From assembly GCF_008801835.1 (NCBI RefSeq), contig NZ_VZOW01000004.1, positions 62,001 to 126,000 on the forward strand: DNA of 64,000 bases. The letters run 5' to 3'. Below, piece by piece: positions 1 through 64,000 of this stretch. Position 1 is the stretch's first letter. Each line of letters opens with the position of its first letter. A model generated the notes under the pieces. That model was not told where the DNA came from. It ran no database searches and saw nothing but the letters and a program-made list of their open reading frames with translations. Source of the stretch: Cupriavidus pauculus. GTDB taxonomy: Bacteria; Pseudomonadota; Gammaproteobacteria; Burkholderiales; Burkholderiaceae. Made by a program: the position numbers and the translations under genes.

Positions 1-366
1 CAAGCCGCTGTGACCGGCGCCCGCGACCCGTACCTTGACGGCGCACGTGCCGTGCAAGGCGCGCGCGACGTTTTCAGCGACGGCGCACGCTCGGTGTCCG
101 ATGCCCACGACCCGTACACCGACGGCGCACGCGGCGTGCAGGACCAGCGCAGCCCTTATTACGACGGCGCCCACGTGGTGGCCGGACTTGATCGCACAGG
201 CGTATCGGCCCCGCCGGCCCGCGCTGTCGATCCGTACTACGACGGCGCGCGCAAGGTCGATCCGTATTACGACGGTGCGCGCACCTTGGCAGGCATGGAC
301 CGCACCGGCGTTTCTGCCGATCCGGCCCGCAAGGTCGACCCCTATCTGGACGGCGCCTACGCCTGA
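1..366 (+). CDS. DPYxDGAR-repeat protein, C-terminal part (partial)
   Basis: The reading frame is open from the window edge, so the true start lies upstream. A GTG at 10 is in frame but is probably an internal valine. The visible 121 residues are almost wholly repeats: seven copies of an octapeptide close to D-P-Y-x-D-G-A-R (variants DVFSDGAR, SPYYDGAH, DPYLDGAY), plus two copies of a linker AGxDRTGVSAxPAR. There is no cysteine, membrane helix or enzymatic motif. The regular Asp, Tyr and Arg suggest an extended periplasmic or surface protein, or a metal/phosphate-interacting repeat, but that is inference. I do not recognise a characterised family. Ohr follows 57 bases later on the same strand, so co-expression under stress is possible but not shown. 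Confidence 0.7.
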   Translation, partial: QAAVTGARDPYLDGARAVQGARDVFSDGARSVSDAHDPYTDGARGVQDQRSPYYDGAHVVAGLDRTGVSAPPARAVDPYYDGARKVDPYYDGARTLAGMDRTGVSADPARKVDPYLDGAYA

Positions 367-423
367 TCCCGCAGCATGTTCTTGAGCCCTTTTACCCAAA
401 CCACTCGCAACAAGGAATTCATC

Positions 424-843
424 ATGACCCGCATCGAAAAAGTGCTGTACACCGGCAAGGTCCACGTCACGTCCGGAGGCCGCGACGGCAAGGCGCATAG
501 CGACGACGGCAGGCTCGACATCGCGCTGTCGTCGCCCGGCAGCAAGGGCCAGGGCACCAATCCCGAGCAGTTGCTGGCCGCCGGCTGGTCGGCGTGCTTC
601 ATCGGCGCCATCGGCCTGGCTGCGGGCAAGCGCAAGATCCAGTTGCCTGCTGACCTGTCGGTGGATGCCGAGATCGACCTGGGCACGGCGGGCATCGAAT
701 ACCTGCTGCAGGCGCGCCTGCGCGTGCACATCCCCGGCATCGAGCGCGACGTGGCGCAGGAGCTGGTGGATACCGCGCACCGCACTTGCCCGTATTCGAA
801 AGCGCTGCACGGCAATATCCAGATCGAGACCGTGCTGGTCTGA
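424..843 (+). CDS. ohr: Organic hydroperoxide resistance protein Ohr (OsmC family)
   Basis: Cytoplasmic thiol peroxidase that reduces organic and fatty-acid hydroperoxides, normally using lipoyl proteins as reductant. The 139 residues match the usual Ohr length. The two catalytic cysteines are present: C58 in the helix motif WSACF and C122 in RTCPYSK. The conserved arginine follows in GGRDG near residue 20. The ATG at 424 is chosen because the family starts with a short T-x-K-x-LYTG strand and the frame upstream (from 376) has no family similarity. No adjacent OhrR (MarR) repressor gene is visible in the window, unlike many ohr loci. A thioredoxin-like protein follows on the same strand, consistent with an oxidative-stress theme. 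Confidence 0.92.
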   Translation: MTRIEKVLYTGKVHVTSGGRDGKAHSDDGRLDIALSSPGSKGQGTNPEQLLAAGWSACFIGAIGLAAGKRKIQLPADLSVDAEIDLGTAGIEYLLQARLRVHIPGIERDVAQELVDTAHRTCPYSKALHGNIQIETVLV

Positions 844-921
844 GCGGCTGCCACCGCATCGCCAGCAAGCCCCGATTGCCCCAATCGCTCGATTCAACAC
901 AACGTCGTCACGCTCCCGATC

Positions 922-1476
922 ATGCGCAACCTCATTCGCGCCGTACTGGCCGCCGCCGGCATCGCGGCGATCTACACCTTCGGCACCGGTGCCATCGCTG
1001 AAAGTCCCAGGATGGGCGATCAGGGCGTGGCGCCGGAATTCGTCAACATCACGCAGTGGCTCAACAGCGAGCCGCTGACGATGCAGGGCCTGCGCGGCAA
1101 GGTGGTGCTGGTCGATTTCTGGACCTATGCGTGCGGCAACTGCGTCAATACCCTGCCATACGTCAAGCAGTGGTACGACAAATACAAGGATCAGGGACTG
1201 GTGGTGGTGGGCGTGCACACGCCGGAGTTTCCGTTCGAGAAATCGACCGCCAATGTGCAGGCCGCGCTCAAGCGCTTCGATATCCGCTATCCGGTGGCGC
1301 AGGACAACGCGTACGGCACATGGTCGGCGTATCGGAACCAGTATTGGCCGGCCACGTACCTGATCGACGCCGAGGGCCGCATCGTCTATCAGCACTATGG
1401 CGAAGGACGCTACAAGGAAACCGAGGCGGAGATTCAGAAGTTGCTGGCGCAGCGCAAGGCGGCTGGCGTGCAGTGA
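922..1476 (+). CDS. Exported thioredoxin-like (redoxin/TlpA-type) protein with CGNC motif
   Basis: Predicted periplasmic thiol-disulfide protein of 184 residues. Residues 1-26 form an uncleaved anchor or signal peptide (hydrophobic run followed by AIAES). A thioredoxin fold follows, with the active site WTYACGNC (C71, C74), a cis-proline region at YWPATYLID, and a C-terminal helix. The WTYxCxNC context resembles the C-terminal domain of DipZ/CcdA-type proteins rather than classical TlpA (WCxPC). Family knowledge suggests disulfide reduction or peroxiredoxin-like activity in the periplasm. It lies 78 bases downstream of ohr and may be co-transcribed with it. Substrate unknown. Confidence 0.82.
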   Translation: MRNLIRAVLAAAGIAAIYTFGTGAIAESPRMGDQGVAPEFVNITQWLNSEPLTMQGLRGKVVLVDFWTYACGNCVNTLPYVKQWYDKYKDQGLVVVGVHTPEFPFEKSTANVQAALKRFDIRYPVAQDNAYGTWSAYRNQYWPATYLIDAEGRIVYQHYGEGRYKETEAEIQKLLAQRKAAGVQ

Positions 1477-1482
1477 CAGGCT

Positions 1483-1502
1483 GGCGGCGCTGCGGCGCCG
1501 CC
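1483..1502. terminator. GC-rich hairpin between convergent genes
   Basis: Perfect 8-bp stem GGCGGCGC / GCGCCGCC with loop TGCG, 7 bases after the thioredoxin-like stop and before the converging cupin gene. No T-run follows on either strand, so a role in termination or 3'-end protection is inferred from position and stability only. Confidence 0.4.
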
Positions 1503-1523
1503 GCTTCCGCTCGCAGCGCGCGT

Positions 1524-1862
1524 CTAAGCGCCGTTATCGAGCAGCACTATGGTCATCAGCACCGAGGCGTCGCTGACGGCCTTTACGTCATGCCGGACGT
1601 TGCCGGCCAGATAGATCAGGTCGCCCTGGCGCAGCCGACGCGACCCGCCATCGAAGGCGATCTCGATTTCCCCTTCCAGACACTGCATCGTCATTGGGCC
1701 CGCCACCGCATGCGGCGGCATCTGCTTGCCAGCCAGCAGCACGAGACGCGCCACTTCCAGATGCGGCACCTTGAACAGCGCGGTGGTGGGCGTGTTTTTC
1801 AGATCGACGCCGAGCGGCTTTACGCTCGTGGTCTGGCCGGAGGTCAGGTGCGGAATCGACAT
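1524..1862 (-). CDS. Small single-domain cupin protein
   Basis: A compact cupin (about 112 residues): the conserved beta-barrel segments appear as H-A-V-A-G-P-M-T-M-Q-C-L-E-G-E-I (motif 1 region, with only one typical His) and G-D-L-I-Y-L-A-G-N-V-R-H-D (motif 2, G(D)xxxxPxxxxH with A-G in place of P-G). These proteins bind a metal or small ligand, and many such orphan cupins have no assigned reaction. The ATG at 1862 is preferred over an in-frame TTG at 1898 that lacks a Shine-Dalgarno. It converges with the thioredoxin-like gene and is followed upstream by the Lrp regulator on the same strand. Function not assigned. Confidence 0.72.
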   Translation of the reverse strand: MSIPHLTSGQTTSVKPLGVDLKNTPTTALFKVPHLEVARLVLLAGKQMPPHAVAGPMTMQCLEGEIEIAFDGGSRRLRQGDLIYLAGNVRHDVKAVSDASVLMTIVLLDNGA

Positions 1863-1989
1863 GGCTCTATGCTCGCTGGACTGGGGATTGGCTGACAAAA
1901 GACAGCTGCGCCTTGCTGCGCGATGCCATTCAGTCTATTGCCAAAGCAGCGGGGCTGCGAAAGCAAAATGTTGCCTGCCTCGCGCAACG

Positions 1990-2478
1990 TCATGCGCCTG
2001 CGCCGATTGGCGCATTGGCTTCGAACTTGGCGCGATGCGTCGAGAAAAAGGTGCGCACGTTGCGCACATTGCCGGCGCCCGTGAACAGCCGGCGCGCAAA
2101 GGCGTCGTACGCGCCCATATCGGCCAATTCGACGATCACCACGAAATCGGGCCCCGGCGACACGCGATAGCACTGCGTGACGCCCGGTTCCGCGCAGACT
2201 TGCGCTTCGAACGCCGCGCAGTCTTCCGCGGTCTGTCGATCGAGCGTGACCTCGATGATGGCGATCAGCGCGCCGCCCAGCTTCTCGGAATCGAGTACTG
2301 CGATTTCCCGCGCGATGACGCCCGTTTCGCGTAATCGGCGCACACGACGCATGGTGGTTGGCGCCGATGCAAACACGCGCTCGGCCAGCGTCGCATTCGA
2401 AAGCGATGCATCGGTTTGCAGCGCGCGCAGGATTCGGCAATCGAGGTCATCGAGCGGGACAGGGGGCGCAAAGGGCAT
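1990..2478 (-). CDS. Lrp/AsnC family transcriptional regulator
   Basis: 162 residues, the standard Lrp/AsnC length. Residues 8-60 form the winged helix-turn-helix (DDLDCRILRALQ, then LAERVFASAPTTMRRVRRL). Residues 70-155 form the RAM effector-binding domain, ending in VRTFFSTHRAKF in place of the usual TSxxLxxVK. The effector is typically an amino acid. The gene is divergent from glmS, and the 152-base intergenic region carries two identical 16-base copies of an AT-rich element (see 2489-2563). This suggests autoregulation and control of glmS, which would be unusual for the family. The start is the only ATG with the full HTH. Regulation is inferred. Confidence 0.9.
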   Translation of the reverse strand: MPFAPPVPLDDLDCRILRALQTDASLSNATLAERVFASAPTTMRRVRRLRETGVIAREIAVLDSEKLGGALIAIIEVTLDRQTAEDCAAFEAQVCAEPGVTQCYRVSPGPDFVVIVELADMGAYDAFARRLFTGAGNVRNVRTFFSTHRAKFEANAPIGAGA

Positions 2479-2488
2479 ACGATTTTCG

Positions 2489-2563
2489 TGAAAGAAAATT
2501 TCATCGACGGGATCTATCGATGAATTGATTCATAAACGCTAAATTATTGAAAGAAAATTTCAT
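2489..2563. promoter_or_regulatory. Lrp-glmS divergent control region with 16-bp direct repeat
   Basis: TGAAAGAAAATTTCAT occurs identically at 2489-2504 and 2548-2563, 59 bases start to start (between five and six helical turns). Each copy contains the partial palindrome GAAA-N5-TTTC or GAAATTTTC-like symmetry, and a related TGAATTGATTCAT lies between them at 2521-2533. The block is strikingly AT-rich against the surrounding high-GC DNA. These are good candidates for binding sites of the adjacent Lrp/AsnC protein. No -35/-10 could be assigned with confidence. Confidence 0.6.
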
Positions 2564-2630
2564 TGCCGCAACCCTACCATCGCCGCCATGGATCGAATGC
2601 GATCGCTAACGTAAATCAATTGGAGAGGTC

Positions 2631-4460
2631 ATGTGCGGAATAGTTGGCGCGGTGGCGCAACGCAACGTGGTGCGGGATCTGGTGGATGGGCTGAAGCGGC
2701 TCGAATATCGCGGCTATGACTCGTGTGGCGTGGCCATGCTGCAGCACGGCAAGCTGGTGCGCGCGCGCAGCGTGGAGCGCGTGGCTGCGCTGCAACGCGA
2801 TATCGAGACGCACGGGATCGACGGCGCCACCGGCATTGCGCACACGCGCTGGGCAACGCACGGCATGGCGGTCACGGCCAACGCGCATCCGCATGTCTCG
2901 CCCGACGAGCGTGCGCCACGTATTGCGGTGTCGCACAACGGCATCATCGAAAACCACGAGACGCTGCGCGCGGAACTGCAGCAGCACGGCTATGTATTCG
3001 TCAGCCAGACCGACACCGAAGTGATCGGGCATTTGATCGATCACCTCTACAACGGTGATCTGTTCGAGGCCGTGCGCGAAGCCGTGGCGCGACTGCGCGG
3101 CAGTTTTGCGATTGCCGTGCTCTGTCGCGACGAACCGCACCGGCTGGTAGGCGCGCGCAATGGCTTGCCGCTGGTGGTGGGCGTGGGTGACGGCGAGAAT
3201 TTCCTTGCGTCGGACGCCATCGCCGTCGCCGGCGTCACCAACCAGATCGTCTATCTGGAAGATGGCGACGTGGTCGACGTGCAGATGCATCGCCACTGGA
3301 TCGTCGACGGCCACGGCCAGCGCGCGGATCGCGCCGTGCACACCGTGGCGGCGCACAGCGCTGCGGCCGATTTGGGCCTGTACCAGCACTACATGCAGAA
3401 GGAGATCTTCGAGCAGCCGCGCGCGGTGGCCGACACCTTGCAGGACATCACGTCGATCATGCCGGAGCTGTTCGGCGATGGCGCGTATCGGCAAATGGCC
3501 CAGGTCGATTCGGTGCTGTTGTTGGCGTGCGGCGGCAGCTACCACGCCGCACTGACGGCCAGCTACTGGATCGAGGCGCTGGCAAACCTGCCGGTGCGCG
3601 TAGAGATCGCCAGCGAATACCGCTATCGCGAGGCGTTCAGCCATCCCAATACGCTGGTGGTGGCCGTATCCCAAAGCGGAGAAACCGCCGACGTACTCGG
3701 CGCCGTCCATGCGGCCCGCGAGCGCGGCATGCAACGTACGCTGGCGATCTGCAACGTCGCCACCAGCGCGCTAGTGCGCGAATGCGCGATGCATTTCATC
3801 ACGCGCGCGGGCGTGGAGATCGGCGTCGCGTCGACCAAGGCCTTCGTCACGCAATTGGTGGCGCTATTCCTGCTGGCCCTGACCCTGGCGCAGATCCGTG
3901 GACGCCTGAGCGATACCGACGAGCAGCGCCACCTGCGCGCGTTGCGTCATCTGCCCGATGCATTGAGCCGCGTGCTGGCGCTGGAGCCGCATTTCATCGG
4001 CTGGGCCGATCAACTCACGCGCAAGGAGAACATCCTGTTCCTGGGACGCGGCATGCACTATCCGATTGCACTGGAAGGCGCGCTGAAGATGAAGGAGATT
4101 TCCTACATCCACGCCGAGGGCTACGCTGCCGGAGAACTCAAGCACGGACCGCTGGCGCTGATCAGCGACCAGATGCCGGTGGTGGCGGTGGCGCCCAACG
4201 ACCGCCTGCTGGAGAAACTGAAGTCGAATATGCACGAAGTGAACGCGCGCAGCGGCAAGCTCTACGTCTTTGCCGATATCGACTGCGCGCTGCAGCCCTC
4301 CGACGGCCTCGAGATCGTGCGCCTGACCGAACACTACGGCATGTTGTCCCCGATCGTGCACACCATCCCGATGCAACTGCTCGCGTATCACACCGCGCTG
4401 GCGCGCGGCACCGATATCGACAAGCCCCGCAATCTGGCGAAGTCGGTGACGGTGGAGTGA
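2631..4460 (+). CDS. glmS: Glutamine--fructose-6-phosphate aminotransferase (isomerizing)
   Basis: Converts fructose-6-phosphate and glutamine to glucosamine-6-phosphate, the entry step to UDP-GlcNAc for peptidoglycan and LPS. The 609 residues equal the E. coli enzyme length. The N-terminal glutaminase has the nucleophile C2 (MCGIVGAV), YRGYDS, TRWATHG and SHNGIIEN. Two SIS domains follow, with CGGSYHA (usually CGTSYHA), SQSGETADV and LKHGPLALI. The C-terminus AKSVTVE is canonical. It is not linked to glmU or glmM and sits opposite an Lrp-type regulator, so it may be a second or specially regulated copy. The start follows GGAGAGGTC. No riboswitch-like leader is visible. Confidence 0.95.
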
Positions 4461-4490
4461 GTGGGGGCGATGTGTGGGGAGATATGTGTG

Positions 4491-4544
4491 TGGCGGCATG
4501 CACCTCATCGCTCTCGCTCAACTTGAGAGCGGTGCACGCCGCCA
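4491..4544. terminator. Long nested hairpin between glmS and the Bug gene
   Basis: Outer arms TGGCGGCATGCACC (4491-4504) and GGTGCACGCCGCCA (4531-4544) pair over 14 positions with one A-C mismatch on the plus strand, which becomes a G-U pair on the minus strand. An inner stem GCTCTC/GAGAGC (4510-4515, 4525-4530) closes the loop. It sits 30 bases after the glmS stop and 6 bases after the Bug stop on the other strand, so it can serve both converging transcripts. No T-run. Confidence 0.55.
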
Positions 4545-4550
4545 CCGCCA

Positions 4551-5543
4551 TCATTCCGGCTGGATGTTGGCCTCTTTCACCACCTTGCCCCACTTGGCCA
4601 GGTCGGACTTGATCAGCGCCGCGTATTCCTGCGGCGTGCCGCCCTGCACCTCGATGCCGGCAGCCTCGAGTTTGGCGCGTACCTCGGGCAACTTCAGCGC
4701 GGCGTTGATCTCGGTGTTGAGCTTGGCGACGATTTCCTTGGGCGTGCCGGCCGGCGCGAGGAAGCCGCCGTTGGTATTGGCGTCGTAGCCCTTGAGACCT
4801 TGTTCCTCTGCGGTGGGCACGTTCGGCAGCGCCTTGGAGCGCTTGCGCGTCGATACCGCCAGCGCGCGCACGTTGCCCGATTTCACCTGTTCCTGAATCG
4901 CGCTGATCGTGTCGATATAGAGCACCGTGCGGCCCGCGATCAGGTCCGGATGCGCAGCCGAAGAGCCCTTGTACGGCACCAGCAGCACCGGCGCCCCGCT
5001 CACCATGCGGAACATCTCCGCCGCCATTTCCTGCGCACTGCCGCGACCAGACGTTGCCACCTTGGCCTCGGCCGGATTCGCCTTCATCCATGTCACCAGT
5101 TCCGGCACGGTCTTGGCTGGCACCTTGGGATACGCGGCGAAGACCAGCGGAATCTCGTGCGTGTAGACGATCGGCTCGAAACTCTTCTCCGGATCCCAGC
5201 CCAGGTTCTTGAACAGGAACTTGTTGATGTTGTGGCTGCCCCCGACGATGCCGATGGTGTAACCATCGGGCTTGGCGTTGGCCAGCACCGCGGTGCCAAG
5301 GTTGTTGGACGCGCCGGGACGGTTCTCGACGATAAATGGCTGGCCAAGCTTGACCGACAGCTTTTCGCCGACCACGCGCGCGATCAAGTCGATGCCGCCG
5401 CCAGCCGGTGCGGGCACGATGATCGTGACGGGGCGGCTTGGATACGGCTGCTGCGCCAACGCGGCGCCCGGGTTTGCCAGCAGCGCGGCGGGCATCGCCA
5501 GTACGCTCAGCAGCGCGGCGAATTTACGGGGGATCGATTGCAT
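4551..5543 (-). CDS. Bug/TctC family periplasmic receptor
   Basis: Tripartite tricarboxylate transporter-type solute receptor (Bug family), which binds carboxylates or similar small anions in the periplasm. About 330 residues. The signal peptide runs through residues 1-30 (MQSIPRKF... ending ALAQQ), then the family hallmark PYPSRPVTIIVPAPAGGGIDLIARV, with PDGYTIGI and LAPAGTPKEIVAKLN later. The ATG at 5543 follows a good AGGAG; an in-frame extension to 5624 has no signal-peptide logic. No TctA/TctB membrane genes are adjacent, as is common for the expanded Bug sets of Bordetella and Cupriavidus. It is the last gene of the operon that begins at 8183, so its ligand may be the operon's substrate. 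Confidence 0.88.
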   Translation of the reverse strand: MQSIPRKFAALLSVLAMPAALLANPGAALAQQPYPSRPVTIIVPAPAGGGIDLIARVVGEKLSVKLGQPFIVENRPGASNNLGTAVLANAKPDGYTIGIVGGSHNINKFLFKNLGWDPEKSFEPIVYTHEIPLVFAAYPKVPAKTVPELVTWMKANPAEAKVATSGRGSAQEMAAEMFRMVSGAPVLLVPYKGSSAAHPDLIAGRTVLYIDTISAIQEQVKSGNVRALAVSTRKRSKALPNVPTAEEQGLKGYDANTNGGFLAPAGTPKEIVAKLNTEINAALKLPEVRAKLEAAGIEVQGGTPQEYAALIKSDLAKWGKVVKEANIQPE

Positions 5544-5607
5544 GGTGGTCTCCTGGAAAAGCGATGGACGGCTGCTGCCGACTCTGTTTGCGTAAAAGAA
5601 GCTGGAA

Positions 5608-6366
5608 TCAGCCGCGTCCGACAAAAGGCATGGCGCTGGCCATCACGGTCATGTTCAGCACGTTGGCGTCGAGCGGTAGCGACGCCATATGCCGCACGGC
5701 ATTGGCAACGTGGCGCGCGTCCATCATCGGCTCCGGCGCGGTCGTGCCATTGGCCTGCAGCACACCGCGCGTCATCCGTTCGGACAATTCGGTCAGTGCG
5801 TTGCCGATGTCGATCTGGCTGGCGACGATGTTGAACGCGCGGCCGTCCAGCGCCAGGGCCTTGGTCAGGCCGGTGACCGCATGTTTGCTGGCGGTGTAGG
5901 GCGCGGTGAACGGACGCGGCGTATGCGCTGAAATCGATCCGTTGTTGATGATGCGCCCGCCCTGCGGCGACTGGCGGCGCATCAATCCGAATGCGGCGCG
6001 CGCGCACAGGTACACGCCGCTCACATTGGTGTTGATGACGTTGAACCACTTGTCCAGCGGCAGTTCGTCCATCGGTACCGCTGGTGCGTTGACGCCGGCG
6101 TTGTTGAACAGCATGTCGACCCGGCCGAACTCGCGCTCGACGGTATCGAACAGCGCCTGCACGCTGGCCGGATCGGTCACGTCGGTCGGTACGGCCAGTG
6201 CGGTCTGGCCACGTTCGGCAGCTTGCGCGGCAAGCGTCTGCAATGGGTCGGCACGACGACCCGCCAACACTACGGTCCAGCCATCGTCCAGCAATGCCAG
6301 AGCGGTCATGCGGCCCACGCCGCTGCCGGCGCCGGTGACCACTGCGATCTTTCGGGTTGCGTTCAA
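5608..6366 (-). CDS. Short-chain dehydrogenase/reductase (SDR)
   Basis: NAD(P)-dependent oxidoreductase of 252 residues, typical for classical SDRs. It has the cofactor motif TGAGSGVG near the N-terminus, NNAG (LFNNAGVNA), the catalytic Ser in NGSIS, and Y-T-A-S-K carrying Tyr and Lys. The start is a TTG at 6366 preceded by AAGGAGA six bases upstream; no ATG stands in the right place and the frame upstream is unrelated. Genes for a FAH-family hydrolase and a D-2-hydroxyacid dehydrogenase lie upstream and a Bug receptor downstream, on the same strand with gaps of 64-117 bases. This suggests a catabolic operon for a hydroxy- or keto-acid. Substrate unknown. Confidence 0.88.
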
Positions 6367-6431
6367 GGTTGTCTCCTTTTTTTGACGATGCATCATGTGC
6401 GGCATCGCGCCGCGCGTATGTGGGTTGCGAT

Positions 6432-7112
6432 CTATCCCGTCACCGTCAGCGCGATTTCGCCGATGCCGGCCACGCTGGCGTGAACCAGGTCGCCGCGTTG
6501 CAACGGGCCGACGCCCGCCGGTGTGCCGGTGAAGATCAGGTCGCCCGGCATCAGCGCGACCGAGCGCGACAGCATCGCCACCAGCTCGGGCACCGGCCAA
6601 AGCAGTCCGGATACATCCGCGCGCTGGCGTTCCGCGTGATTGACCGTCAGCCGTATCGTCCCGGACTGCGGATGCCCGCACATTTCGGCGGGCACCACCG
6701 CGCTGCACGGCGCGGCGTGGTCGAATGCCTTGGCGGGCTCCCACGGGCCGCCGACTCGCTTGGCCTGCTGCTGCAGGTCACGGCGTGTCATGTCGAGGCC
6801 GACCGCATAGCCCCACACATATTCCAGGGCGCGCGCGGGATCGATGTCGCGCCCGGCGCGGCCGATCGCCGCCACCAGTTCCACCTCATGGCAAAAGTCC
6901 TCGGTGCCCGGCGGATACGGCAGCGCTTCGCCCGCGTCATCCACCGCCGTGGCCGGCTTCATGAACCATGCGGGCATTTCCTGCGGCGCGGGCTCGTCAT
7001 CGCGCCAACGGTAATTGCGTCCGATACAGAACACGCGGGCGATGGGAAACCGCGCGGCACTGCCCATGACGGGAAGCGAACACGGCGCGGGTAGCGGCAA
7101 GACAAAATCCAT
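6432..7112 (-). CDS. Fumarylacetoacetate hydrolase (FAH) family protein
   Basis: Single-domain FAH-fold protein (226 residues) of the group that hydrolyses C-C bonds of acylpyruvates or decarboxylates oxaloacetate-like keto-acids with Mg2+ or Mn2+. Visible family motifs are [13 protein letters not shown], the metal-binding acidic set [11 protein letters not shown], the segment [14 protein letters not shown], and the C-terminal [15 protein letters not shown]. The GxNYxxH position reads GRNYRWR, so the usual first His is not obvious. The ATG at 7112 is preceded by GAGAG. It sits between the SDR and hydroxyacid dehydrogenase genes. The exact keto-acid substrate cannot be read from the sequence. 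Confidence 0.87.
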
Positions 7113-7229
7113 CGGTCTCTCGAAACTAGGTGCCGTTGATTGAGGCCCGACCGCGCGCACTACGCGGTGCGGCAACCGGGCGCCGGTGCGCAAAGCGATT
7201 AGGGCTGGGCGATCGATACGCCGTGGCGC

Positions 7230-8183
7230 TCAGGTGGTCAGGCTCATGCTCGGGCGCGTGCCGGCAAGCGCCTGCGCGACGCTGTCCAGCACCATGCGGG
7301 CCATCGCCTCGCGCGTTTCCCATGTGGCACTGGCGCGATGCGCCTGCAATGTGGTGCGGTCGGATTGACGCAATGCCAGCGGCACGCGCGGCTCGTCGAC
7401 AAATACGTCCAGTCCCGCGCCGGCAATGCCGCCGGCCTCGATCGCGCGCACCAGATCGGCCTCATTGACGAGGCGCCCGCGCGCCACGTTGACGAGGAAG
7501 CCGCGCGGACCCAGCGCATCGAGCACCGCAGCATTGACGATGCCCTCGGCCTTGTCCGCGGCGGCGCACAACACCAGCGCGTCGCTGTCGCGCGCCAGCT
7601 GTACCAGATCGGCCACGAATTCATGCGGCACGTCGTCCATCGCACGCAGGTCCGTATAGCGGATCGGGCAGCCAAAGGCCGCGGCGCGCGTGGCGACGGC
7701 GCGGCCGACGCGTCCCATGCCGACGATGCCCACGCGCATGCCGCTGAAGCGGCGCGCCAGCGGAATGGCGCTGGGCTGCGGATACAGCTCCCATTGGCCG
7801 TCGCGTACAAAGCGATCGCCCGCGCAGATATTGCGGCACGCGGCAATCAACAGCCCGATCGCCAGATCGGCAACATCCTCGGTCAGCGCGCCCAGCGTGG
7901 CCGTCACCGGCAGGCCGCGCTCGCGGCAATATGCAAGGTCCACCGCATCGGTGCCCACGCCATTGACGGCCACCACCTTCAACGCCGGCAGCGCCTCCAG
8001 CATCGCGCGGGAAATGCCGGTATGGCCCCCGGTGATCACGGCTTCGATCGATGCGCCATGTCGTTGCAGCCACGCGGCCTGGTCGTCGATTTCAAAGTAC
8101 TTGTGCACGTCATACAGCGCGGCCAGTTCTTCGTTGGCGGCAGGGATCAGGATGGGATTCAGTTGCAGGATCTGCGGCTTCAT
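7230..8183 (-). CDS. D-isomer-specific 2-hydroxyacid dehydrogenase
   Basis: NAD(P)H-dependent interconversion of a 2-oxoacid and its D-2-hydroxyacid. 317 residues. The Rossmann motif GMGRVG lies at 155-160. The catalytic triad is recognisable: R235 (VNVARG), E264 (VDEPRV) and H282 (LQAHRASATWETR, in place of the usual TPHIGSATxETR). The short form and sequence style resemble glyoxylate/hydroxypyruvate reductases. It is the first gene of the four-gene minus-strand operon and faces the HTH-citrate synthase gene across 109 bases with palindromic elements, which suggests the two transcripts share control. Confidence 0.9.
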   Translation of the reverse strand: MKPQILQLNPILIPAANEELAALYDVHKYFEIDDQAAWLQRHGASIEAVITGGHTGISRAMLEALPALKVVAVNGVGTDAVDLAYCRERGLPVTATLGALTEDVADLAIGLLIAACRNICAGDRFVRDGQWELYPQPSAIPLARRFSGMRVGIVGMGRVGRAVATRAAAFGCPIRYTDLRAMDDVPHEFVADLVQLARDSDALVLCAAADKAEGIVNAAVLDALGPRGFLVNVARGRLVNEADLVRAIEAGGIAGAGLDVFVDEPRVPLALRQSDRTTLQAHRASATWETREAMARMVLDSVAQALAGTRPSMSLTT

Positions 8184-8228
8184 GTGCGATCGATGTCAGG
8201 CTGGAGAGTGAAGCCATGGTAGGCAATA

Positions 8229-8265
8229 GTTGATTGTCAATGCAATATTGATATATAAAATCAAC
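8229..8265. promoter_or_regulatory. Palindromic operator candidate between the dehydrogenase operon and HTH-citrate synthase gene
   Basis: AT-rich block in the 109-base divergent region. GTTGATT at 8229-8235 is inverted as AATCAAC at 8259-8265 (perfect, 23-base spacer), and inside lies the perfect palindrome CAATATTG at 8243-8250. The arrangement and position fit an operator for a dimeric DNA-binding protein, with the adjacent HTH-citrate synthase as the natural candidate. Confidence 0.5.
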
Positions 8266-8292
8266 ATAAATCAGTTTCTACGAGTCACCACC

Positions 8293-9435
8293 ATGGGTTC
8301 CTGGATATCGATGGACGAGGCGTGCGCGCGCCTTGGCGTGCGGCCGCAGACGGTCTACGCCTATGTGAGCCGCGGCAAGATCGAGGTCACGTCCGACCCG
8401 GCCGATACGCGGCGCAGCCTGTATCGCGCCGAAGACGTCGCCAGCCTTGCGCGGCGCAAGCAGGCCGGGCGCAAGCACGAAACGCTGGCCACTAACACGC
8501 TGTTCGGCGCAGAGCCCAGCATCCCGACCGCGCTTTCCACTTTCGTGCGCGAACGCCTCTACTACCGAGGGCAGGATGCGGTGGCGCTGGCCCGGTCGGC
8601 CACGCTGGAAGAAGCGGCGCACCTGCTATGGAATGCCGAACAGCCCGTGGATTTCTCGTCGACCGCGCGCGTGGCGCGGCCGGGGCGCGTGGCCGCATTC
8701 CGCACGCTGGCCGAACTGGCCGCCACGGGGCATTCCACGCACGGCCGCATGACGCGCGTGCTCCACGTGGAAGGGCAGGGGCTGATCGGGAAAATGGCCA
8801 ATGCGTTCGGCGCACAGCCGGGGCGCGATGCACTGCACCGGCGTCTTGCGCAAGGCTGGAACCAGCCCGCGGCGGTGGCGGATCTGCTGCGCACCGCAAT
8901 GGTCTTGCTGGTGGATCACGAGCTGACCAGCTCGGCGTTTGCCGCGCGCATCGCGGCGTCCACCGGCGCGTCGCTGCCCGCGTGCCTGCTATCGGGACTG
9001 ACCACGCTGTCGGGGCCGCTGCATGGCGATGCGTCCGGGCGGGTCAAGGCCCTGTTCAGCGAACTGGAGCGCCAGGGCGAAGACGAAGTGATCGCCCATC
9101 ATTTGTCGACGGGGCTGCCGCTCGCCGGTTTCGGTCACCATCTCTATCCTGAAGGCGATCCGCGCGCCGCAGCGCTGCTGGCACTGTTTGATCCGCCAGC
9201 GGTGATTGCGCGCTTTATCGACAAGGCCACGCGCCTGACCGGGCTGCAGCCCAACATCGACGTAGCGTTGGCCGCGCTGGTTACGCACTGCGGCCTGCCC
9301 GACGATGCCGCATTCGGCATGTTCGCCACCGCGCGCAGCATCGGGCTGCTGGCGCATAGCCTGGAACAGCTTGGCGTCGGTCAGGTGATCCGGCCGCGCG
9401 GCCGCTATGTCGGCGTCATGCCGGAAAAGGCCTGA
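8293..9435 (+). CDS. Citrate synthase-family protein with N-terminal HTH DNA-binding domain
   Basis: 380 residues in two parts. Residues 4-55 are an excisionase/MerR-like helix-turn-helix (WISMDEACARLGVRPQTVYAYV, then a wing SLYRAEDVASL). Residues about 75-380 are a citrate synthase fold. The catalytic set appears kept: H244 in GPLHGDA, H282 in GFGHHLY (family GFGHRVY) and D323 in NIDVALA, with the oxaloacetate/CoA segment RPRGRYVG near the C-terminus and DHELTSSAF at 208. The ATG at 8293 is chosen because the HTH begins at once. The gene is divergent from a catabolic operon, the position usually taken by a regulator. It may be a metabolite-sensing transcription factor, a self-regulating enzyme, or both. 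Such fusions occur in sequence databases, but I know of no assigned role. Confidence 0.85.
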   Translation: MGSWISMDEACARLGVRPQTVYAYVSRGKIEVTSDPADTRRSLYRAEDVASLARRKQAGRKHETLATNTLFGAEPSIPTALSTFVRERLYYRGQDAVALARSATLEEAAHLLWNAEQPVDFSSTARVARPGRVAAFRTLAELAATGHSTHGRMTRVLHVEGQGLIGKMANAFGAQPGRDALHRRLAQGWNQPAAVADLLRTAMVLLVDHELTSSAFAARIAASTGASLPACLLSGLTTLSGPLHGDASGRVKALFSELERQGEDEVIAHHLSTGLPLAGFGHHLYPEGDPRAAALLALFDPPAVIARFIDKATRLTGLQPNIDVALAALVTHCGLPDDAAFGMFATARSIGLLAHSLEQLGVGQVIRPRGRYVGVMPEKA

Positions 9436-9467
9436 CGCACAGCGCGCGGCAGCTTTCGAAAGGGCGC

Positions 9468-9490
9468 GCCCGATGCGCGCGGCATCGGGC
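9468..9490. terminator. Hairpin between convergent genes
   Basis: Perfect 9-bp stem GCCCGATGC / GCATCGGGC with a 5-base loop, 32 bases after the HTH-citrate synthase stop and 16 bases from the converging epoxide hydrolase stop. No T-run on either strand. Confidence 0.45.
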
Positions 9491-9506
9491 ACGGCAGGGG
9501 CGACAC

Positions 9507-10862
9507 TCAGCGCGCCGACTTGAACGCCGCGCGAAGCTCTTCGGCAAAAAGCTGCGGCTGTTCCCACGCGGCAAAATGCCCGCCGCGCGCCACCTGGTGG
9601 TAGTAGTTCAAGGACGGATAGGCCGCCTTGCTCCAGCTTTCCGGCGCCTGATAAATCTCGTGCGGAAATACGCTGATGGCCACCGGCACCTTGATGTCGC
9701 GCGTTTTCTGCGCGTCGGCGCTGAAATTATTGTTGTTGTTCTCCCAGTAGAAGCGCGATGACGACGCGCCAGTATTGGTCAGCCAGTACAGCGTGATGTC
9801 GTTGAGGATCTCGTCGCGCGAGAGCACGCGCTCGGGCACGCCGCCGCTATCGCTCCATTCCGCGATCTTTTCGTAGGTCCACGCGGCCAGTCCCGAGGGC
9901 GAATCGGCCAGCGCGTATCCCACCGTTTGCGGGCGCGTCACCATCATCGCGCCGTACGCCGCATTGCGTCCGAAGAAGCTGGAGAGCGACTGGTACGCCT
10001 TCTTTTCCGGGGGTGTCAGCGACGCGGGCGGCGCATCGCCGGCCAGGATCGACTTCATCACGTCGCCCGGCACCGTGGCGGGCATGTTCAGATGGATCGC
10101 GCGCAGGCCGCTCGGTGCCTGACGTGCCAGCGCGTCCGAGATCACCGAGCCATGGTCGCCCCCCTGCGATACGTAATGCGTATAGCCAAGCCGCTTCATC
10201 AGCACGTCCCACGCGCGCGCGGTGCGGTCGGGGTTCCAGCCCAGATCCTTGGGCCGGCTGGAAAACCCATAGCCGGGGATCGACGGAATGACGACGTCGA
10301 ACGCATCTTCGGCGCGGCCACCGTAGGCGGTGGGATCAGTCAGCGGGCCGATGGTCTTGGTGAACTCGAAGATCGATCCAGGCCAGCCGTGGGTCAGGAT
10401 CAGCGGTAGCGCGTTGGGATGGCGCGAGCGCACGTGGATGAAATGGATGTCCACGCCATCGATCGTGGTAACGAACTGCGGCAACGCGTTGAGCTGCGCC
10501 TCGGCCTTGCGCCAGTCGTACTGGGTGCCCCAGTACTTCACCAGTTCCTGCGTTTGCGCCAGCTGGATGCCTTGCGAGGCGTCGCCGACGGTTTCCTTGT
10601 CGGGCCAGCGTGTGGCCGCGATGCGCTTGCGCAAATCGTCGAGCTGGGCCTGCGGCACGTGCACGTGGAACGGGCGGATGCTTTCGTCGGCATTGGCGGG
10701 TTTTGCCGGCTTGGCGGCGGCGACCGGCGCCGGCGTGGACTGCGCGGCGCGCACGGACGGGGCGTGGCCGGCCAGGGCTAGCGTGGCCAGCGCGGCGGCC
10801 AGTACAAGGGTGTGGCGGCTCAAGGCCGATGACTGGAAACTGCGGAAGGTTGCGTGCGACAC
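9507..10862 (-). CDS. Exported epoxide hydrolase (microsomal-type alpha/beta hydrolase)
   Basis: Hydrolyses epoxides to diols. About 451 residues: signal peptide (residues 1-40, ending PSVRAA), an Ala/Pro/Lys-rich linker, the epoxide hydrolase N-terminal domain (IRPFHVHVPQAQLDDLRKRIAATRWPD), then the alpha/beta hydrolase. The oxyanion motif HGWPG is at 159-162 and nucleophile D236 sits in GGDHGS (usually GGDWGS). The catalytic His is in GGHFAAWE near the end. The start is GTG at 10862 with GGAG seven bases upstream; the frame upstream of it is not family-like. A signal peptide on this class is less usual and points to a periplasmic enzyme. It is divergent from the deaminase gene and may be monocistronic. 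Confidence 0.88.
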   Translation of the reverse strand: MSHATFRSFQSSALSRHTLVLAAALATLALAGHAPSVRAAQSTPAPVAAAKPAKPANADESIRPFHVHVPQAQLDDLRKRIAATRWPDKETVGDASQGIQLAQTQELVKYWGTQYDWRKAEAQLNALPQFVTTIDGVDIHFIHVRSRHPNALPLILTHGWPGSIFEFTKTIGPLTDPTAYGGRAEDAFDVVIPSIPGYGFSSRPKDLGWNPDRTARAWDVLMKRLGYTHYVSQGGDHGSVISDALARQAPSGLRAIHLNMPATVPGDVMKSILAGDAPPASLTPPEKKAYQSLSSFFGRNAAYGAMMVTRPQTVGYALADSPSGLAAWTYEKIAEWSDSGGVPERVLSRDEILNDITLYWLTNTGASSSRFYWENNNNNFSADAQKTRDIKVPVAISVFPHEIYQAPESWSKAAYPSLNYYHQVARGGHFAAWEQPQLFAEELRAAFKSAR

Positions 10863-11100
10863 AATGGATCTCCGGTTGGGTTGGGCCACGACGCAGGCGC
10901 ATTCGCTGCCTGCGTGACTTGCAGCGCAGTGTGGGGGGCCGATGTATTGCGGAGGTGTCGCGCGCGGCGCGTTATGCATCGCCATGTATCTGGCGGCCGC
11001 GCCGAAACATGAAGATACGGACGGGCCTGGGGCGCCGTGCGCACGTGAGAAGTGCGCTGCCCGGTTATCATCGGCAGCCCTACAGTCATGGAGAAGCGAT

Positions 11101-11571
11101 ATGACCGACGCACAGCACTATCTGCGCGAAGCCATCCGGCTGGCGCAGGCCAATATGGAGCAAGGCGGGCGTCCGTTTGGCGCGGTGATCGTCCGGGACG
11201 GACAGGTGCTGGCCACGGGTGTTAACCAGATCCTGACCACCAACGACCCTACTTCGCACGCGGAGCTCAACGCCATCCGCGCCGCAAGTCAGAAACTTGG
11301 CACGCCCAGCCTGGCCGGGTGCGCGGTCTATGCCAGCGGGCATCCATGTCCGATGTGCATGGCGGCGATGCGCCTGGCCGGCGTGGCGGAAGTGGCCTAT
11401 GCCTATTCGAACGACGACGGCGAGCCGTTCGGCTTGTCGACGGCGGCCATCTACGCCGACCTGGCCAAACCGTTCGCACAGCAGTCGATGAAGATTGCGT
11501 ATGTGCCGGTGCGCCTTGACGGCGCCGAGGATCTCTACGCGCAATGGCAGCGGCGACAAGCGGGGAAATAG
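11101..11571 (+). CDS. Nucleoside/guanine deaminase-like zinc protein
   Basis: Cytidine/deoxycytidylate deaminase superfamily, 156 residues, with the zinc site in full: H-A-E in TSHAELNAI (His ligand and catalytic Glu) and P-C-P-M-C in GHPCPMCMAAM (two Cys ligands). The overall pattern (RPFGAVIVRDGQVLATGVN and the helical C-terminus with LYAQW) is closest to guanine deaminase (GuaD/YkfA type) and tRNA adenosine deaminase relatives; the 8-Cys tRNA enzymes are longer. The ATG at 11101 has GGAGAAG upstream. The longer frame from 10942 is unsupported. A role in purine deamination is likely, consistent with two nucleobase permeases elsewhere in the window. Confidence 0.88.
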   Translation: MTDAQHYLREAIRLAQANMEQGGRPFGAVIVRDGQVLATGVNQILTTNDPTSHAELNAIRAASQKLGTPSLAGCAVYASGHPCPMCMAAMRLAGVAEVAYAYSNDDGEPFGLSTAAIYADLAKPFAQQSMKIAYVPVRLDGAEDLYAQWQRRQAGK

Positions 11572-11646
11572 CAGCAGCGCGCGGCGCGCATGCATTGGGA
11601 GGGTGCGCCGCCGTTGCCGCCTTCGTCACTGCCCCGGAACTGCGCG

Positions 11647-11673
11647 CCGCTTGCGCCCGGTAGCGCAAAGCGG
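11647..11673. terminator. Hairpin between convergent deaminase and Bug genes
   Basis: CCGCTTGCGC (11647-11656) pairs with GCGCAAAGCGG (11663-11673) with one bulged base and a 6-base loop. It sits 75 bases after the deaminase stop and 22 bases after the Bug stop on the other strand. No T-run. Confidence 0.35.
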
Positions 11674-11695
11674 CAGCCGGGGCGCGGCGACAAGC

Positions 11696-12682
11696 TCAGT
11701 CGAGCGTGATCCTGGCGGCCTTGACGATCTGTGCGTAGCGCGTGGTATCGCGCTCGATCAGCTTGCGAAACTCGTCGGGCGTACCGCCCACGGGGATGAA
11801 GCCGAGTTCGGTCAGCTTGCGCGCCACTTCGGCGTTGCGCGTGGCCGCCGCAATTTCCTTCGCCATGCGATCGACGATCGGCTGCGGCGTGCCGGCAGGC
11901 GCCAGCAGGCCGGTCCACGAACTCATTACGAAGCCCGGAAAACCGGCTTCCTCCATGGTTGGGATATTCGGCTCGCCGGGCCAGCGCTTGGCCGATGCCA
12001 CGGCCAGCACGTTGATCTTGCCCGATTTCACGTGCGGCATGGGCACCAGCAGCGGGTCGAACGCCACCGACACTTCGCCCGACACCAGCGCGGGCAGGAT
12101 CGGCGCGCTGCCGTTGTAGGGCACGTGCGTCATCTTGACCTTCGCTTCCATCGCCAGCCGTTCGCCGGTCAGGTGCGCGGAACTGCCGACGCCGCTGGAC
12201 CCGAACGTCAGCGTATCGGGATGCTTTTTGCCGTAGTCGACCAGCTCGGCGACGGTCTTCACCGGCACCTTCTTGCTGGCGAACAGGAACAGCGGCAGCT
12301 CTGCCATCTCGGCCACGGGCGTGAGGTCGGACGGCTTGTAGCTGAGCTTCGAATACAGCGACATGTTCGCGCTGTACGCGGCCAGCACCGACACGAAGGT
12401 GTACCCGTCCGGCGCCGCGCGCGCGGCCACGCCGACGCCCAGCGTGCTGTTGGCGCCGGGTTTGTTCTCGATGATGATGGGCTGGCCCAGGCTCTGCGAT
12501 ACGCGCTCGAACACCACGCGCGACACGGTGTCGGTCGACCCGCCCGGCGTGTACGGCACGATGACCTTGATCGGCTTGCTGGGCCACGCATCGGCGGCCA
12601 GGGCCGCATGGCCCGAAAACACGGTGGCAATGGCAATGGCCATCACACGCGCAACGCGCGTGGCTTGACGCTTGATACTCAC
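11696..12682 (-). CDS. Bug/TctC family periplasmic receptor
   Basis: About 328 residues with a signal peptide (to ALAAD near residue 31) and the Bug hallmarks: WPSKPIKVIVPYTPGGSTDTVSR, then NKPGANSTLGV, PDGYTFVSV and LAPAGTPQPIVDRM. Predicted periplasmic ligand-binding protein for a carboxylate. The start is a GTG at 12682 preceded by GAAGGAG; the much longer open frame upstream, which runs across the next Bug gene in another frame, is a shadow. It is downstream of a second Bug gene on the same strand, 173 bases away, with no TctAB genes. The sister receptor (12856-13824) is clearly divergent in sequence, so the pair likely bind different ligands. Confidence 0.87.
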   Translation of the reverse strand: MSIKRQATRVARVMAIAIATVFSGHAALAADAWPSKPIKVIVPYTPGGSTDTVSRVVFERVSQSLGQPIIIENKPGANSTLGVGVAARAAPDGYTFVSVLAAYSANMSLYSKLSYKPSDLTPVAEMAELPLFLFASKKVPVKTVAELVDYGKKHPDTLTFGSSGVGSSAHLTGERLAMEAKVKMTHVPYNGSAPILPALVSGEVSVAFDPLLVPMPHVKSGKINVLAVASAKRWPGEPNIPTMEEAGFPGFVMSSWTGLLAPAGTPQPIVDRMAKEIAAATRNAEVARKLTELGFIPVGGTPDEFRKLIERDTTRYAQIVKAARITLD

Positions 12683-12855
12683 TACATCTCCTTCACTGAT
12701 ATTCTTCTGCGCCCCGTGGATGACCCCGGGGCTCTGTGGCCGATTCAGGCGGCCTTGCGGATTATCGGTGAGGAAGTCTGCCGCGGAAGTCGGGGTCAGC
12801 CCCCGGTTTTCGATGCAATGTGCGATAGCCGCACGGCGCGGCGATCGCGTTGTCG

Positions 12856-13824
12856 TCAGTCGATGCGCGCGCCGGAACTGATCACTACCGGCTTCCACGC
12901 CTGATATTCGGCCACCACGAACTTGCCGAAGGCGTCCGGCGCCAGGCTCATCGCTTCGGCGCCTTGTTGCGCCAGCTTGTTGCGCATGTCGGGTTGCGCC
13001 AGCGCCTGGGTCACGGTCTGGTTCAGCTTCGCGACGATTTCCGGCGGTGTGCCCTTCGGCGCAAACAGGCCGAACCACGCGCCCGTGACCAGTTTTGGCA
13101 CCCCGGCCTCGGCCATCGTCGGTACGTCGGGCAGGGCCACGGACCGCTTGCGCGATGTCACCGCCAGTGCCCGCAATTGTCCGCCGCGAATATGCGAAAT
13201 CACCGAAGGCACGGTGGCAAACATGAACTGCACGCGCCCGGCCAGCAGGTCGTTGAGCGCATCGGCGCCCTTGTACGGCACATGCGTGGTCTTTACGCCG
13301 GTGCGCTCGTTGAACAGCACGCCGGACAGATGCGCGGCGGTGCCGACGCCTGTGGAGCTGAAGTTGAGTTGATTGGGATGCGCGCGCGCATAAGCCACCA
13401 GTTCCTGCACGGTGGTGGCCGGCAAGTTCGGATTGACCACCAGCACGTTCGGCACGTCGGCAATCGGCGCGACCGGCTGCAGGTCGGTCTGCGGGTTGAC
13501 CTTGAGCCGCGTGTAGAGCGTGGGATTGATCGCCACGGGCCCCACCGACGTGGCTAGCAGCGTGTAGCCGTCGGCGTCGCTGCGGCCGACAAAATCGGTG
13601 CCGATATTGCCGCCCGCGCCGGGACGGTTTTCGACCACCACGCTCTGGCCGAGTGCCTTGCCCATCTGCTGCGCCACCTCGCGCGCCAGGATGTCGGTGG
13701 TGCCGCCCGCGGTAAAGGCCACCACCACGCGGATCGGTTTGGATGGGTAGGGCTGTTGCGCATGCGCGTTTGCGGCGCACACCAGCAGAACCCCGACGGC
13801 CGCACGCCGCAGGAAGTCTTTCAT
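12856..13824 (-). CDS. Bug/TctC family periplasmic receptor
   Basis: About 322 residues. A classic signal peptide ends in ANAHAQQ (residues 1-24), followed by PYPSKPIRVVVAFTAGGTTDILAREVAQQM, NRPGAGGNIGT, DGYTLLATSVG and the C-terminal FAPKGTPPEIVAKLN. ATG at 13824 with GGAGA upstream. A periplasmic binding role for an organic anion is family knowledge; the ligand is unknown. It lies just downstream (same strand) of the LysR gene that is divergent from the PrpD operon, so it could import that operon's substrate. Confidence 0.87.
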   Translation of the reverse strand: MKDFLRRAAVGVLLVCAANAHAQQPYPSKPIRVVVAFTAGGTTDILAREVAQQMGKALGQSVVVENRPGAGGNIGTDFVGRSDADGYTLLATSVGPVAINPTLYTRLKVNPQTDLQPVAPIADVPNVLVVNPNLPATTVQELVAYARAHPNQLNFSSTGVGTAAHLSGVLFNERTGVKTTHVPYKGADALNDLLAGRVQFMFATVPSVISHIRGGQLRALAVTSRKRSVALPDVPTMAEAGVPKLVTGAWFGLFAPKGTPPEIVAKLNQTVTQALAQPDMRNKLAQQGAEAMSLAPDAFGKFVVAEYQAWKPVVISSGARID

Positions 13825-14040
13825 CGCTGTCTCCGGTCTGGTTCTTGTCATGGGCGTTGCGCGCCGCAGCGCGGCGGCAATCCCTGTCATGCATCTTAGA
13901 AAGACACCAGCGCCCAGCTTTGACGAAATAGAAACGCAGCCATCATCGGCGGCGGTGCGGATCGAGCGGTGATGCGGACACGGACGCTCGAACGCCGCGC
14001 GATGGGTGGCGATGGCGCGACGGGGGCGCGTCCGGCCGCG

Positions 14041-14958
14041 CTAGCGCGGCTTCAGGAAGTGCTGTTCCATGGTGGCGCAGCGGCTCAGGTGGTCGAGCAG
14101 CCGGGCAACGCCCGACGGCAGGCTGTCGCGGTCGCGCACGCATACATGGAAGGTGCGCTCGGCCCAGTCGTCCTTCAGCGTCAGCAACGACAGCCCCATC
14201 ATCTGCAGGTAATTGCGCGCGATGCCTTCCGGCACCACGGCCAGCCCCAGCCCCTCGCGCACCATGCGGCAACGCGCCTCGAAATTCGACACCTGTGTCT
14301 TGACCGTCAGCGGCCGCGAGATCGTGCCCGAGACCAGCGCCAGGAAAGCGTCGAACGTGTGGCGCGGAAAGTAGCCGAGAAAGTCATAGTCGAGCGCTTC
14401 TTCCAGATGCAGCGCGCCCCTGGCCTCGAGCGGATGTCCGCGGGGCACCACCAGTCCCACCCGATCGGTGCGATACGGCAGCGAATGCACGCCGGGGCTT
14501 GGACTGCGCGCGTGATAGATGCCGATATCGGCATCGCCGTTGGAAACCATGCGCGGAATGTCAAAGCTGAATGCTTCGATCAGGTCGATGCGCGTATCGG
14601 GGTCGTGCTTGAGGAAACCGCTGATATCGGCGGGCAGAAACTGCAGGATCGTCGAACGATTCGACGCGAGCCGGATCTTGGCGATGCCGTCCAGCGAATA
14701 CGCCGCCAACGCGTCCTGCGCCAATTGCACGCTGCGCACGATGGCCTTGGCGCGCTGATAGAGCATGGCGCCGGCCGGCGTCGGTTCCACGCCGCGTCCG
14801 TGGCGACGCAGCAGCGCGGTACCGGCGCGGCGCTCCAGCTCGGCAATGCGCTTGCTGGCAGCCGACGTCACGAGGTTTTCGCGTTCGGCCGCGCGTGACA
14901 GGCTCTTTTCCTCGACGGCGGCAATCAGGATGGCAAGCGAAGGAATGTCCATATCCAT
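14041..14958 (-). CDS. LysR family transcriptional regulator
   Basis: About 305 residues. The N-terminal winged HTH spans IPSLAILIAAVEEKSLSRAAERENLVTSAASKRIAELERRAG (residues 4-45, described here in parts), followed by the linker helix and a two-lobed effector domain with the usual GLGLAVVPEG segment near 245. ATG at 14958 is taken, with GGAG about 12 bases upstream; a second Met two codons later is also possible. The gene is divergent from the MmgE/PrpD operon (start 15131) with 172 bases between. By LysR habit it should activate that operon and repress itself. Ligand unknown. Confidence 0.9.
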   Translation of the reverse strand: MDMDIPSLAILIAAVEEKSLSRAAERENLVTSAASKRIAELERRAGTALLRRHGRGVEPTPAGAMLYQRAKAIVRSVQLAQDALAAYSLDGIAKIRLASNRSTILQFLPADISGFLKHDPDTRIDLIEAFSFDIPRMVSNGDADIGIYHARSPSPGVHSLPYRTDRVGLVVPRGHPLEARGALHLEEALDYDFLGYFPRHTFDAFLALVSGTISRPLTVKTQVSNFEARCRMVREGLGLAVVPEGIARNYLQMMGLSLLTLKDDWAERTFHVCVRDRDSLPSGVARLLDHLSRCATMEQHFLKPR

Positions 14959-15130
14959 GCGGTGAGCGTGCTCCAAAAGGAAAGGCTGGGCCGATAACTG
15001 CGTGCGCAGAGTATGCACCAGCGCGCAGCGGTGCGGATGCGCTGCGCGGCTTGGGAGCTTTCACCAAATGTCAAAGCTGGCGCACGCGCCGTTCGTACCA
15101 TGGAAGCCATTCCAGAAGGAGACAAACGGC

Positions 15131-16486
15131 ATGCTGATCGACCAATTTGCCGCCTATGTCGGACAACAGGCTCACGCGCCTCTGCCCGACGACGTACAGC
15201 ATCACGCACGGCGCGTGGTGATCGACTGGTTCGCCGCGCTGCTGGCCGGTGTGCCGATGGCGCCGGGTCAGCAGCTTGCGGCGGCGCATCAGGAGGAATT
15301 CGGCGTCGGGCACAGCAGCGTGATCGGCCGCGCCACCACTGCGTTTCCTGCGCTGGCAGCATGGGTCAATGGCAGCGTGTCGCATGCCGCCGAGTTCGAC
15401 GACATCTTTCGCGATGCGGTCTACCACCCCGGCTGCCCGACGATTGCCGCCGCGCTGGCGCTGGCTGAACATCGCAACGCCAGCGGCGCGGATCTGCTGC
15501 GCGCCGCGGTGGCCGGCTACGAAGTCTCGACGCGCATCGGTGCGGCAATCCAGCCGGCGCATTACCGCTACTTCCACACCACCGGCACCGTGGGATGCAT
15601 TGGCGCGGCAGCGGCCGGCGCGTTGCTGATGGCGCCCGGCAATGCCGAGGTGGCTGGCCACGCGATGGCCACGGCCACCACGTTTGCGTCCGGCCTGCAG
15701 CAGGCGTTTCGCTCCGATGCGATGACCAAGGCGCTGCACGCGGGCCACGCGGCGCAGACGGGCGTGCTGGCCGCGCAGGGCGCCGCGCATGGCGTCACCG
15801 GCGTGCGCGACATCCTCGAAGGCGACGCGGGATTCGGCGCGGCGCTCTGCGGCAGCCCGAACTGGGATATCGCCACCGAAGGGTTGGGTAGCACGTACAA
15901 CGTGACGAGCATCACGCAGAAGAACCACGGCTGCTGCGGGCATACCTTCGCCGCAATCGACGCCGCCATGCGCATCGTGCGCGATCACGCGCTAGACACC
16001 GCGAAGATCGCTGCCGTCCGTGTGCATACGTACCAGGTGGCGCTGGACGTCACCGGCAATTTCACGCCGGCCACGCCGTTCGAAGCGCGCTTCAGCCTGC
16101 CTTACGTGGTGGCGCACGGCATCCTGCGCGGCGCGGTGCGGCTCGACGCCTTCGAGCCGCAGCGCCTGGCCGATCCATCGATCCGCGCGCTGATGCAGCG
16201 CATCACGCTTGCCGCCGACGCGGAGCTGAGCGCAGCGTTTCCGCGCCAGCGCGCGGCGCGCGTCGAGATCGAAATGGCTGACGGCAAGCGCCATGCGCAC
16301 TTCGCGCCGTATCGGCTGGGCGATCCCGAAGCGCCGCTCGACGACGCCATGCTGGCCGACAAGTTCATGGAACTGGCCGCGCCCGCGCTGGGCACGGTCA
16401 AGGCTGCCGGCCTGCTCGATGCGTTGTGGCGGCTCGACGAGCGCCCGGTGCGCGATCTGGGCTTGCACGCATTGCGTGCGGGTTGA
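15131..16486 (+). CDS. MmgE/PrpD family protein (2-methylcitrate dehydratase-like)
   Basis: About 451 residues, a length typical for the MmgE/PrpD family, which includes 2-methylcitrate dehydratase, iminodisuccinate epimerase and cis-aconitate decarboxylase. The sequence has an all-helical N-terminal domain with YVGQQAHAPLPDDVQHHARRVVIDWFAALLAG, the family block SHAAEFDDIFRDAVYHPGCPTIAAALAL, and QKNHGCCGHTFAAIDA. The ATG at 15131 follows AAGGAG. The substrate is not readable, but a dehydration or epimerisation of a carboxylate is expected. It starts an operon with an acyl-CoA synthetase and an acyl-CoA dehydrogenase under a divergent LysR. Confidence 0.88.
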   Translation: MLIDQFAAYVGQQAHAPLPDDVQHHARRVVIDWFAALLAGVPMAPGQQLAAAHQEEFGVGHSSVIGRATTAFPALAAWVNGSVSHAAEFDDIFRDAVYHPGCPTIAAALALAEHRNASGADLLRAAVAGYEVSTRIGAAIQPAHYRYFHTTGTVGCIGAAAAGALLMAPGNAEVAGHAMATATTFASGLQQAFRSDAMTKALHAGHAAQTGVLAAQGAAHGVTGVRDILEGDAGFGAALCGSPNWDIATEGLGSTYNVTSITQKNHGCCGHTFAAIDAAMRIVRDHALDTAKIAAVRVHTYQVALDVTGNFTPATPFEARFSLPYVVAHGILRGAVRLDAFEPQRLADPSIRALMQRITLAADAELSAAFPRQRAARVEIEMADGKRHAHFAPYRLGDPEAPLDDAMLADKFMELAAPALGTVKAAGLLDALWRLDERPVRDLGLHALRAG

Positions 16487-16529
16487 GCGGCGCAGCGGCA
16501 TTGCTCCCATTTTCAGGAAGGATGGATTC

Positions 16530-18731
16530 ATGATCGGAATCGATAACAACATCGCGCGTGGCCCCGGCCATGCGGAAATGGAAAAGAAGCGGGACGCGGC
16601 GCGCGCCAACGATGGGCTCGGCGCTCGCGGCGCAACGGGAAGCGTGCTGGCCCGTGCGTTGTTTACACCGGATGTGGTGGCGCTGGTGGGCGCCTCGGCC
16701 GATGAACGAAAGAACACCGCCCGGCCACTGCGCTTCATGCGCAAGCACGGTTTTGCGGGCCGCATCCTGCCCGTGAATGCGGGCCGCAGCGAAGTGATGG
16801 GCCTGGCCGCGTACCCCAGCCTGGCGGCGTTGCCCGAATCGATCGACCATGCGTTTGTGATGGTGCCCGGCGCGCAGGTGATCGACGCGCTGGAGCAAAG
16901 CGCGGAGCGCGGCGCGCGCGTGGTGACGGTGTTTTCCGATGGCTTTGCGGAACTTGGGGAAGCGGGCATGGCTGCGCAGCAGGCGCTCGCGGCGCGTGCA
17001 CGTGCACTTGGCGTGCGCTTGCTGGGGCCCAACAGCATCGGCGTGGTCGACGTGCACAGCGGCGCCATCCTGTCGGTCAACGCCGTGCTGGAAATGGACG
17101 CGCTGCAGGCCGGTTCGGTCAGCGTGATTTCGCAAAGCGGATCGATGCTGGGGGCGCTGCTGTCGCGCGGCGCAGCGCGCGGCATGGGGTTTGCCAAGCT
17201 GGTGTCCGTCGGCAACGAGAGCGATATCGGCGTGGGCGAGCTGGTCGACATGCTGGTGGACGACGCCGCCACCGCAGCGATCCTGTTGTTCCTGGAGACG
17301 ATCCGCGATGCGGCGGTGCTGGGCCCCGCATTGCGGCGCGCCCGCGCGGCCGGCAAGCCCGTGCTGGTCTACAAGCTGGGCCGCTCCGCGCAGGGCGAGG
17401 CGCTGGCGCAATCGCACACCGGCGCGCTGGCCGGCAATGACGCCGCCGTCGACGCGTTTCTGCGCAAGCATGGCGCGATGCGCGTGGAGATGCTGGAAAC
17501 GCTGTTCGAAGCCGCGCCGCTGGCCATCCGCCATGCACGCGCGGTGCCCGCCCTGACGCGTACGCCGCGCGTGGCCGTGGTGACTACCACCGGCGGCGGC
17601 GCGGCTACCGTGGTCGATCGGCTGGGCCTGGCAAACGTGGAAGCCGTGCCGCCGCCCGATGCATTTGTCGCGCATATGGCCGCGCGTGGCGTGAAGATTC
17701 GCCAGACGCCGATCATCGACCTGACGCTGGCCGCGACCAGCGCGCAGTATCGCGACCTCGTCGAGCAGATGGTGCAAAGCGATTGGTGCGATGCCGTGCT
17801 GTGCGTGGTGGGATCATCGGCGCAATTCCATCCGCAATTGGCGGTCAAGCCGATCGTCGAGGCCAGCGTCACGCGCGGCAAACCGCTGCTGGCGTTTCTG
17901 GCGCCCGATGCCGCGCAATCGCTGCAGGTGTTGCAGGCCGCTGGCGTGCCGGCGTTTCGCACGCCGGAAAGCTGCGCGGACGCACTGGCCTGCCTGTTCC
18001 GTGCCGCCGCCGCTGCAGCCGACGATGCGGGGAGCTCATCGGTGCCGTCGACGCCGTGGCCACCAAATCTGCCAATCCGGGGCAATCTGACCGAACTGGA
18101 AGCTGCCGCCGTATTCCAGGCGCTGGGCGTGCCGATTGCCGCCGCCGCGCTGGTCCGCGGCGAATCGTTGGCCCATCCGGTGCCGTATCCGGTCGTGGCC
18201 AAGATCTGCTCACGCGACATCCTGCACAAGACCGAGATCGGCGGCGTACAGGTGGGCGTGCGCGATAACGCGGAACTGGCCACCGCCGCCGCGCGGCTGC
18301 TGGCCAACGCGCGCCAGGCCGCACCCGATGCGCAAATCGACGGCATCCTGGTGCAGCGCATGGAAGACCGGCTGCTGGAGCTGATGCTCGGCTATCGCAA
18401 TGATCCGCTGGTTGGCCCGATCGTGGTGCTGGGCGCGGGCGGCGTCACAGCCGAACTGCATCGCGACGTGAGCCTGCGCCCCGCGCCGGTCAGCCGCGCC
18501 GAAGCACGGCAGATGATCGACGAGGTGCGCTCGACGCGTCTGGTGCGCGGATTCCGCAACCTGCCGCGTGGCGATGTCGACGCGCTGGCCGATGCAATCG
18601 TGCGCTTCTCGCACCTGTGCGCGATGCAGGGCGTCACGGTGGACGAAGCCGAAATCAATCCGCTGTTTGTGCGCGCCGATGGCGTGGTCGGTGTCGACTG
18701 CGTGCTGCGCCTGGCGGAACCTCAAATCTGA
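16530..18731 (+). CDS. Acyl-CoA synthetase (NDP-forming), fused alpha-beta type
   Basis: Single-chain ADP-forming acetyl-CoA synthetase-family protein of 733 residues, which makes (or in reverse uses) an acyl-CoA with ATP. Layout: CoA-binding Rossmann domain (VALVGASADERKNTARPLRFM, to about 180); a succinyl-CoA ligase-like flavodoxin domain (VISQSGSMLGAL, NESDIGVGEL, QSHTGALAGNDAAVDAFLRKHG); and a C-terminal ATP-grasp domain from about 540 (VAKICSRDILHKTEIGGVQVGV, ending EAEINPLFV). ATG at 16530 has AAGGA upstream. The long upstream reading frame is unsupported. Downstream is an acyl-CoA dehydrogenase. The pathway is probably activation and oxidation of a short-chain acid formed by the PrpD-like enzyme. 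Confidence 0.88.
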   Translation: MIGIDNNIARGPGHAEMEKKRDAARANDGLGARGATGSVLARALFTPDVVALVGASADERKNTARPLRFMRKHGFAGRILPVNAGRSEVMGLAAYPSLAALPESIDHAFVMVPGAQVIDALEQSAERGARVVTVFSDGFAELGEAGMAAQQALAARARALGVRLLGPNSIGVVDVHSGAILSVNAVLEMDALQAGSVSVISQSGSMLGALLSRGAARGMGFAKLVSVGNESDIGVGELVDMLVDDAATAAILLFLETIRDAAVLGPALRRARAAGKPVLVYKLGRSAQGEALAQSHTGALAGNDAAVDAFLRKHGAMRVEMLETLFEAAPLAIRHARAVPALTRTPRVAVVTTTGGGAATVVDRLGLANVEAVPPPDAFVAHMAARGVKIRQTPIIDLTLAATSAQYRDLVEQMVQSDWCDAVLCVVGSSAQFHPQLAVKPIVEASVTRGKPLLAFLAPDAAQSLQVLQAAGVPAFRTPESCADALACLFRAAAAAADDAGSSSVPSTPWPPNLPIRGNLTELEAAAVFQALGVPIAAAALVRGESLAHPVPYPVVAKICSRDILHKTEIGGVQVGVRDNAELATAAARLLANARQAAPDAQIDGILVQRMEDRLLELMLGYRNDPLVGPIVVLGAGGVTAELHRDVSLRPAPVSRAEARQMIDEVRSTRLVRGFRNLPRGDVDALADAIVRFSHLCAMQGVTVDEAEINPLFVRADGVVGVDCVLRLAEPQI

Positions 18732-18793
18732 ACACCAGGCGGATCACCACGGCGCGCACGCGCGTTGCCGAACCGCCATCCGGAGACAACGAC

Positions 18794-19939
18794 ATGCATT
18801 TCAAGCTCACCCCAGAACAGCAGGAATTCCAGGACGCCGTCAGCCGCTTCGCGCAGAAGGCGCTGCGGCCCGGCGCTCGCGAGCGGGCCCACACCGACGC
18901 CTATCCGTGGGACGTGGCGCGGATGATGGCCGAACAAGGACTGCTGGGCATCACGATCGCCGAGTCCGATGGCGGGCAGGGCGGCACGCTGATGGACGCA
19001 ATCATTGCCATCCAGGCCGTGGCCGCGCATTGCCCGCGCAGCGCGGACGTAATTCAGGCCGGCAACTTCGGCGCCATCCGGGTGTTGGCCGAGTACGGCT
19101 CGGCGGCGCAGAAAGCCAAATGGCTGGCGCCGCTGCTGCGCGGCGAGACGCTGATCTCGGTCGGCATGACGGAGCCCGAAGCCGGTTCCGCCGTGACCGA
19201 ACTAAAGACCGCCGCAACGCCCGATGGCGACGGCTATCGCATCAACGGCACCAAGATCTTTACCACGCACGGCCCGCATGCCGATGTGATCCTGGCCTAC
19301 GTGCGCTTTGGCCCCGGCGTGGGCGGCATCGGCTCCGTGCTGATCGACACCAAGGCGCCCGGCGTGCGGATCGGACAGAAGTCGCGCTTCATGTCCGGCG
19401 AAGAGTGGGCGCAGATCTACTTCGAGGACGTCCATGTGGCGGCCGAAGATGTGCTGCTGGGCGAAGGCGGTTTCAAGAAACAGATTGCCGGCTTCAATGT
19501 CGAGCGCATGGGCAACACGGCGCGGTCGCTGGCGCTGGGCCGCTACGCCTATGAAGTGGCGCGCCAATGGGCGCTGCAGCGCAAGCAGTTTGGCAGGCTG
19601 CTATGCGAATTCCAGGGCTTGCAGTGGAAGTTTGCCGACATGAAGATGAAGCTCGATGCGGGCCAACTGCTGTTGTATCGGGCGGCCAGCAATGCCGACA
19701 GCGGACTGCCGTCGGCTGAGGAAACCGCAATCGCCAAGGCGTTCTGCAATCAGGCCGGCTTCGACATCGCCAACGAGGCGTTGCAAGTGATGGGTGGCAT
19801 GGGGTACAGCCAGGAAGAACTGGTCGAATACTGCCAGCGCCGCTGCCGCGGATGGATGATCGCGGGCGGTTCGATCGAGATCCTGAAGAACCGCATCGCC
19901 GAATCGGTCTTCGAGCGCACGTTTTCGCAGCGGCCCTGA
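18794..19939 (+). CDS. Acyl-CoA dehydrogenase
   Basis: FAD-dependent alpha,beta-oxidation of an acyl-CoA; 381 residues, standard length. Visible: N-terminal helices, the FAD/substrate strand region TEPEAGSAVTELKTAA (125-140), and the C-terminal helical bundle with RKQFG and VMGGMGYSQEE. The usual catalytic Glu in xxEGT is absent: the segment reads IAGGSIEIL (356-364), with Gly at that slot. A Glu is present at the alternative site used by isovaleryl-CoA and glutaryl-CoA dehydrogenase types (E237 in NVERM), so the base has probably moved. ATG at 18794 with GGAGA upstream. Last gene of the PrpD operon. Confidence 0.88.
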   Translation: MHFKLTPEQQEFQDAVSRFAQKALRPGARERAHTDAYPWDVARMMAEQGLLGITIAESDGGQGGTLMDAIIAIQAVAAHCPRSADVIQAGNFGAIRVLAEYGSAAQKAKWLAPLLRGETLISVGMTEPEAGSAVTELKTAATPDGDGYRINGTKIFTTHGPHADVILAYVRFGPGVGGIGSVLIDTKAPGVRIGQKSRFMSGEEWAQIYFEDVHVAAEDVLLGEGGFKKQIAGFNVERMGNTARSLALGRYAYEVARQWALQRKQFGRLLCEFQGLQWKFADMKMKLDAGQLLLYRAASNADSGLPSAEETAIAKAFCNQAGFDIANEALQVMGGMGYSQEELVEYCQRRCRGWMIAGGSIEILKNRIAESVFERTFSQRP

Positions 19940-20105
19940 CGCGCGGCGGACGCAATCCGCGTCAATCGGTATGCAGGCGGAAGCGGCGCGCGTCGCTTAG
20001 TGCGAGGGTGCGCGCCGGGACGCCGGCGTCTCCGACTACTTGCGGATCGCTCACGCGCAGCGCGGCTTTCGCGCGCGCATGGGCGGGTGGTCGCCGGACG
20101 CGCGC

Positions 20106-20414
20106 TCAGTCGTCGTCATGCCAGCGGTGCCACTCGTGCCGGCGCCATTCGTGTTCGCGCCAGCGTTGCTCGCGGCGCCATTGCCGTTCCTGCCATTCGC
20201 GTGCGCGCCAGTCGTCGTAGTAACCGGGCGCGACCACTACCGGCGCGGGCGGTGCCACCACGACGGGCCGTGGGGCGTAGTACACCGGCGGCGGGGGCGC
20301 GGCTACATAGGCTGGCACGCCGATGCCGATGTCGAAATTGACGTGTGCCTGCGCGGCGCTGGACGCGGCCAGCGCGGCGATACCGATGGTCGCGGCGAGA
20401 AGAATCTTGTTCAT
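20106..20414 (-). CDS. Small exported PXPV-repeat protein with Trp/Arg-rich tail
   Basis: 102 residues. Signal peptide ends at AAQAH (residue about 24). A Pro/Val/Tyr region with PXPV-like units follows (APPPPVYYAPRPVVVAPPAPVVVAPG), then a strongly charged tail of W-R-x-x-x-W repeats ending HDDD. The PXPV repeat family is frequent in Burkholderiales; its biochemical role is not known. ATG at 20414 gives the classical signal peptide; the frame upstream to 20624 lacks it. Predicted periplasmic or cell-envelope protein. No obvious operon partner: the ACAD gene converges from one side and the next gene upstream is 406 bases away. Confidence 0.7.
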   Translation of the reverse strand: MNKILLAATIGIAALAASSAAQAHVNFDIGIGVPAYVAAPPPPVYYAPRPVVVAPPAPVVVAPGYYDDWRAREWQERQWRREQRWREHEWRRHEWHRWHDDD

Positions 20415-20820
20415 GGGGGCGTCTTGTACCTTGCTGCCTGTGTGCCGATAGTAACGGCGCCCCTGCGTGTTCGTTGACCCGTGGTGACGAGCCTTTGTAA
20501 GCTGTTGTATCGCCTTGCGCGGCGGCAGGCGGGGCCGGCCCGCGTGCGAAGATCGCGCGATTTGCAAGGCATTGGCGGGGCAATCGATGCGCATGCACGG
20601 CTCACACCCGCTGACGCCCGCCACCGCGGCGATGTGGATCGCCGCGCGGCTGTTACCGGTTGATGCATCTTGGCGACACGGCGGGTCCGGGAATCTTGTC
20701 GTTCCTTAAGCGCACCTTAAGAACCCGCGCGCCGCAATGTTGCCGCTGGAACTTGCACAACGATTTTTACGCGAGCGGCATGCGCGGTGCCGCCGCTCGC
20801 ATTGTTGCCGCATCGATTGA
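20415..20820. other. Gene-poor stretch, 406 bases
   Basis: No open frame here has family-like composition or a start signal. It must hold the promoter for the minus-strand PXPV gene. An imperfect inverted repeat (GTTCCTTAAG at 20701-20710 with CTTAAGAAC at 20716-20724, one bulge) lies just downstream of the amidohydrolase stop (20821) on the minus strand. Nothing else was seen. Confidence 0.5.
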
Positions 20821-22218
20821 CTAAGGCCGCAGCGTTTCCAGCGCCGTCTGGGCGTCGCGTCGCAAGCGCTCGATATCGAGGCCGACGACGGCGCCGTCGC
20901 GCACCACATGGCGGCCCCGCACGAAGACGTCGCGCACCGGCGTGGGCTCTCCTGCGGCCACCGGCGCCGTGGCGATGTCGTGGAAACCCGCAAAGCGCAG
21001 ACCGCTGACGTCGTAGATCGCCAGATCCGCGGACTGGCCCGGCGCCAGCGTGCCGACGCCAGGCAGCCCCAGCACCTGCGCACCGCCGGCCGTGCCCCAG
21101 TGAATCACCTCTTCGACGCGCGTCTGATCCGCGCCGCCCAGCGCGCGATGGATTAGCCACGCGAAGTTGGCCTCGTGGACCATGCTGCCCGATTCGTTCG
21201 ACGCCACGCCATCGACGCCGATCGACACCGGCACACCCGCATTGGCCATGGCGCGCACCGGCGCGATACCGCTGCCCAAACGCGCGTTGCTGACTGGGCA
21301 ATGCGCCATGCCCGTGCCGGTCTGACCGAGCATGCGGATCTCGTCGGGCGTCACGGTCACCAGATGCGCAAACCACACATCGGGCCCGAGCCAGTCGTGA
21401 TCGGCGACGAACTGTACCGGCGTGCAGCGATATTTCTCCGCGCAGAAGCGCACGTAGTTGTCGGTTTCCGACAGATGCGTATGCAGCCGCAACTGCATGC
21501 CGCGCGCAAAGCCGGCCACTTCGCGCAGCAGCGCGGGCGGCATCGAGAAGGTTGGCGTGGTGGGCGCGACCACCACGCGACGCAGCGCGTCCGCGCCGGC
21601 ATCGTGATAACGCGCCTTCAGCCGCTCGATATCGCCGAGCATTTCATCGAACGTTTCCGGCACCAGCGCGGTGGCACGCATGCCGGGATGATCGGACTTC
21701 GACTGCACCGCGCCGCCCCGGCACAGCACCAGTCGCATGCCGAATTCCTCGGCCACGTCGAACAGTACGTCGCCAGTTTCGGCACCATGTCCGTGGTGGT
21801 AGAGGTAGTGATGATCGGCACAGGTGGTGGTGCCCGACAACAGCAGCTCGGCCATGCCGAGCCGCACCGCGGTGCGGAAAATTTCGGGCGTGAAGCGGTC
21901 CAGGCGCGGATATGGCACGCTGGCCAGCCATTGCTGCAGATCGGCGTTCATGCCCGCCGGCACGGCCTTGAGCAGGTTCTGAAACAGGTGGTGGTGCGTG
22001 TTCACCCAGCCCGGGTACACCACGCAGCCTGTCGCATCGATTACGGTCTCGCCCGGTTGCGGAGCGAGGCCGGCGGCCATTTCCGCCACGCGGCCGTCGC
22101 GCACGCGCAGGTCGATCGCGCCCGCGCGCGCCGCGGCGCCGGTGCGGCCGGTCATCACGGCCGCAGCGTTGCGGATCAACAGATCGCCGGAAGCGATGGA
22201 GTGGGTAGGCGTCGTCAT
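20821..22218 (-). CDS. COG0402 amidohydrolase, 8-oxoguanine deaminase/AtzB-like
   Basis: About 465 residues with the full cyclic deaminase metal site: NTHHHLFQN (HxH), HTHLSE, the FAHLV histidine and GVDGVASNESG (catalytic Asp). The block SGTTTCADHHYLYHH is typical of the hydroxydechloroatrazine/8-oxoguanine deaminase branch of COG0402 rather than guanine deaminase. Likely hydrolytic deamination of a purine, pyrimidine or s-triazine-like ring. ATG at 22218 lies 4 bases after the NCS2 permease stop, so the two genes form an operon with the permease first. An AraC gene is divergent. The transporter supports a nucleobase-like substrate. Confidence 0.87.
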   Translation of the reverse strand: MTTPTHSIASGDLLIRNAAAVMTGRTGAAARAGAIDLRVRDGRVAEMAAGLAPQPGETVIDATGCVVYPGWVNTHHHLFQNLLKAVPAGMNADLQQWLASVPYPRLDRFTPEIFRTAVRLGMAELLLSGTTTCADHHYLYHHGHGAETGDVLFDVAEEFGMRLVLCRGGAVQSKSDHPGMRATALVPETFDEMLGDIERLKARYHDAGADALRRVVVAPTTPTFSMPPALLREVAGFARGMQLRLHTHLSETDNYVRFCAEKYRCTPVQFVADHDWLGPDVWFAHLVTVTPDEIRMLGQTGTGMAHCPVSNARLGSGIAPVRAMANAGVPVSIGVDGVASNESGSMVHEANFAWLIHRALGGADQTRVEEVIHWGTAGGAQVLGLPGVGTLAPGQSADLAIYDVSGLRFAGFHDIATAPVAAGEPTPVRDVFVRGRHVVRDGAVVGLDIERLRRDAQTALETLRP

Positions 22219-22222
22219 GGTT

Positions 22223-23575
22223 TCAGACCTCAGGTACATGTTCGCCGGCGACGGCCAGCTCGTGATCGTCGTCGCGTGTGGGCACGCCATTGAGCAGCAG
22301 ATTCAGAAATACCGACACCACGCAGGAAATGATCACGCTGCTGTGCACGAACGGCTGCAGCGCGGCTGGCAGCTTTGCCAGCAGGTTGGGCATGATTACC
22401 GGCATCAGCGCGCACGCCAGCGTGATGGCTACCACGCTCAGGTTTGCGGGCTTGCGTTCGTAATCGACCTGCCCCAGTGTGCGGATGCCTGCCGCGACCA
22501 CCACGCCGAACATCACGATGGTGGCGCCGCCCAGCGCGGCGGCGGGGATCGACGAGAACAGCGCGCCGATCTTCGGCACCAGCGCCACGGCGCACAGCAT
22601 CACGCCGCAGACCGCCACCACCCAGCGGCTGCGCACGCCGGTGACGATCACCAGCCCGACGTTCTCCATGAACGCGATGAACGGAAACGCCGCGAACATG
22701 CCGCCGATGGCACTGGCCAGGCCGTTGGCGCGCAGGCCACAGGTGGCCTCGCGTTCGCTGACGGGCCGCTTGACGATATCGCCGATGGCCACGAACAATC
22801 CCATCGATTCCACCATCTGCACCACCATCACGATCACCATGGTGACGATGGCGCCCGCGTTGAAGGTGGGCATGCCGAACGCGAACGGCATGACCATCGT
22901 GAACCACGGCGCGCGCGCCACCTCGTCGAAGCTGCCCATGCCGAGCAGCCATGCCGCCGCGCCGCCGATCATCAGGCCGATCAGCACGGCCAGGCTGCGC
23001 ACCAGCCGGCCGCCGTGGCTGTTGATGAACAGGATCAGCGCGATGGTGCCGAACGCCACTACAAAGAACAGCGGCGAGCCGAAGTCCTTCGCATTGTGGC
23101 CGCCGCCGGTCCATTGATACGCAACCGGAAACAGCGACAGCCCGACCGAAGTGATGATGCAGCCGCTGACCACGGGCGGGAAGAATCGCTTGAGCCGTCC
23201 GATGACCGGCGCCAGGAACATCGTCACCACGCCGGCGCCGATCACCGCACCGCATACGCCGGTGAATCCGAGCGACGGGTCGGAGCCGATCGCAATCACG
23301 GGTCCCACCGATCCGAACGCCACGCCCTGCATCAGCGGCAGGCGCACCCCGAACTTCCAGAAGCCGACCGTCTGCAGCAGCGTGGCGATGCCCGATGTAA
23401 ACAACGCGGTGCTGATCAGCAGCGTGGTCTGTGCAGGCGTCATCTTCAGCGCGCCGGCCACGATCATCGGCACGGCAATCGCGCCCAGATAACTTACCAG
23501 CATGTGCTGAAAACCTAGCGAGACCATCGCCCGCGCTGGCAGGATCTGGTCGACGGGATGGACGGGGGTGGTCAT
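22223..23575 (-). CDS. NCS2 family nucleobase permease (xanthine/uracil type)
   Basis: Cation symporter of about 450 residues with the NCS2 pattern of about 14 hydrophobic segments. Key motifs are GFQHMLVSY near the N-terminus (QH motif of TM1), LQTVGFWKFGVRLPLMQG, and NVGLVIVTGVRSRWV (signature NxGxxxxTG). Predicted inner-membrane uptake of a nucleobase such as xanthine, uracil or urate. It starts the operon with the COG0402 deaminase, 4 bases apart. A divergent AraC gene 186 bases away is the likely regulator. Start ATG at 23575. Confidence 0.9.
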   Translation of the reverse strand: MTTPVHPVDQILPARAMVSLGFQHMLVSYLGAIAVPMIVAGALKMTPAQTTLLISTALFTSGIATLLQTVGFWKFGVRLPLMQGVAFGSVGPVIAIGSDPSLGFTGVCGAVIGAGVVTMFLAPVIGRLKRFFPPVVSGCIITSVGLSLFPVAYQWTGGGHNAKDFGSPLFFVVAFGTIALILFINSHGGRLVRSLAVLIGLMIGGAAAWLLGMGSFDEVARAPWFTMVMPFAFGMPTFNAGAIVTMVIVMVVQMVESMGLFVAIGDIVKRPVSEREATCGLRANGLASAIGGMFAAFPFIAFMENVGLVIVTGVRSRWVVAVCGVMLCAVALVPKIGALFSSIPAAALGGATIVMFGVVVAAGIRTLGQVDYERKPANLSVVAITLACALMPVIMPNLLAKLPAALQPFVHSSVIISCVVSVFLNLLLNGVPTRDDDHELAVAGEHVPEV

Positions 23576-23761
23576 GGGGGCGCTCCTGCCTTGTGGTGTG
23601 GGTGTGCACCCAACTTAGCGACGCCGCAACCGGTCTCGTAGCAACATTGCGAATGCGCGCGCATGGAAGCGAAATGGCAGGGGTTTTCCGCAGCTTGCAC
23701 GGAATCTGCATTGATCCCTAGGATGAAGCCATTATCGCCAGTCCGCCCCTCGATCTGCACC

Positions 23762-24739
23762 ATGGGTCATCATGCTGCACCAAGATTGAACACCGCCAGC
23801 CATGCCCGTGCGCTCGATCACGTGCAGGCGCTGTCCGCGCGCGTGTTCGGTCCGACGCGCCTGCATAGCGACGACGCCCATCCGCAAGTGCAGTTGCAGA
23901 CCTGCCAGATCGGTCATCTGACGCTGGCCACCACACGCTACGACCGCGCGATGGAGGTGGTGCCGCAGCCGGGCAAGGACGAGTACGTGATCCAGACCGT
24001 GATCGCCGGCCGGTGCCGCGTGGAAATCGACGGCGTGGCCGAGGACATGGAGCCGGGCAGCACCTGGGTGTTTTCGCCGTCGCTGGCGGTGCGACTGTTG
24101 CTGGACGCCGATTGCGAACGCTTCAGCGTGGTGGTGCGCCGTCATGCGCTGGAGGATGCGTTCCGTACCTGCTTCAACTTCGATCCGCCGGGGCCGCTGG
24201 TCTTTGCGCTGCAGCCGCTCAGCGACGCGCAGCGTGCCGGCCGCTGGCGCGCGATGCTGACGTGGCTGCGCACCGAAGCCGCCATGCGTACCGGCCGCCC
24301 CGCTCTGCCGGCGGCCGACGCCGCCATCGAACAACTCTGCCTGACCACGCTGCTGGTCGATCATTTCGGCGAGGACGGCGGACTGCTGCCGCGCGGCTAC
24401 CTGCCGACGCTGCCCGCCTATGTGCGGCGCGCCATCCGCTACCTGCGCGCCAACCTGGACCAGCCGATCACGCTGCAGGAACTTGCAGCGCACTGTGGCG
24501 TCTGCGAGCGCACGTTGCAGCTGGGCTTTCGCAAAAGCAAGGACACCACGCCAATGGAGTACCTGCGCGTACTGCGCCTGCAGGGCGCCCGCGCCGACCT
24601 CCAGCGCGCGATGCCCGGCCCCGGCGTGGTCACCACCATCGCCCTGCGCCACGGCTTCACACACCTGAGCCTGTTCGCGCGCGAATACAGAAGGGAATAC
24701 GGCGAACCGCCTTCGGCTACGTTGCGCGGGGGTGGGTGA
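23762..24739 (+). CDS. AraC family regulator with N-terminal sensor domain
   Basis: About 325 residues. The N-terminal part (residues 20-170) is a cupin-like AraC-binding domain with GRCRVEIDG and WVFSPSLAVRL; the C-terminal part carries the two HTHs (LDQPITLQELAAHCGVCERTLQLGFRKSKDTTPMEYLRVLRL, then VVTTIALRHGFTHLSLFAREYRREYGEPPSATL). Divergent from the permease-deaminase operon, which it probably controls. The start is uncertain between ATG at 23723 and 23762; neither has a convincing Shine-Dalgarno. A second AraC gene follows after 32 bases. Confidence 0.87.
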   Translation: MGHHAAPRLNTASHARALDHVQALSARVFGPTRLHSDDAHPQVQLQTCQIGHLTLATTRYDRAMEVVPQPGKDEYVIQTVIAGRCRVEIDGVAEDMEPGSTWVFSPSLAVRLLLDADCERFSVVVRRHALEDAFRTCFNFDPPGPLVFALQPLSDAQRAGRWRAMLTWLRTEAAMRTGRPALPAADAAIEQLCLTTLLVDHFGEDGGLLPRGYLPTLPAYVRRAIRYLRANLDQPITLQELAAHCGVCERTLQLGFRKSKDTTPMEYLRVLRLQGARADLQRAMPGPGVVTTIALRHGFTHLSLFAREYRREYGEPPSATLRGGG

Positions 24740-24771
24740 GGGCGCGCTACCACCGCACCACCGGGCAGCGT

Positions 24772-25575
24772 ATGATCGCCGGGACACCCCCCACGGTTGC
24801 CGATGTACTCGCGATGACCCACCAACCTCATCTGTCTCCCAAGCTGCATCTGACCACTAAGCATGGTTTTGCGCTGCATGACAGTCGGCAGCCCGCCTTT
24901 CATCGCGCGTGGCACATCCATGACTGCGGCATGCTGCTTTGGCCGCGCATGGGCCGGCTCAAGACGGTTTGGAACGACGTTGGCGGCGAGCCGGACGCGC
25001 CGCATGCGGTGTCGCTGGTGCGCGGTACCGCTGTGCTGCTGCCAGCGACGACCTCGCACCTGACCGCATCGGAGCAAGGGCGCCAGCAGCATGGAGAGCT
25101 TTACCTGCCGCCCGACCGCCTGCCCGCCGGCCGACGTTTTGGCGCCATGCATCTGGACGCAGCGACCATTGCGATGCTGGAGGGGTTGCTGTCCCCGGGC
25201 ATTGCGATGACGAGTGCGGCGTGGCTGGTGCGCGCAATCGTCGAACAACTCGCGGCAAGCCGGCCGCTGGCGATGCCTGAAGCACCTTCATCGGTGGCGA
25301 TGCGCATGGTGCGGCGCTTCCATCAGGCGCTTGAGCGCGACCTGCCGCTGCCTTCGATCGATGCGGTTGCAAGCGAGCTTGGCGTGTCGATCCGGCATTT
25401 GCAGCGCGCTTGCCAGATCGAGTTCGGCGTGACGCCAGTGACTGTCAGGCGCCGCGTCCTGGCCACGCATGCCCGCGGGCTGATCGCCCAGGGAAAATCA
25501 GCAGCCAGCGTCAGCATGGATCTCGGTTTCGCGTCGAGCGGTCATCTGCACCGCCTGCTGCGCGAAACGCGCTGA
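24772..25575 (+). CDS. AraC family regulator, short form
   Basis: About 267 residues. N-terminal half is cupin-like with a HIHD motif (AWHIHDCGMLLWPRMGRLKTVW, LVRGTAVLLPATTSHLTAS); the C-terminal half has an AraC HTH (DAVASELGVSIRHLQRACQIEFGVTPVTVRRRVLATHA, then AASVSMDLGFASSGHLHRLLRETR). The tandem placement 32 bases after another AraC gene is unusual; it may be a duplicated pair with different ligands, or control the converging Rid-PhzF-Bug operon. Alternative starts 24772 and 24814 are both without a clear ribosome-binding site. Confidence 0.85.
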   Translation: MIAGTPPTVADVLAMTHQPHLSPKLHLTTKHGFALHDSRQPAFHRAWHIHDCGMLLWPRMGRLKTVWNDVGGEPDAPHAVSLVRGTAVLLPATTSHLTASEQGRQQHGELYLPPDRLPAGRRFGAMHLDAATIAMLEGLLSPGIAMTSAAWLVRAIVEQLAASRPLAMPEAPSSVAMRMVRRFHQALERDLPLPSIDAVASELGVSIRHLQRACQIEFGVTPVTVRRRVLATHARGLIAQGKSAASVSMDLGFASSGHLHRLLRETR

Positions 25576-25657
25576 CTGTGCGGTCGCCCGCCGTTGCCCC
25601 GTTGCAAATAGGGCGCTGCAGGGCGATGCGGCCCGTGATACTCGATCCATTTCCTCG

Positions 25658-26140
25658 CTAAGCCATGACCACGGCGTCGATCTCGATCTCGATCCACGCG
25701 CCGTCGGGGAGGCTCGCCACGCCCAATGCGCTGCGCGCGGGCAATGGTTGCTCCGGGAATGCGATGCGGAGAATTGCCGACGCCGCATCGAGCACTGCCG
25801 GATGATGGCCAAAATCCGGTGCCGCGCGGATGAATCCGCGCACACGGACAATCTGGATCACGTTTGACAGATCGTCATCGCAAGCCATCCGCAGCGCTGC
25901 CAGCGCGTTCAGCATCGACACTTCGGCGGCGCCGCGAGCCGGCTCGACATCGGCCTGGCCGCGGCACTGGCCTGCCATGGCAACGCCTTGCCGCCTGCAG
26001 ACTTGCCCGGCGATCGACACCCAGCGCGATGCGTCCGTATCCACGATGCAATACGGCGCATAGCTGCCGCGCGGACGAGACACCTCGGGCAGCGTGAATC
26101 CTGCTGCGCCAAGCAGAGCCTCGGGAGAAGCGGCCGTCAT
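25658..26140 (-). CDS. RidA/YjgF family protein (Rid)
   Basis: 160 residues, the usual size for a Rid-family protein that hydrolyses enamines/imines to keto-acids or acts on related reactive species. Core motifs seen: DAVLDAASAILRIAFPEQPLPARSALGVASLPDGAWIEIEIDAVV; the RidA-type arginine (VRVRGFIRAAP) is near 105-110 in the expected area. The start ATG at 26140 overlaps the PhzF stop in an ATGA pair, so the gene is translationally coupled and closes the Bug-PhzF-Rid operon. The coupling suggests it processes the PhzF product. Substrate unknown. Confidence 0.87.
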   Translation of the reverse strand: MTAASPEALLGAAGFTLPEVSRPRGSYAPYCIVDTDASRWVSIAGQVCRRQGVAMAGQCRGQADVEPARGAAEVSMLNALAALRMACDDDLSNVIQIVRVRGFIRAAPDFGHHPAVLDAASAILRIAFPEQPLPARSALGVASLPDGAWIEIEIDAVVMA

Positions 26141-27003
26141 GGTTCGCCCCATGCCACCCCGCCACTGAGCCAGCATCCGTCGGGCGCGCCGGAATCGGCA
26201 TGGCGCGGCGCAACGAGGATCTCCGATGGGCAGCCCATGGCATCGCCCTGCCACACCGCCATCGATGCTGCGGTCCGGCCGCGACCGTGCAGTTGGTTAG
26301 TCTGGTTCAGGTATCCCCAAAGCGCCGCCGCGGCGATGCCGGTCGCGGCATCCTCGGGATAGCCTGACGACTTTGGAAACTGCCGTGCATGAACTACGGG
26401 CGTGCCGTCGACCCGGGGTGTGCCGAATGCGTACGGATACAGGCCGGTGGAGCCGATCGACGCGCACAGCGGCGCCATGGTCGAGAAATCCGGTTGCAGG
26501 GCGTCGAGCATCGCCACGGATGGCAGGGCGATGAGCGTCTTCACGCGGCTGGTCGCGGCATTGACGACCGTATGGCTGCCGGCGGGCAAGCCGAGCTGCA
26601 TCGCCACGCGGACCGATGCTGCGGCGTCCAGCTTGGCGGTGCGTACCGCCGGCTGCGAGATCCACACGCGTTGCGATGCTTCATCCCAGTTTGCCAGCAC
26701 GATGCCGCTCAACGTCTCGATGCGCGCCGTCGACGTGGTCCAGCGCCCCCACTGGCGCAGCGCCCAGAGCGTGCCCACCGTGGCATGTCCGCACATTTCC
26801 ATTTCGTGATGCGGCACGAAGAAACGCAGGCGCCAGTCGCAGCCAGCATCGCTCGGCAATACGAAGGCTGATTCGTGGCCATGCGTGGCGGCGACGCGCT
26901 GCATGGCCGCCGCATCCATGCCGCGTGCGTCTGCGACCAGCGGCACCGGGTTGCCGCCTTTCCCATCGCGTACAAAGACGCGAATCAGTTCGACGTTACT
27001 CAC
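26137..27003 (-). CDS. PhzF family isomerase
   Basis: About 288 residues with the PhzF diaminopimelate-epimerase-like fold. Visible motifs: GNPVPLV near the start, GHESAFVLPSDAG (catalytic Glu), MCGHATVGT, and GYPEDAATGIAAAALWGYL. Family members isomerise or epimerise small metabolites; the substrate is not known except in phenazine synthesis, and no other phenazine gene is here. The start is taken as GTG at 27003, with GGAG five bases upstream, overlapping the preceding Bug stop by 8 bases; an in-frame TTG at 27015 is less likely. Coupled to the downstream Rid gene by ATGA. Confidence 0.85.
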   Translation of the reverse strand: MSNVELIRVFVRDGKGGNPVPLVADARGMDAAAMQRVAATHGHESAFVLPSDAGCDWRLRFFVPHHEMEMCGHATVGTLWALRQWGRWTTSTARIETLSGIVLANWDEASQRVWISQPAVRTAKLDAAASVRVAMQLGLPAGSHTVVNAATSRVKTLIALPSVAMLDALQPDFSTMAPLCASIGSTGLYPYAFGTPRVDGTPVVHARQFPKSSGYPEDAATGIAAAALWGYLNQTNQLHGRGRTAASMAVWQGDAMGCPSEILVAPRHADSGAPDGCWLSGGVAWGEP

Positions 27004-27979
27004 CGGTGGCTCCAACCGACTTGGCGATCCTGCCCCAGTACGGGATGTCCTGCTGGACGGCGGCCCGCAGCGCCGCCGGCGTACCGGGGCGAACGGTCAC
27101 CCCCTTGCCGGCGAGATCGTCGGCCACGGCCTTGTCGGCCAGCACCTTGTTCAAGGCCGCATTGAAGCGGTCGACAATCGCCGCGGGGGTTCCCTTTGGA
27201 AATGCGATGCCGTACCACAACTGCTGTTCAAAGCCTGGCACGCCCTGGCTTGCGAACGTCGGTACGTCGGGCAGCAATGGCGTCGCTGCGGTCACAGCGA
27301 TGGCGGCGATCTTGCCGGCTTTGATATATGGCGTGAGTCCCGCCGGATTGTCGAACATGATCTGCACCTGGCCGCCAATCAGATCAGTGTATGCAGGCGC
27401 CGCGCCGCGGTATGGCACGTGGATCATCGGCTCGCCGATGAATTTCTGAAACTGTTCGCCCATCAGGTGCGACACGGTCCCGACGCCAACCGACCCAAAG
27501 GTGTGCGGAGCCCGGTCGGACTTCAAGCGAGCGACGAGCGTACGCGCATCGGGCACTCGCAACGCGTTGTTGACCGCCAGCACGTAAGGCGAAGTGCCGA
27601 TGAAGCCGGCGTATGCAAAGTCCGCTGTCGGGTTGTAGGCCAGCCGGGGATAGAGCGCGACGCTTACCGCGTGGGTGCTCGTGGTGACCACGCCAGCCGT
27701 GTAGCCGTCGGCAACGGCCCGCGCCACGAAGCTGGAGCCGAGCGTGCCGCCTGCGCCGCTGCGGTTGTCGATCACCACCGGTTGTCCGAGTTCGCGCTGC
27801 AGAAGCGGCTGGATCGAGCGCGCCACGAGATCGGTGCCGCCTCCGGCGGGAAACGGCACGACCATCGTGATCGGTTTCTCTGGCCAGCTTCCGGCATGAG
27901 CGGAGACGGAACTTGCGGCGACAACGGCCGCCAGTATTGCGCGCCGTAGGCCGCGCGTCGGATTCGACAGGGGGGACAT
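26996..27979 (-). CDS. Bug/TctC family periplasmic receptor
   Basis: About 327 residues. Signal peptide to SAHAGS (residue about 29), then WPEKPITMVVPFPAGGGTDLVARS, NRSGAGGTLGSS, DGYTAGVVTTS and FPKGTPAAIVDRFN. ATG at 27979 has an AAGGAG eight bases upstream. It is the first gene of the Bug-PhzF-Rid operon; its stop (TAA at 26996-26998) lies within the PhzF start region. As a periplasmic receptor for a carboxylate or small anion it may import the substrate of the two following enzymes. Confidence 0.87.
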   Translation of the reverse strand: MSPLSNPTRGLRRAILAAVVAASSVSAHAGSWPEKPITMVVPFPAGGGTDLVARSIQPLLQRELGQPVVIDNRSGAGGTLGSSFVARAVADGYTAGVVTTSTHAVSVALYPRLAYNPTADFAYAGFIGTSPYVLAVNNALRVPDARTLVARLKSDRAPHTFGSVGVGTVSHLMGEQFQKFIGEPMIHVPYRGAAPAYTDLIGGQVQIMFDNPAGLTPYIKAGKIAAIAVTAATPLLPDVPTFASQGVPGFEQQLWYGIAFPKGTPAAIVDRFNAALNKVLADKAVADDLAGKGVTVRPGTPAALRAAVQQDIPYWGRIAKSVGATGE

Positions 27980-28139
27980 GTGCACTCCTTTCGTTGGAAT
28001 ACACGAAAGTCTAAAAACGGGGCGGCCCTGTCTCAAACCGGAATGCGACGGCGCGCGATCCAAAAAGCGCATGAGTCTTGCCAGAGGGCTGTGGGGAGTT
28101 CCGCCTATGTGCCGCCGGGCGCGGCCAACGCCGATCAAC

Positions 28140-28170
28140 AAAAAAGACGCAGCCGACGTGAGGCGGCTGC
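28140..28170 (-). terminator. Rho-independent terminator for the Mo-hydroxylase/UbiX/COG0523 operon
   Basis: Read on the minus strand: GCAGCCG, 8-base loop, CGGCTGC, then GTC and a run of six T. It lies 49 bases after the COG0523 gene stop and therefore closes the minus-strand operon that begins at 33590. This is one of only two hairpins in the window with a clear T-tract. Confidence 0.75.
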
Positions 28171-28218
28171 GCCGTCAATCACCCGCCAGTATCGTTGGCG
28201 GGGTCCCAGAGCTTTACG

Positions 28219-29319
28219 TCAGGCGGCGATCTGCGCGGGTTGACAGATGCGCAGCAGCGTTTGCAGGCGCGCGCGGTCCAGGTTGCGGCCGATGAAGACG
28301 AATTTGCTTTCGCGCGGCTCGTTGCCCCATGGGTCAGCGCGATGGAAATCCATCAGGCGATGCACGGCCTGCAGCACGTGACGGCATGTGTCGTCCTGCA
28401 CGGCAACGATGCCTTTCATGCGGAATACATCGTCGCCTTGCGCGGCCAGCAGCGCGCGCAGCGCGTGCTCCAGCCGCTCGCGATCGAACGGCGTGTCGAA
28501 CACCAGCGAGACCGATGTCACGGACGGATCGTGCCGATGCGCATGATCGTCGCCGCCGTGTTCGTGATTGCAGGTTTCGTCGCAGATGTGATCGGCGTGG
28601 TGGTGCGCGTCGTGGTCATGATGACCATGATGATGCGCATCGGCCGCGTCATCGGGCAGTTGCGTCGCGCCCGGCGTGAAGCCGCCAATGCCCAGGATGC
28701 GCGACAGGTCCACTTGCGCGTAGTTCGAGCGCAGGATCTGTGCGCCTTCGTTCAGGTGGTGCAGGCGATGCGTCAGCGCGTCGAGCCGCGCCTCGGACAC
28801 CAGATCTGACTTGTTCAGGATGATGCGATCGGCCGCCACGATCTGATCGACCGCCTGGTTGTCGAAGCCGGACAACTGCGGATCGTCCAGATGGGCTTCG
28901 ATATGCACGGCGTCGACCAGCGTCAGGATGCCGTCGAGCGTCACCTGTTTGGCCACGTCGTTGTCCATGAAGAATGTGGCGGCTACCGGCGTGGGATCGG
29001 CCAGCCCGCTGGTCTCCACGAGGATATGGTCGAAACGTTCAGGCCGTTCCAGCAGCTTCTGCAGGATGCGCACCAGATCGGTCCGCACATCCACCACACA
29101 GCAGATGCAGCCGTTGGTCATCTGGTAGATCTCCTCGTCCGAGGTCATCACCAGGTCCGAATCGACATCGACTTCGCCAAACTCGTTCTCGATCACGGCG
29201 ATGCGGTGGCCGTGCTTCTGCGTGAGGATGTGGTTCAGCAGCGTGGTCTTTCCTGCACCCAAAAAGCCGGTCAGGATGGTGACGGGTACGGGTGGCAGGT
29301 TGCGTTGGACTTCGGTCAT
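28219..29319 (-). CDS. COG0523/CobW-family metallochaperone GTPase
   Basis: 366 residues of the zinc/metal chaperone GTPase family. P-loop GFLGAGKTTL (18-27), the metal site GCICC (CxCC) near 70, SGLADP and NKSD follow. Residues about 225-265 are a His-rich stretch (HHHGHHDHDAHHHAD, then HICDETCNHEHGGDDHAHRHD), consistent with metal storage or sensing. The C-terminal CobW_C domain ends the protein. The start ATG at 29319 overlaps the upstream ubiX-like stop (ATGA). It is unusual to find this chaperone as the last gene of a molybdenum-hydroxylase operon; it may supply metal to the pathway's amidohydrolase or other metalloenzyme. Confidence 0.88.
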   Translation of the reverse strand: MTEVQRNLPPVPVTILTGFLGAGKTTLLNHILTQKHGHRIAVIENEFGEVDVDSDLVMTSDEEIYQMTNGCICCVVDVRTDLVRILQKLLERPERFDHILVETSGLADPTPVAATFFMDNDVAKQVTLDGILTLVDAVHIEAHLDDPQLSGFDNQAVDQIVAADRIILNKSDLVSEARLDALTHRLHHLNEGAQILRSNYAQVDLSRILGIGGFTPGATQLPDDAADAHHHGHHDHDAHHHADHICDETCNHEHGGDDHAHRHDPSVTSVSLVFDTPFDRERLEHALRALLAAQGDDVFRMKGIVAVQDDTCRHVLQAVHRLMDFHRADPWGNEPRESKFVFIGRNLDRARLQTLLRICQPAQIAA

Positions 29320-29942
29320 GGTGTCTCCCGGGTGATGACATCGGTATTGACTGCGGCAAGCGTTGTGCGCATCCCGGCCCAGCGCGAGACCAGGCCGGTG
29401 TGCGGCACGTCGAACAGATCGAGCACGCGCCCGACCGTGTGATTGACGATCTCGTCGACGCTTTGCGGATGGGTGTAGAACGCGGGCATCGGCGGCATGA
29501 CGATGGCGCCCATCTCGGTCACCGTGGTCATGTTGCGCAGATGCACCAGATGCAGCGGTGTCTCGCGCGCCAGCAGCACCAGCCGCCGGCGCTCCTTGAG
29601 CATCACGTCGGCGGTGCGCGTGATCAGGTTGTCGGCCACGCCGGTGGCGACGGCGGCCAGCGTGCGCATCGAACACGGCGCGATCACCATGCCGTCGCAG
29701 CGGAACGACCCGCTCGCAACGGCGGCGCCGATGTCGCGCACGTTGTGCACCACGTCGGCCAATGCTTCCAGTTGCGGACGCTGCATGCCCAGCTCGTGAT
29801 GCACGGTGAGCCATCCGGAAGGCGAACAGATCAGATGGGTTTGCCACTCCGGCGCCGCCTGCATGGCCTGCAGCAGGCGCACGCCGTATGCCGCGCCGCT
29901 GGCGCCGGTGACGGCCACCACGAGCCTGCGCGGGGCGTTCAT
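29316..29942 (-). CDS. ubiX: UbiX/Pad1-type flavin prenyltransferase
   Basis: About 208 residues. Makes prenylated FMN, the cofactor of UbiD-family decarboxylases. N-terminal Rossmann-like loop VAVTGASGAAYGVRLL (residues 8-23), the FMN contact IAPCSMRTLAAVATGVADNLITRTADV, and RRRLVLLARETPLHLVHLRNM are all characteristic. The ATG at 29942 overlaps the upstream Mo-subunit stop and the stop overlaps the COG0523 start. A UbiD-type gene lies at 36365-37789 in the same catabolic block, so the pair can function together. The family assignment is firm; whether it is also the respiratory UbiX of this organism cannot be told. Confidence 0.9.
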   Translation of the reverse strand: MNAPRRLVVAVTGASGAAYGVRLLQAMQAAPEWQTHLICSPSGWLTVHHELGMQRPQLEALADVVHNVRDIGAAVASGSFRCDGMVIAPCSMRTLAAVATGVADNLITRTADVMLKERRRLVLLARETPLHLVHLRNMTTVTEMGAIVMPPMPAFYTHPQSVDEIVNHTVGRVLDLFDVPHTGLVSRWAGMRTTLAAVNTDVITRETP

Positions 29943-32220
29943 GCGCGGGTCTCCGCGGCGCGTTTTTCGGCCAGCGCCTGCAGCACCTGTTCCGGCTTGA
30001 TCGGATAGTGGCGGAAACGCACGCCGATGGCGTCGAATACGGCGTTCGCGATGGCCGGCCCGATCGCCACGATCGGATCTTCGCCGACGCCCTTCGCGCC
30101 GAACGGACCGCCCGGGTCCGGCGCAGCTTCCAGCAGTACGGTGTGGATCTCGGGCATGTCCATCGCCAGCGGCATCTTGTAGTCGACGAAGTTGGCGTTC
30201 AGCGATCGCCCGGTCTTCATGTCGATCTGGTAGTCCTCGTAAAGCGTGTGGCCGATGCCCTGCTGGATGCCGCCTTCGATCTGCCCGGCCGCGGCCACCG
30301 GGTGGATCACCTTGCCGATATCGTGTACCGGCACCACCTGCTTGACCGTGATGAAGCCCGTCTCGGTATCGACCTCGACCTCCACGAAATGCGCGGCGAA
30401 CGAATACGACTTGGTCGGGTGATAGGTTGCCGTGCCCACCAGTTGCGCGGCGGGCAGTCCCTTGCGCGGCATCACGGCCTCGCGCACGGTCATGGTGGGC
30501 CCGATGCGGTCGCGCACGGCGATCACGCCGTTGGCAACTTCCAGCTGGTCGGGCTCGGCCTCCATCTGGCGCGCGGCGCGTGCCAGCAACTGCTGCTTGA
30601 TTTGCGCGGCGGCCATCTGCGCGGCGCGTCCCACCATGTAGGTGGTGTGGCTGGCAAAGGCGCCGATATCCCACGGCACCACATCGGTATCGCCATGCAC
30701 AACGCTGACCGATTCGAACGGGATCGCCAGTTCCTCGGCGACGATCTGCGCCAGCGCGGTATGTGCGCCGGTGCCCAGGCCCGCCGCGCCGGTCAGCAGC
30801 ACCACGGTGCCGTCTTCATTCATCTTGACGATGGCGTTGCCCTGCTCCTTGATGCCCGGATAGGCGCTGCTGCCGTGCATTTCGCAGCCGATGCCCCAGC
30901 CGCGGCGGATCACGCCATGCTGGGCGCGCGTCTGGGCGCGGCGCGCGTGCCAGTCCACCACTTCCATGCCCTTGGCAATGCACGCCTCGAGGCCGCGCCC
31001 GATCAGCGGATGATTCGACGGCGCGATATCGCCTTCGCGCACCGCGTTGCGCAGCTTCAGCTCGGCCGGATCGAGGCCCAGATGATGGGCCGCCTCGTCC
31101 ATCTGGATATCGAGCGCGTAGTAGGTCTGCACCACGCCGTAGCCGCGAAACGCGCCCGCGATCGGGCTATTGGTGTAGACGCAGCGACCTTCCAGCCGCA
31201 CGTTTTCGCAGCGATAGAGCGATACCATCGCCGCGGTGCCGACATTGGTGACACCGGGCCCGTGCGATCCGTAGGCGCCGGAATTGAACACCACCTTCGC
31301 TTCGCGCGCGGTGATGGTGCCGTCGTTGCGGAATCCCTGGCGCAGCCAGATGCGTGCGGGGTGGCGCGTGCGTCCGCCGAGGAAAGTTTCCTCGCGCGTG
31401 TATTCCATGCGCACCGGGCGATGGGTTTCGCGTGCCAGCAGCGCGCACAGGAATTCACCTTGAAACAGGTCCTGCTTGGCGCCGAAGCCGCCGCCCATGT
31501 GGTCCACCAGCACGCGCACCTTGTGCAGCGGCAGCCCGAGCACTTCGGCCATGATGCCGCGCACCATGAACGCCGTCTGCGTCGAGATCCAGACCGTCAG
31601 GTTGCCGTTGCCGTCCCATTTGCAGGTCAGCACGTTCGGTTCCATGTAGGCCGGCGTGGGGCGACCGCCTTCGTAGATGCCTTCGAGAATGAAGTCGGCT
31701 TCTGCAAAACCGCGGTCAATGTCGCCGCGTTCCACCACCACGGGGGGGAGCACAAGATTGCCACCCGGCTCGCGGTCGTGGATCGGCACGGCGCCGGGCG
31801 CGGCGGCGTCCTCCACGGTGAGCATCGCGGGCAGCGGCTCGTATTCGACTTCGATCAGCTCGATGGCGCGCGCGGCGATTTCCTCGCTGACGGCAGCCAC
31901 CGCAGCCACGCCTTCGCCCCAATAACGCACCTTGTCGTCGAGGAAGTACTGGTCGCAGGTGACGGAGGCCGAGCGCGGATGGGGCGATCCCGCGTGCAGC
32001 ACGCGCGGCACGTTTTCATGCGTGAGGATCGCCTTCACGCCCGGCAGCGCCAGCGCAGCCGCGGTGTCGATGCGACGAATGCGGGCATGCGCGACATTGC
32101 AGCGCTTGAGCCTGGCGTGCAGCAGGCCCGCCATCGGCATGTCGGCGACGTACTTGGCGTTGCCGGTGACCTTGTCCAGCAGGTCGGTGCGCTTGACGCT
32201 GTGTCCGATCACGGCGTGGG

Positions 32221-32224
<4 letters not shown>
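29939..32224 (-). CDS. Molybdenum hydroxylase large subunit (xanthine oxidase family)
   Basis: 761 residues, MoCo-binding subunit of a xanthine-dehydrogenase-like hydroxylase that inserts water-derived oxygen at an electrophilic ring carbon. Family signatures: GGGFGAKQD (MoCo loop), AFRGYG (position of AFRGFG), GAGLGTGAHT, and the catalytic Glu in GVGEDPIVAIGPAIANA. The CO-dehydrogenase-specific active-site Cys is absent, so it is a hydroxylase type. Start ATG at 32224 overlaps the small subunit stop by four bases. With the 2Fe-2S and FAD subunits upstream it forms a complete enzyme. Substrate likely an aromatic or N-heteroaromatic ring, inferred from neighbours. Confidence 0.9.
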
Positions 32225-32729
<505 letters not shown>

Positions 32730-32730
<1 letters not shown>

Positions 32731-33590
32731 CACAGTGTCTCCAGGGCTTGGGCAATGGCGCGGCGTGTCAGCACGCTCACCATTTCGCGGCGATAGGCGG
32801 CGCTGGCGCGCACGTCGCTGATCGGACGCGCGTCTTCCATCGCGGCGTGGGCCGCCTGGAGGACTAGCGCCTCGCTGATCGGCCGGTCGCGCAGCAGCGC
32901 TTCGGCGTGGGTGGCGCGGATCGGCGTCGGCCCTACGGCGGCCAGTACGATGCCGACATCGGTGCAGTGGCCGCGTTCGACCGTGATCGATACGGCAACA
33001 CCCACCGTTGCCAGCTCCATCTGCACGCGGCGTCCGTGCTTGATATAGGCCTTGCCCGTATGGGGCGCCGGCGCTGGGATGGTGATACGCGACACGAGTT
33101 CGTCGGGCTCCAGCGCGGTCTTGCCGGCGCCGGTGACGAAGTCTTCCACACGCATGGCGCGCGACCCCTGCAAGCCGTACAGATGCACCGACGCGCGATC
33201 GGCGATCAGCGGCGCAAGCGAATCGGCCGACGGCGACGCGCGGCACACGTTGCCCACCACCGTGGCGCGGTTGCGCACCTGTATCGACGCGAAGTCGGTG
33301 ACTGCGCGCGCCAGTCCCGCGTAATGGCGGCGTACCGCGTACGACGTTTCCACCTCGCGCGTGGTCACCAGCGCACCGATGCGCAGGCCGTCGGTGGGAT
33401 CGAACGCCAGCACGTTCATGCCCGGGATTTTCTTGATGTTGATGACGTGCGCGGGCTGCCGGTGCGATTCCTTGATCTGCACGAGCAGGTCGGTGCCGCC
33501 CGCCAGCACGCTGGCCCGACCGCCGCAACGGTGCAGCAGCGCGGATGCCTCTGCAAGCGTGGCGGGTTCGAGATATTCAAACGCTCTCAT
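32730..33590 (-). CDS. Molybdenum hydroxylase FAD-binding subunit
   Basis: 286 residues with the FAD-binding pattern AGGTDLLVQIK (residues 31-40), then IQVRNRATVVGNVCRASPSADSLAPL and the C-terminal CO_deh_flav_C domain ending AYRREMVSVLTRR. Transfers electrons from the Fe-S clusters to NAD+ or a quinone. ATG at 33590 with AGGAG upstream; first gene of the overlapping operon 33590-28219 and divergent from the LysR gene, 171 bases away. LysR control is inferred. Confidence 0.9.
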
Positions 33591-33677
33591 CGTCGCTCCT
33601 GTGTGGATGCTTGCGGCCCGTGCGCGCCATGCGTTTGCCGCTGACCGTGAAAGCATGATGGTTGCCACACCATCATC

Positions 33678-33702
33678 GGTAAATACCCATAACCGGATTT
33701 AT
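33678..33702. promoter_or_regulatory. Candidate LysR site between the LysR gene and the Mo-hydroxylase operon
   Basis: Adjacent short palindromes GGTAAATACC (33678-33687) and ATAA-N6-TTAT (33689-33702) lie in the 171-base divergent region, in an AT-rich patch. The symmetric A/T arms fit the T-N11-A style used by LysR proteins. Assignment rests on position only. Confidence 0.35.
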
Positions 33703-33761
33703 TGATCGTGTTACCCTCTGAATCGACTGCCATGACCCCCACAACAGAGCAGGCGAGAGAC

Positions 33762-34679
33762 ATGCCCACCATCAGCAACATGAACGTTTCGCTGCGGCAA
33801 TTACGCGCGTTTATCGCCGTGGCCGAAGAGCGTCACTTCACGCGCGCAGCGGAGAAATTGAGCCTTTCGCAGTCTTCCGTCAGCGCCCTGATTCACGAAC
33901 TCGAAAGCAATCTCGGACTCAAGCTGTTCGATCGCCATACGCGGCTGATGCAAATCACGCAGGCCGGCGCGGAACTGCTGCCGATGGTCAAGAAGGCGGT
34001 GGCCGATATCGACAGCGTGCTGGACAGCTCCGCGGAATTGCGCACGCTGGGGCGCGGGCGCGTGTCGATTGCCGCATCTTCGATCCAGGCCGCGCTGATG
34101 CTGCCGCGTTTCATCCGTGAGTTCTGCGTCGGCCATCCGGGCGTCAAGGTGGACCTGCACGATGTGGCCGAGGATGAAGTGCCGCGCATGGTCAGCGCTG
34201 GCGAGGTCGATTTCGGTATCGGCACGATTCCCGAGGGTCAGCCCGACCTGGCCGCGCATCGGCTGTCGTCGGATGCATTCGTGATCGTCATGCCGCCCAG
34301 CCATCCGCTGGCGCGCCGGCGCGATCTCACCTGGGAAGACGTGGCCCGCCTGCCCGTGATCGGTCCGCACCGCGGCAATCCGATCCGCGATTGCCTGGAC
34401 GCCGCGCTGGCCGCACGCGGCATCACGCTGGCGCGCGTGCACGAGGTGTTCCTGCCGCTGACGATGGTCGGCATGGTCGACGCCGGACTGGGGATCGCGG
34501 TGATGAGCACGGCGGTCACGCGGCTGACGTCGGCGCTGGGGCTGATCACGGTGATGCCGCAGGATCCGGTGATTCACCGCGAGATTTCATTGCTCACACA
34601 TGCGGACCGGTCGCTATCGCCGCCTGCGCAATCGTTCCGCGACCTGCTGATGCGCCATCGCAGCGATCTGGCGAAGTAG
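33762..34679 (+). CDS. LysR family transcriptional regulator
   Basis: About 305 residues. HTH in residues 5-65 (RQLRAFIAVAEERHFTRAAEKLSLSQSSVSALIHELESNLG, in parts), then the substrate-binding domain with IAVMSTAVT near 245. The ATG at 33762 has AGGCGAGAG just upstream; an earlier ATG at 33732 would give a longer N-terminus without precedent. It is divergent from the Mo-hydroxylase operon and converges with the NCS2 permease, so it lies at the centre of the catabolic block and probably senses its substrate or an intermediate. Confidence 0.9.
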   Translation: MPTISNMNVSLRQLRAFIAVAEERHFTRAAEKLSLSQSSVSALIHELESNLGLKLFDRHTRLMQITQAGAELLPMVKKAVADIDSVLDSSAELRTLGRGRVSIAASSIQAALMLPRFIREFCVGHPGVKVDLHDVAEDEVPRMVSAGEVDFGIGTIPEGQPDLAAHRLSSDAFVIVMPPSHPLARRRDLTWEDVARLPVIGPHRGNPIRDCLDAALAARGITLARVHEVFLPLTMVGMVDAGLGIAVMSTAVTRLTSALGLITVMPQDPVIHREISLLTHADRSLSPPAQSFRDLLMRHRSDLAK

Positions 34680-34688
34680 GCGCCGCGC

Positions 34689-34730
34689 GACGCTGCAAGC
34701 CCGGGGCATCGTCCCCGGCATGCAGGCGTC
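34689..34730. terminator. Hairpin between convergent LysR and NCS2 genes
   Basis: GACGC at 34689-34693 pairs with GCGTC at 34726-34730, and TGCA, GCC and GGGG continue the stem inward to CCCC with single-base bulges. It lies 9 bases after the LysR stop and 23 bases from the permease stop. No T-run. Confidence 0.4.
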
Positions 34731-34753
34731 ACGCAGCGGCGACGCCGGCGCGT

Positions 34754-36145
34754 CTACGCGGCTTTCTTGGCCAGCATGCGCGGCGCCTCCTGCGTGCCGC
34801 GCACGTTGAACAGCAGGTTCAGCAGCACCGCGCACAGCGTGCCGAGCAGGATGCCGTTCTGGCAGAACTTGGCCGCCAGTTCCGGCAACTGCGCGAAAAA
34901 CCTGTCGGCGACCAGCGGAATCATCCCAAGCGCCACGCTGACGGCGACGATGTAGGCGTTCTTCTTGTTCTCGACGAAATCGACGTGGCCCAGGATGCGC
35001 ACGCCGGTGGCCGCCACCATGCCGAACATCACCAGCGCGGCGCCGCCGAGCACGTATTGCGGGATCGACGCCGCAAAGAACGCCAGCTTCGGCAGGCAGC
35101 CCAACACGACCAGGATGCCGCCCGCCGTCGCGCACACCCAGCGGCTGCGCACACCGGTCACCTGCACCAGCCCAACATTCTGCGCATACGAGGTGTAGGT
35201 AAAGGTATTGAACACCGCCCCGACCAGCGCGCCGACTCCATCGGCACGCAGGCCGCGCGCCAGGTCGTCCGGCGTGACCGGCCTGTCGACGATTTCACCG
35301 AGCGCGAGAAACTGGCCCACGCCCTCGATCATGATCACGACCATCACCACGCATAGCGTGATCGACGTCATCAGGTCGAAGGTAGGCAGGCCAAAGTGGA
35401 ACGGCGTGATGAACGCCACCCAGTCGGCCGCATGCACGCCCGCGAAGGTAACCTTGCCCAGCGCCACCGCCACCACGAAGCCGGTCGCGATGCCGATCAG
35501 CACGGCGATATTGCACAGAAAGCCCTTGAAGAACGCGATCATGCACAGCACCGTCGCCAGCACCAGCGTGGCGATGCCCAGGTTCACGGGCAGGCCGTAG
35601 GCCGGATTGGGCGCCGGGCCGGTCGGCGTGGCGATGGTGGGATTGCCGCCCGCCGCCCAGTTCACGCCGACCCGCATCAGCGAGATGCCGATCACCAGCA
35701 CCACGGTTCCGGTTACCACAGGCGGAAACAAGCGGATCAGGCGGCTGACATAGGGCGCCGCCACCAACGTGAAGACGCCGGCCACCATCACCGCGCCGAA
35801 TACGGCCGGCAATCCCAGCGATGGATTCGATCCGGTGGCGATGATCGGGGCGATGGCGGTGAACGTCACGCCCATCATCACCGGCAGGCGGATGCCGATT
35901 TTCCAGATGCCGATGCTCTGGATCATCGTCACCAGTCCGCAGCAGAACAGATCCGCGGCGATCAGAAAGGCGATCTGGTCCTTGGGCAGGTGCAGCGCGC
36001 CGCCGATGATCAGCGGCACGGCGATCGCGCCCGCGTACATCACGAGCACGTGTTGCAGGCCGAGCGCGGCCAGGCGAAGCGGGGGCAAGACTTCATCGAC
36101 CGGATGCACCGGGTCGATCCCATGCGAAGTGGGGGTGGGGATCAT
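34754..36145 (-). CDS. NCS2 family nucleobase/aromatic permease
   Basis: 463 residues, about 14 predicted membrane segments. NCS2 signatures: GLQHVLVMYAGAIAVPLIIG (TM1 QH motif) and NVGLVQVTGVRSRWVCA (NxGxxxxTG). It is clearly a paralogue of the permease at 22223-23575 but not near-identical. ATG at 36145 with AAGGAG upstream; the frame upstream to 36286 is not needed. The gene lies downstream of a UbiD decarboxylase gene (219-base gap) in a run with two amidohydrolases, so the imported compound may be the pathway substrate rather than a nucleobase. Confidence 0.9.
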   Translation of the reverse strand: MIPTPTSHGIDPVHPVDEVLPPLRLAALGLQHVLVMYAGAIAVPLIIGGALHLPKDQIAFLIAADLFCCGLVTMIQSIGIWKIGIRLPVMMGVTFTAIAPIIATGSNPSLGLPAVFGAVMVAGVFTLVAAPYVSRLIRLFPPVVTGTVVLVIGISLMRVGVNWAAGGNPTIATPTGPAPNPAYGLPVNLGIATLVLATVLCMIAFFKGFLCNIAVLIGIATGFVVAVALGKVTFAGVHAADWVAFITPFHFGLPTFDLMTSITLCVVMVVIMIEGVGQFLALGEIVDRPVTPDDLARGLRADGVGALVGAVFNTFTYTSYAQNVGLVQVTGVRSRWVCATAGGILVVLGCLPKLAFFAASIPQYVLGGAALVMFGMVAATGVRILGHVDFVENKKNAYIVAVSVALGMIPLVADRFFAQLPELAAKFCQNGILLGTLCAVLLNLLFNVRGTQEAPRMLAKKAA

Positions 36146-36313
36146 GCTGTCTCCTTCGTCTTCCAGGCCGGAACTGCCCGCACGGTTGGCCGAAAGGAGG
36201 CTGCAGTTGCCGCCCCCCGTGGTCTGTCGCCACGTTTTCCGCCACCTGCGTTTCGTTGTCAGGGCAGCATGCCAGCCACCGGACATTGGGTAAATGGGGC
36301 GCGTGGATTAATC

Positions 36314-36330
36314 GATCGGGTCATCCGATC
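36314..36330. promoter_or_regulatory. Inverted repeat upstream of the NCS2 gene
   Basis: GATCGG-GTCAT-CCGATC is a perfect 6-bp inverted repeat with partial extension (AAT/ATC flanks), about 170 bases upstream of the permease start and 35 bases downstream of the UbiD stop. Possible operator or part of an internal promoter. Low certainty. Confidence 0.3.
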
Positions 36331-36364
36331 AATCGCATCCGGCGCGGATTCCGTTACATCGGCT

Positions 36365-37789
36365 TCAGTGTTTTCCCGTATCGATGCGCGCCAGCAGCGC
36401 TGCCGCGCGCGCCATGGCGTCGTCGTCGATGCGTGCGCGAATGCCATCGAAGTTCGGCCCGCGTGTGGCATCCAGGCCCATCCGCGACGTGGTGCCCACG
36501 CCCGAGGCGGACGGATCGAGCGCGCTGCCGGGCAGCCCGTCGACCACCACCACATCGAGATGGGGCTGCAGATGCGTGGCGATGGCCCACAGCACCTGCT
36601 CGTCGCGCGTGATGTCGACGTCGTGATCGACGGCCACCACGGTTTTCAGGTACGGGTCCCAGCCCAGCAGCCCCAGCATCACCTGGCGCGCCTCGCCCGG
36701 GCGCGATTGGCGCAGCGCCACGTAGGCGTGGAAATGCGTGCCGGAACTGGGATAGTGCACGGCGGTGACCGATGGAAAGCGCTCCATCAGTTTTTCCACC
36801 ATCTCCGATTCGCGCGGAATGCGGCCCAGGTTCAGATGCTCGGCCGAATTGCCGCCGACCACGTCGACCAGCCAGGCGTCGCTGCGCCGCATCACGGTTT
36901 CCACGCGCAACAGGTTGTTGGTCGAGCGGTCGGACGAATAGCCGGTGAATTCGCCAAACGGCCCTTCGTCCACGCGGGCGGTGGGATCGAGCACGCCTTC
37001 CAGCACGATCTCCGCATGTGCGGGCACCTCGATGCCGTAGCGCGGCGTGCGCACGACTTCGAGCGGCGCGCCGAACAGCCCGCTGGCGACGTGGCGCTCG
37101 TCCACGCCATACGGCAGGCGCGCCGCGCCAGCGAGCATGAACAGCGGATGCGCGCCGATCACCATCGCCACGGGCAGCGGCCTGCCTTGCTCCACGGCGC
37201 GCTGGAACATGCGCCACAGATGCCCGCGCGAATGCAGGCTGGTGGCGATCTCGTTGGGCGAATGCAGCATCGAGCGGTGATAGCTGGCATTGCCGAAGCC
37301 GAGTTCGCGATCTTCCGCGATCAGGATTGCGTTGGTGATATACGGGCCGCGATCGGTGGCGAAGTGCCGGATCGTGGGCAGTGTGCCGAGGTCGACGTGC
37401 TCCTGCACGATGCCGGTCACCGCGCCCGATTGCAGCACGCGCGGCGCCATCAGCCGGCGGCTGCGGGCCTGGTATTCGGCATGGATGCCGGCCGGCGACA
37501 CGCCGCCGAGCATACGGCCCACGCGCTCGCGCGAGGCAAACAGGTTGGTGACCAGCGGCGCGCCCAGTCCGGCCACATCGTCGAACACCACCACCGGGTG
37601 GCGATTGCGCTCGGCCAGCGTCCAGACCAGTGCGGTGGGGTCCTGGTTGGCGGTGACGGTGTCGCGCACGGTCAGCACGTCGTCGGGAAAAGCCGCGCGG
37701 TACGCGGCGAGAAAGGTATGAAAGTCCTGCGATGTATCGTCAAAGATCGGCGGGTCTAACGCCGGCAGGCTTGCAGATGGGGCAGTCAT
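36365..37789 (-). CDS. UbiD family decarboxylase
   Basis: 474 residues, prenyl-FMN dependent (de)carboxylase of aromatic or alpha,beta-unsaturated acids. Visible family landmarks: a long N-terminal domain, EDRELGFGNASYHRSML, and the conserved acid loop EGPFGEFTGYSSDR (active-site Glu pair), with the C-terminal VVAVDHDVDITRDEQVLWAIATH. ATG at 37789 with CGGAG upstream. UbiX is encoded 6.4 kb away in the divergent operon. No CoA ligase is nearby. The neighbours suggest removal of a carboxylate from a ring, but the substrate is not readable. Confidence 0.9.
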   Translation of the reverse strand: MTAPSASLPALDPPIFDDTSQDFHTFLAAYRAAFPDDVLTVRDTVTANQDPTALVWTLAERNRHPVVVFDDVAGLGAPLVTNLFASRERVGRMLGGVSPAGIHAEYQARSRRLMAPRVLQSGAVTGIVQEHVDLGTLPTIRHFATDRGPYITNAILIAEDRELGFGNASYHRSMLHSPNEIATSLHSRGHLWRMFQRAVEQGRPLPVAMVIGAHPLFMLAGAARLPYGVDERHVASGLFGAPLEVVRTPRYGIEVPAHAEIVLEGVLDPTARVDEGPFGEFTGYSSDRSTNNLLRVETVMRRSDAWLVDVVGGNSAEHLNLGRIPRESEMVEKLMERFPSVTAVHYPSSGTHFHAYVALRQSRPGEARQVMLGLLGWDPYLKTVVAVDHDVDITRDEQVLWAIATHLQPHLDVVVVDGLPGSALDPSASGVGTTSRMGLDATRGPNFDGIRARIDDDAMARAAALLARIDTGKH

Positions 37790-37956
37790 GGCATGGCTCC
37801 GCTTGGATAACGCCAACGGGATACCGTTGCCGCGCGCGGGCGCCGACAGAGAAGCCGGCGCCCGCGCGTGACCAGACGGCGAAGCATGTTGGGCGCGCAC
37901 GCGGGTGCGCGCCGCAGGGCTACGGCACGTGCGAAAGGACGTGTGCCGGGCGCGCG

Positions 37957-38871
37957 TCAGCGCGTGCTGGCGTACGTGTCCTTCAGGCGGGCCTGCGCTT
38001 CCTCCTGGGTTTTGGGCGGCGCCGTCGGCTCGATGCCGACGAGGCGGGCAATGTTGTTGCCCATGTAGTCCTCCAGGCCGTCCTCATCCAGGTCCATGCC
38101 CTGCGGGGCCGGCCCGCACAGCATCTCCAGTTCGCGCAGCCACATGCCGGGCTCGTTCGGCGGCGTATCGGTGCCGAACACGATCTTGTCGCGCGGCAGC
38201 TGACGTGCGAACTCGACGATGCGCGACTGGAAGCACCAGCCCGATTCGCAATACACGTTCGGCGTATCCATCGCCATCCAGAACGCCTCGAACGAATAGT
38301 TGCCGCCGGTCTGGATGCCGAAATGCCCGATGATGAAATTGACCATCGGGAATTCGCGGATGATCGGATAGAACATCGTCGGAATCGTGTACGGGCCGTC
38401 GCCGGTGTGGATCAGCACCACGATGTTGTACTTGGCGCAGACCTTCATCGCGGGGCGCAGCCAGTCGAGCGCTCGGTCAGGGCGATAGCCGTGCATGTTG
38501 GCATGCAGCTTGAGCATCTTGAAGCCGTATTCCTTCACATGGAATTCCAGCTCCAGCGCGCCTTCCTCCGGGCCCCAGCGCGGATTGAACGTGAAGTTGC
38601 CGATAAAGCGATCCGGGTACTTCTGGCACAGGCTGGCCACGTAGGCCATGTAGTCGCGAATGCCCTCGCGGCCGCGGCGGTTGCCGTCGCGGTAGCCGGT
38701 GTTTCCGGGCGGCGGCTGGATGAAGCCCATGTCGATGCGGCGCGGCTTGCCGTTGATCATGTAGGGGCCGTCCATCATCTTGAGCATGCGCTCGCCGTTG
38801 AACGGCTCGCCGGTATGTCGCCAGGCTTCGTCGACGAGGTTGGTGGGGTGCAGATGGGTGTCGATGATCAT
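37957..38871 (-). CDS. Amidohydrolase_2 family metal-dependent enzyme (active-site complete)
   Basis: 304 residues, TIM-barrel of the ACMSD/gamma-resorcylate decarboxylase type. The metal ligands are all visible: H6 and H8 (DTHLH), H155 (LIHTGDGPY), H183 (IIGHFGIQTGG) and D235 (FGTDTPPNEPG). Members either decarboxylate aromatic acids without redox or hydrolyse rings. ATG at 38871 with GGAG upstream. It follows the paralogue 38912-39814 on the same strand after 40 bases, and precedes ubiD (gap 167). The two proteins are clearly homologous along the whole length, for example ANMHxYRPDRALDWLRP is shared. Confidence 0.88.
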   Translation of the reverse strand: MIIDTHLHPTNLVDEAWRHTGEPFNGERMLKMMDGPYMINGKPRRIDMGFIQPPPGNTGYRDGNRRGREGIRDYMAYVASLCQKYPDRFIGNFTFNPRWGPEEGALELEFHVKEYGFKMLKLHANMHGYRPDRALDWLRPAMKVCAKYNIVVLIHTGDGPYTIPTMFYPIIREFPMVNFIIGHFGIQTGGNYSFEAFWMAMDTPNVYCESGWCFQSRIVEFARQLPRDKIVFGTDTPPNEPGMWLRELEMLCGPAPQGMDLDEDGLEDYMGNNIARLVGIEPTAPPKTQEEAQARLKDTYASTR

Positions 38872-38911
38872 GTTCGTGTGCTCCGTCGGAATCTCGTTGA
38901 ACTGCCCGCGC

Positions 38912-39814
38912 TCAGGCTGCCAGGCGCGCACGCGCTTCTTCGAGCGTGCGCGGCACCGGCGTCGGCTCCAGGCCGATCATGCGGGCGACGTTGTTGCCGA
39001 GGTAATCCTCGAGCGTGTCTTCATCGAGATTGAGGCCTTGCGGCGGTTCGAAGCACAGCACTTCCAGCAGCCGCAGCCACATGCCGGGCTCGTTGGGCGG
39101 GGTATCGGACCCGAACAGGATCTTGTGCTTGGGCAGCACCTTGGCGAACTCGACGATGCGCGACTGCAGGCACCAGCCCGATTCGCAATACACATTGGGC
39201 ATGTCCATCGCCAGCTGGAATGGCTCGAAGCAATACACGCCCCCGGTCTGCACGCCAAAGTGCGCCATGATGAAATTCACGGTCGGGAATTCCTTCATCA
39301 TCGGCACCCATTCGGTGGGAATGCTGTAGGGGCCATCGCCGGTATGGAGCTTGACCAGCACGCCAAGTTCGGCGCATTTCTGCAGCGCCGGACGCAGCCA
39401 GTCGAGCGCGCGGTCGGGACGATATGCGTGCATGTTGGCCTGGAACTGCACCATCTTGAAACCCAGGCGCTTCACATAGTGTTCGATGGCGTTGACGCCG
39501 TTTTCCACGCCGCAGCGCGGGTTGTAGACGAAGCAGCCGATAAAGCGGTCCGGATACTTCTGCACCATCTCGCGCGTGTAGGCCATGTACGCGTCGATGG
39601 CTTCGGAGCCCGATTGCACACCGTCGGTGTAGGTGTAGATCGTGTTGCCTTGCGGCGGCTGGATGAAGGCGCGGTCGATACGGCGCGGTTTGCCATTGAT
39701 GGTGAACGGGCCATCCATCATCTGGATCAGGCGTTCGCCGGTAAATGGGTCGCCGTCGTGCCGCCAGGCCAGATCGACCAGGTTGGTCGGGTAACAACTG
39801 GTGTCGATGATCAT
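38912..39814 (-). CDS. Amidohydrolase_2 paralogue lacking the HxH metal ligands
   Basis: 300 residues, same fold and length as the neighbour, but the N-terminal metal motif reads DTSCYP: S6 and Y8 replace H6 and H8. The other residues are kept: H157 (KLHTGDGPY), H185 (IMAHFGVQTGG) and D237 (FGSDTPPNEPG). The neighbour's H123 also becomes Q. It cannot bind metal in the usual way, so it may be a structural or regulatory partner of the active paralogue, or have a changed chemistry. It is the first gene of the minus-strand run (start ATG at 39814), so it is translated first and is not a decaying end copy. No frameshift is seen. Confidence 0.87.
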   Translation of the reverse strand: MIIDTSCYPTNLVDLAWRHDGDPFTGERLIQMMDGPFTINGKPRRIDRAFIQPPQGNTIYTYTDGVQSGSEAIDAYMAYTREMVQKYPDRFIGCFVYNPRCGVENGVNAIEHYVKRLGFKMVQFQANMHAYRPDRALDWLRPALQKCAELGVLVKLHTGDGPYSIPTEWVPMMKEFPTVNFIMAHFGVQTGGVYCFEPFQLAMDMPNVYCESGWCLQSRIVEFAKVLPKHKILFGSDTPPNEPGMWLRLLEVLCFEPPQGLNLDEDTLEDYLGNNVARMIGLEPTPVPRTLEEARARLAA

Positions 39815-39890
39815 TGAGATCCCCTAACGATGACTCTGGTGAAAGAGATGGAGTCGTGTCAGGGAGGTGGGACCGGTCTGGTCGTGACGC

Positions 39891-39913
39891 CACTGACAGG
39901 AACTCCGTCAGTG
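39891..39913. promoter_or_regulatory. 23-base imperfect palindrome upstream of the amidohydrolase operon
   Basis: CACTGAC (39891-39897) is inverted as GTCAGTG (39907-39913); the inner GGA/TCC also pair. It lies 77 bases upstream of the amidohydrolase start in a 304-base region shared with the sulfatase gene (39815-40118), which otherwise holds only AT-rich patches near 39980. Typical size and symmetry for a dimeric repressor or GntR-like site. Confidence 0.45.
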
Positions 39914-40118
39914 AGCAATCTCCAGATGAACCTCGCGGCATTGCGCCGCTGCTGTTCAATCGACCGCTTCTACCCACGCGTTCGTTATATAGCGCCGTGT
40001 TTGCGCGCGTCAAGCGCGACTTGTGGTGCGGTGCACGAATATCGTTAGGCGAAATCATTCGTTCGGCGCGCGCCCGCACGTTCCTAGCATGATCGTCTTC
40101 CCAATCTCCGGTACAGGA

Positions 40119-42095
40119 ATGAGGCGTATGACAACAACAACAGCAGCGTCCCGCCATACCCCCGCGCGTCGTGCGCTGGCAGGCTTGTGCGCAACAGCCG
40201 TGGCGATGACGGCGGCGTGCGGCAGCGACGGCGGTAGCACGACAAACGCGTCCGACAATCCCGCGCCAACAACCGTGGCGGCCAGAAAGCCCAACATCGT
40301 CTTCATCATGGCCGATGACCTCGGCTATTCCGATCTGGGCGCATTCGGCAGCGAGATCCGTACGCCTAACCTTGACGCTCTGGTGCGGCAGGGACGCATC
40401 CTGGCCAATCATCACGCCGCAGCGGTGTGCGCGGTTACGCGATCGATGATCATCTCGGGCACTGACCACCACTTGGTTGGCGAGGGCACGATGGCCACCA
40501 CCGACGTGAACTACATCGACGAAAACGGCGCGCCGAAACCGGGCTACGAGGGCTATCTCAACGATCGCGCGCTATCGATCGCGCAGTTGCTCAAGGACGG
40601 TGGCTATCACACGTACATGGCCGGCAAGTGGCATCTGGGCAGCGGCCTGCCGAATGCGTCGAACCAGGGCGCAAACGTGGGCACGGCGTCGCCGGGCCAG
40701 ACGCCGGTGTCGTGGGGATTCGAGAAAAGCTACGCGCTGCTGGGCGGCGGCGGCGACCACTTCGGTCGCAACGGCAGCACTGCCTACGTGGAAGACGATC
40801 ACTACGTGACGCCCAACACCACCAACTTCTTCTCCTCCGATTTCTATACGTCGACGATCATCAAGTACATCGATTCCAGCACCGGCAGGAATGCCGATGG
40901 CAAGCCATTCTTCGCGTACCTGACGTATCAGGCGCCGCATTCGCCGCTGCAGGCGCCCGCCGCGTATATCGATCGCTACAAGGGCGTGTATGACGCGGGC
41001 TACGAGCCGATCCGCGCGGCGCGGCTGGCGCGGCAGAAGGCGCTGGGACTGATCCCCGCCGATTTCACGCCGAATCCCGGCCGTGACGAGACGCTGACGG
41101 TCACGCCGAAATCGGCAAACTGGGGCACCGCATCGGCCAACTACGTCACGTCGACCCACAGCGTGGCGCAGGGCGGCGTCGATACGCGCGTGATGAACGC
41201 GAACAAGAAATGGGACAGCCTCAGCGCGGACGAAAAGCGCGCACAAGCGCGCTACATGGAGATCTACGCGGCGATGGTGGAGAACCTCGACGCCAACGTC
41301 GGCCGTCTGGTGCAGCATCTGAAGGACATTGGCGAATACGACAACACGCTGATCGTGTTCCAGTCCGATAACGGACCGGAAGCCAGCTATTACGAATTCA
41401 GCGGCAACTACGATCAGAACTACGACGCCAAGAACGCCGCGGCCGCGGTGTATCCCACGCTCGGCACCACGGCCTATACGGGATCGGGCAATCTCGATTA
41501 CGGCCAGCGCTGGGCCGAAGTGAGCGCCACGCCGTTCCGCTTGTGGAAATCGTTCCCGGCCGAGGGCGGCCATTCCGTGCCGACCATCGTCAAGCTACCG
41601 GGCGCCGCGCCGGACAAGGCTGGTGCGCAGCTAAACGCCTTCACCCATGTGGTGGACCTGGCGCCGACGTTTCTCGATATCGCGGGCATTGCCGCGCCCA
41701 GCACGCCGGCCGCGCCGCTCTACGATAGCAAGGGCGTGAACCGCAATGCGGGCAAGGTGGTGTACGACGGCCGCAATGTCTATCCGATCACCGGGCTGTC
41801 GTTGTTGCCGACGCTGCAGGGCAAGGCCGCGGGGCCGGCGCGCACCACTTTTTCGGAAGAGCTGTATGGCCGCACCTATGTCTATGCGGACAACTGGAAA
41901 GCGACCTGGATCGAGCCGCCGTTCGGCCCGGCCAATGGCGAATGGACGCTATATGACATTCGTGCCGATCGCGGCGAAACCAACGACCTGGCGACGCAGC
42001 GCCCCGACGTGCTGGCCGATTTGAAAGCGCGGTGGAACGACTATGCGAAGGCGGTCGGCGTGGTATTGCCGAAGGTGCCCGGCATGATCTACTGA
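40119..42095 (+). CDS. Sulfatase, Cys-type, exported (possible lipoprotein)
   Basis: 658 residues, arylsulfatase/alkaline phosphatase superfamily, hydrolyses sulfate esters. The metal and catalytic features: DD in MADDLGYSD (66-67), the formylglycine cysteine C104 in CAVTRS, GKWHLG, and HSPLQAP. The C-x-P-x-R consensus reads C-A-V-T-R, with Val at the Pro position. The N-terminus has a basic start, a hydrophobic stretch and TAAC at 31-34, a weak lipobox. Start taken at 40119 (MRRMTTT); 40128 and 40089 are also in frame. The next gene is a formylglycine-generating enzyme, which matches the Cys-type site. Paired function is nearly certain; the substrate is not. Confidence 0.9.
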   Translation: MRRMTTTTAASRHTPARRALAGLCATAVAMTAACGSDGGSTTNASDNPAPTTVAARKPNIVFIMADDLGYSDLGAFGSEIRTPNLDALVRQGRILANHHAAAVCAVTRSMIISGTDHHLVGEGTMATTDVNYIDENGAPKPGYEGYLNDRALSIAQLLKDGGYHTYMAGKWHLGSGLPNASNQGANVGTASPGQTPVSWGFEKSYALLGGGGDHFGRNGSTAYVEDDHYVTPNTTNFFSSDFYTSTIIKYIDSSTGRNADGKPFFAYLTYQAPHSPLQAPAAYIDRYKGVYDAGYEPIRAARLARQKALGLIPADFTPNPGRDETLTVTPKSANWGTASANYVTSTHSVAQGGVDTRVMNANKKWDSLSADEKRAQARYMEIYAAMVENLDANVGRLVQHLKDIGEYDNTLIVFQSDNGPEASYYEFSGNYDQNYDAKNAAAAVYPTLGTTAYTGSGNLDYGQRWAEVSATPFRLWKSFPAEGGHSVPTIVKLPGAAPDKAGAQLNAFTHVVDLAPTFLDIAGIAAPSTPAAPLYDSKGVNRNAGKVVYDGRNVYPITGLSLLPTLQGKAAGPARTTFSEELYGRTYVYADNWKATWIEPPFGPANGEWTLYDIRADRGETNDLATQRPDVLADLKARWNDYAKAVGVVLPKVPGMIY

Positions 42096-42103
42096 GGCAG
42101 GCC

Positions 42104-43120
42104 GTGGCGCGGAATCGATTCACGCTGGGCTGGCGCATCGGCGCCATCGCGTTCGCCGTGGCGCTGTTGCTGACGTGGGCGGTGCGCGCGGTGCCGCTGC
42201 ACGCGGCCGCGCCGCTCGGCACGCCGCAGCAATGCGCGGCGTATCGCGGCGCACCCGAGCACTGGCGACAGCAGCGCACTGCGGGCATGGCGCGCATCGC
42301 CGGCGGCGAATTCGTGCCGGGCACGACGATGGGATATCCCGACGAGCGGCCCGCCGGCAAGGTGCGCGTGGGCAGTTTCTGGATCGATCGCACCGAAGTG
42401 ACCAACGCGCAGTTCGAAGCCTTCGTGCAGGCCACCGGCTATGTCACTGACGCCGAGCGCGCGGGCGAAGCGGTGGTGTTCCACAAGCCGACCGGAGAAG
42501 AGCTGCAGCAGCGCCCGTATGCATGGTGGTCGATGGTGCGCGGCGCAGACTGGCGTCATCCGACAGGACCGGCATCGAACCTGGACGGCAAGCGCAACCA
42601 GCCGGTCACGCTGGTGACCCAGGCCGACGCGCGCGCCTATGCGCAATGGCTCGGCCACGATCTGCCGACCGAGGACGAATGGGAGTACGCGGCCAAGGCC
42701 GGACGAGGCGACGCGGCGCTGGAAACGGCACCCGTCGGCGGCGATGGCATGCCGTCGGCCAACTATTGGCAGGGCGTGTTTCCCGTGTTGAACAGCGCGA
42801 AAGACGGATTCGACGGCCTGGCGCCGGTCGGTTGCTTTGCCGCCAACGCGTTCGGCCTTTACGACATGATCGCCAACGCCTGGGAATGGACCGCCGATCC
42901 GTACAGCGGGCCGCGCCAGTCGCATGCCAATGGCGATACCGCATTCGTCGCCGCGCAGTCGCGACGCGCGCGCGAAAGCCGCATGGCCGTGATCAAGGGC
43001 GGATCGTTCCTGTGCGCGCCCGACTTCTGCGTGCGCTATCGCGCGTCCGCGCGCGAGCCCGCCGAGCGCGACTTGCCGACATCGCACATCGGCTTTCGTA
43101 CGGTGCTGCGTGATGGCTGA
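42104..43120 (+). CDS. Formylglycine-generating enzyme (SUMF1 family)
   Basis: 338 residues. Converts the sulfatase cysteine to formylglycine. N-terminal hydrophobic segment (10-30) implies an anchor or signal. Family motifs: GGEFVPGT, RTEVTNAQFEAFV, LPTEDEWEYAAK, and the C-terminal GGSFLCAPDFCVRYRASAR with both active-site cysteines C304 and C309 and the ending GFRTV. Starts at GTG 42104 with GAGGCAG just upstream, 8 bases after the sulfatase stop. Its stop overlaps the next gene. The whole unit is likely periplasmic, which fits an aerobic copper-dependent maturation. Confidence 0.9.
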   Translation: MARNRFTLGWRIGAIAFAVALLLTWAVRAVPLHAAAPLGTPQQCAAYRGAPEHWRQQRTAGMARIAGGEFVPGTTMGYPDERPAGKVRVGSFWIDRTEVTNAQFEAFVQATGYVTDAERAGEAVVFHKPTGEELQQRPYAWWSMVRGADWRHPTGPASNLDGKRNQPVTLVTQADARAYAQWLGHDLPTEDEWEYAAKAGRGDAALETAPVGGDGMPSANYWQGVFPVLNSAKDGFDGLAPVGCFAANAFGLYDMIANAWEWTADPYSGPRQSHANGDTAFVAAQSRRARESRMAVIKGGSFLCAPDFCVRYRASAREPAERDLPTSHIGFRTVLRDG

Positions 43121-44009
43121 GCGCAACAGTTGGACTGGCGATATGCGATGCGGATGGCGGCTTGCAGTGGCGCAGCCATGGCGATACGGGTTACGGCGCG
43201 GCGGGTGGTCGGATTGGTGGTCGGAAGGGTGGTCGATCGCATGTGTCTGTGCGTGGCTGTTGCTGGCGCAGGCGCTCGGCATGTCGATGGCGCGCGCCGA
43301 CGCGCCCCGTGTGGTGCGCATCGCCGTGGTGGCGCACAGCGATCGTGAACTTGTCGACGCGGCAGCGGTGCAGAACACCGCAGCGTCCGTGCGGCTGCAG
43401 GCGGTGGCATTTCCGAACGCGGCTGCGGCACGCCGGGCGCTGGCGGCACAGCGCGTCGACGCATCGATCGCCGAGGACACGCAAGCGCTGGCCGGCGACA
43501 CGTCGCTGTGCGCGGCTGCCTACACGGTCACCTATCCGATGGGCCTGTATGCGCGTCGCATCGGGGCCTTGCGACAGGTGCCGCTTGAGGCCACGGTCGC
43601 TGTGCCGGCGGATCGCGCCGGACAAGGCCGCGCGCTGTTGCTGTTGCAGAACTTCGGGCTGATCCGCATCGACGCCAATGCCGGTTTACAACCGCGCGTG
43701 CGCGACATTGTCGACAATCCGCGCAAACTGCGCGTGGAGCCGGTTCCGGCCAGCCGGCTGGCTGCGGCGCTGCCGCACCACGCGCTGGTGGCGATGCCCT
43801 TTGCTGTGGCCGATGCCGCCGGCCTGGGGCCCGCGCGCGATGCGCTGGGCATCGAGGACGCGCGCGTGCCGTGGGCCAACGCGCTGGCCGTGCGCGCCAA
43901 CGAATGCCATGCCGATTGGGTGCGCGCCGCCGTCGCGGCGCTGCATTCGCCCGCGATGAAGGCGTTCATCCTGACGCGCTTCCAGGATTCCGTGCGCCGC
44001 CCGTGGTAG
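43113..44009 (+). CDS. NlpA/MetQ-type periplasmic binding protein
   Basis: 298 residues. Signal/anchor region to about residue 55 (WSIACVCAWLLLAQALGMSMARA) and a NlpA-family binding domain: VRIAVVAHSDREL, NFGLIRIDANAG, NPRKLRVEPVPASRLAAALPHHALVAMPFAVADAAGLGPARDALGIED, and the RANECHADWVRAAVAALHSPAMKAFI end. No lipobox Cys at the expected place, so it is not a typical lipoprotein. Start ATG at 43113 overlaps the FGE stop; a GTG at 43110 and an ATG at 43143 are alternatives. A ligand such as a sulfur compound or amino acid would fit with the sulfatase, but there is no ABC permease beside it. Confidence 0.8.
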   Translation: MAERNSWTGDMRCGWRLAVAQPWRYGLRRGGWSDWWSEGWSIACVCAWLLLAQALGMSMARADAPRVVRIAVVAHSDRELVDAAAVQNTAASVRLQAVAFPNAAAARRALAAQRVDASIAEDTQALAGDTSLCAAAYTVTYPMGLYARRIGALRQVPLEATVAVPADRAGQGRALLLLQNFGLIRIDANAGLQPRVRDIVDNPRKLRVEPVPASRLAAALPHHALVAMPFAVADAAGLGPARDALGIEDARVPWANALAVRANECHADWVRAAVAALHSPAMKAFILTRFQDSVRRPW

Positions 44010-44070
44010 GCGGCCCGCCGTTCGCGGCAACCCGGCACCCCGGGATTCCCCCGCATTTCGCAGTCTAAAT

Positions 44071-44088
44071 TGTGAGTGATAACTCACA
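44071..44088. promoter_or_regulatory. Perfect palindrome upstream of fliD
   Basis: TGTGAGT-GATA-ACTCACA: perfect 7-bp arms with a 4-base centre, 157 bases upstream of the fliD start. A textbook dimeric operator shape. The region between the NlpA gene and fliD (44010-44244) holds no ORF. Confidence 0.55.
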
Positions 44089-44094
44089 TCGAGA

Positions 44095-44153
44095 ATCTTT
44101 AGCCTTTTTTTGTATCGTCTTTGTATCGCTCAGGTATCAAAAAGGCTAAAGAT
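44095..44153. promoter_or_regulatory. 15-bp inverted repeat with two direct repeats in the fliD leader
   Basis: ATCTTTAGCCTTTTT (44095-44109) is perfectly inverted as AAAAAGGCTAAAGAT (44139-44153), 29-base loop. Inside the loop TTTGTATCG occurs at 44109-44117 and 44120-44128, 11 bases apart (one helical turn). It is 91 bases upstream of fliD. It could be a DNA operator pair or an RNA stem in the 5' leader. No flagellar sigma promoter could be assigned. Confidence 0.55.
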
Positions 44154-44244
44154 CCACTTTGGGGCGACGTAAACCAGGGATGTCAGGGGCATTCAGCCAT
44201 ATGCGCGCGGATGCCACCCATTGAAAAAGAAGGGAACAATAAAC

Positions 44245-45704
44245 ATGGCATCCGTCTCGTCTCTGGGCATTGGCTCGAACCTGCAACTGTCCGACCTGCT
44301 CGACAAGCTGGCCGCATCCGAACGCGCCCCGCTGACCGCGATGCAGGCGCAGCACTCGGCCTATCAGACCAAGCTGACCGCCTACGGCACCGTCAAGAGT
44401 CTGCTGTCGAGCTTCCAGGCGGCGGCCAAGACGCTGATGACGCCTGCCACCTTTGGCGCCGTCAAGTCCAGCGTTGGCAACGCCGACATCCTGGGCGTCA
44501 CCACTGCCGCCAGCGCCGTGCCGGGCGATCTGAATGTCAACGTTACCAAGCTGGCGCAAGCCCAGGCGCTGGCCGGCATCGGCTACGCCAAGCAGGACGC
44601 GCAGATCGGTTCGGGCACGCTGACCTTCGAGTTCGGCACGACCACCGGTTTCGACGAGACCTCGGGCGCCTACGTGAATCCGAAGTTCACGGCCAACACC
44701 GCCACCGACAAGGCGCCGAACCCGCAGACCGTCAAGATCGAGGCGGGCAAGGGATCGCTGCAGGACATCCGCGACGCCATCAACAAGGCCAACATCGGCG
44801 TCAAGGCCAGCATCATCAACGACGGCAGCGCCAAGCCCTATCGCCTGATCCTGACCTCCGACAAAACCGGCGAGGCGATGAGCATGCGCGTGTCCGGGTC
44901 GTCGCCCGAACTGCAGGCGCTGGCCGGCTACAACCCGGAGACCCCGGGCGCCAACGGCATGACCGAGACGCTGCGCGCGACCAACGCCGCGCTGACGGTC
45001 AACGGCATCGCCATCGTCAGCGCATCCAATACCGTGGTCGACGCGGCGCAGGGCGTGACCATGACGCTCAAGAAGACCGGATCGACATCGGTGTCACTGA
45101 CGCAGGACACCGACGCCATGAAGGCGTCGATCCAGGCGCTGGTCACCGCGTACAACAACATCCAGTCGTCGGCCAAGACGCTCACGCAGTTCGACACCAA
45201 GGCCGGCACCAAGGGCGCGCTCAATGGCGACGGCGTGCTGCGCGGCATCCAGACCTCGCTGCGATCGGTGCTCAATACGCCCGAGGGGGCATGCCCGCGA
45301 ACGCGCCCAAGATGCTTGCGGCGATCGGCGTGTCCATGCAGAAGGACGGCACGATGGCGATCGACACGAAGAAGCTCGACGCGGCACTGAAGGACAACCT
45401 GCGCGACGTGACGCAGCTGTTTGCAGGCGACGGCAAGACCGGCGGGTTTGCCCGCCGCCTGTCCGACGTGGTGGACCGCGTGACCGCCGACAAGGGGCCG
45501 CTCGGCGCGGCGAGCGCCGGTCTCGAAAAGACCATGAAGGATCTGGAAAAGCGCTTCGACGCGGCCAACGATCGCGTGGAGGCGACCATCGAGCGTTATC
45601 GCAAGCAGTTCACGCAGCTCGATCTGATCGTCAGCCAAATGAATCAGACAAGCAGTTATCTGACTCAGCAATTCAACGCATTGAACAATGTGTCGAAGAA
45701 GTAA
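44245..45704 (+). pseudogene. fliD: fliD flagellar cap protein with a frameshift in a G run
   Basis: Filament-cap protein FliD. Residues 1-345 (44245 to about 45284) match the FliD N-terminal domain (start SSLGIGSNLQLSDLLDKL after GAAGGGA). At 45285-45289 the sequence CCGAGGGGGC has five G; the frame becomes EGAC and runs into an unrelated short tail stopping at 45390. One more G would give EGGMPANAPKML and restore the C-terminal FliD_C region to the stop at 45704 (ending ALNNVSKK). So the gene is a single-base frameshift from intact (about 486 residues). It could be a true mutation, a slippage phase variant or an assembly error. No other flagellar gene is nearby. Confidence 0.85.
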
Positions 45705-45731
45705 GTCACTCGCACGATAACGCAGTCTTTC

Positions 45732-45760
45732 AACCGGGCCGATGGCCCGGTTTGTCTTTT
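45732..45760 (+). terminator. Rho-independent terminator after fliD
   Basis: AACCGGGCC-GAT-GGCCCGGTT followed by TGTCTTTT, 27 bases after the fliD stop. Stem of 9 bp with a 3-base loop and a partial T-tract on the plus strand. Confidence 0.8.
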
Positions 45761-45982
45761 GGGGCGGAGCGCGCTCCGCTTCCCGCACTTCCTCTGCCAT
45801 GCGCTGCGCGCAACTTATGATTTGTCTATGCGACGAATCTGATTCTGGCACCCGTACTTTCGTATTGCTCTGATATACCCATCCGCGTTTTGGGACGGTA
45901 ATGGATACCTATCGCCTCAATCGCAACGCAGGCCTCGTATCCGGTGATCCTGCGGCCGCCAAAATCCCAAAAGGAAACGCTG

Positions 45983-48637
45983 ATGGCACATCAAGATTCT
46001 GCATCCGTCACCCGGTCGGTCACCGTGACCGGTACCGGGCTGCCCGACATCATGGGCGAGCCCGCGCTGGAATTCGCCAAACTGAGCGGCCACGAGAAGA
46101 TATGCGAGCTGTTCGAATACGAACTGGAACTGCGCACGCCCGACGAGCGCAACGATGCCTTCGGGCCGGCCGCCAATCTCGACACCCAAGCGCTGCGCGG
46201 GCGCGAGCTGACCGTCACGATCACGCTGCCCGAGGCCATGGGGGCCGGCACACGCGAAATCAGCGGCATCGTCACGCGCGTGAGCGGCCCGGCGCCGGCC
46301 GAGCGGAACCTCGCTTACCGCATCACGCTGCGGCCGTGGCTGTGGCTGGCCACGCTGAACCGTGACTTCCGCATCTTCCAGAATCAGACCGTGGTCCAGA
46401 CGCTGGACGAGCTGCTGGCGGATTTTAATTTTCCGGTGGAAAAACGCCTTGATGTCGCGCGGTATCCGATGCGCGAGCTCCAGGTCATGTACGGCGAAAG
46501 CACGTTCGATTTCTTCCAGCGCCTGACGCAGGAATGGGGCATCGCCTGGCACATCGAACACAGCGGTGGCAAGCACCGGCTGGTGCTGACCGATGGCAAC
46601 GGCGCGTTTGCGCCGTTCCAGGGCAGCCCCGGCTACGCCACCCTCTACTGGCAGCGCGCGCCCGAGGATATCGGCGAGGAAGGTCTGGAAACGGTGGAAA
46701 TCCACGACCAGTTGGTCGCGGGCGCTTGGACCAGCAACGATTTCGATTTCACGCGGCCGCGCGCCGACCTGACCGTGGCGGCGTCCGACCCGCTCGACAC
46801 CGCCCACGCTGGCGCCGAAGTGCGCGAATGGCCCGGCGACCACAGCACGCCGGGCACCGAAGGCGATCCGTGGAAGGAGGGCGAGCTGGTCGCCCGCATG
46901 CGCATGGAGGCGATCCGCCAGCATGGCACGCGGCTGAGCGGCAAGGGCAATCTGCGCGCGGTGGTGCCCGGCTGCACGTTCGTGCTCGAAGACTTCATGC
47001 AGCGCAAGGCCAATCGCGAATATCTGGTCCTGGGCGCCAAGCTGACCCTCGACGAAGAAGCCAGCGACCCGGAATCGAGCTGCGAAGTCGAGTTCATCGC
47101 GCAGCCATCCAACGAACTGTTCCGCCCAGAGCGCACGCAGCCGAAGCCGCGCACTGGCGGACCGCAGACGGCCACGGTGGTGGGCCCCGAGGATCAGGAA
47201 ACCTGGACCGACCAATATGGCCGCGTGCGGCTGCAGTTCCACTGGGATCGGCTTGGCCGCCACGACGCCGGTAGTTCCTGCTGGGTGCGCGTGGCGTCGG
47301 CCTGGCAGGGCGATCGATTCGGCGCGCAGCATGTGCCGCGCATCGGCCAGGAAGTGGTGGTGGATTTCCTGAACGGCGATCCCGATTGCCCGATCGTCAC
47401 GAGCCGTGTGCCAAACGAGCACAACATGCCGCAGTGGCCAATGCCGGCGCATCACGTGCTGTCCGGGTTCGTCAGCAAGGAAGATCACGGCGAACGCGCC
47501 AACACGTTCGTGCAGGACGACACCGAAGGGCAAATCCAGACCCAGCTGCAGAGCGACCACCAGGCATCCGGGCTGAGCCTGGGCTTTATCGCGCGCATCA
47601 TGCGCGGCGTGGGGCGCAAGGACAAGCGCGGCGAGGGGTTCGAGCTGCGCACCGATGCGCATGGCGTGGTACGGGCCGGCAACGGCATGCTGCTGACCAC
47701 CGAGCGACGTCCTAACGCGCAGGCGCACCACAAGGACATGGCCGAAACGGTGCAGCGGCTGGCCGGGGCACAGGCGCAGCAGGAAACGCTGGCCGAAATG
47801 GCGCAGGAAGTGGAAGCGCAGGACGCCGGCGACCAGGCGGAAGTGGCCAAGGCGCTGAAGGCGCAGAACGACGATATCCAGGGCAGCGGCAGCGCCAATC
47901 CCGAGGCCGGCACCTTTCCGGAACTGGCCGCGCCGCATCTGGTGCTGGCCAGCCCGGCCGGTATCGAGGCCACCGCCGCGCAGTCGTTGCATATCGCCTC
48001 GGGGCAGCACGTGGCTGTTTCAAGCACCGGGCATATCAGCCTGTCTTCGGGCAAACGGCTGATCGCCAGCATTTCCCGCGGCGTGCGCATTTTCGTGCAG
48101 AACATGGGGTGGCGCCTCGTGGCGGCCGGCGGCGACATCGACCTGCGCGCATTGCGCGACAGCATCAACCTGCTGGCCAAGCTGGATGTCACCGCTACCG
48201 CCAACCGCATCACGCTGTCGGCCAAGGAAGAGCTGGTCATCGTGGGCGGCGGCAGCGGCACCACGTGGAACGGCAGCGGCATTACGCACAAAACGGGGTC
48301 GGCCTACGCGATCCACGCGGCCAAGGTCGATATCGCTTCAGGGCAGAAGGCGTCCTCGCAATTCCCGGAGCCGCCCGAATTCGGCAAGAGCGATGTCGAT
48401 GTGGCCGGTCTCTACGCCAGCCATGCCACGTTGAAGAGCTGCGACGTCGCGGTCGAGGACTCGCATGGCAAGGTGACGCAGGGCAAGGTCGACGGGCAGG
48501 GCGCGGCCCCAGTCGACAGCATGGCCCCGGGCCCCGCGCGCGTGACGTTCGGCAAGGACAGCGCCGATCCGCTCGCCGCATCGAGCCAGTTCACGCCGCC
48601 GCCGTGGCCCGCACCGGATGCCGACGCAACCCAGTGA
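45983..48637 (+). CDS. vgrG: Type VI secretion tip protein VgrG
   Basis: 884 residues. Spike trimer of the type VI secretion system. Gp27-like part with residues about 30-400 (LEFAKLSGHEKICELFEYELEL, GIVTRVS, YPMRELQVMYGESTFDFFQRLTQEWGI), then the Gp5/OB region (VVGPEDQETWTDQYGRVRLQFHWDRLG and SCWVRVASAWQGDRFGAQHVPRIGQEVVVDFLNGDPDCPIVTSRV). A DUF2345-type beta region follows (LLTTERRPNAQAHHKDMAETVQRL onward) with a variable end. ATG at 45983 with AAGGAA upstream. rhs starts 75 bases downstream. No PAAR, EagR or DUF4123 adaptor gene lies between, which is unusual for a vgrG-rhs cargo pair. Confidence 0.92.
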   Translation: MAHQDSASVTRSVTVTGTGLPDIMGEPALEFAKLSGHEKICELFEYELELRTPDERNDAFGPAANLDTQALRGRELTVTITLPEAMGAGTREISGIVTRVSGPAPAERNLAYRITLRPWLWLATLNRDFRIFQNQTVVQTLDELLADFNFPVEKRLDVARYPMRELQVMYGESTFDFFQRLTQEWGIAWHIEHSGGKHRLVLTDGNGAFAPFQGSPGYATLYWQRAPEDIGEEGLETVEIHDQLVAGAWTSNDFDFTRPRADLTVAASDPLDTAHAGAEVREWPGDHSTPGTEGDPWKEGELVARMRMEAIRQHGTRLSGKGNLRAVVPGCTFVLEDFMQRKANREYLVLGAKLTLDEEASDPESSCEVEFIAQPSNELFRPERTQPKPRTGGPQTATVVGPEDQETWTDQYGRVRLQFHWDRLGRHDAGSSCWVRVASAWQGDRFGAQHVPRIGQEVVVDFLNGDPDCPIVTSRVPNEHNMPQWPMPAHHVLSGFVSKEDHGERANTFVQDDTEGQIQTQLQSDHQASGLSLGFIARIMRGVGRKDKRGEGFELRTDAHGVVRAGNGMLLTTERRPNAQAHHKDMAETVQRLAGAQAQQETLAEMAQEVEAQDAGDQAEVAKALKAQNDDIQGSGSANPEAGTFPELAAPHLVLASPAGIEATAAQSLHIASGQHVAVSSTGHISLSSGKRLIASISRGVRIFVQNMGWRLVAAGGDIDLRALRDSINLLAKLDVTATANRITLSAKEELVIVGGGSGTTWNGSGITHKTGSAYAIHAAKVDIASGQKASSQFPEPPEFGKSDVDVAGLYASHATLKSCDVAVEDSHGKVTQGKVDGQGAAPVDSMAPGPARVTFGKDSADPLAASSQFTPPPWPAPDADATQ

Positions 48638-48712
48638 TCCGTCACGAGACAGGCTGCCAACGGCTTCTTGCAGCCCATCTCGTCATACCCACGCCCCCAG
48701 ACATGCTTCATC

Positions 48713-51700
48713 ATGCTTGATTCCTCTTTCGCCCCCACCGCTCGTCCGGATCACGTCGCCGTTGCGCCGTTGCACTGTATTCACGTCGCCGATGTGTGCG
48801 CCACTGCGGTCGAATTCGACACCTGGCTGCAGCGCGCGACGCGCGGATATGTCAGTCTCGCCCGTATCAAGGATGTGGCCGGCGCCATGCCGGTCATGGG
48901 CAATATCATCGCGCTCGGTGACGCACTGGGCGACATCGCCGCGCTGATGGAGCGGCGCACACATCCGGGCGTTCTCGACTGGGCTGGAATCGGCATCAAT
49001 CTGCTGGGCGTAATGCCCGATGCGGAAACCGCTGCGGTCCGCATGAGCCTGCGGCCGATGCTGGCGCTGGCGCGACAGGAGGTCGTGCAACAAACACGCA
49101 GCACGGGCGCGGTGCAGTTTGGGGCGTCTGTGCTGGCTACGTTGCAGCCGAGCTTGAACGCCAGCATCGCCGGCGATATCGAGAACTATCTTGCACAGAT
49201 GCAGGAACTGCTGCCGCGCATGCTTGCTGAATGCGGAAATTTCGGCGCCCAGCAAATGCTGCTATTGGCGCGCGCCATGGAGCAGATCATCGCCGGCCCA
49301 TCCCATTGGGCTGGGCAAGCCGATGCCGATCGGCCGTTTTTGCGCACGGCGGGCCGGACGATTGTGCGCGATCCTCGCCAACCCATTGGCAATTTCCTGC
49401 AGGCCGCGTTCGATGCCTGCAGGTTGCAGGGGCCGGGCGCGAATGGCGTCGAGCGGCCCGCCGTGTCGCCGGGCACGCGCGACGAAGCCATGCTGGCGCC
49501 GGCTGCGCTGCGCGCCTTTGCTCCGCGCCTGCGCGGGGGGCTGGCGCTGCAGTCGGATCCGGCCGTGCGATTCTCCATCGCATGGCTTGTGGGGCTGATG
49601 CGCGAGGCGCTGGCCGGCTGGCGCAGAAGCGGCGCGGACAGTATCGTCGCCGTCAACGTGCGCGCCGGGCTCCGTCGGAAGGTGCAGCGCGTATTGCCGC
49701 AGCAACAGCTGGAAAGCATCAGCCGAAACGTGCCGGCGCGCGGCAGCCCCAACCCCGCCAGGAACGGCCCGGCGCCAGCCGCCACGCACGCCGGCATCAG
49801 CCTTGCCACTGGCGATCAATCGTTTTCGCATACCGACTTCCAATTGCCGGGTTTGTCGGCAATGGCGTGGACGCGCACCTACCGCTCCAGCCTTGCCGCC
49901 TACGATGACGGCACACATGGTGCGCGCTGGATCACTGACTACACCACGCGCTTCGATGTGCTGCGCGAACAGGGTGTGGAAGTGCTGCGGCATCATGCCG
50001 CGGATGGCCGAACCCATGCGTATCCGTTGCCGGCCATCGGGGGACACCACCACGACCCCATCGAGCAAGTGACACTGGAGCGCACCGCGCGCGATTGCCT
50101 GATATTGGTGCGCCGCCACGGCAGACGCGACCGATACCAGCGCCATGGCAACCGCTTCAGGTTGACCAGCATCGATCTGCGCGGCGGCGCGCGCGTGGCG
50201 CTGGTCTACGGCCACCGCGAGGGCGATGGCGGCCTGCATGCGCAAGCGCCTTCGGCGGTGATGGCCTACCAGGGCGATGTGTTGCAGGCCCACATCGTCA
50301 CGCGCATCGGTCAGGCCGGGCGGATCGAGAGTGTGTGGGAAATCTCCGAAGGAAAGCCTGACCGCCAATTGGCGCGGTACGACTACGACCAGGCGGGCAA
50401 TCTGGTACGCGCCGAGGACGAGCACGGCGCGTCCCGCACCTACCGCTATCGCAATCATTTGGTCACGCGCTACACGGACCGCACCGCACGCGGCGTGTGC
50501 CTGCTGTGGGACGGCGATGGTCCCGATGCGAAGGCCGTCCATGCGTGGTCCGATGACGGCAGTTTCGATACGCGCCTGGCATGGGACGATCACATCCGGC
50601 TGACCTGTGTCACCGATGCGCTGGGCCACCAGACCTGGCACTACTACGACATCCTGGGCTATACGTACCGCATCCGACATGCCGACGGTCTTTCGGAGTG
50701 GTTCTTCCGCGACGCCGCCCGGAACATGGTGCAGCACGTGCGGCCGTGCGGGGCGATTGAACGCTACACCTACGATGCGCGCGGCAATCTGCTGGAACAT
50801 GTTCGCGCCGATCACAGCGCCGTGCACTACGCATGGGACGACAAGGACCAGCTCGTCAAGATGTGTGACGCCGAGGGCGGGCTGTGGACCTACGACTATG
50901 ACCTCAAAGGCAACGTCACCGAGGCGATCGATCCCCTCGGCCACGCCACCGAGTACACCTACAACAAGGCCAATCTGCCCGTGCGCATCACCGATGCCAA
51001 CGGCGTCGAATCCACGCTGGCCTACAACGCCGCCGGGCAGCTCACGCGGCGCACCGATAGCGCGGGAAAAACCAGCGCCTGGCAATACGACGATCGCGGG
51101 CAACTGACGGCGTTCACGGACGCGGCAGGCAACGTCACGCGCTACGCATACAGCGCCGGCCGGTTGCAGCGCATCGATCATCCGGACCAGCAGCCCGAGC
51201 ATTTCGAACATGATGCCGAAGGCCGGCTGCTTTCCCACACCGATGCGCTCAATCGCCGCACGACGTGGCGCTACAACGAAGCGGGGCTGCTCGACAAACG
51301 CACCGACGCCGCCAACCAGACGATCAGCTATCGATGGGACCGGCTCGGCCGGCTGGTCACGCTGACCAACGAGAACAACGCAAGCCACGTGTTCGGCTAC
51401 GACGCGGTTGGGCGGCTCGTGAGCGAGACCGGCTTCGACGGCCGCACGCGGCGCTATTTCCATGCGGGGGATACGGGTGTGCTTGCGGAGGTCGCCGACG
51501 GCGACTGGATGATGGAACTGGAATTCGATGCGATGGGACGGCTCATCGCACGACATGCCAGGCGCGGGGACGATACCGCCATCGCTGCCTCGGAAGCCTA
51601 TGCCTACGACGGCAACGGCCGGCTGATCCTGGCTGAAAACGCGACCAGTCGCGTGCAGTGGTTTCACGATGCGTGCGGAAACATCGTGCGCGAGCACCAT

Positions 51701-53338
51701 CACTATCGCCACCTGACGCAGGCGCGCGTGGCGGTCTGGCGCCATGAGTACGATGCGCTGAACCAGCGCGTGGCGACGGTCCGCCCCGATGGCCATCGCA
51801 TCGGCATGTCGACCGACGAGGCAGGGCACATCGTGGCCATGCACCTTGATGATCAGGAACTGGCGCGATTCGAACGCGACGACCTGTACCGCGAAGTGCA
51901 CCGCATACAGGGCAACGGGCTGACCCAGCGCCTGCAATACGATGCGGTAGGACGCCTGCGCACGCAGACGGTTGCGCAGCGAGAACATCCCGAAGCATTC
52001 CTGATCCGGCGAACGTACCGCTTCGACGCCGTCGGGCAGGTGACCGCGATTCGCGATACGCGACGTGGCGACTTGTCCTATCAGTACGATCCCGTGGCGC
52101 GGCTGCTGGCTGCTAACAGTGCGCTTGGCCGGCAGACCTTCGTTTTCGATCCCGCCGGCAATCTGCTCGACGATCCGACGCTGCGCACGTTTGGCTTTGA
52201 CGCGGCGACCGGGCAACCCGGGTTCGGCAGCCGCTTGCAAGGGCGGCCGGCGCTGACGGACAACCTCGTTGCCAGCTACGACGGCGCGCTATACCAATGG
52301 GATGCGCGGGGCAATCTCGTCCAGCGCACGATCAACGGCCAACACGAATATTTCGCGTGGGACGGCTTCAATCGACTGGTGAGCTACGCCAATGCCAAGG
52401 TGGTGGTGCGCTTTGGCTACGATGCGCTGGGCCGCCGCACCTGGAAGCACAGCCAGTCCCATTACTTCGACGATCCGCGCGCGGGCGAGGGCTGGCGGCG
52501 TGCGGAGCGTGCCAGGCTGGATCGCGAGCATGGCTGCGCCATGACGCTGTACGGCTGGGATGGCGACGCTCTGGCGTGGGAAAGTCGAGAAAGCGCGCGC
52601 GATGTCGACAGCGCCTATCGCTTTGTCTGCGGCGAAGCGCGCACCACGCACTATCTGTACGAGCCAGCGACATTCGTGCCGTTGGCCCAGGCCGTGGTGG
52701 CCTCGGCTATCCGCCTGCATGCGGAACCGGGATATGGGTCCGACTATGATTTCGCGAGCGATCCGCTCTGGCACACCGAGATCGAGCCGCAGCCGTTCGA
52801 CGCCATCGCGTGGTATCACTGCGACCATCTAGGCACGCCGCAGGAGATCTCCGGTCCCGATGGACTGACCGCCTGGAGCGCGCACTATCTGGCGTGGGGC
52901 GCGGCGCAGCAAACCACCACATCGGCCGCGCACAAGGCTGGCATTCAGAATCCGTTACGTTTCCAGGGTCAGTATTTCGACCACGAAAGCGGCCTGCACT
53001 ACAACCGCTACCGCTACTACGAGCCGACGTCGGGGCGATTTATCAGCCGGTGTCCGATGGGTTCGACGGGTGGGCTGAATTTGCATCTGTATGCGCCAAA
53101 TCCGGTGGATCGCATCCAGCCGATGGGGCTCGGGTCGTCGATGCGTGTATCCGGTGGCGGCTGCATGCCCCCCGCCCCCGCGGCGGGACCTGCTTGCGCG
53201 CCGGTTGGCCACATCGACCACATCGACCACATCGACCATTTCGACCATTTCGACCATTTCGACCATTTCGACCATTTCGACCACTTCGGCCACCTCGGCA
53301 CCGATCGCGCGACGCAAGGGCCCAGAACGCGGATGTAG
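48713..53338 (+). CDS. Rhs-family polymorphic toxin-like protein with eroded C-terminal site
   Basis: 1541 residues. A long N-terminal helical region with hydrophobic stretches (50-110) comes first, then the Rhs entry block ATGDQSFSHTDFQLPGLSAMAW, about 1,000 residues of YD repeats, and the Rhs core end LRFQGQYFDHESGLHYNRYRYYEPTSGRF. The autocleavage region deviates: RCPMGSTGG replaces the usual R/Q-DPIGLxGG, and QPMGL replaces DPLGL, so both Asp positions are lost (C1447, Q1469). Only 68 residues follow, with a His-Asp repeat tail instead of a toxin domain, and no immunity gene follows. Start at 48713 (MLDSSF) lacks a clear Shine-Dalgarno; a TTG at 48668 is also in frame. Confidence 0.88.
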   Translation: MLDSSFAPTARPDHVAVAPLHCIHVADVCATAVEFDTWLQRATRGYVSLARIKDVAGAMPVMGNIIALGDALGDIAALMERRTHPGVLDWAGIGINLLGVMPDAETAAVRMSLRPMLALARQEVVQQTRSTGAVQFGASVLATLQPSLNASIAGDIENYLAQMQELLPRMLAECGNFGAQQMLLLARAMEQIIAGPSHWAGQADADRPFLRTAGRTIVRDPRQPIGNFLQAAFDACRLQGPGANGVERPAVSPGTRDEAMLAPAALRAFAPRLRGGLALQSDPAVRFSIAWLVGLMREALAGWRRSGADSIVAVNVRAGLRRKVQRVLPQQQLESISRNVPARGSPNPARNGPAPAATHAGISLATGDQSFSHTDFQLPGLSAMAWTRTYRSSLAAYDDGTHGARWITDYTTRFDVLREQGVEVLRHHAADGRTHAYPLPAIGGHHHDPIEQVTLERTARDCLILVRRHGRRDRYQRHGNRFRLTSIDLRGGARVALVYGHREGDGGLHAQAPSAVMAYQGDVLQAHIVTRIGQAGRIESVWEISEGKPDRQLARYDYDQAGNLVRAEDEHGASRTYRYRNHLVTRYTDRTARGVCLLWDGDGPDAKAVHAWSDDGSFDTRLAWDDHIRLTCVTDALGHQTWHYYDILGYTYRIRHADGLSEWFFRDAARNMVQHVRPCGAIERYTYDARGNLLEHVRADHSAVHYAWDDKDQLVKMCDAEGGLWTYDYDLKGNVTEAIDPLGHATEYTYNKANLPVRITDANGVESTLAYNAAGQLTRRTDSAGKTSAWQYDDRGQLTAFTDAAGNVTRYAYSAGRLQRIDHPDQQPEHFEHDAEGRLLSHTDALNRRTTWRYNEAGLLDKRTDAANQTISYRWDRLGRLVTLTNENNASHVFGYDAVGRLVSETGFDGRTRRYFHAGDTGVLAEVADGDWMMELEFDAMGRLIARHARRGDDTAIAASEAYAYDGNGRLILAENATSRVQWFHDACGNIVREHHHYRHLTQARVAVWRHEYDALNQRVATVRPDGHRIGMSTDEAGHIVAMHLDDQELARFERDDLYREVHRIQGNGLTQRLQYDAVGRLRTQTVAQREHPEAFLIRRTYRFDAVGQVTAIRDTRRGDLSYQYDPVARLLAANSALGRQTFVFDPAGNLLDDPTLRTFGFDAATGQPGFGSRLQGRPALTDNLVASYDGALYQWDARGNLVQRTINGQHEYFAWDGFNRLVSYANAKVVVRFGYDALGRRTWKHSQSHYFDDPRAGEGWRRAERARLDREHGCAMTLYGWDGDALAWESRESARDVDSAYRFVCGEARTTHYLYEPATFVPLAQAVVASAIRLHAEPGYGSDYDFASDPLWHTEIEPQPFDAIAWYHCDHLGTPQEISGPDGLTAWSAHYLAWGAAQQTTTSAAHKAGIQNPLRFQGQYFDHESGLHYNRYRYYEPTSGRFISRCPMGSTGGLNLHLYAPNPVDRIQPMGLGSSMRVSGGGCMPPAPAAGPACAPVGHIDHIDHIDHFDHFDHFDHFDHFDHFGHLGTDRATQGPRTRM
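53210..53299 (+). repeat. 9-bp tandem repeat in the rhs tail
   Basis: Ten near-identical 9-mers: three CACATCGAC, five CATTTCGAC, then CACTTCGGC and CACCTCGGC. They encode (HID)3(HFD)5-HFG-HLG. The length keeps the reading frame. Copy number may vary by slippage. Confidence 0.85.
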
Positions 53339-53433
53339 CGCGCCTGTCGGCGAGTGCCGCGTGCATGCAGCACCCGCACCCGCCAACCGCCTGCGTCGGC
53401 GCCGCCGACGGATCGTCCACAGCGGCTGGAGCG

Positions 53434-53460
53434 GCTATAGCGTTTTACGGCTTCTATAGC
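53434..53460. terminator. Hairpin at the rhs/chemoreceptor junction
   Basis: GCTATAG (53434-53440) and CTATAGC (53454-53460) pair perfectly with a 13-base loop. The right arm overlaps the chemoreceptor stop codon (minus strand), between two converging genes. No T-run. Confidence 0.35.
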
Positions 53461-55013
53461 GCGCCGGCCAGCCTGAATTGCCCCACGGTGCGATGCAGCG
53501 TATTGGCCTGGTCTTCCAGCGACGCCGCGGCGGCCGTGGCTTCTTCCACCAGTGCGGCGTTCTGCTGTGCCATCTGATCCATCTGCGAGACCGCCTGGTT
53601 GACCTGCTCGATGCCGCCGGTCTGCTCTTCGGTGGCCGCGCGCATCTCGCCCATCAGGTCGGTCACGCGCTTCACGGCCTCGACGATTTCCTCCATCGCC
53701 TTGCCCGCGCCTTCCACCAGCGTTGCGCCGTCTTCCACGCGTTGCGCCGAGTTATCGATCAATCCCTTGATCTCCTTGGCTGCCGTAGCGCTGCGTTGCG
53801 CAAGGCTGCGAACCTCGCCGGCCACCACGGCAAAGCCGCGCCCCTGTTCGCCAGCACGCGCCGCCTCCACCGCCGCATTCAGCGCCAGGATGTTGGTCTG
53901 GAACGCGATGCCTTCGATCACGCCGATGATGTCGACGACCTTGCCCGACGCCGCCTTGATCTCGCCCATCGTGCCCACAACCTTGCTGACGATTTCGCCG
54001 CCGCGCACCGCGATGTCCGAAGCGCCTTCCGCAAGCCGCGCAGCCTGACGTGCATTGTCGGCGCTTTGCCGCACGGTGCTCGTCAGCTCCTCCATGCTGG
54101 CGGCGGTCTGTTCCAGCGACGCGGCCTGTTCTTCGCTGCGGCGCGACAGATCGACGTTACCTGCCGCAATCTGACGCGCGGCGCCGGCGATCGAATCGGC
54201 CGAACTGCGGATCTGGCCGATGGCCCCCACCAGCCGCGTCTGCATTTGCTGCATGTTGTACAGCACGCTTTCGCTATCGTCGGGCGCGGTGTCTACCCGC
54301 ATGGCCAGATCGCCGTCGGCAATCCGCGCGGCAATCTCCGATGTCAGCGCCGGTTCGCCGCCAAGCTGCTTGTGCAGGCTGGCCGATACGCGGATCATCA
54401 CCACGCTCATCAGCGCGCCGACCGCCAGCAGCCAACCCAGCGATTTCCACAGCGCGGCGCGAAACTCGGCCTGGATGTCGTCCATGTACAGCCCGGCGAT
54501 GAAGTTCCAGTCCCACGGGCGGAAGTTCAGCACGTAGCTCAGCTTCGGTTGCGGCGCCTCGGCGCCCGGCTTCGGCCAGAGGTATTCCACAAAGCCCTTG
54601 CCGGTCGTCTTGCCGATCTGCGCGATGTCGCGGAACAGATAGACGCCGTTGGGGTCCTTGGTCTCGCTCATGTTCTTGCCGTTCATTTCCGACTTGATCG
54701 GATGCATCAGCACCACGGTGTCCGAGCGCATTACCGTGAAATAACCGTCGGCGCCAAAGCGCATCGCGCGAATGCGATCGAGCGCCTGCTTTTGCGCCTC
54801 CTCGCTGCTGAGCTTGCCTGCGCGCGCCATCGCCTCGTATTCGGCAACCACTGAGTTGGCCGTGTCGGTCACCTGCTCCAGGGTCAACTCGCGATCCTGC
54901 AGACGCATGTCGCGCATCTGCCATGCGTTCCACAACGTGATTGCCAGCAGGCAGACCCAGCTCAGCACCAATGGCAGCATGAGCTTCTTTCGCAGACTCA
55001 GGTTTTGCAACAT
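53454..55013 (-). CDS. Methyl-accepting chemotaxis protein
   Basis: 519 residues. TM1 at about 10-30, periplasmic sCache_2-like sensor ([36 protein letters not shown] and [18 protein letters not shown]), TM2 at about 190-210, HAMP region, then the cytoplasmic signalling hairpin with [60 protein letters not shown] (in parts). No C-terminal CheR-binding pentapeptide. ATG at 55013 with GGAGGAG upstream. Ligand unknown; sCache_2 receptors often sense small carboxylates. No che genes are nearby. Confidence 0.93.
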
Positions 55014-55262
55014 CCAACTCCTCCGTTTCGGTGATTGACTCGTGGGACGCTTTAACAGTCGTCCTCTGTGAGCGGCCCTAACGGCGGCCGCAATACGAAA
55101 CTTGATGGAGCGCGGCTTCCAAATTATCGATAGTGGCGCATGCGGCGCTCAGGCTACGGCGTAAGCGCAACAGGCGTCACACGAAGGGGTTGCGTAACGA
55201 TCCGTAATCGAAACATCGGACCAAACGCACTGCGACCATTACGCCGAGGTTGATATGGCAAA

Positions 55263-55277
55263 TGAGAACGATTATCA
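55263..55277 (+). promoter_or_regulatory. Fur-box candidate
   Basis: TGAGAACGATTATCA matches the 7-1-7 Fur pattern TGATAAT-N-ATTATCA at 12 of 14 arm positions. It lies 136 bases upstream of the PepSY gene start in the 399-base intergenic stretch 55014-55412, which otherwise shows no ORF. Iron repression of the downstream operon is inferred. Confidence 0.6.
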
Positions 55278-55412
55278 TCGCTTGGGTTTGGCGGGATTGT
55301 GATGCGGTCGCCATGTGCGAGGCCGCGCGAGGCCAGACCAGACCGCCCCAAACGCTTTCCTTTTTTCGCGCAGCAGTGTCCATCGGCACGGCCCGCACGT
55401 TGACCCACCCGA

Positions 55413-56066
55413 ATGACCGACACCGCGCCAGCTTCCGGCCAGCAGCGCCGCGCCTTCTGGCTCAAGCATCTGCACCAGTGGCACTGGATCAGTTCCGCAA
55501 TCTGCCTGATCGGCATGCTGCTGTTTGCCGTTACCGGATTCACGCTCAATCACGCCGGGCAGATCGAGGCCAGGCCGAAGGTGGTTGCGCGTCACGATAC
55601 CGCGCCACGCGCTGTGATCGACGCGCTGAAACGCGCCGCGCCGGCCGACGCGGCCACGCGCAACCAGAAGGGACCGGTGCCCGCCGCGCTGAGCGACTGG
55701 CTGGCGCAAACGGTCGGCGTGGAAGCGGCGGGGCGCGAGGCCGAATGGTCGGCCGACGAAATCTACGTCGGCCTGCCGCGGCCCGGCGGCGATGCGTGGG
55801 TCAGCGTGGCGTTCGATACGGGCGAAGTCCAGTACGAGTCCACCTCGCGCGGCTGGATTTCCTATCTCAACGACCTGCATAAGGGCCGCAATACGGGCCG
55901 CGCGTGGAGCCTGTTCATCGACGTCTTTGCCGCCGCCTGCCTGATTTTCTGCATCACGGGCCTGTTCCTGTTGAAGCTGCACGCCGCCGGCCGCGTGGCA
56001 ACGTGGCCGCTGGTCGGCGCGGGACTGGTGGCGCCGCTGCTGCTGGCCATCCTGTTCATCCATTGA
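55413..56066 (+). CDS. PepSY-associated transmembrane protein
   Basis: 217 residues. TM1 about 25-47 (HQWHWISSAICLIGMLLFAVTGFTLNH), a periplasmic PepSY-like domain, then TM2 and TM3 at 165-217 (FIDVFAAACLIFCITGLFLLKL and VGAGLVAPLLLAILF). Histidines at the TM1 and TM2 edges (LHQWH, NH, LHKGRNTG) could be heme ligands, as in iron-siderophore reductases of the PepSY class. Start ATG at 55413. It heads an operon with a DUF2271 protein, DUF4198 protein, ApbE and a flavoreductase. Predicted membrane electron carrier to the periplasm. Confidence 0.85.
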   Translation: MTDTAPASGQQRRAFWLKHLHQWHWISSAICLIGMLLFAVTGFTLNHAGQIEARPKVVARHDTAPRAVIDALKRAAPADAATRNQKGPVPAALSDWLAQTVGVEAAGREAEWSADEIYVGLPRPGGDAWVSVAFDTGEVQYESTSRGWISYLNDLHKGRNTGRAWSLFIDVFAAACLIFCITGLFLLKLHAAGRVATWPLVGAGLVAPLLLAILFIH

Positions 56067-56106
56067 ACGCATTTCCCTTACATCCATCGAGAAAGGTAGC
56101 TCCAAG

Positions 56107-56628
56107 ATGCGCCGACTTCTGACCGTCACCATGACCGGCCTTGCCGCCGCGCCGCTGGCCCCTGCCATGGCCGCCGACCTGAACGTCAAGGTGGAGATTC
56201 CCCGCCTGAACGTGGCCGAATATCACCGTCCCTATGTGTCGATGTGGATCGAGCGCGCCGATCAGAGTCCGGTCTCCACGCTGGCCGTCTGGTACGACGC
56301 CAAGAACAAGGAAGGCGAAGGCACGAAGTGGCTCAAGGACATGCGCCAGTGGTGGCGCAAGGCCGGGCGCGACATGCAGATGCCTGCGGACGGCGTCTCC
56401 GGCGCCACGCGCGCGCCGGGCGAACATGCGCTGACCTTTGCCGACAGCAAGGCGCCGCTGGGCAAGCTGCCCGCCGGCGACTACCAGTTGGTGGTGGAAG
56501 CCGCGCGCGAAGTGGGCGGACGCGAACTGGTGCGCGTTCCGTTTGCGTGGCCGCCGAAATCGGCGCAGACCGCGCGCGCCAAGGGCGAACACGAACTGGG
56601 CGCCGTCACTGTCGACCTCAAGCCCTGA
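56107..56628 (+). CDS. Periplasmic DUF2271 protein with flavinylation motif
   Basis: 173 residues. Signal peptide to AMAAD (residue about 24), then DUF2271. Contains DGVSGATRAPG (95-105), which matches the ApbE flavinylation consensus D-x-x-S/T-G-A-T, with T101 the expected FMN-phosphoester site. The gene for ApbE is three genes downstream. I therefore predict a covalent-FMN periplasmic electron carrier between the PepSY protein and a metal substrate. Start ATG at 56107, 40 bases after the PepSY stop. Confidence 0.85.
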   Translation: MRRLLTVTMTGLAAAPLAPAMAADLNVKVEIPRLNVAEYHRPYVSMWIERADQSPVSTLAVWYDAKNKEGEGTKWLKDMRQWWRKAGRDMQMPADGVSGATRAPGEHALTFADSKAPLGKLPAGDYQLVVEAAREVGGRELVRVPFAWPPKSAQTARAKGEHELGAVTVDLKP

Positions 56629-56667
56629 CACTTTCCCGACCGCACTTTGATCACTGGAGTCCCGACG

Positions 56668-57492
56668 ATGACCAAGCCCGTCCGCATTTCCGCACGTCTC
56701 GCCATCCTGGCCCTGGCCGCGCTGGCCCCGCTTGCGGCCCATGCGCATCGCCAATGGCTGCTGCCGTCCGCCACCGTGCTGTCCGAAAAAGACGCGTGGG
56801 TGACCGTCGACGCCGCGGTGTCCAATGACCTGTTCTACTTCGAGCACGTGCCGATGCGGCTCGATAACCTCGTGGTCACCGGCCCGGACGGCAAGACCAC
56901 CGTGCGCCCCGAGAACGCGTCCACCGGCAAATACCGCAGCACCTTCGATCTTCACCTTACGCAGCCGGGCACCTATCGCGTAGCCGTGGTCAACAGCGGC
57001 GTGTTTGCCAGCTGGAAGGACAACGGCCAGACCAAGCGCTGGCGCGGCGCGGCCAGCGACTTCGCGCAGAACGTGCCGGCCAGCGCGCAGGACCTGCAGG
57101 TGACCGAGATCGCCGGCCGTATCGAGTCTTACGTGACCAACGGCCGCCCCACCCGGCAGGTGCTGGAAAGCACCGGCCGCGGCCTGGAACTGGCGCCGAT
57201 CACCCATCCGAACGATCTGATCGCCGGGGAGGCGTCGAACTTCCGCCTGCTGCTCGACGGCAAGCCGCTGGCCAACCAGGCCGTCTCGGTGGTGCCGGGC
57301 GGCATCCGTTATCGCGACCGGCTGGGCGAGATGAGCGCCACCACCGACGCCGACGGCAAGTTCAGCGTCAAATGGCCGAATCCGGGCATGTACTGGATGG
57401 AAGCGGAGCTCAAGGACGAGAAGACGTCGATCCCGCAGGCCCGCACGCGCCGGGCCACCTATGCGGTGACTGTCGAAGTGTTGCCGCAGTAA
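56668..57492 (+). CDS. Exported DUF4198 protein
   Basis: 274 residues. Signal peptide to AAHAHRQWLLPS, where the mature end HRQWLLPS is the DUF4198 hallmark. Beta-rich with FYFEHVPMRLDNLVV and a C-terminal carboxypeptidase regulatory-like or Ig-like part (SVVPGGIRYRDRLGEMSATTDADGKFSVKWPNPGMYWMEAEL). Family is linked to metal or iron uptake gene clusters but has no firm biochemical role. ATG at 56668 with GGAG upstream. Position between the predicted FMN carrier and ApbE suggests a periplasmic metal-handling accessory. Confidence 0.82.
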   Translation: MTKPVRISARLAILALAALAPLAAHAHRQWLLPSATVLSEKDAWVTVDAAVSNDLFYFEHVPMRLDNLVVTGPDGKTTVRPENASTGKYRSTFDLHLTQPGTYRVAVVNSGVFASWKDNGQTKRWRGAASDFAQNVPASAQDLQVTEIAGRIESYVTNGRPTRQVLESTGRGLELAPITHPNDLIAGEASNFRLLLDGKPLANQAVSVVPGGIRYRDRLGEMSATTDADGKFSVKWPNPGMYWMEAELKDEKTSIPQARTRRATYAVTVEVLPQ

Positions 57493-57510
57493 GCGCAGGC
57501 AGGCGATTCG

Positions 57511-58512
57511 ATGCAGCGCGTGCTGATTCCCGTTGCGCTTAGTGCGCCGCCGCCGTCCCCCGTCGCGCACGGCGCGCTATGCCAATGGGCCGGCGACACG
57601 ATGGGGACGACGTGGTCGGTCAGCGCGGTGCTTGCCGCGGGCCAGCGCGCGCAGGACATCGACGCAGGCATTCGCGCGGTGCTTGCGGACGTGATCGCGC
57701 AGATGAGCAACTGGTCCGAGACTTCCGATATCACGCGATTCAATCGCGCCGAAGCCGGTAGCTGGATCGCGCTGCCCGACGACTGTTTCGCGGTCGTGCA
57801 GGCCGCGCTGCAGGTGGCGCGCGACAGCGGCGGCGCCTACGATCCGTCCGCCGGACCGTTGGTCGATCTCTGGGGCTTCGGGCCGGCCGGCCGTCGCGCC
57901 ACGGCGCCGTCCCCCGACGACGTGGCGCGCGTGCGGCAGCATTGCGGCTGGCAGCGCCTGGAAATCGATCCGGTGCAGCGCCGGGCGCGCCAGCCCGGCG
58001 GCCTGTCGCTCGATCTCTGCGCGATTGCCAAAGGCTTCGCGGTCGACGCCGTATCGCGCTTTCTTGAAGCGCAGGGCGTCGCGCATCATCTGGTGGAAAT
58101 CGGCGGCGAACTGCGCGGTCAGGGGCTCAAGCCGGACGGCATGCCGTGGTGGGTCGAACTCGAAGCGCCAGCGCCCGATGGCGCCGTCACGCGCACGCTG
58201 ATTGCGCTGCTGGGCCTGTCGGTGGCGACGTCGGGCGACTATCGCCGCTATGTCGAACACGATGGCCAGCGCTATGCCCATACGATCGATCCGCGTACCG
58301 GCTATCCGGCCGCGCATGCGCTGGCGTCGGTCACGGTCATTCATCGCGATTGCATGATGGCCGATGCCTTGTCCACCGCGTTGACCGTGCTCGGCCCGCA
58401 GGCGGGCATCGCATTTGCGCGGCGACACGCCTTGGCGGCACGATTCCTGGTGCGCACGCCGCACGGCTTTGAAGAACTGACCACACCGGCATGGGCCGCA
58501 ATGCTGTCATGA
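57511..58512 (+). CDS. apbE: FAD:protein FMN transferase ApbE
   Basis: 333 residues. Transfers FMN from FAD to a Thr/Ser on target proteins in the periplasm. Motifs: GTTWSVS near 33, MSNWSETSDITRFN, GGAYDPSAGPLVDLWGFGP, DLCAIAKGFAVDAV, and the Mg/catalytic region HTIDPRTGYPAAH. N-terminal region has a weak hydrophobic signal. Start ATG at 57511. Overlaps the following flavoreductase start by ATGA. The likely target is the DUF2271 protein (SGAT motif). Confidence 0.9.
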   Translation: MQRVLIPVALSAPPPSPVAHGALCQWAGDTMGTTWSVSAVLAAGQRAQDIDAGIRAVLADVIAQMSNWSETSDITRFNRAEAGSWIALPDDCFAVVQAALQVARDSGGAYDPSAGPLVDLWGFGPAGRRATAPSPDDVARVRQHCGWQRLEIDPVQRRARQPGGLSLDLCAIAKGFAVDAVSRFLEAQGVAHHLVEIGGELRGQGLKPDGMPWWVELEAPAPDGAVTRTLIALLGLSVATSGDYRRYVEHDGQRYAHTIDPRTGYPAAHALASVTVIHRDCMMADALSTALTVLGPQAGIAFARRHALAARFLVRTPHGFEELTTPAWAAMLS

Positions 58513-60095
58513 CGCGCTGGCTGTGGTGGATCGTTGCGATGGCCGGCGCGGCGCTGGCGATAATCGCGCCGGACCGGCACGCGATGGCCGCATGCGTGGC
58601 ACTCGCGTATCTCGGCTTTTGCGTGGCCATCGTCGGCGCACACCGCCGCCGTCGCGCCGCGCGCACCGTGCTGGCGTCGCCGGACGATGCCACGCGACCG
58701 ACGCTGGTGGCCTACGCCAGCCAGACCGGATTTGCCGAGCAACTGGCGCTGCAGACCGCGCGGGCCTTGCAGGGTGCGGGAATGCCGGTGCAATTGCTGT
58801 CGTTCGCGGAACTCGACGGCGCGCGGCTGGCCGGCTGCGACCAGGCCTTGTTCGTGGTCAGCACCACCGGCGAAGGCGACGCGCCCGACATGGCGTCCGG
58901 CTACGCGCGCCGCCTGCTGGCGGGCGCGCCGCCGCAGGCGTTGCAACGGCTGCGCTACGGTGTCCTGGCGCTTGGCGACAGCAGCTATGCGGGCTTCTGC
59001 GCGTTCGGCCACGCGTTGTCGGGCTGGTTGCAGCGCCATCATGCGCAGCCGTTGTTCGACATGGTCGAAGTCGACAATGGCGATCCCGGCGCGCTGCGTC
59101 ACTGGCAGAATCATCTGGCGGCATTGAGCGGCGGCGCCGAGATCGCCGATTGGGAGCGTCCGCGCTATGGCCGCTGGAAATTGGCCGAGCGACGCCTGCT
59201 CAATCCCGGCAGCCAGGGCGATCCGGCCTTTCATCTGGCGCTGACGCCCGCTGATGCGGCGGATTTGTCGTGGCAGGCGGGCGATATTGCCGAGGTCGGC
59301 CCCTGCCTGCCGCCCGATGTGGTGGCGCGCCTGCTCGATGCGCTGGGGCTCGACGGCGCGGTGACGGTCCGTTGCGACAGCCGCGTCATGCCGCTGGCGC
59401 AGGCGCTGGCCACGCGGCTGCCGCTGCCCGATGCGCACCTCCAGACGATGGCGGGGCTGCCGCCTCAGCAACTGATCGATGCATTGCCTGCGCTGCCGCA
59501 TCGCGAATATTCGATTGCGTCGTTGCCCGCCGACGGGCGGCTGGAGTTGCTGGTACGCCAGACACGCCGCGACGACGGCTCGTTGGGGCTGGCATCGGGC
59601 TGGCTCACGGCGCACGCGCCGGAAGGTGCGGATATTGCGCTGCGCGTGCGCACCAATCGCAGCTTCCACGCGCCGCCCGACGATCGTCCGCTGATTCTGA
59701 TCGGCAACGGCACCGGCCTGGCGGGTTTGCGCGCGTTGCTAAAAGCGCGCGCCGCGGCCGGTCAGCATCGCAACTGGCTGCTGTTTGGCGAGCGATCGGC
59801 CGCCCATGACGATTTCCATGGCGCGGAACTACAGGCGTGGCGCGCGCAAGGCGTGCTGCAGCGCATGGACCGCGCGTGGTCGCGCGATGGCGGCGCGCCG
59901 CACTATGTGCAGGACGCGGTCGAGGCCCAAGGCGCGGTCATTGCCGACTGGGTGGCGCAGGGCGCGGCGATCTATGTCTGCGGCAGCCTGCAAGGGATGG
60001 CCGGCGGCGTGCACGCGGCACTGTCGCGCGTGCTGGGCGAAACGCGGCTGCAGGCGATGATCGAATCGGGACACTACCGCCGCGACGTCTACTGA
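58509..60095 (+). CDS. Membrane-anchored CysJ-like flavoreductase (FMN/FAD)
   Basis: 528 residues. Two N-terminal membrane segments (WLWWIVAMAGAALAIIAP, MAACVALAYLGFCVAIVG), then a flavodoxin domain (YASQTGFAEQLA, STTGEGDAPD) and a ferredoxin-reductase domain (REYSIASLPADGRL for FAD; GNGTGLAGLRALL and YVCGSLQGMAGGVH for NADPH). Similar to sulfite reductase flavoprotein alpha but membrane-tethered. Predicted to feed electrons from NADPH to the PepSY heme protein. Start ATG at 58509 overlaps apbE. Last gene of the operon. Confidence 0.88.
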   Translation: MTRWLWWIVAMAGAALAIIAPDRHAMAACVALAYLGFCVAIVGAHRRRRAARTVLASPDDATRPTLVAYASQTGFAEQLALQTARALQGAGMPVQLLSFAELDGARLAGCDQALFVVSTTGEGDAPDMASGYARRLLAGAPPQALQRLRYGVLALGDSSYAGFCAFGHALSGWLQRHHAQPLFDMVEVDNGDPGALRHWQNHLAALSGGAEIADWERPRYGRWKLAERRLLNPGSQGDPAFHLALTPADAADLSWQAGDIAEVGPCLPPDVVARLLDALGLDGAVTVRCDSRVMPLAQALATRLPLPDAHLQTMAGLPPQQLIDALPALPHREYSIASLPADGRLELLVRQTRRDDGSLGLASGWLTAHAPEGADIALRVRTNRSFHAPPDDRPLILIGNGTGLAGLRALLKARAAAGQHRNWLLFGERSAAHDDFHGAELQAWRAQGVLQRMDRAWSRDGGAPHYVQDAVEAQGAVIADWVAQGAAIYVCGSLQGMAGGVHAALSRVLGETRLQAMIESGHYRRDVY

Positions 60096-60272
60096 CGCGC
60101 CCCGGCGCGTGGGCCGCATGAGCAGCGGCATGCGACGCCGTATCGAGCTATCGCGCGCGTTCCCGGCGAGCGGCCACCAGCGCTGCCAACGCCCGTTTAT
60201 GCGGCGGCGCAGGATCGCCTCGTGCGTAACATTCCGTTATCCTCGCAAGTCAGATTCAGACGAGGAGATCCG

Positions 60273-62747
60273 ATGTTCCGCACCCCCCAGGCTGTTCGCG
60301 CGCCCCGTTCCCATTCCTCGCGTTGGCCGCGCGCCGCGCTTGTCGCGGGCTGCCTGGCCGCGGCGCTCGCCACGTCCGCGCAGGCGGCAGGCGCCGAGAA
60401 GTACGCAGTGCCCGGGCTGGAAAAGCCGGCCACTGTGCTGGTGGACCGCTGGGGCGTGCCGCACATCTACGCCAATACGCTTTATGACGCGTTCTACGTG
60501 CAGGGTTTCATGGCCGCGCGCGACCGTCTGTGGCAGATCGACCTGTGGCGCAAGCGCGGACTCGGCGAGATGGCGAAGGACTTCGGGCCGGCCTATGTCG
60601 AAGGCGACCGCATGGCCCGCGCCGTGCTGTTCCGCGGCGACATGTATCGCGAATGGCTGGCCTACGGATCGGACGCCAAGCGCGTGGCGGAGGCCTTCGT
60701 CGCGGGGGTGAATGCCTACGTGGCACAGGTGGAGGCACGCCCGGAGCTGCTGCCGCCCGAGTTCAGGATGCTGAACTACAAGCCGTCGCGCTGGCGCGCC
60801 GAGGATATCGTGCGGATCCGCCATCACGGCCTGACACTGAATATGACCGGCGAAATCGATCGCGCGCAGATCTTCTGCTACGTCAAGCCCAATGCCGTGC
60901 GCGCCGACTGGGTGCGCCGCGAACTCGACCCGCCGGTCGAGCCGAAATTGTCCGAAGGGCTCGATCCCTGCGCCGTGCCCGCCGCCGAATTGCGCAAGGC
61001 CTACGATCTGGCTACCGCCGCGCCGCGTTTTCCGAAGGAATGGTGGTCTCCCGGCAACACCGGCAAGGCGGAGAACATTCCCGTCGACCGTTTGTATGCG
61101 ACCGTCGATGCGGCCAGCGATACGGCGCGCAGCCTGGGATCGAACAACTGGGTCATCGCCGGCAGCCGCACCGCCACGGGACGTCCCATCCTGGCCAACG
61201 ATCCGCACCGTGCTCACGGCGCGCCGAGCCTGCGCTATATCAGCCATCTGAACGCGCCGGGTTTGTCGGTGATCGGCGCGGGCGAGCCGTTTCTGCCGGG
61301 CATCTCGATTGGCCACAACGGCACGATCGCATTCGGCCTGACGCGCTTCTATATGGATCAGGAAGATCTGTATATCTACGAGACCAATCCCGCGCAGCCG
61401 CACGAATATAAATACAAGGGCCGCTGGGAGCCGATGGAGACCATTACCGAGCAGATTGCCGTGCGCGGCGAATCGACGCCGCGCAAGGTCACCATCGATT
61501 TCACGCGCCACGGGCCGGTGTTGTATGCCGACGCCAAGACCAATCGCAGCTATGCGCTGCGCGCGGCGTGGCTCGATTACGGCATGGCGCCGTATTTCGG
61601 CTCGATGGACTATATGCGCGCGCAAAACTGGGATCAGTTCCGTGCCGCGATGAATCGCTGGGGCGCACCGGGCGAAAACCAGGTCTATGCGGACCGCTTT
61701 GGCAATATCGGCTGGATTCCAGGCGGCTTGACGGTCAATCGCCCGAACTGGGACGGCCTGACCCCGGTGCCCGGCGATGGCCGATATGAATGGGCCGGTT
61801 ATCGCAATATGGACGAACTGCCGTGGGCCTTCAATCCGGCGCCGGGCTATGTGGTCACCGCCAACGAAAACAATATCCCGCCCAATCACCCGGCCGCGAA
61901 AATCGGCGTGGGCTATGAATGGAGCGACAGTTCGCGCGCGCGACGCCTCAAGGCGCTGGTGGCGGCCAACGCGCGCAGCACGCTCGAAGATTCGATGGCG
62001 TGGCAGAACGACACGGTGTCGCTGCCGGCACAGCGCGTGGTGGCGCTGCTCAAGCCGCTGAACAGCAGCGATGCGCAGGTGCAGCGCGGGCTGGACCTGT
62101 TGCGTAACTGGGATGGCAACGAACGCGCCGACAGCGCGCCGGCGGCGCTGTTCGAGGTGTGGTTCAGCAAATATCTGCGTACGGCCGTCGTGCGCGCCGC
62201 GTTGTCGCCGGAAGGGGCGCGCCTGGTTGGCGCGGGCGACGCCAGCCGCGTGATCGCCGTGCTGGAGCGGCCCGATTCATGGATGACGGTCGACAAGCGC
62301 AACGACATCATGATGGGCACGCTGAAGTCCGCCATGGTGGAACTGGAAAAGAAACTCGGCAACGATCCGAAAGGCTGGCAATGGGGCAAGCTGCATACGG
62401 CGGTGTTCGAGCATCCGCTGCATGCGATTCTGGACGCCAACGCGCGCCAGCAATATGACGTCAACGCGGGGCCGATTGGCGGATCGTCATTTACGCCGAT
62501 GAATACCAGCTATCGCAATAGCGATTTCCAGCTGACGGCCGGGGCGTCGTTCCGCATGGTGCTGGATGTGGGTAACTGGGATGGGTCGCGCGTGGTCAAC
62601 ACGCCGGGACAGTCCGGCAACCCCGCCAGTGCGCATTATCGCGATCTGGCGCCGTTGTGGGCGCGCGGCGAGTATTTTCCGCTGGTGTATTCGCGCAAGG
62701 CCGTGGAAAAGGAAAGCCGCGAGAAAGTGGAGCTGATACCGCAGTAA
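60273..62747 (+). CDS. Penicillin acylase-family Ntn hydrolase (exported)
   Basis: 824 residues. Signal peptide to TSAQAAG (residue about 40). Alpha chain, then the autocatalytic Ser S290 in LGSNNWVIAGS, which becomes the N-terminal nucleophile of the beta chain. Other landmarks: YMDQEDLYIYE, AMNRWGAPGENQVYADRFGNIGW and NNIPP. Amide hydrolase of beta-lactams, N-acyl homoserine lactones or other acyl amides; substrate not readable. ATG at 60273 with GAGGAGATCCG upstream. Stands alone and converges with the NrsF gene. Confidence 0.9.
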   Translation: MFRTPQAVRAPRSHSSRWPRAALVAGCLAAALATSAQAAGAEKYAVPGLEKPATVLVDRWGVPHIYANTLYDAFYVQGFMAARDRLWQIDLWRKRGLGEMAKDFGPAYVEGDRMARAVLFRGDMYREWLAYGSDAKRVAEAFVAGVNAYVAQVEARPELLPPEFRMLNYKPSRWRAEDIVRIRHHGLTLNMTGEIDRAQIFCYVKPNAVRADWVRRELDPPVEPKLSEGLDPCAVPAAELRKAYDLATAAPRFPKEWWSPGNTGKAENIPVDRLYATVDAASDTARSLGSNNWVIAGSRTATGRPILANDPHRAHGAPSLRYISHLNAPGLSVIGAGEPFLPGISIGHNGTIAFGLTRFYMDQEDLYIYETNPAQPHEYKYKGRWEPMETITEQIAVRGESTPRKVTIDFTRHGPVLYADAKTNRSYALRAAWLDYGMAPYFGSMDYMRAQNWDQFRAAMNRWGAPGENQVYADRFGNIGWIPGGLTVNRPNWDGLTPVPGDGRYEWAGYRNMDELPWAFNPAPGYVVTANENNIPPNHPAAKIGVGYEWSDSSRARRLKALVAANARSTLEDSMAWQNDTVSLPAQRVVALLKPLNSSDAQVQRGLDLLRNWDGNERADSAPAALFEVWFSKYLRTAVVRAALSPEGARLVGAGDASRVIAVLERPDSWMTVDKRNDIMMGTLKSAMVELEKKLGNDPKGWQWGKLHTAVFEHPLHAILDANARQQYDVNAGPIGGSSFTPMNTSYRNSDFQLTAGASFRMVLDVGNWDGSRVVNTPGQSGNPASAHYRDLAPLWARGEYFPLVYSRKAVEKESREKVELIPQ

Positions 62748-62759
62748 TTGCCGCAGGGA

Positions 62760-62795
62760 CCGGTTGGCACGCCAGACTTAATCGTGCACAACCGG
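62760..62795. terminator. Hairpin between the acylase and NrsF genes
   Basis: CCGGTTG-GCACG (62760-62771) pairs with CGTGC-A-CAACCGG (62783-62795) with one bulge and an 11-base loop, between converging stops at 62747 and 62804. No T-run. Confidence 0.45.
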
Positions 62796-62803
62796 CCTGC
62801 CGA

Positions 62804-63445
62804 TTACCACCGAAGCAGACGCGGCCCCCACAGCGCCCCAATGGCGGTGGGCACCAGCATGCCGAGGACGTACCACACCCCCCAGAACGCCACGCCCATT
62901 TCCGGGCAGTGCAGGCAGTAGACCAGCGTGGCGACGGCGCCGGACAGCAGGCCGCCCACGGCGCCGGTCAGCCGCAGCCGGGTCGGCGCGAGCCCGCGCA
63001 ATGCCCAGAAGACCGCGATGAATACGGGGGCCGACAGCATGGCAATCGCGAACGGGCAGACGCGCCAGGTTTGTCCCAGCACCGCTGCAACGCGCTCGCC
63101 GGCCGGTGTTTCCGCCAGCACATAGGCCGCGCCAATCCACACGGCAACGAACGGTGCCGATATCCCCGGCCAGCCTGGTCCGGTGGGCATGCCGGGCCGC
63201 GCCAGCCGCGTCACCATCGACAAGGCGCCCAGCAGCAACGACAGCGGCAGGGCCACCTTGGCCCAGAACAGCGGAGTGGTGGCGACTTCGGCCAGGTCGG
63301 CGCGTAAATGCAGTGTGGCCGCCAGCAGCAGGATCGCCGCTGCCGCACCGATCGCGATGGCCATACCAAAGCGGCGGCCGACCACGTGCCGGTCGACTGG
63401 CGCGACGCCAGTGGCAAGCATGGAAATCAGGTCGTCGGTCTTCAT
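62804..63445 (-). CDS. nrsF: NrsF-type membrane anti-sigma factor (DUF1109)
   Basis: 213 residues with about six hydrophobic segments, the DUF1109/NrsF pattern ([18 protein letters not shown] start, CPxA and HCPEMG cysteines in the membrane part: VCPFAIAML and [11 protein letters not shown]). Binds the partner ECF sigma factor at the membrane. ATG at 63445 overlaps the sigma factor stop by ATGA. Cysteines could sense metals or oxidants, as in Caulobacter NrsF-SigF. Confidence 0.88.
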
Positions 63446-63990
63446 CGTGTTCCTCGAATTTTTGCAGCGAGCGCTTTCAGCCCGCGATGCACCCCCACCT
63501 TTACCGCCGACTCCGACATGCCGGTCATCTGCGCGGCCTCGCTGACCGATAGTCCTTCCAGCTTCACGTACACGATCGGCAGGCGCTGTCGATCGGGCAA
63601 CTGGTTTAGCAGCAGGTTCAGGTCACGCTTGGCCTGCGCCGGCTCCAGGTCGGGCGCTGCTGCCACATCCATTGCGGCGTCGAGCGGATCGTTCAGCGCA
63701 TCGTGCCGCCCGTGCGCGCGGAAATGATCGGCAAGCTTGTACCGGGCAATCGCGTGCACCCAGGCCGTCAGGGGCTGGCCCGGCAGGTAGGTGTGGCGCG
63801 CATTGTGGACGGCCAGCAGCACTTCCTGGGTCAGGTCCTCGACATCGCCGGCCTGCTGCGGGAGCCGGTGACGGAAATAGCCGCGCAGCATCGCGGACAA
63901 CTCGGTCAGGAATTGCCCATAGGCCTCCTGGTTCCCCGCCAAGCCGCCTGTAAACAGGCCGAGCAGGCGGTACTCCCGCTGTTTCAGCAC
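63442..63990 (-). CDS. ECF sigma factor (NrsF-partnered)
   Basis: About 182 residues, RNA polymerase sigma-70 ECF type. Sigma region 2 ([44 protein letters not shown], in parts) and region 4 ([44 protein letters not shown]). The start used is GTG at 63990 with an AGGA nearby; the frame stays open to the window edge, so an earlier start cannot be excluded. Controls its own operon with nrsF in typical systems. Confidence 0.88.
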
Positions 63991-64000
63991 GTCCTGTTCT

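What the first reader, a model, noticed from the sequence alone, without database searches (positions are those of the whole stretch)
28219..39814. Possible undescribed pathway for an aromatic or N-heteroaromatic carboxylate
Seen: a Mo hydroxylase (three subunits), UbiX, COG0523 GTPase, LysR, NCS2 permease, UbiD and two amidohydrolase_2 genes in one block. Known: Mo hydroxylases oxidise heteroaromatic rings, UbiD/UbiX decarboxylate, amidohydrolase_2 enzymes decarboxylate or open rings, and NCS2 carriers take nucleobase-like rings. Inferred: uptake, hydroxylation, decarboxylation, ring processing. Unlike furoate (hmf) clusters there is no CoA ligase, so the combination looks distinct.
Basis: partly seen in the sequence, partly recalled or inferred. 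Interest (0 to 1): 0.78.

Follow-up and report, generated by a model that had tools for sequence, protein, structure and literature searches.

The report
Probable bacterial pterin-degradation gene cluster
A set of bacterial genes that travels together across many soil bacteria probably breaks down pterins (the ring system of folate and of insect pigments) into an ordinary purine, and it offers candidate genes for an enzyme reaction known only from biochemistry.

Summary
The genes reported at 28219-39814 are real, and the Mo-UbiX-COG0523 genes overlap as one operon. A COG0402 deaminase with a second NCS2 permease (20821-23575) belongs to it: in 299 genomes of the family the deaminase (>=65% identity) is in 63 of 65 genomes with the amidohydrolase and 1 of 234 without. 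It groups with 2PAJ (isoxanthopterin deaminase, recalled), not with 8-oxoguanine deaminases. In Sinorhizobium and Paracoccus a cytosine-deaminase-like enzyme fills the slot, the lineage near which pterin deaminases are placed. UbiD's nearest solved relatives act on five-membered heteroaromatic carboxylates (substrates recalled). The amidohydrolase pair is a very conserved family without known function: one copy keeps HxH (79 of 79), the other always has SCY (57 of 57). Best reading: pterin import, deamination, Mo hydroxylation to tetraoxypteridine, ring contraction to xanthine-8-carboxylate, UbiD decarboxylation to xanthine. Families and linkage are shown; substrates and step order are inferred, no activity was tested. 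Main rival: a xanthinase-like hydrolytic purine route. My library searches showed no description of the cluster.

The parts
38912..39814 (-). AHa: Amidohydro_2 paralogue lacking the HxH metal motif (IDTSCYP)
   Evidence: Pfam PF04909; SCYP in 57 of 57 AHa sequences; found only in loci that also have AHb
37957..38871 (-). AHb: Amidohydro_2 with intact HxH, H, H, D sites; ACMSD-type TIM barrel; proposed tetraoxypteridine isomerase with AHa
   Evidence: Pfam, THxHP in 79 of 79 sequences over 250 aa, model mcd698a0b8f20 mean pLDDT 80.5, Foldseek best hits ACMSD/LigW/LigJ at 15-19% identity
36365..37789 (-). UbiD-family prFMN decarboxylase; proposed xanthine-8-carboxylate decarboxylase
   Evidence: Pfam and TIGR00148; best solved relatives 6h6x/6h6v and AnInD; motifs NxSxHR and EGPFGE in 86 of 86 near-full-length homologues over 50% identity
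34754..36145 (-). NCS2a permease, xanthine-permease subfamily
   Evidence: TIGR03173 538.8 bits, cut-off 414
33702..34679 (+). LysR regulator, divergent from the Mo operon (start codon uncertain)
   Evidence: Pfam; in the same place in Cupriavidus relatives
32730..33590 (-). Mo hydroxylase FAD subunit
   Evidence: PF00941, PF03450
32221..32730 (-). Mo hydroxylase [2Fe-2S] subunit
   Evidence: PF00111, PF01799
29939..32224 (-). Mo hydroxylase molybdopterin subunit, XdhA-like, below the equivalog cut-off
   Evidence: PF01315, PF02738, PF20256; XdhA 676.8 bits, cut-off 780; GxGE motif in 29 of 29 homologues over 50% identity
29316..29942 (-). UbiX flavin prenyltransferase
   Evidence: PF02441, 4-base overlaps on both sides
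28219..29319 (-). COG0523/CobW GTPase, probable metal chaperone
   Evidence: PF02492, PF07683; ZnuA and ABC-3 metal-transport genes recur by the cluster in 8 Acidimicrobiia-type loci
28146..28173 (-). terminator-like hairpin with T run after CobW
   Evidence: pattern match only, total not above chance
23663..24739 (+). AraC-type regulator
   Evidence: PF12833; 50-300 bases from CobW in 13 of 13 relatives where both were found
22223..23575 (-). NCS2b permease, xanthine-permease subfamily
   Evidence: TIGR03173 463.9 bits, cut-off 414
20821..22218 (-). AH1: COG0402 deaminase, PRK12393 family, in the supported clade with 2PAJ; proposed pterin/7-oxopterin deaminase
   Evidence: PDB 2paj 464.6 bits against 297.3 for 3hpa; clade support 0.987; co-occurrence with AHb 63 of 65

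Best explanation
It is a catabolic cluster for oxidised pterins/lumazines. NCS2 carriers (or a BMP-type ABC transporter in relatives) import the pteridine. AH1 removes its 2-amino group (for example isoxanthopterin to 7-oxylumazine). The Mo hydroxylase oxidises the pyrazine ring to 2,4,6,7-tetraoxypteridine. The AHa/AHb amidohydrolase, a metal enzyme served by the COG0523 GTPase, opens and recloses the dioxopyrazine ring as an imidazole, giving xanthine-8-carboxylate. UbiD with prenylated FMN from UbiX removes the carboxylate, and xanthine enters normal purine catabolism. Shown: gene families, operon overlaps, conservation, linkage, intact motifs. Inferred: every substrate, the order of steps, zinc as the metal, and AHa/AHb as one heteromer.
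For: (1) AH1 is linked to AHb: 63 of 65 AHb genomes carry it at >=65% identity against 1 of 234 without; 58 of 58 same-contig pairs lie 5.4-17.1 kb apart. The one exception, G239, is a decayed remnant with AH1, NCS2b and AHb fragments side by side. (2) AH1 groups with 2PAJ against 8-oxoguanine deaminases, and cluster-linked deaminases of other genera (L013, L015, L024 type) are sister to 2PAJ, so 2PAJ is bracketed by cluster members. Isoxanthopterin and pterin-6-carboxylate deamination by Sargasso Sea amidohydrolases is reported in a passage of PMC5270733; that one of them is 2PAJ is recalled. (3) In alphaproteobacteria a CodA-like deaminase fills the slot. On plasmids its organism tally matches AHb's: Sinorhizobium 63/63, Ensifer 11/11, Shinella 2/2, Ochrobactrum 1/1, Ponticoccus 1/1, Paracoccus 6/5, but Aminobacter 3/0, and the eight betaproteobacterial AHb records are not among its matches. 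A pterin deaminase 37% identical to Arad3529 is described as near predicted cytosine and creatine amidases (PMC9513972 passage). (4) UbiD is nearest to 6h6v/6h6x and AnInD, which I recall as furan-2,5-dicarboxylate and indole-3-carboxylate enzymes; xanthine-8-carboxylate is an imidazole-2-carboxylate. (5) AHb precedes UbiD by <400 bp on the same strand in 62 of 80 loci (UbiD was the query), as expected for consecutive steps. (6) Xanthine oxidase converts lumazine to violapterin (PMC9966888 passage). (7) The urate-pathway family PF09349 is present in 65 of 65 AHb genomes, though this does not discriminate.
Against: I know of no tested activity for AHa, AHb, this UbiD or this Mo enzyme. The closest 2PAJ relatives (83-86%) sit in an unrelated operon, Rieske/NMT1-ABC where scanned, so 2PAJ's test-tube activity may not be the cluster's. 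A second class of AH1 homologues at 50-55% occurs in genomes with and without AHb. AHb's structural neighbours are decarboxylases, hydratases and hydrolases; none is known to me as a ring-contracting isomerase. Some clusters lack a linked deaminase (G378 has no AH1 match at E<=1e-90 in the genome) or a linked Mo enzyme (6 of 37 full non-actinobacterial loci). Actinobacterial-type deaminases are not 2PAJ-like. An Amdase/EutA-like gene in 12 of 80 loci has no role in the scheme. PF09349 is present in all 41 sampled genomes of the own genus, 23 with and 18 without AHb, so it does not discriminate. The NCS2 genes fit plain purine uptake equally well. The biochemical route is from memory.
Confidence: 0.42

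Rival explanations
1. A hydrolytic purine route like the clostridial xanthinase pathway: amidohydrolases open xanthine to 4-ureido- and 4-amino-5-imidazolecarboxylate, UbiD decarboxylates the latter, and AH1 deaminates an aminoimidazole or guanine.
For: NCS2 genes pass the xanthine-permease cut-off; the Mo subunit is XdhA-like; the intermediate is also a five-membered heteroaromatic carboxylate, as UbiD's relatives suggest; the pathway exists in Clostridia and Bacilli (PMC3519856 and PMC12507026 passages).
Against: AH1 is related to deaminases of bicyclic rings. No separate imidazolonase-like gene was recognised among the 20 ORFs scanned at 20.8-43.1 kb. The route needs two hydrolases, but of 27 actinobacterial-type loci 22 have AHb and none has AHa, and AHa has lost its HxH.
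Confidence: 0.2
2. Pterin-6-carboxylate or lumazine-6-carboxylate catabolism in which UbiD acts first on the ring carboxylate and AHa/AHb then opens the decarboxylated oxolumazine.
For: Pterin-6-carboxylate is reported as a substrate of the deaminase group (PMC5270733 passage); the gene set is otherwise the same.
Against: UbiD's nearest solved relatives act on five-membered rings as far as I recall. AHb precedes UbiD closely in 62 of 80 loci and in reduced clusters, which fits consecutive steps but does not fix their order.
Confidence: 0.14
3. One reading: uptake and degradation of a simple N-heteroaromatic carboxylate (picolinate type) by hydroxylation, decarboxylation and ring opening.
For: The families fit in a general way.
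Against: It gives no role to the deaminase that co-occurs in 63 of 65 genomes or its cytosine-deaminase-like substitute; no ring-cleavage dioxygenase, monooxygenase or CoA ligase was found in the 20 ORFs scanned.
Confidence: 0.1
4. 7-deazapurine catabolism: UbiD decarboxylates 7-carboxy-7-deazaguanine, AH1 deaminates, the Mo enzyme hydroxylates and the amidohydrolases open the ring.
For: Pyrrole-3-carboxylate chemistry resembles AnInD's substrate (recalled; for the relation); AH1 would accept a guanine-like ring.
Against: None of the neighbour genes that I scanned points to deazapurines (a sample of neighbours only); AH1 scores 132 bits against a guanine-deaminase cut-off of 375.
Confidence: 0.05

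Closest known systems
hmf furoate/FDCA cluster (HmfABCDE with UbiD/UbiX HmfF/G; recalled)
   Same: Mo hydroxylase with three subunits plus UbiD/UbiX; HmfF (as I recall, 6h6v) is the nearest solved UbiD
   Different: no CoA ligase in the 20 ORFs scanned; has a deaminase, NCS2 carriers and the AHa/AHb pair
Isoxanthopterin deaminase 2PAJ (Hall et al. 2010, recalled; cited in PMC5270733 and PMC11121863)
   Same: AH1 is 51% identical over 465 aligned residues and in the same supported clade
   Different: not the orthologue: 2PAJ groups with L087, L088, L090; in L088 the gene is in a Rieske/NMT1-ABC operon
Pterin deaminases Arad3529 and Variovorax F1 PDA (PMC9513972)
   Same: the alphaproteobacterial slot enzyme is also cytosine-deaminase-like
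   Different: orthology was not tested because those sequences were not at hand
Clostridial xanthinase pathway (PMC3519856, PMC12507026)
   Same: XDH-like enzyme, amidohydrolases, decarboxylation of an imidazole carboxylate
   Different: mostly aerobic-type hosts (my knowledge of the genera); deaminase of bicyclic-ring type; no AHa in the 27 actinobacterial-type loci
ACMSD/LigW/LigJ/IDCase amidohydrolase_2 enzymes
   Same: fold and metal-site motifs of AHb
   Different: at most 19% identity in the 50 listed fold hits; paired with an HxH-less paralogue in proteobacteria

Membership tests
hmf furoate cluster | Mo hydroxylase plus UbiD/UbiX | tested here: met
hmf furoate cluster | furoyl-CoA synthetase (CoA ligase) in the cluster | tested here: not met
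   no such Pfam family in the 20 ORFs scanned at 20.8-43.1 kb
2PAJ-type isoxanthopterin deaminase (AH1) | groups with 2PAJ apart from 8-oxoguanine deaminases | tested here: met
   clade of 34 with support 0.987; at 169 diagnostic columns AH1 matches 2PAJ at 71 and the 8-oxoguanine deaminases at 33
2PAJ-type isoxanthopterin deaminase (AH1) | orthologous to 2PAJ | tested here: not met
   2PAJ groups with L087, L088, L090 at 83-86%
2PAJ-type isoxanthopterin deaminase (AH1) | deaminates isoxanthopterin | not testable with these tools
   needs an assay
Tetrahydroxypteridine cycloisomerase, EC 5.5.1.3 (name recalled) | converts tetraoxypteridine to xanthine-8-carboxylate | not testable with these tools
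   EC 5.5.1.3 is among the orphan activities listed in the 2007 survey PMC1940265 (passage); its present status was not checked
UbiD decarboxylases | UbiD domains and catalytic Arg and Glu motifs, with UbiX partner | tested here: met
   motifs in 86 of 86; UbiX at 29316-29942; assignment of the motif residues as catalytic is recalled
Xanthine dehydrogenase XdhABC | passes the XdhA and XdhB equivalog cut-offs | tested here: not met
   XdhA 676.8 of 780 bits, XdhB 217.5 of 310 bits
Clostridial xanthinase pathway | xanthinase, ureido hydrolase, decarboxylase, aminoimidazole deaminase and imidazolonase genes | tested here: inconclusive
   reference sequences not at hand; no separate imidazolonase-like gene in the 20 ORFs scanned
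ACMSD-type amidohydrolase_2: AHb | HxH metal motif | tested here: met
   THxHP in 79 of 79 sequences over 250 aa; two 225-aa hits of 24% identity (L005, L006) were dropped
ACMSD-type amidohydrolase_2: AHa | HxH metal motif | tested here: not met
   SCYP instead in 57 of 57

The most novel reading that the evidence does not exclude
AHa/AHb is the missing tetrahydroxypteridine cycloisomerase, built as a heteromer of a metal amidohydrolase and an invariant pseudo-enzyme partner, and the UbiD is the first prenylated-FMN decarboxylase of a purine (xanthine-8-carboxylate). The cluster is the first genetic pathway that contracts the pterin ring to xanthine, feeding pigment and folate pterins into purine catabolism.
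Probability: 0.33. Interest if true: 0.85.

Novelty: new variant of a known kind. Interest (0 to 1): 0.7.

Why it matters
Pterins are widespread (folate, molybdopterin, insect and vertebrate pigments), yet I saw no described gene set for their complete bacterial breakdown in the library searched. The cluster gives specific candidate genes for an activity that was an orphan in 2007, an amidohydrolase subfamily with a conserved inactive-looking partner, and a possible new substrate class for UbiD. It is present on pSymB of Sinorhizobium meliloti 1021, so it can be tested in a standard laboratory strain.

Tried and rejected
TctC, PhzF and RidA (25658-27979) were considered as parts and rejected. 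No PhzF or RidA match above 40% identity and 100 residues was found in the loci held, and the CobW-AraC gap is 50-300 bases in 13 of 13 relatives against 3480 here.

The urate-pathway marker PF09349 was tried as a test for xanthine as product: 65 of 65 AHb genomes against 157 of 234 others. All 41 sampled genomes of the own genus have it, so I do not count it as discriminating support.

Mo-subunit motifs did not separate purine from other substrates. Promoter and terminator scans were not above chance in number. No tRNA was found. The locus-tag literature search for the pSymB genes gave one paper with one table mention. PMC4016543 held none of the five terms sought. Library searches for the pathway by name or gene combination gave no description that I could see; searches returned no paper at all, and of the 20 papers only 15 were listed.

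Papers: only passages were read for PMC9513972, PMC11121863, PMC5270733, PMC5941619, PMC1940265, PMC12542648, PMC9966888, PMC3519856, PMC12507026 and PMC5788505 (a reference only). Hall 2010 and Fan 2013 were not held. McNutt and Damle's work on tetraoxypteridine is recalled; Tong et al. 2023 was seen only as a citation.
Full report
Observation. The window is G000:C4:62001-126000 of a 6.4-Mb genome; its nearest named relatives by UbiD are Cupriavidus. FAD, FeS, Mo, UbiX and CobW overlap by 1-4 bases, so they are very probably one operon. AHa, AHb, UbiD and NCS2a follow one another with gaps of 40, 167 and 219 bases. The LysR gene lies between the two groups and is divergent from the Mo operon.

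Recurrence. A UbiD scan of species genomes found 210 relatives, of which the best 80 loci were kept. UbiD is in all 80 because it was the query. AHb is in 75, CobW in 65, a Mo hydroxylase in 55, AHa in 51, NCS2 in 50, UbiX in 48 and a COG0402 deaminase in 38 (loose criterion: tblastn E<=1e-8, 28% identity, 40% of the query). Only 52 of 80 loci are 21 kb or longer, and in most Cupriavidus loci the deaminase lies beyond the 10-kb flank. In the 37 long non-actinobacterial loci, AHa, AHb and CobW are present in 37, UbiX in 31, a Mo enzyme in 31, NCS2 in 29 and a deaminase in 21. In the 15 long actinobacterial-type loci AHb is in 14, a Mo enzyme in 11, CobW in 11, NCS2 in 10, a deaminase in 9 and UbiX in 6. 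I sorted loci into these two types by record title, one unclassified bacterium (L073) counted as actinobacterial-type. AHb is followed by UbiD on the same strand within 400 bp in 62 of 80, and AHa-AHb-UbiD are contiguous in 51 of 80. The amidohydrolase is rare outside such taxa: 3 of 160 genomes in the order sample and 3 of 249 in the phylum sample, the window's own genome included in both.

The unit is larger than reported. In the C. gilardii-type loci (L017, L019, L020, L027) the order is AHa-AHb-UbiD-UbiX-CobW-AraC-NCS2b-AH1, and in Paraburkholderia-type loci (L036-L038, L040, L041) the same without AraC. In 299 genomes of the family, AHb (E<=1e-100) is in 65. AH1 homologues at E<=1e-90 are in 143 genomes. 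Those at 65% identity or more are in 64 genomes (two of them partial matches), and 63 of these have AHb (Fisher p 3e-61; related genomes are not independent). The match list was cut at about E 3e-92, so short fragments could be missed. All 58 same-contig pairs are within 5.4-17.1 kb; five pairs are on different contigs. AHb genomes without it are G287 (720 contigs) and G378. The one AH1 genome without a full AHb, G239, holds only remnants of AH1, NCS2b and AHb next to each other. A second class of AH1 homologues at 50-55% occurs in genomes with and without AHb, and a third class at 41-44% is also present.

The deaminase. AH1 scores 464.6 bits to 2paj against 297.3 to 3hpa and passes the PRK12393 cut-off (787.6 of 543). 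Identity to 2paj is 51% and to 3hpa 41%. In a FastTree tree of 49 sequences the 2PAJ-plus-AH1 clade has support 0.987, and 2PAJ plus the L013-type cluster deaminases 0.998; a node inside the window's group had only 0.121. That 2PAJ is isoxanthopterin deaminase is recalled; the record names it a putative cytosine/guanine deaminase. The reported activity is from a passage in PMC5270733. Against this, near relatives of 2PAJ lie in a Rieske/NMT1 operon (L088; L087 has similar gene sizes). In Sinorhizobium pSymB and Paracoccus plasmids a CodA-like amidohydrolase takes the place. Its organism tally on plasmids equals that of AHb among alphaproteobacteria except Paracoccus 6 against 5 and Aminobacter 3 against 0; the eight betaproteobacterial AHb records are not among its matches. 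I compared tallies and the listed rows, not every record. The Variovorax F1 pterin deaminase is described as near predicted cytosine and creatine amidases and 37% identical to Arad3529 (PMC9513972 passages). Fourteen of 27 actinobacterial-type loci carry a third, more distant COG0402 enzyme.

The amidohydrolase pair. The window's AHa and AHb are 66% identical. All 79 AHb over 250 aa keep THxHP and all 57 AHa have SCYP; two short hits of 24% identity were dropped. AHa is absent from the 27 actinobacterial-type loci (22 of which have AHb) and present in 51 of 53 others; the two exceptions have AHb at the contig edge. So AHb alone seems to suffice in some hosts, and AHa is a conserved partner rather than a decaying copy (inference). 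The AHb model (mean pLDDT 80.5, pTM 0.85) matches ACMSD, LigW, LigJ and related enzymes at 12-19% identity in the 50 listed hits; there is no specific match. The COG0523 gene and, in eight Acidimicrobiia-type loci, adjacent ZnuA and ABC-3 genes suggest zinc (inference).

UbiD and Mo enzyme. UbiD is closest to 6h6x/6h6v (228 and 226 bits) and AnInD (141 bits). The motifs NxSxHR and EGPFGE are kept in 86 of 86 near-full-length homologues over 50% identity. The Mo subunit is XdhA-like but under the equivalog cut-off; among solved structures its best sequence match is 4-hydroxybenzoyl-CoA reductase. The GxGE motif is kept in 29 of 29 homologues over 50% identity. In Paraburkholderia- and Caballeronia-type loci a different, two-subunit Mo enzyme with a twin-arginine-like start stands beside the cluster. 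A known enzyme, xanthine oxidase, hydroxylates lumazine to violapterin (PMC9966888 passage).

Interpretation. A route from pterins through tetraoxypteridine and xanthine-8-carboxylate to xanthine uses most linked genes in a sensible order; the Amdase/EutA-like gene in 12 of 80 loci is not explained. EC 5.5.1.3 (its name, tetrahydroxypteridine cycloisomerase, is recalled) was listed as an orphan in 2007 (PMC1940265 passage). The steps given to AHa/AHb and UbiD are inference from order, chemistry and relatives. The strongest rival is a xanthinase-like route, described in Clostridia and Bacilli. It explains the permeases and UbiD as well, but not the 2PAJ kinship of AH1 or the single amidohydrolase in actinobacterial-type loci.

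Verdict. The linkage of deaminase, amidohydrolase, UbiD/UbiX and COG0523 is firm. Pterin catabolism in the broad sense (including the rival in which UbiD acts first) I put a little above one half, the specific ring-contraction scheme lower. Kind: new variant of a known kind, because every enzyme belongs to a known superfamily while I saw no description of the set or of the amidohydrolase subfamily in what I could search.

Noticed in passing
25658-27979: TctC receptor, PhzF-like isomerase and RidA-like gene form an overlapping trio between CobW and AraC; the gap is 50-300 bases in 13 relatives and 3480 here.
   Followed up: partly
L085:21829-22617, L046:9082-9904 and relatives: An Amdase/EutA-like (Asp/Glu racemase fold) gene sits in or near the cluster in 12 of 80 loci; the two scanned fall far below both NCBIfam cut-offs and the role is unknown.
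   Followed up: partly
L085:9279-11942, L094:13168-15894, L100:5909-8577: A two-subunit Mo hydroxylase, with a twin-arginine-like leader in L085, stands beside the cluster or its AH1 in Paraburkholderia/Caballeronia-type loci.
   Followed up: no
L088:8547-13675, L087:5694-9814: Close 2PAJ relatives lie in a separate operon: NMT1-type ABC transporter, Rieske oxygenase and deaminase (L088 scanned, L087 by gene sizes); possibly another heterocycle pathway.
   Followed up: no
40023-44009: Sulfatase, sulfatase-modifying factor (FGE) and NlpA lipoprotein genes next to the cluster; the sulfatase is also beside AHa in L003.
   Followed up: no
44221-48637: A FliD-like flagellar cap gene followed by a VgrG-type (T6SS) gene.
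   Followed up: no
L066:12714-13538, L056:1519-2406: ZnuA-like and ABC-3 zinc-type transporter genes recur near UbiD in eight Acidimicrobiia-type loci.
   Followed up: partly
L095:5444-6539: Decayed remnant of the cluster in genome G239: fragments of AH1, NCS2b and AHb side by side.
   Followed up: partly
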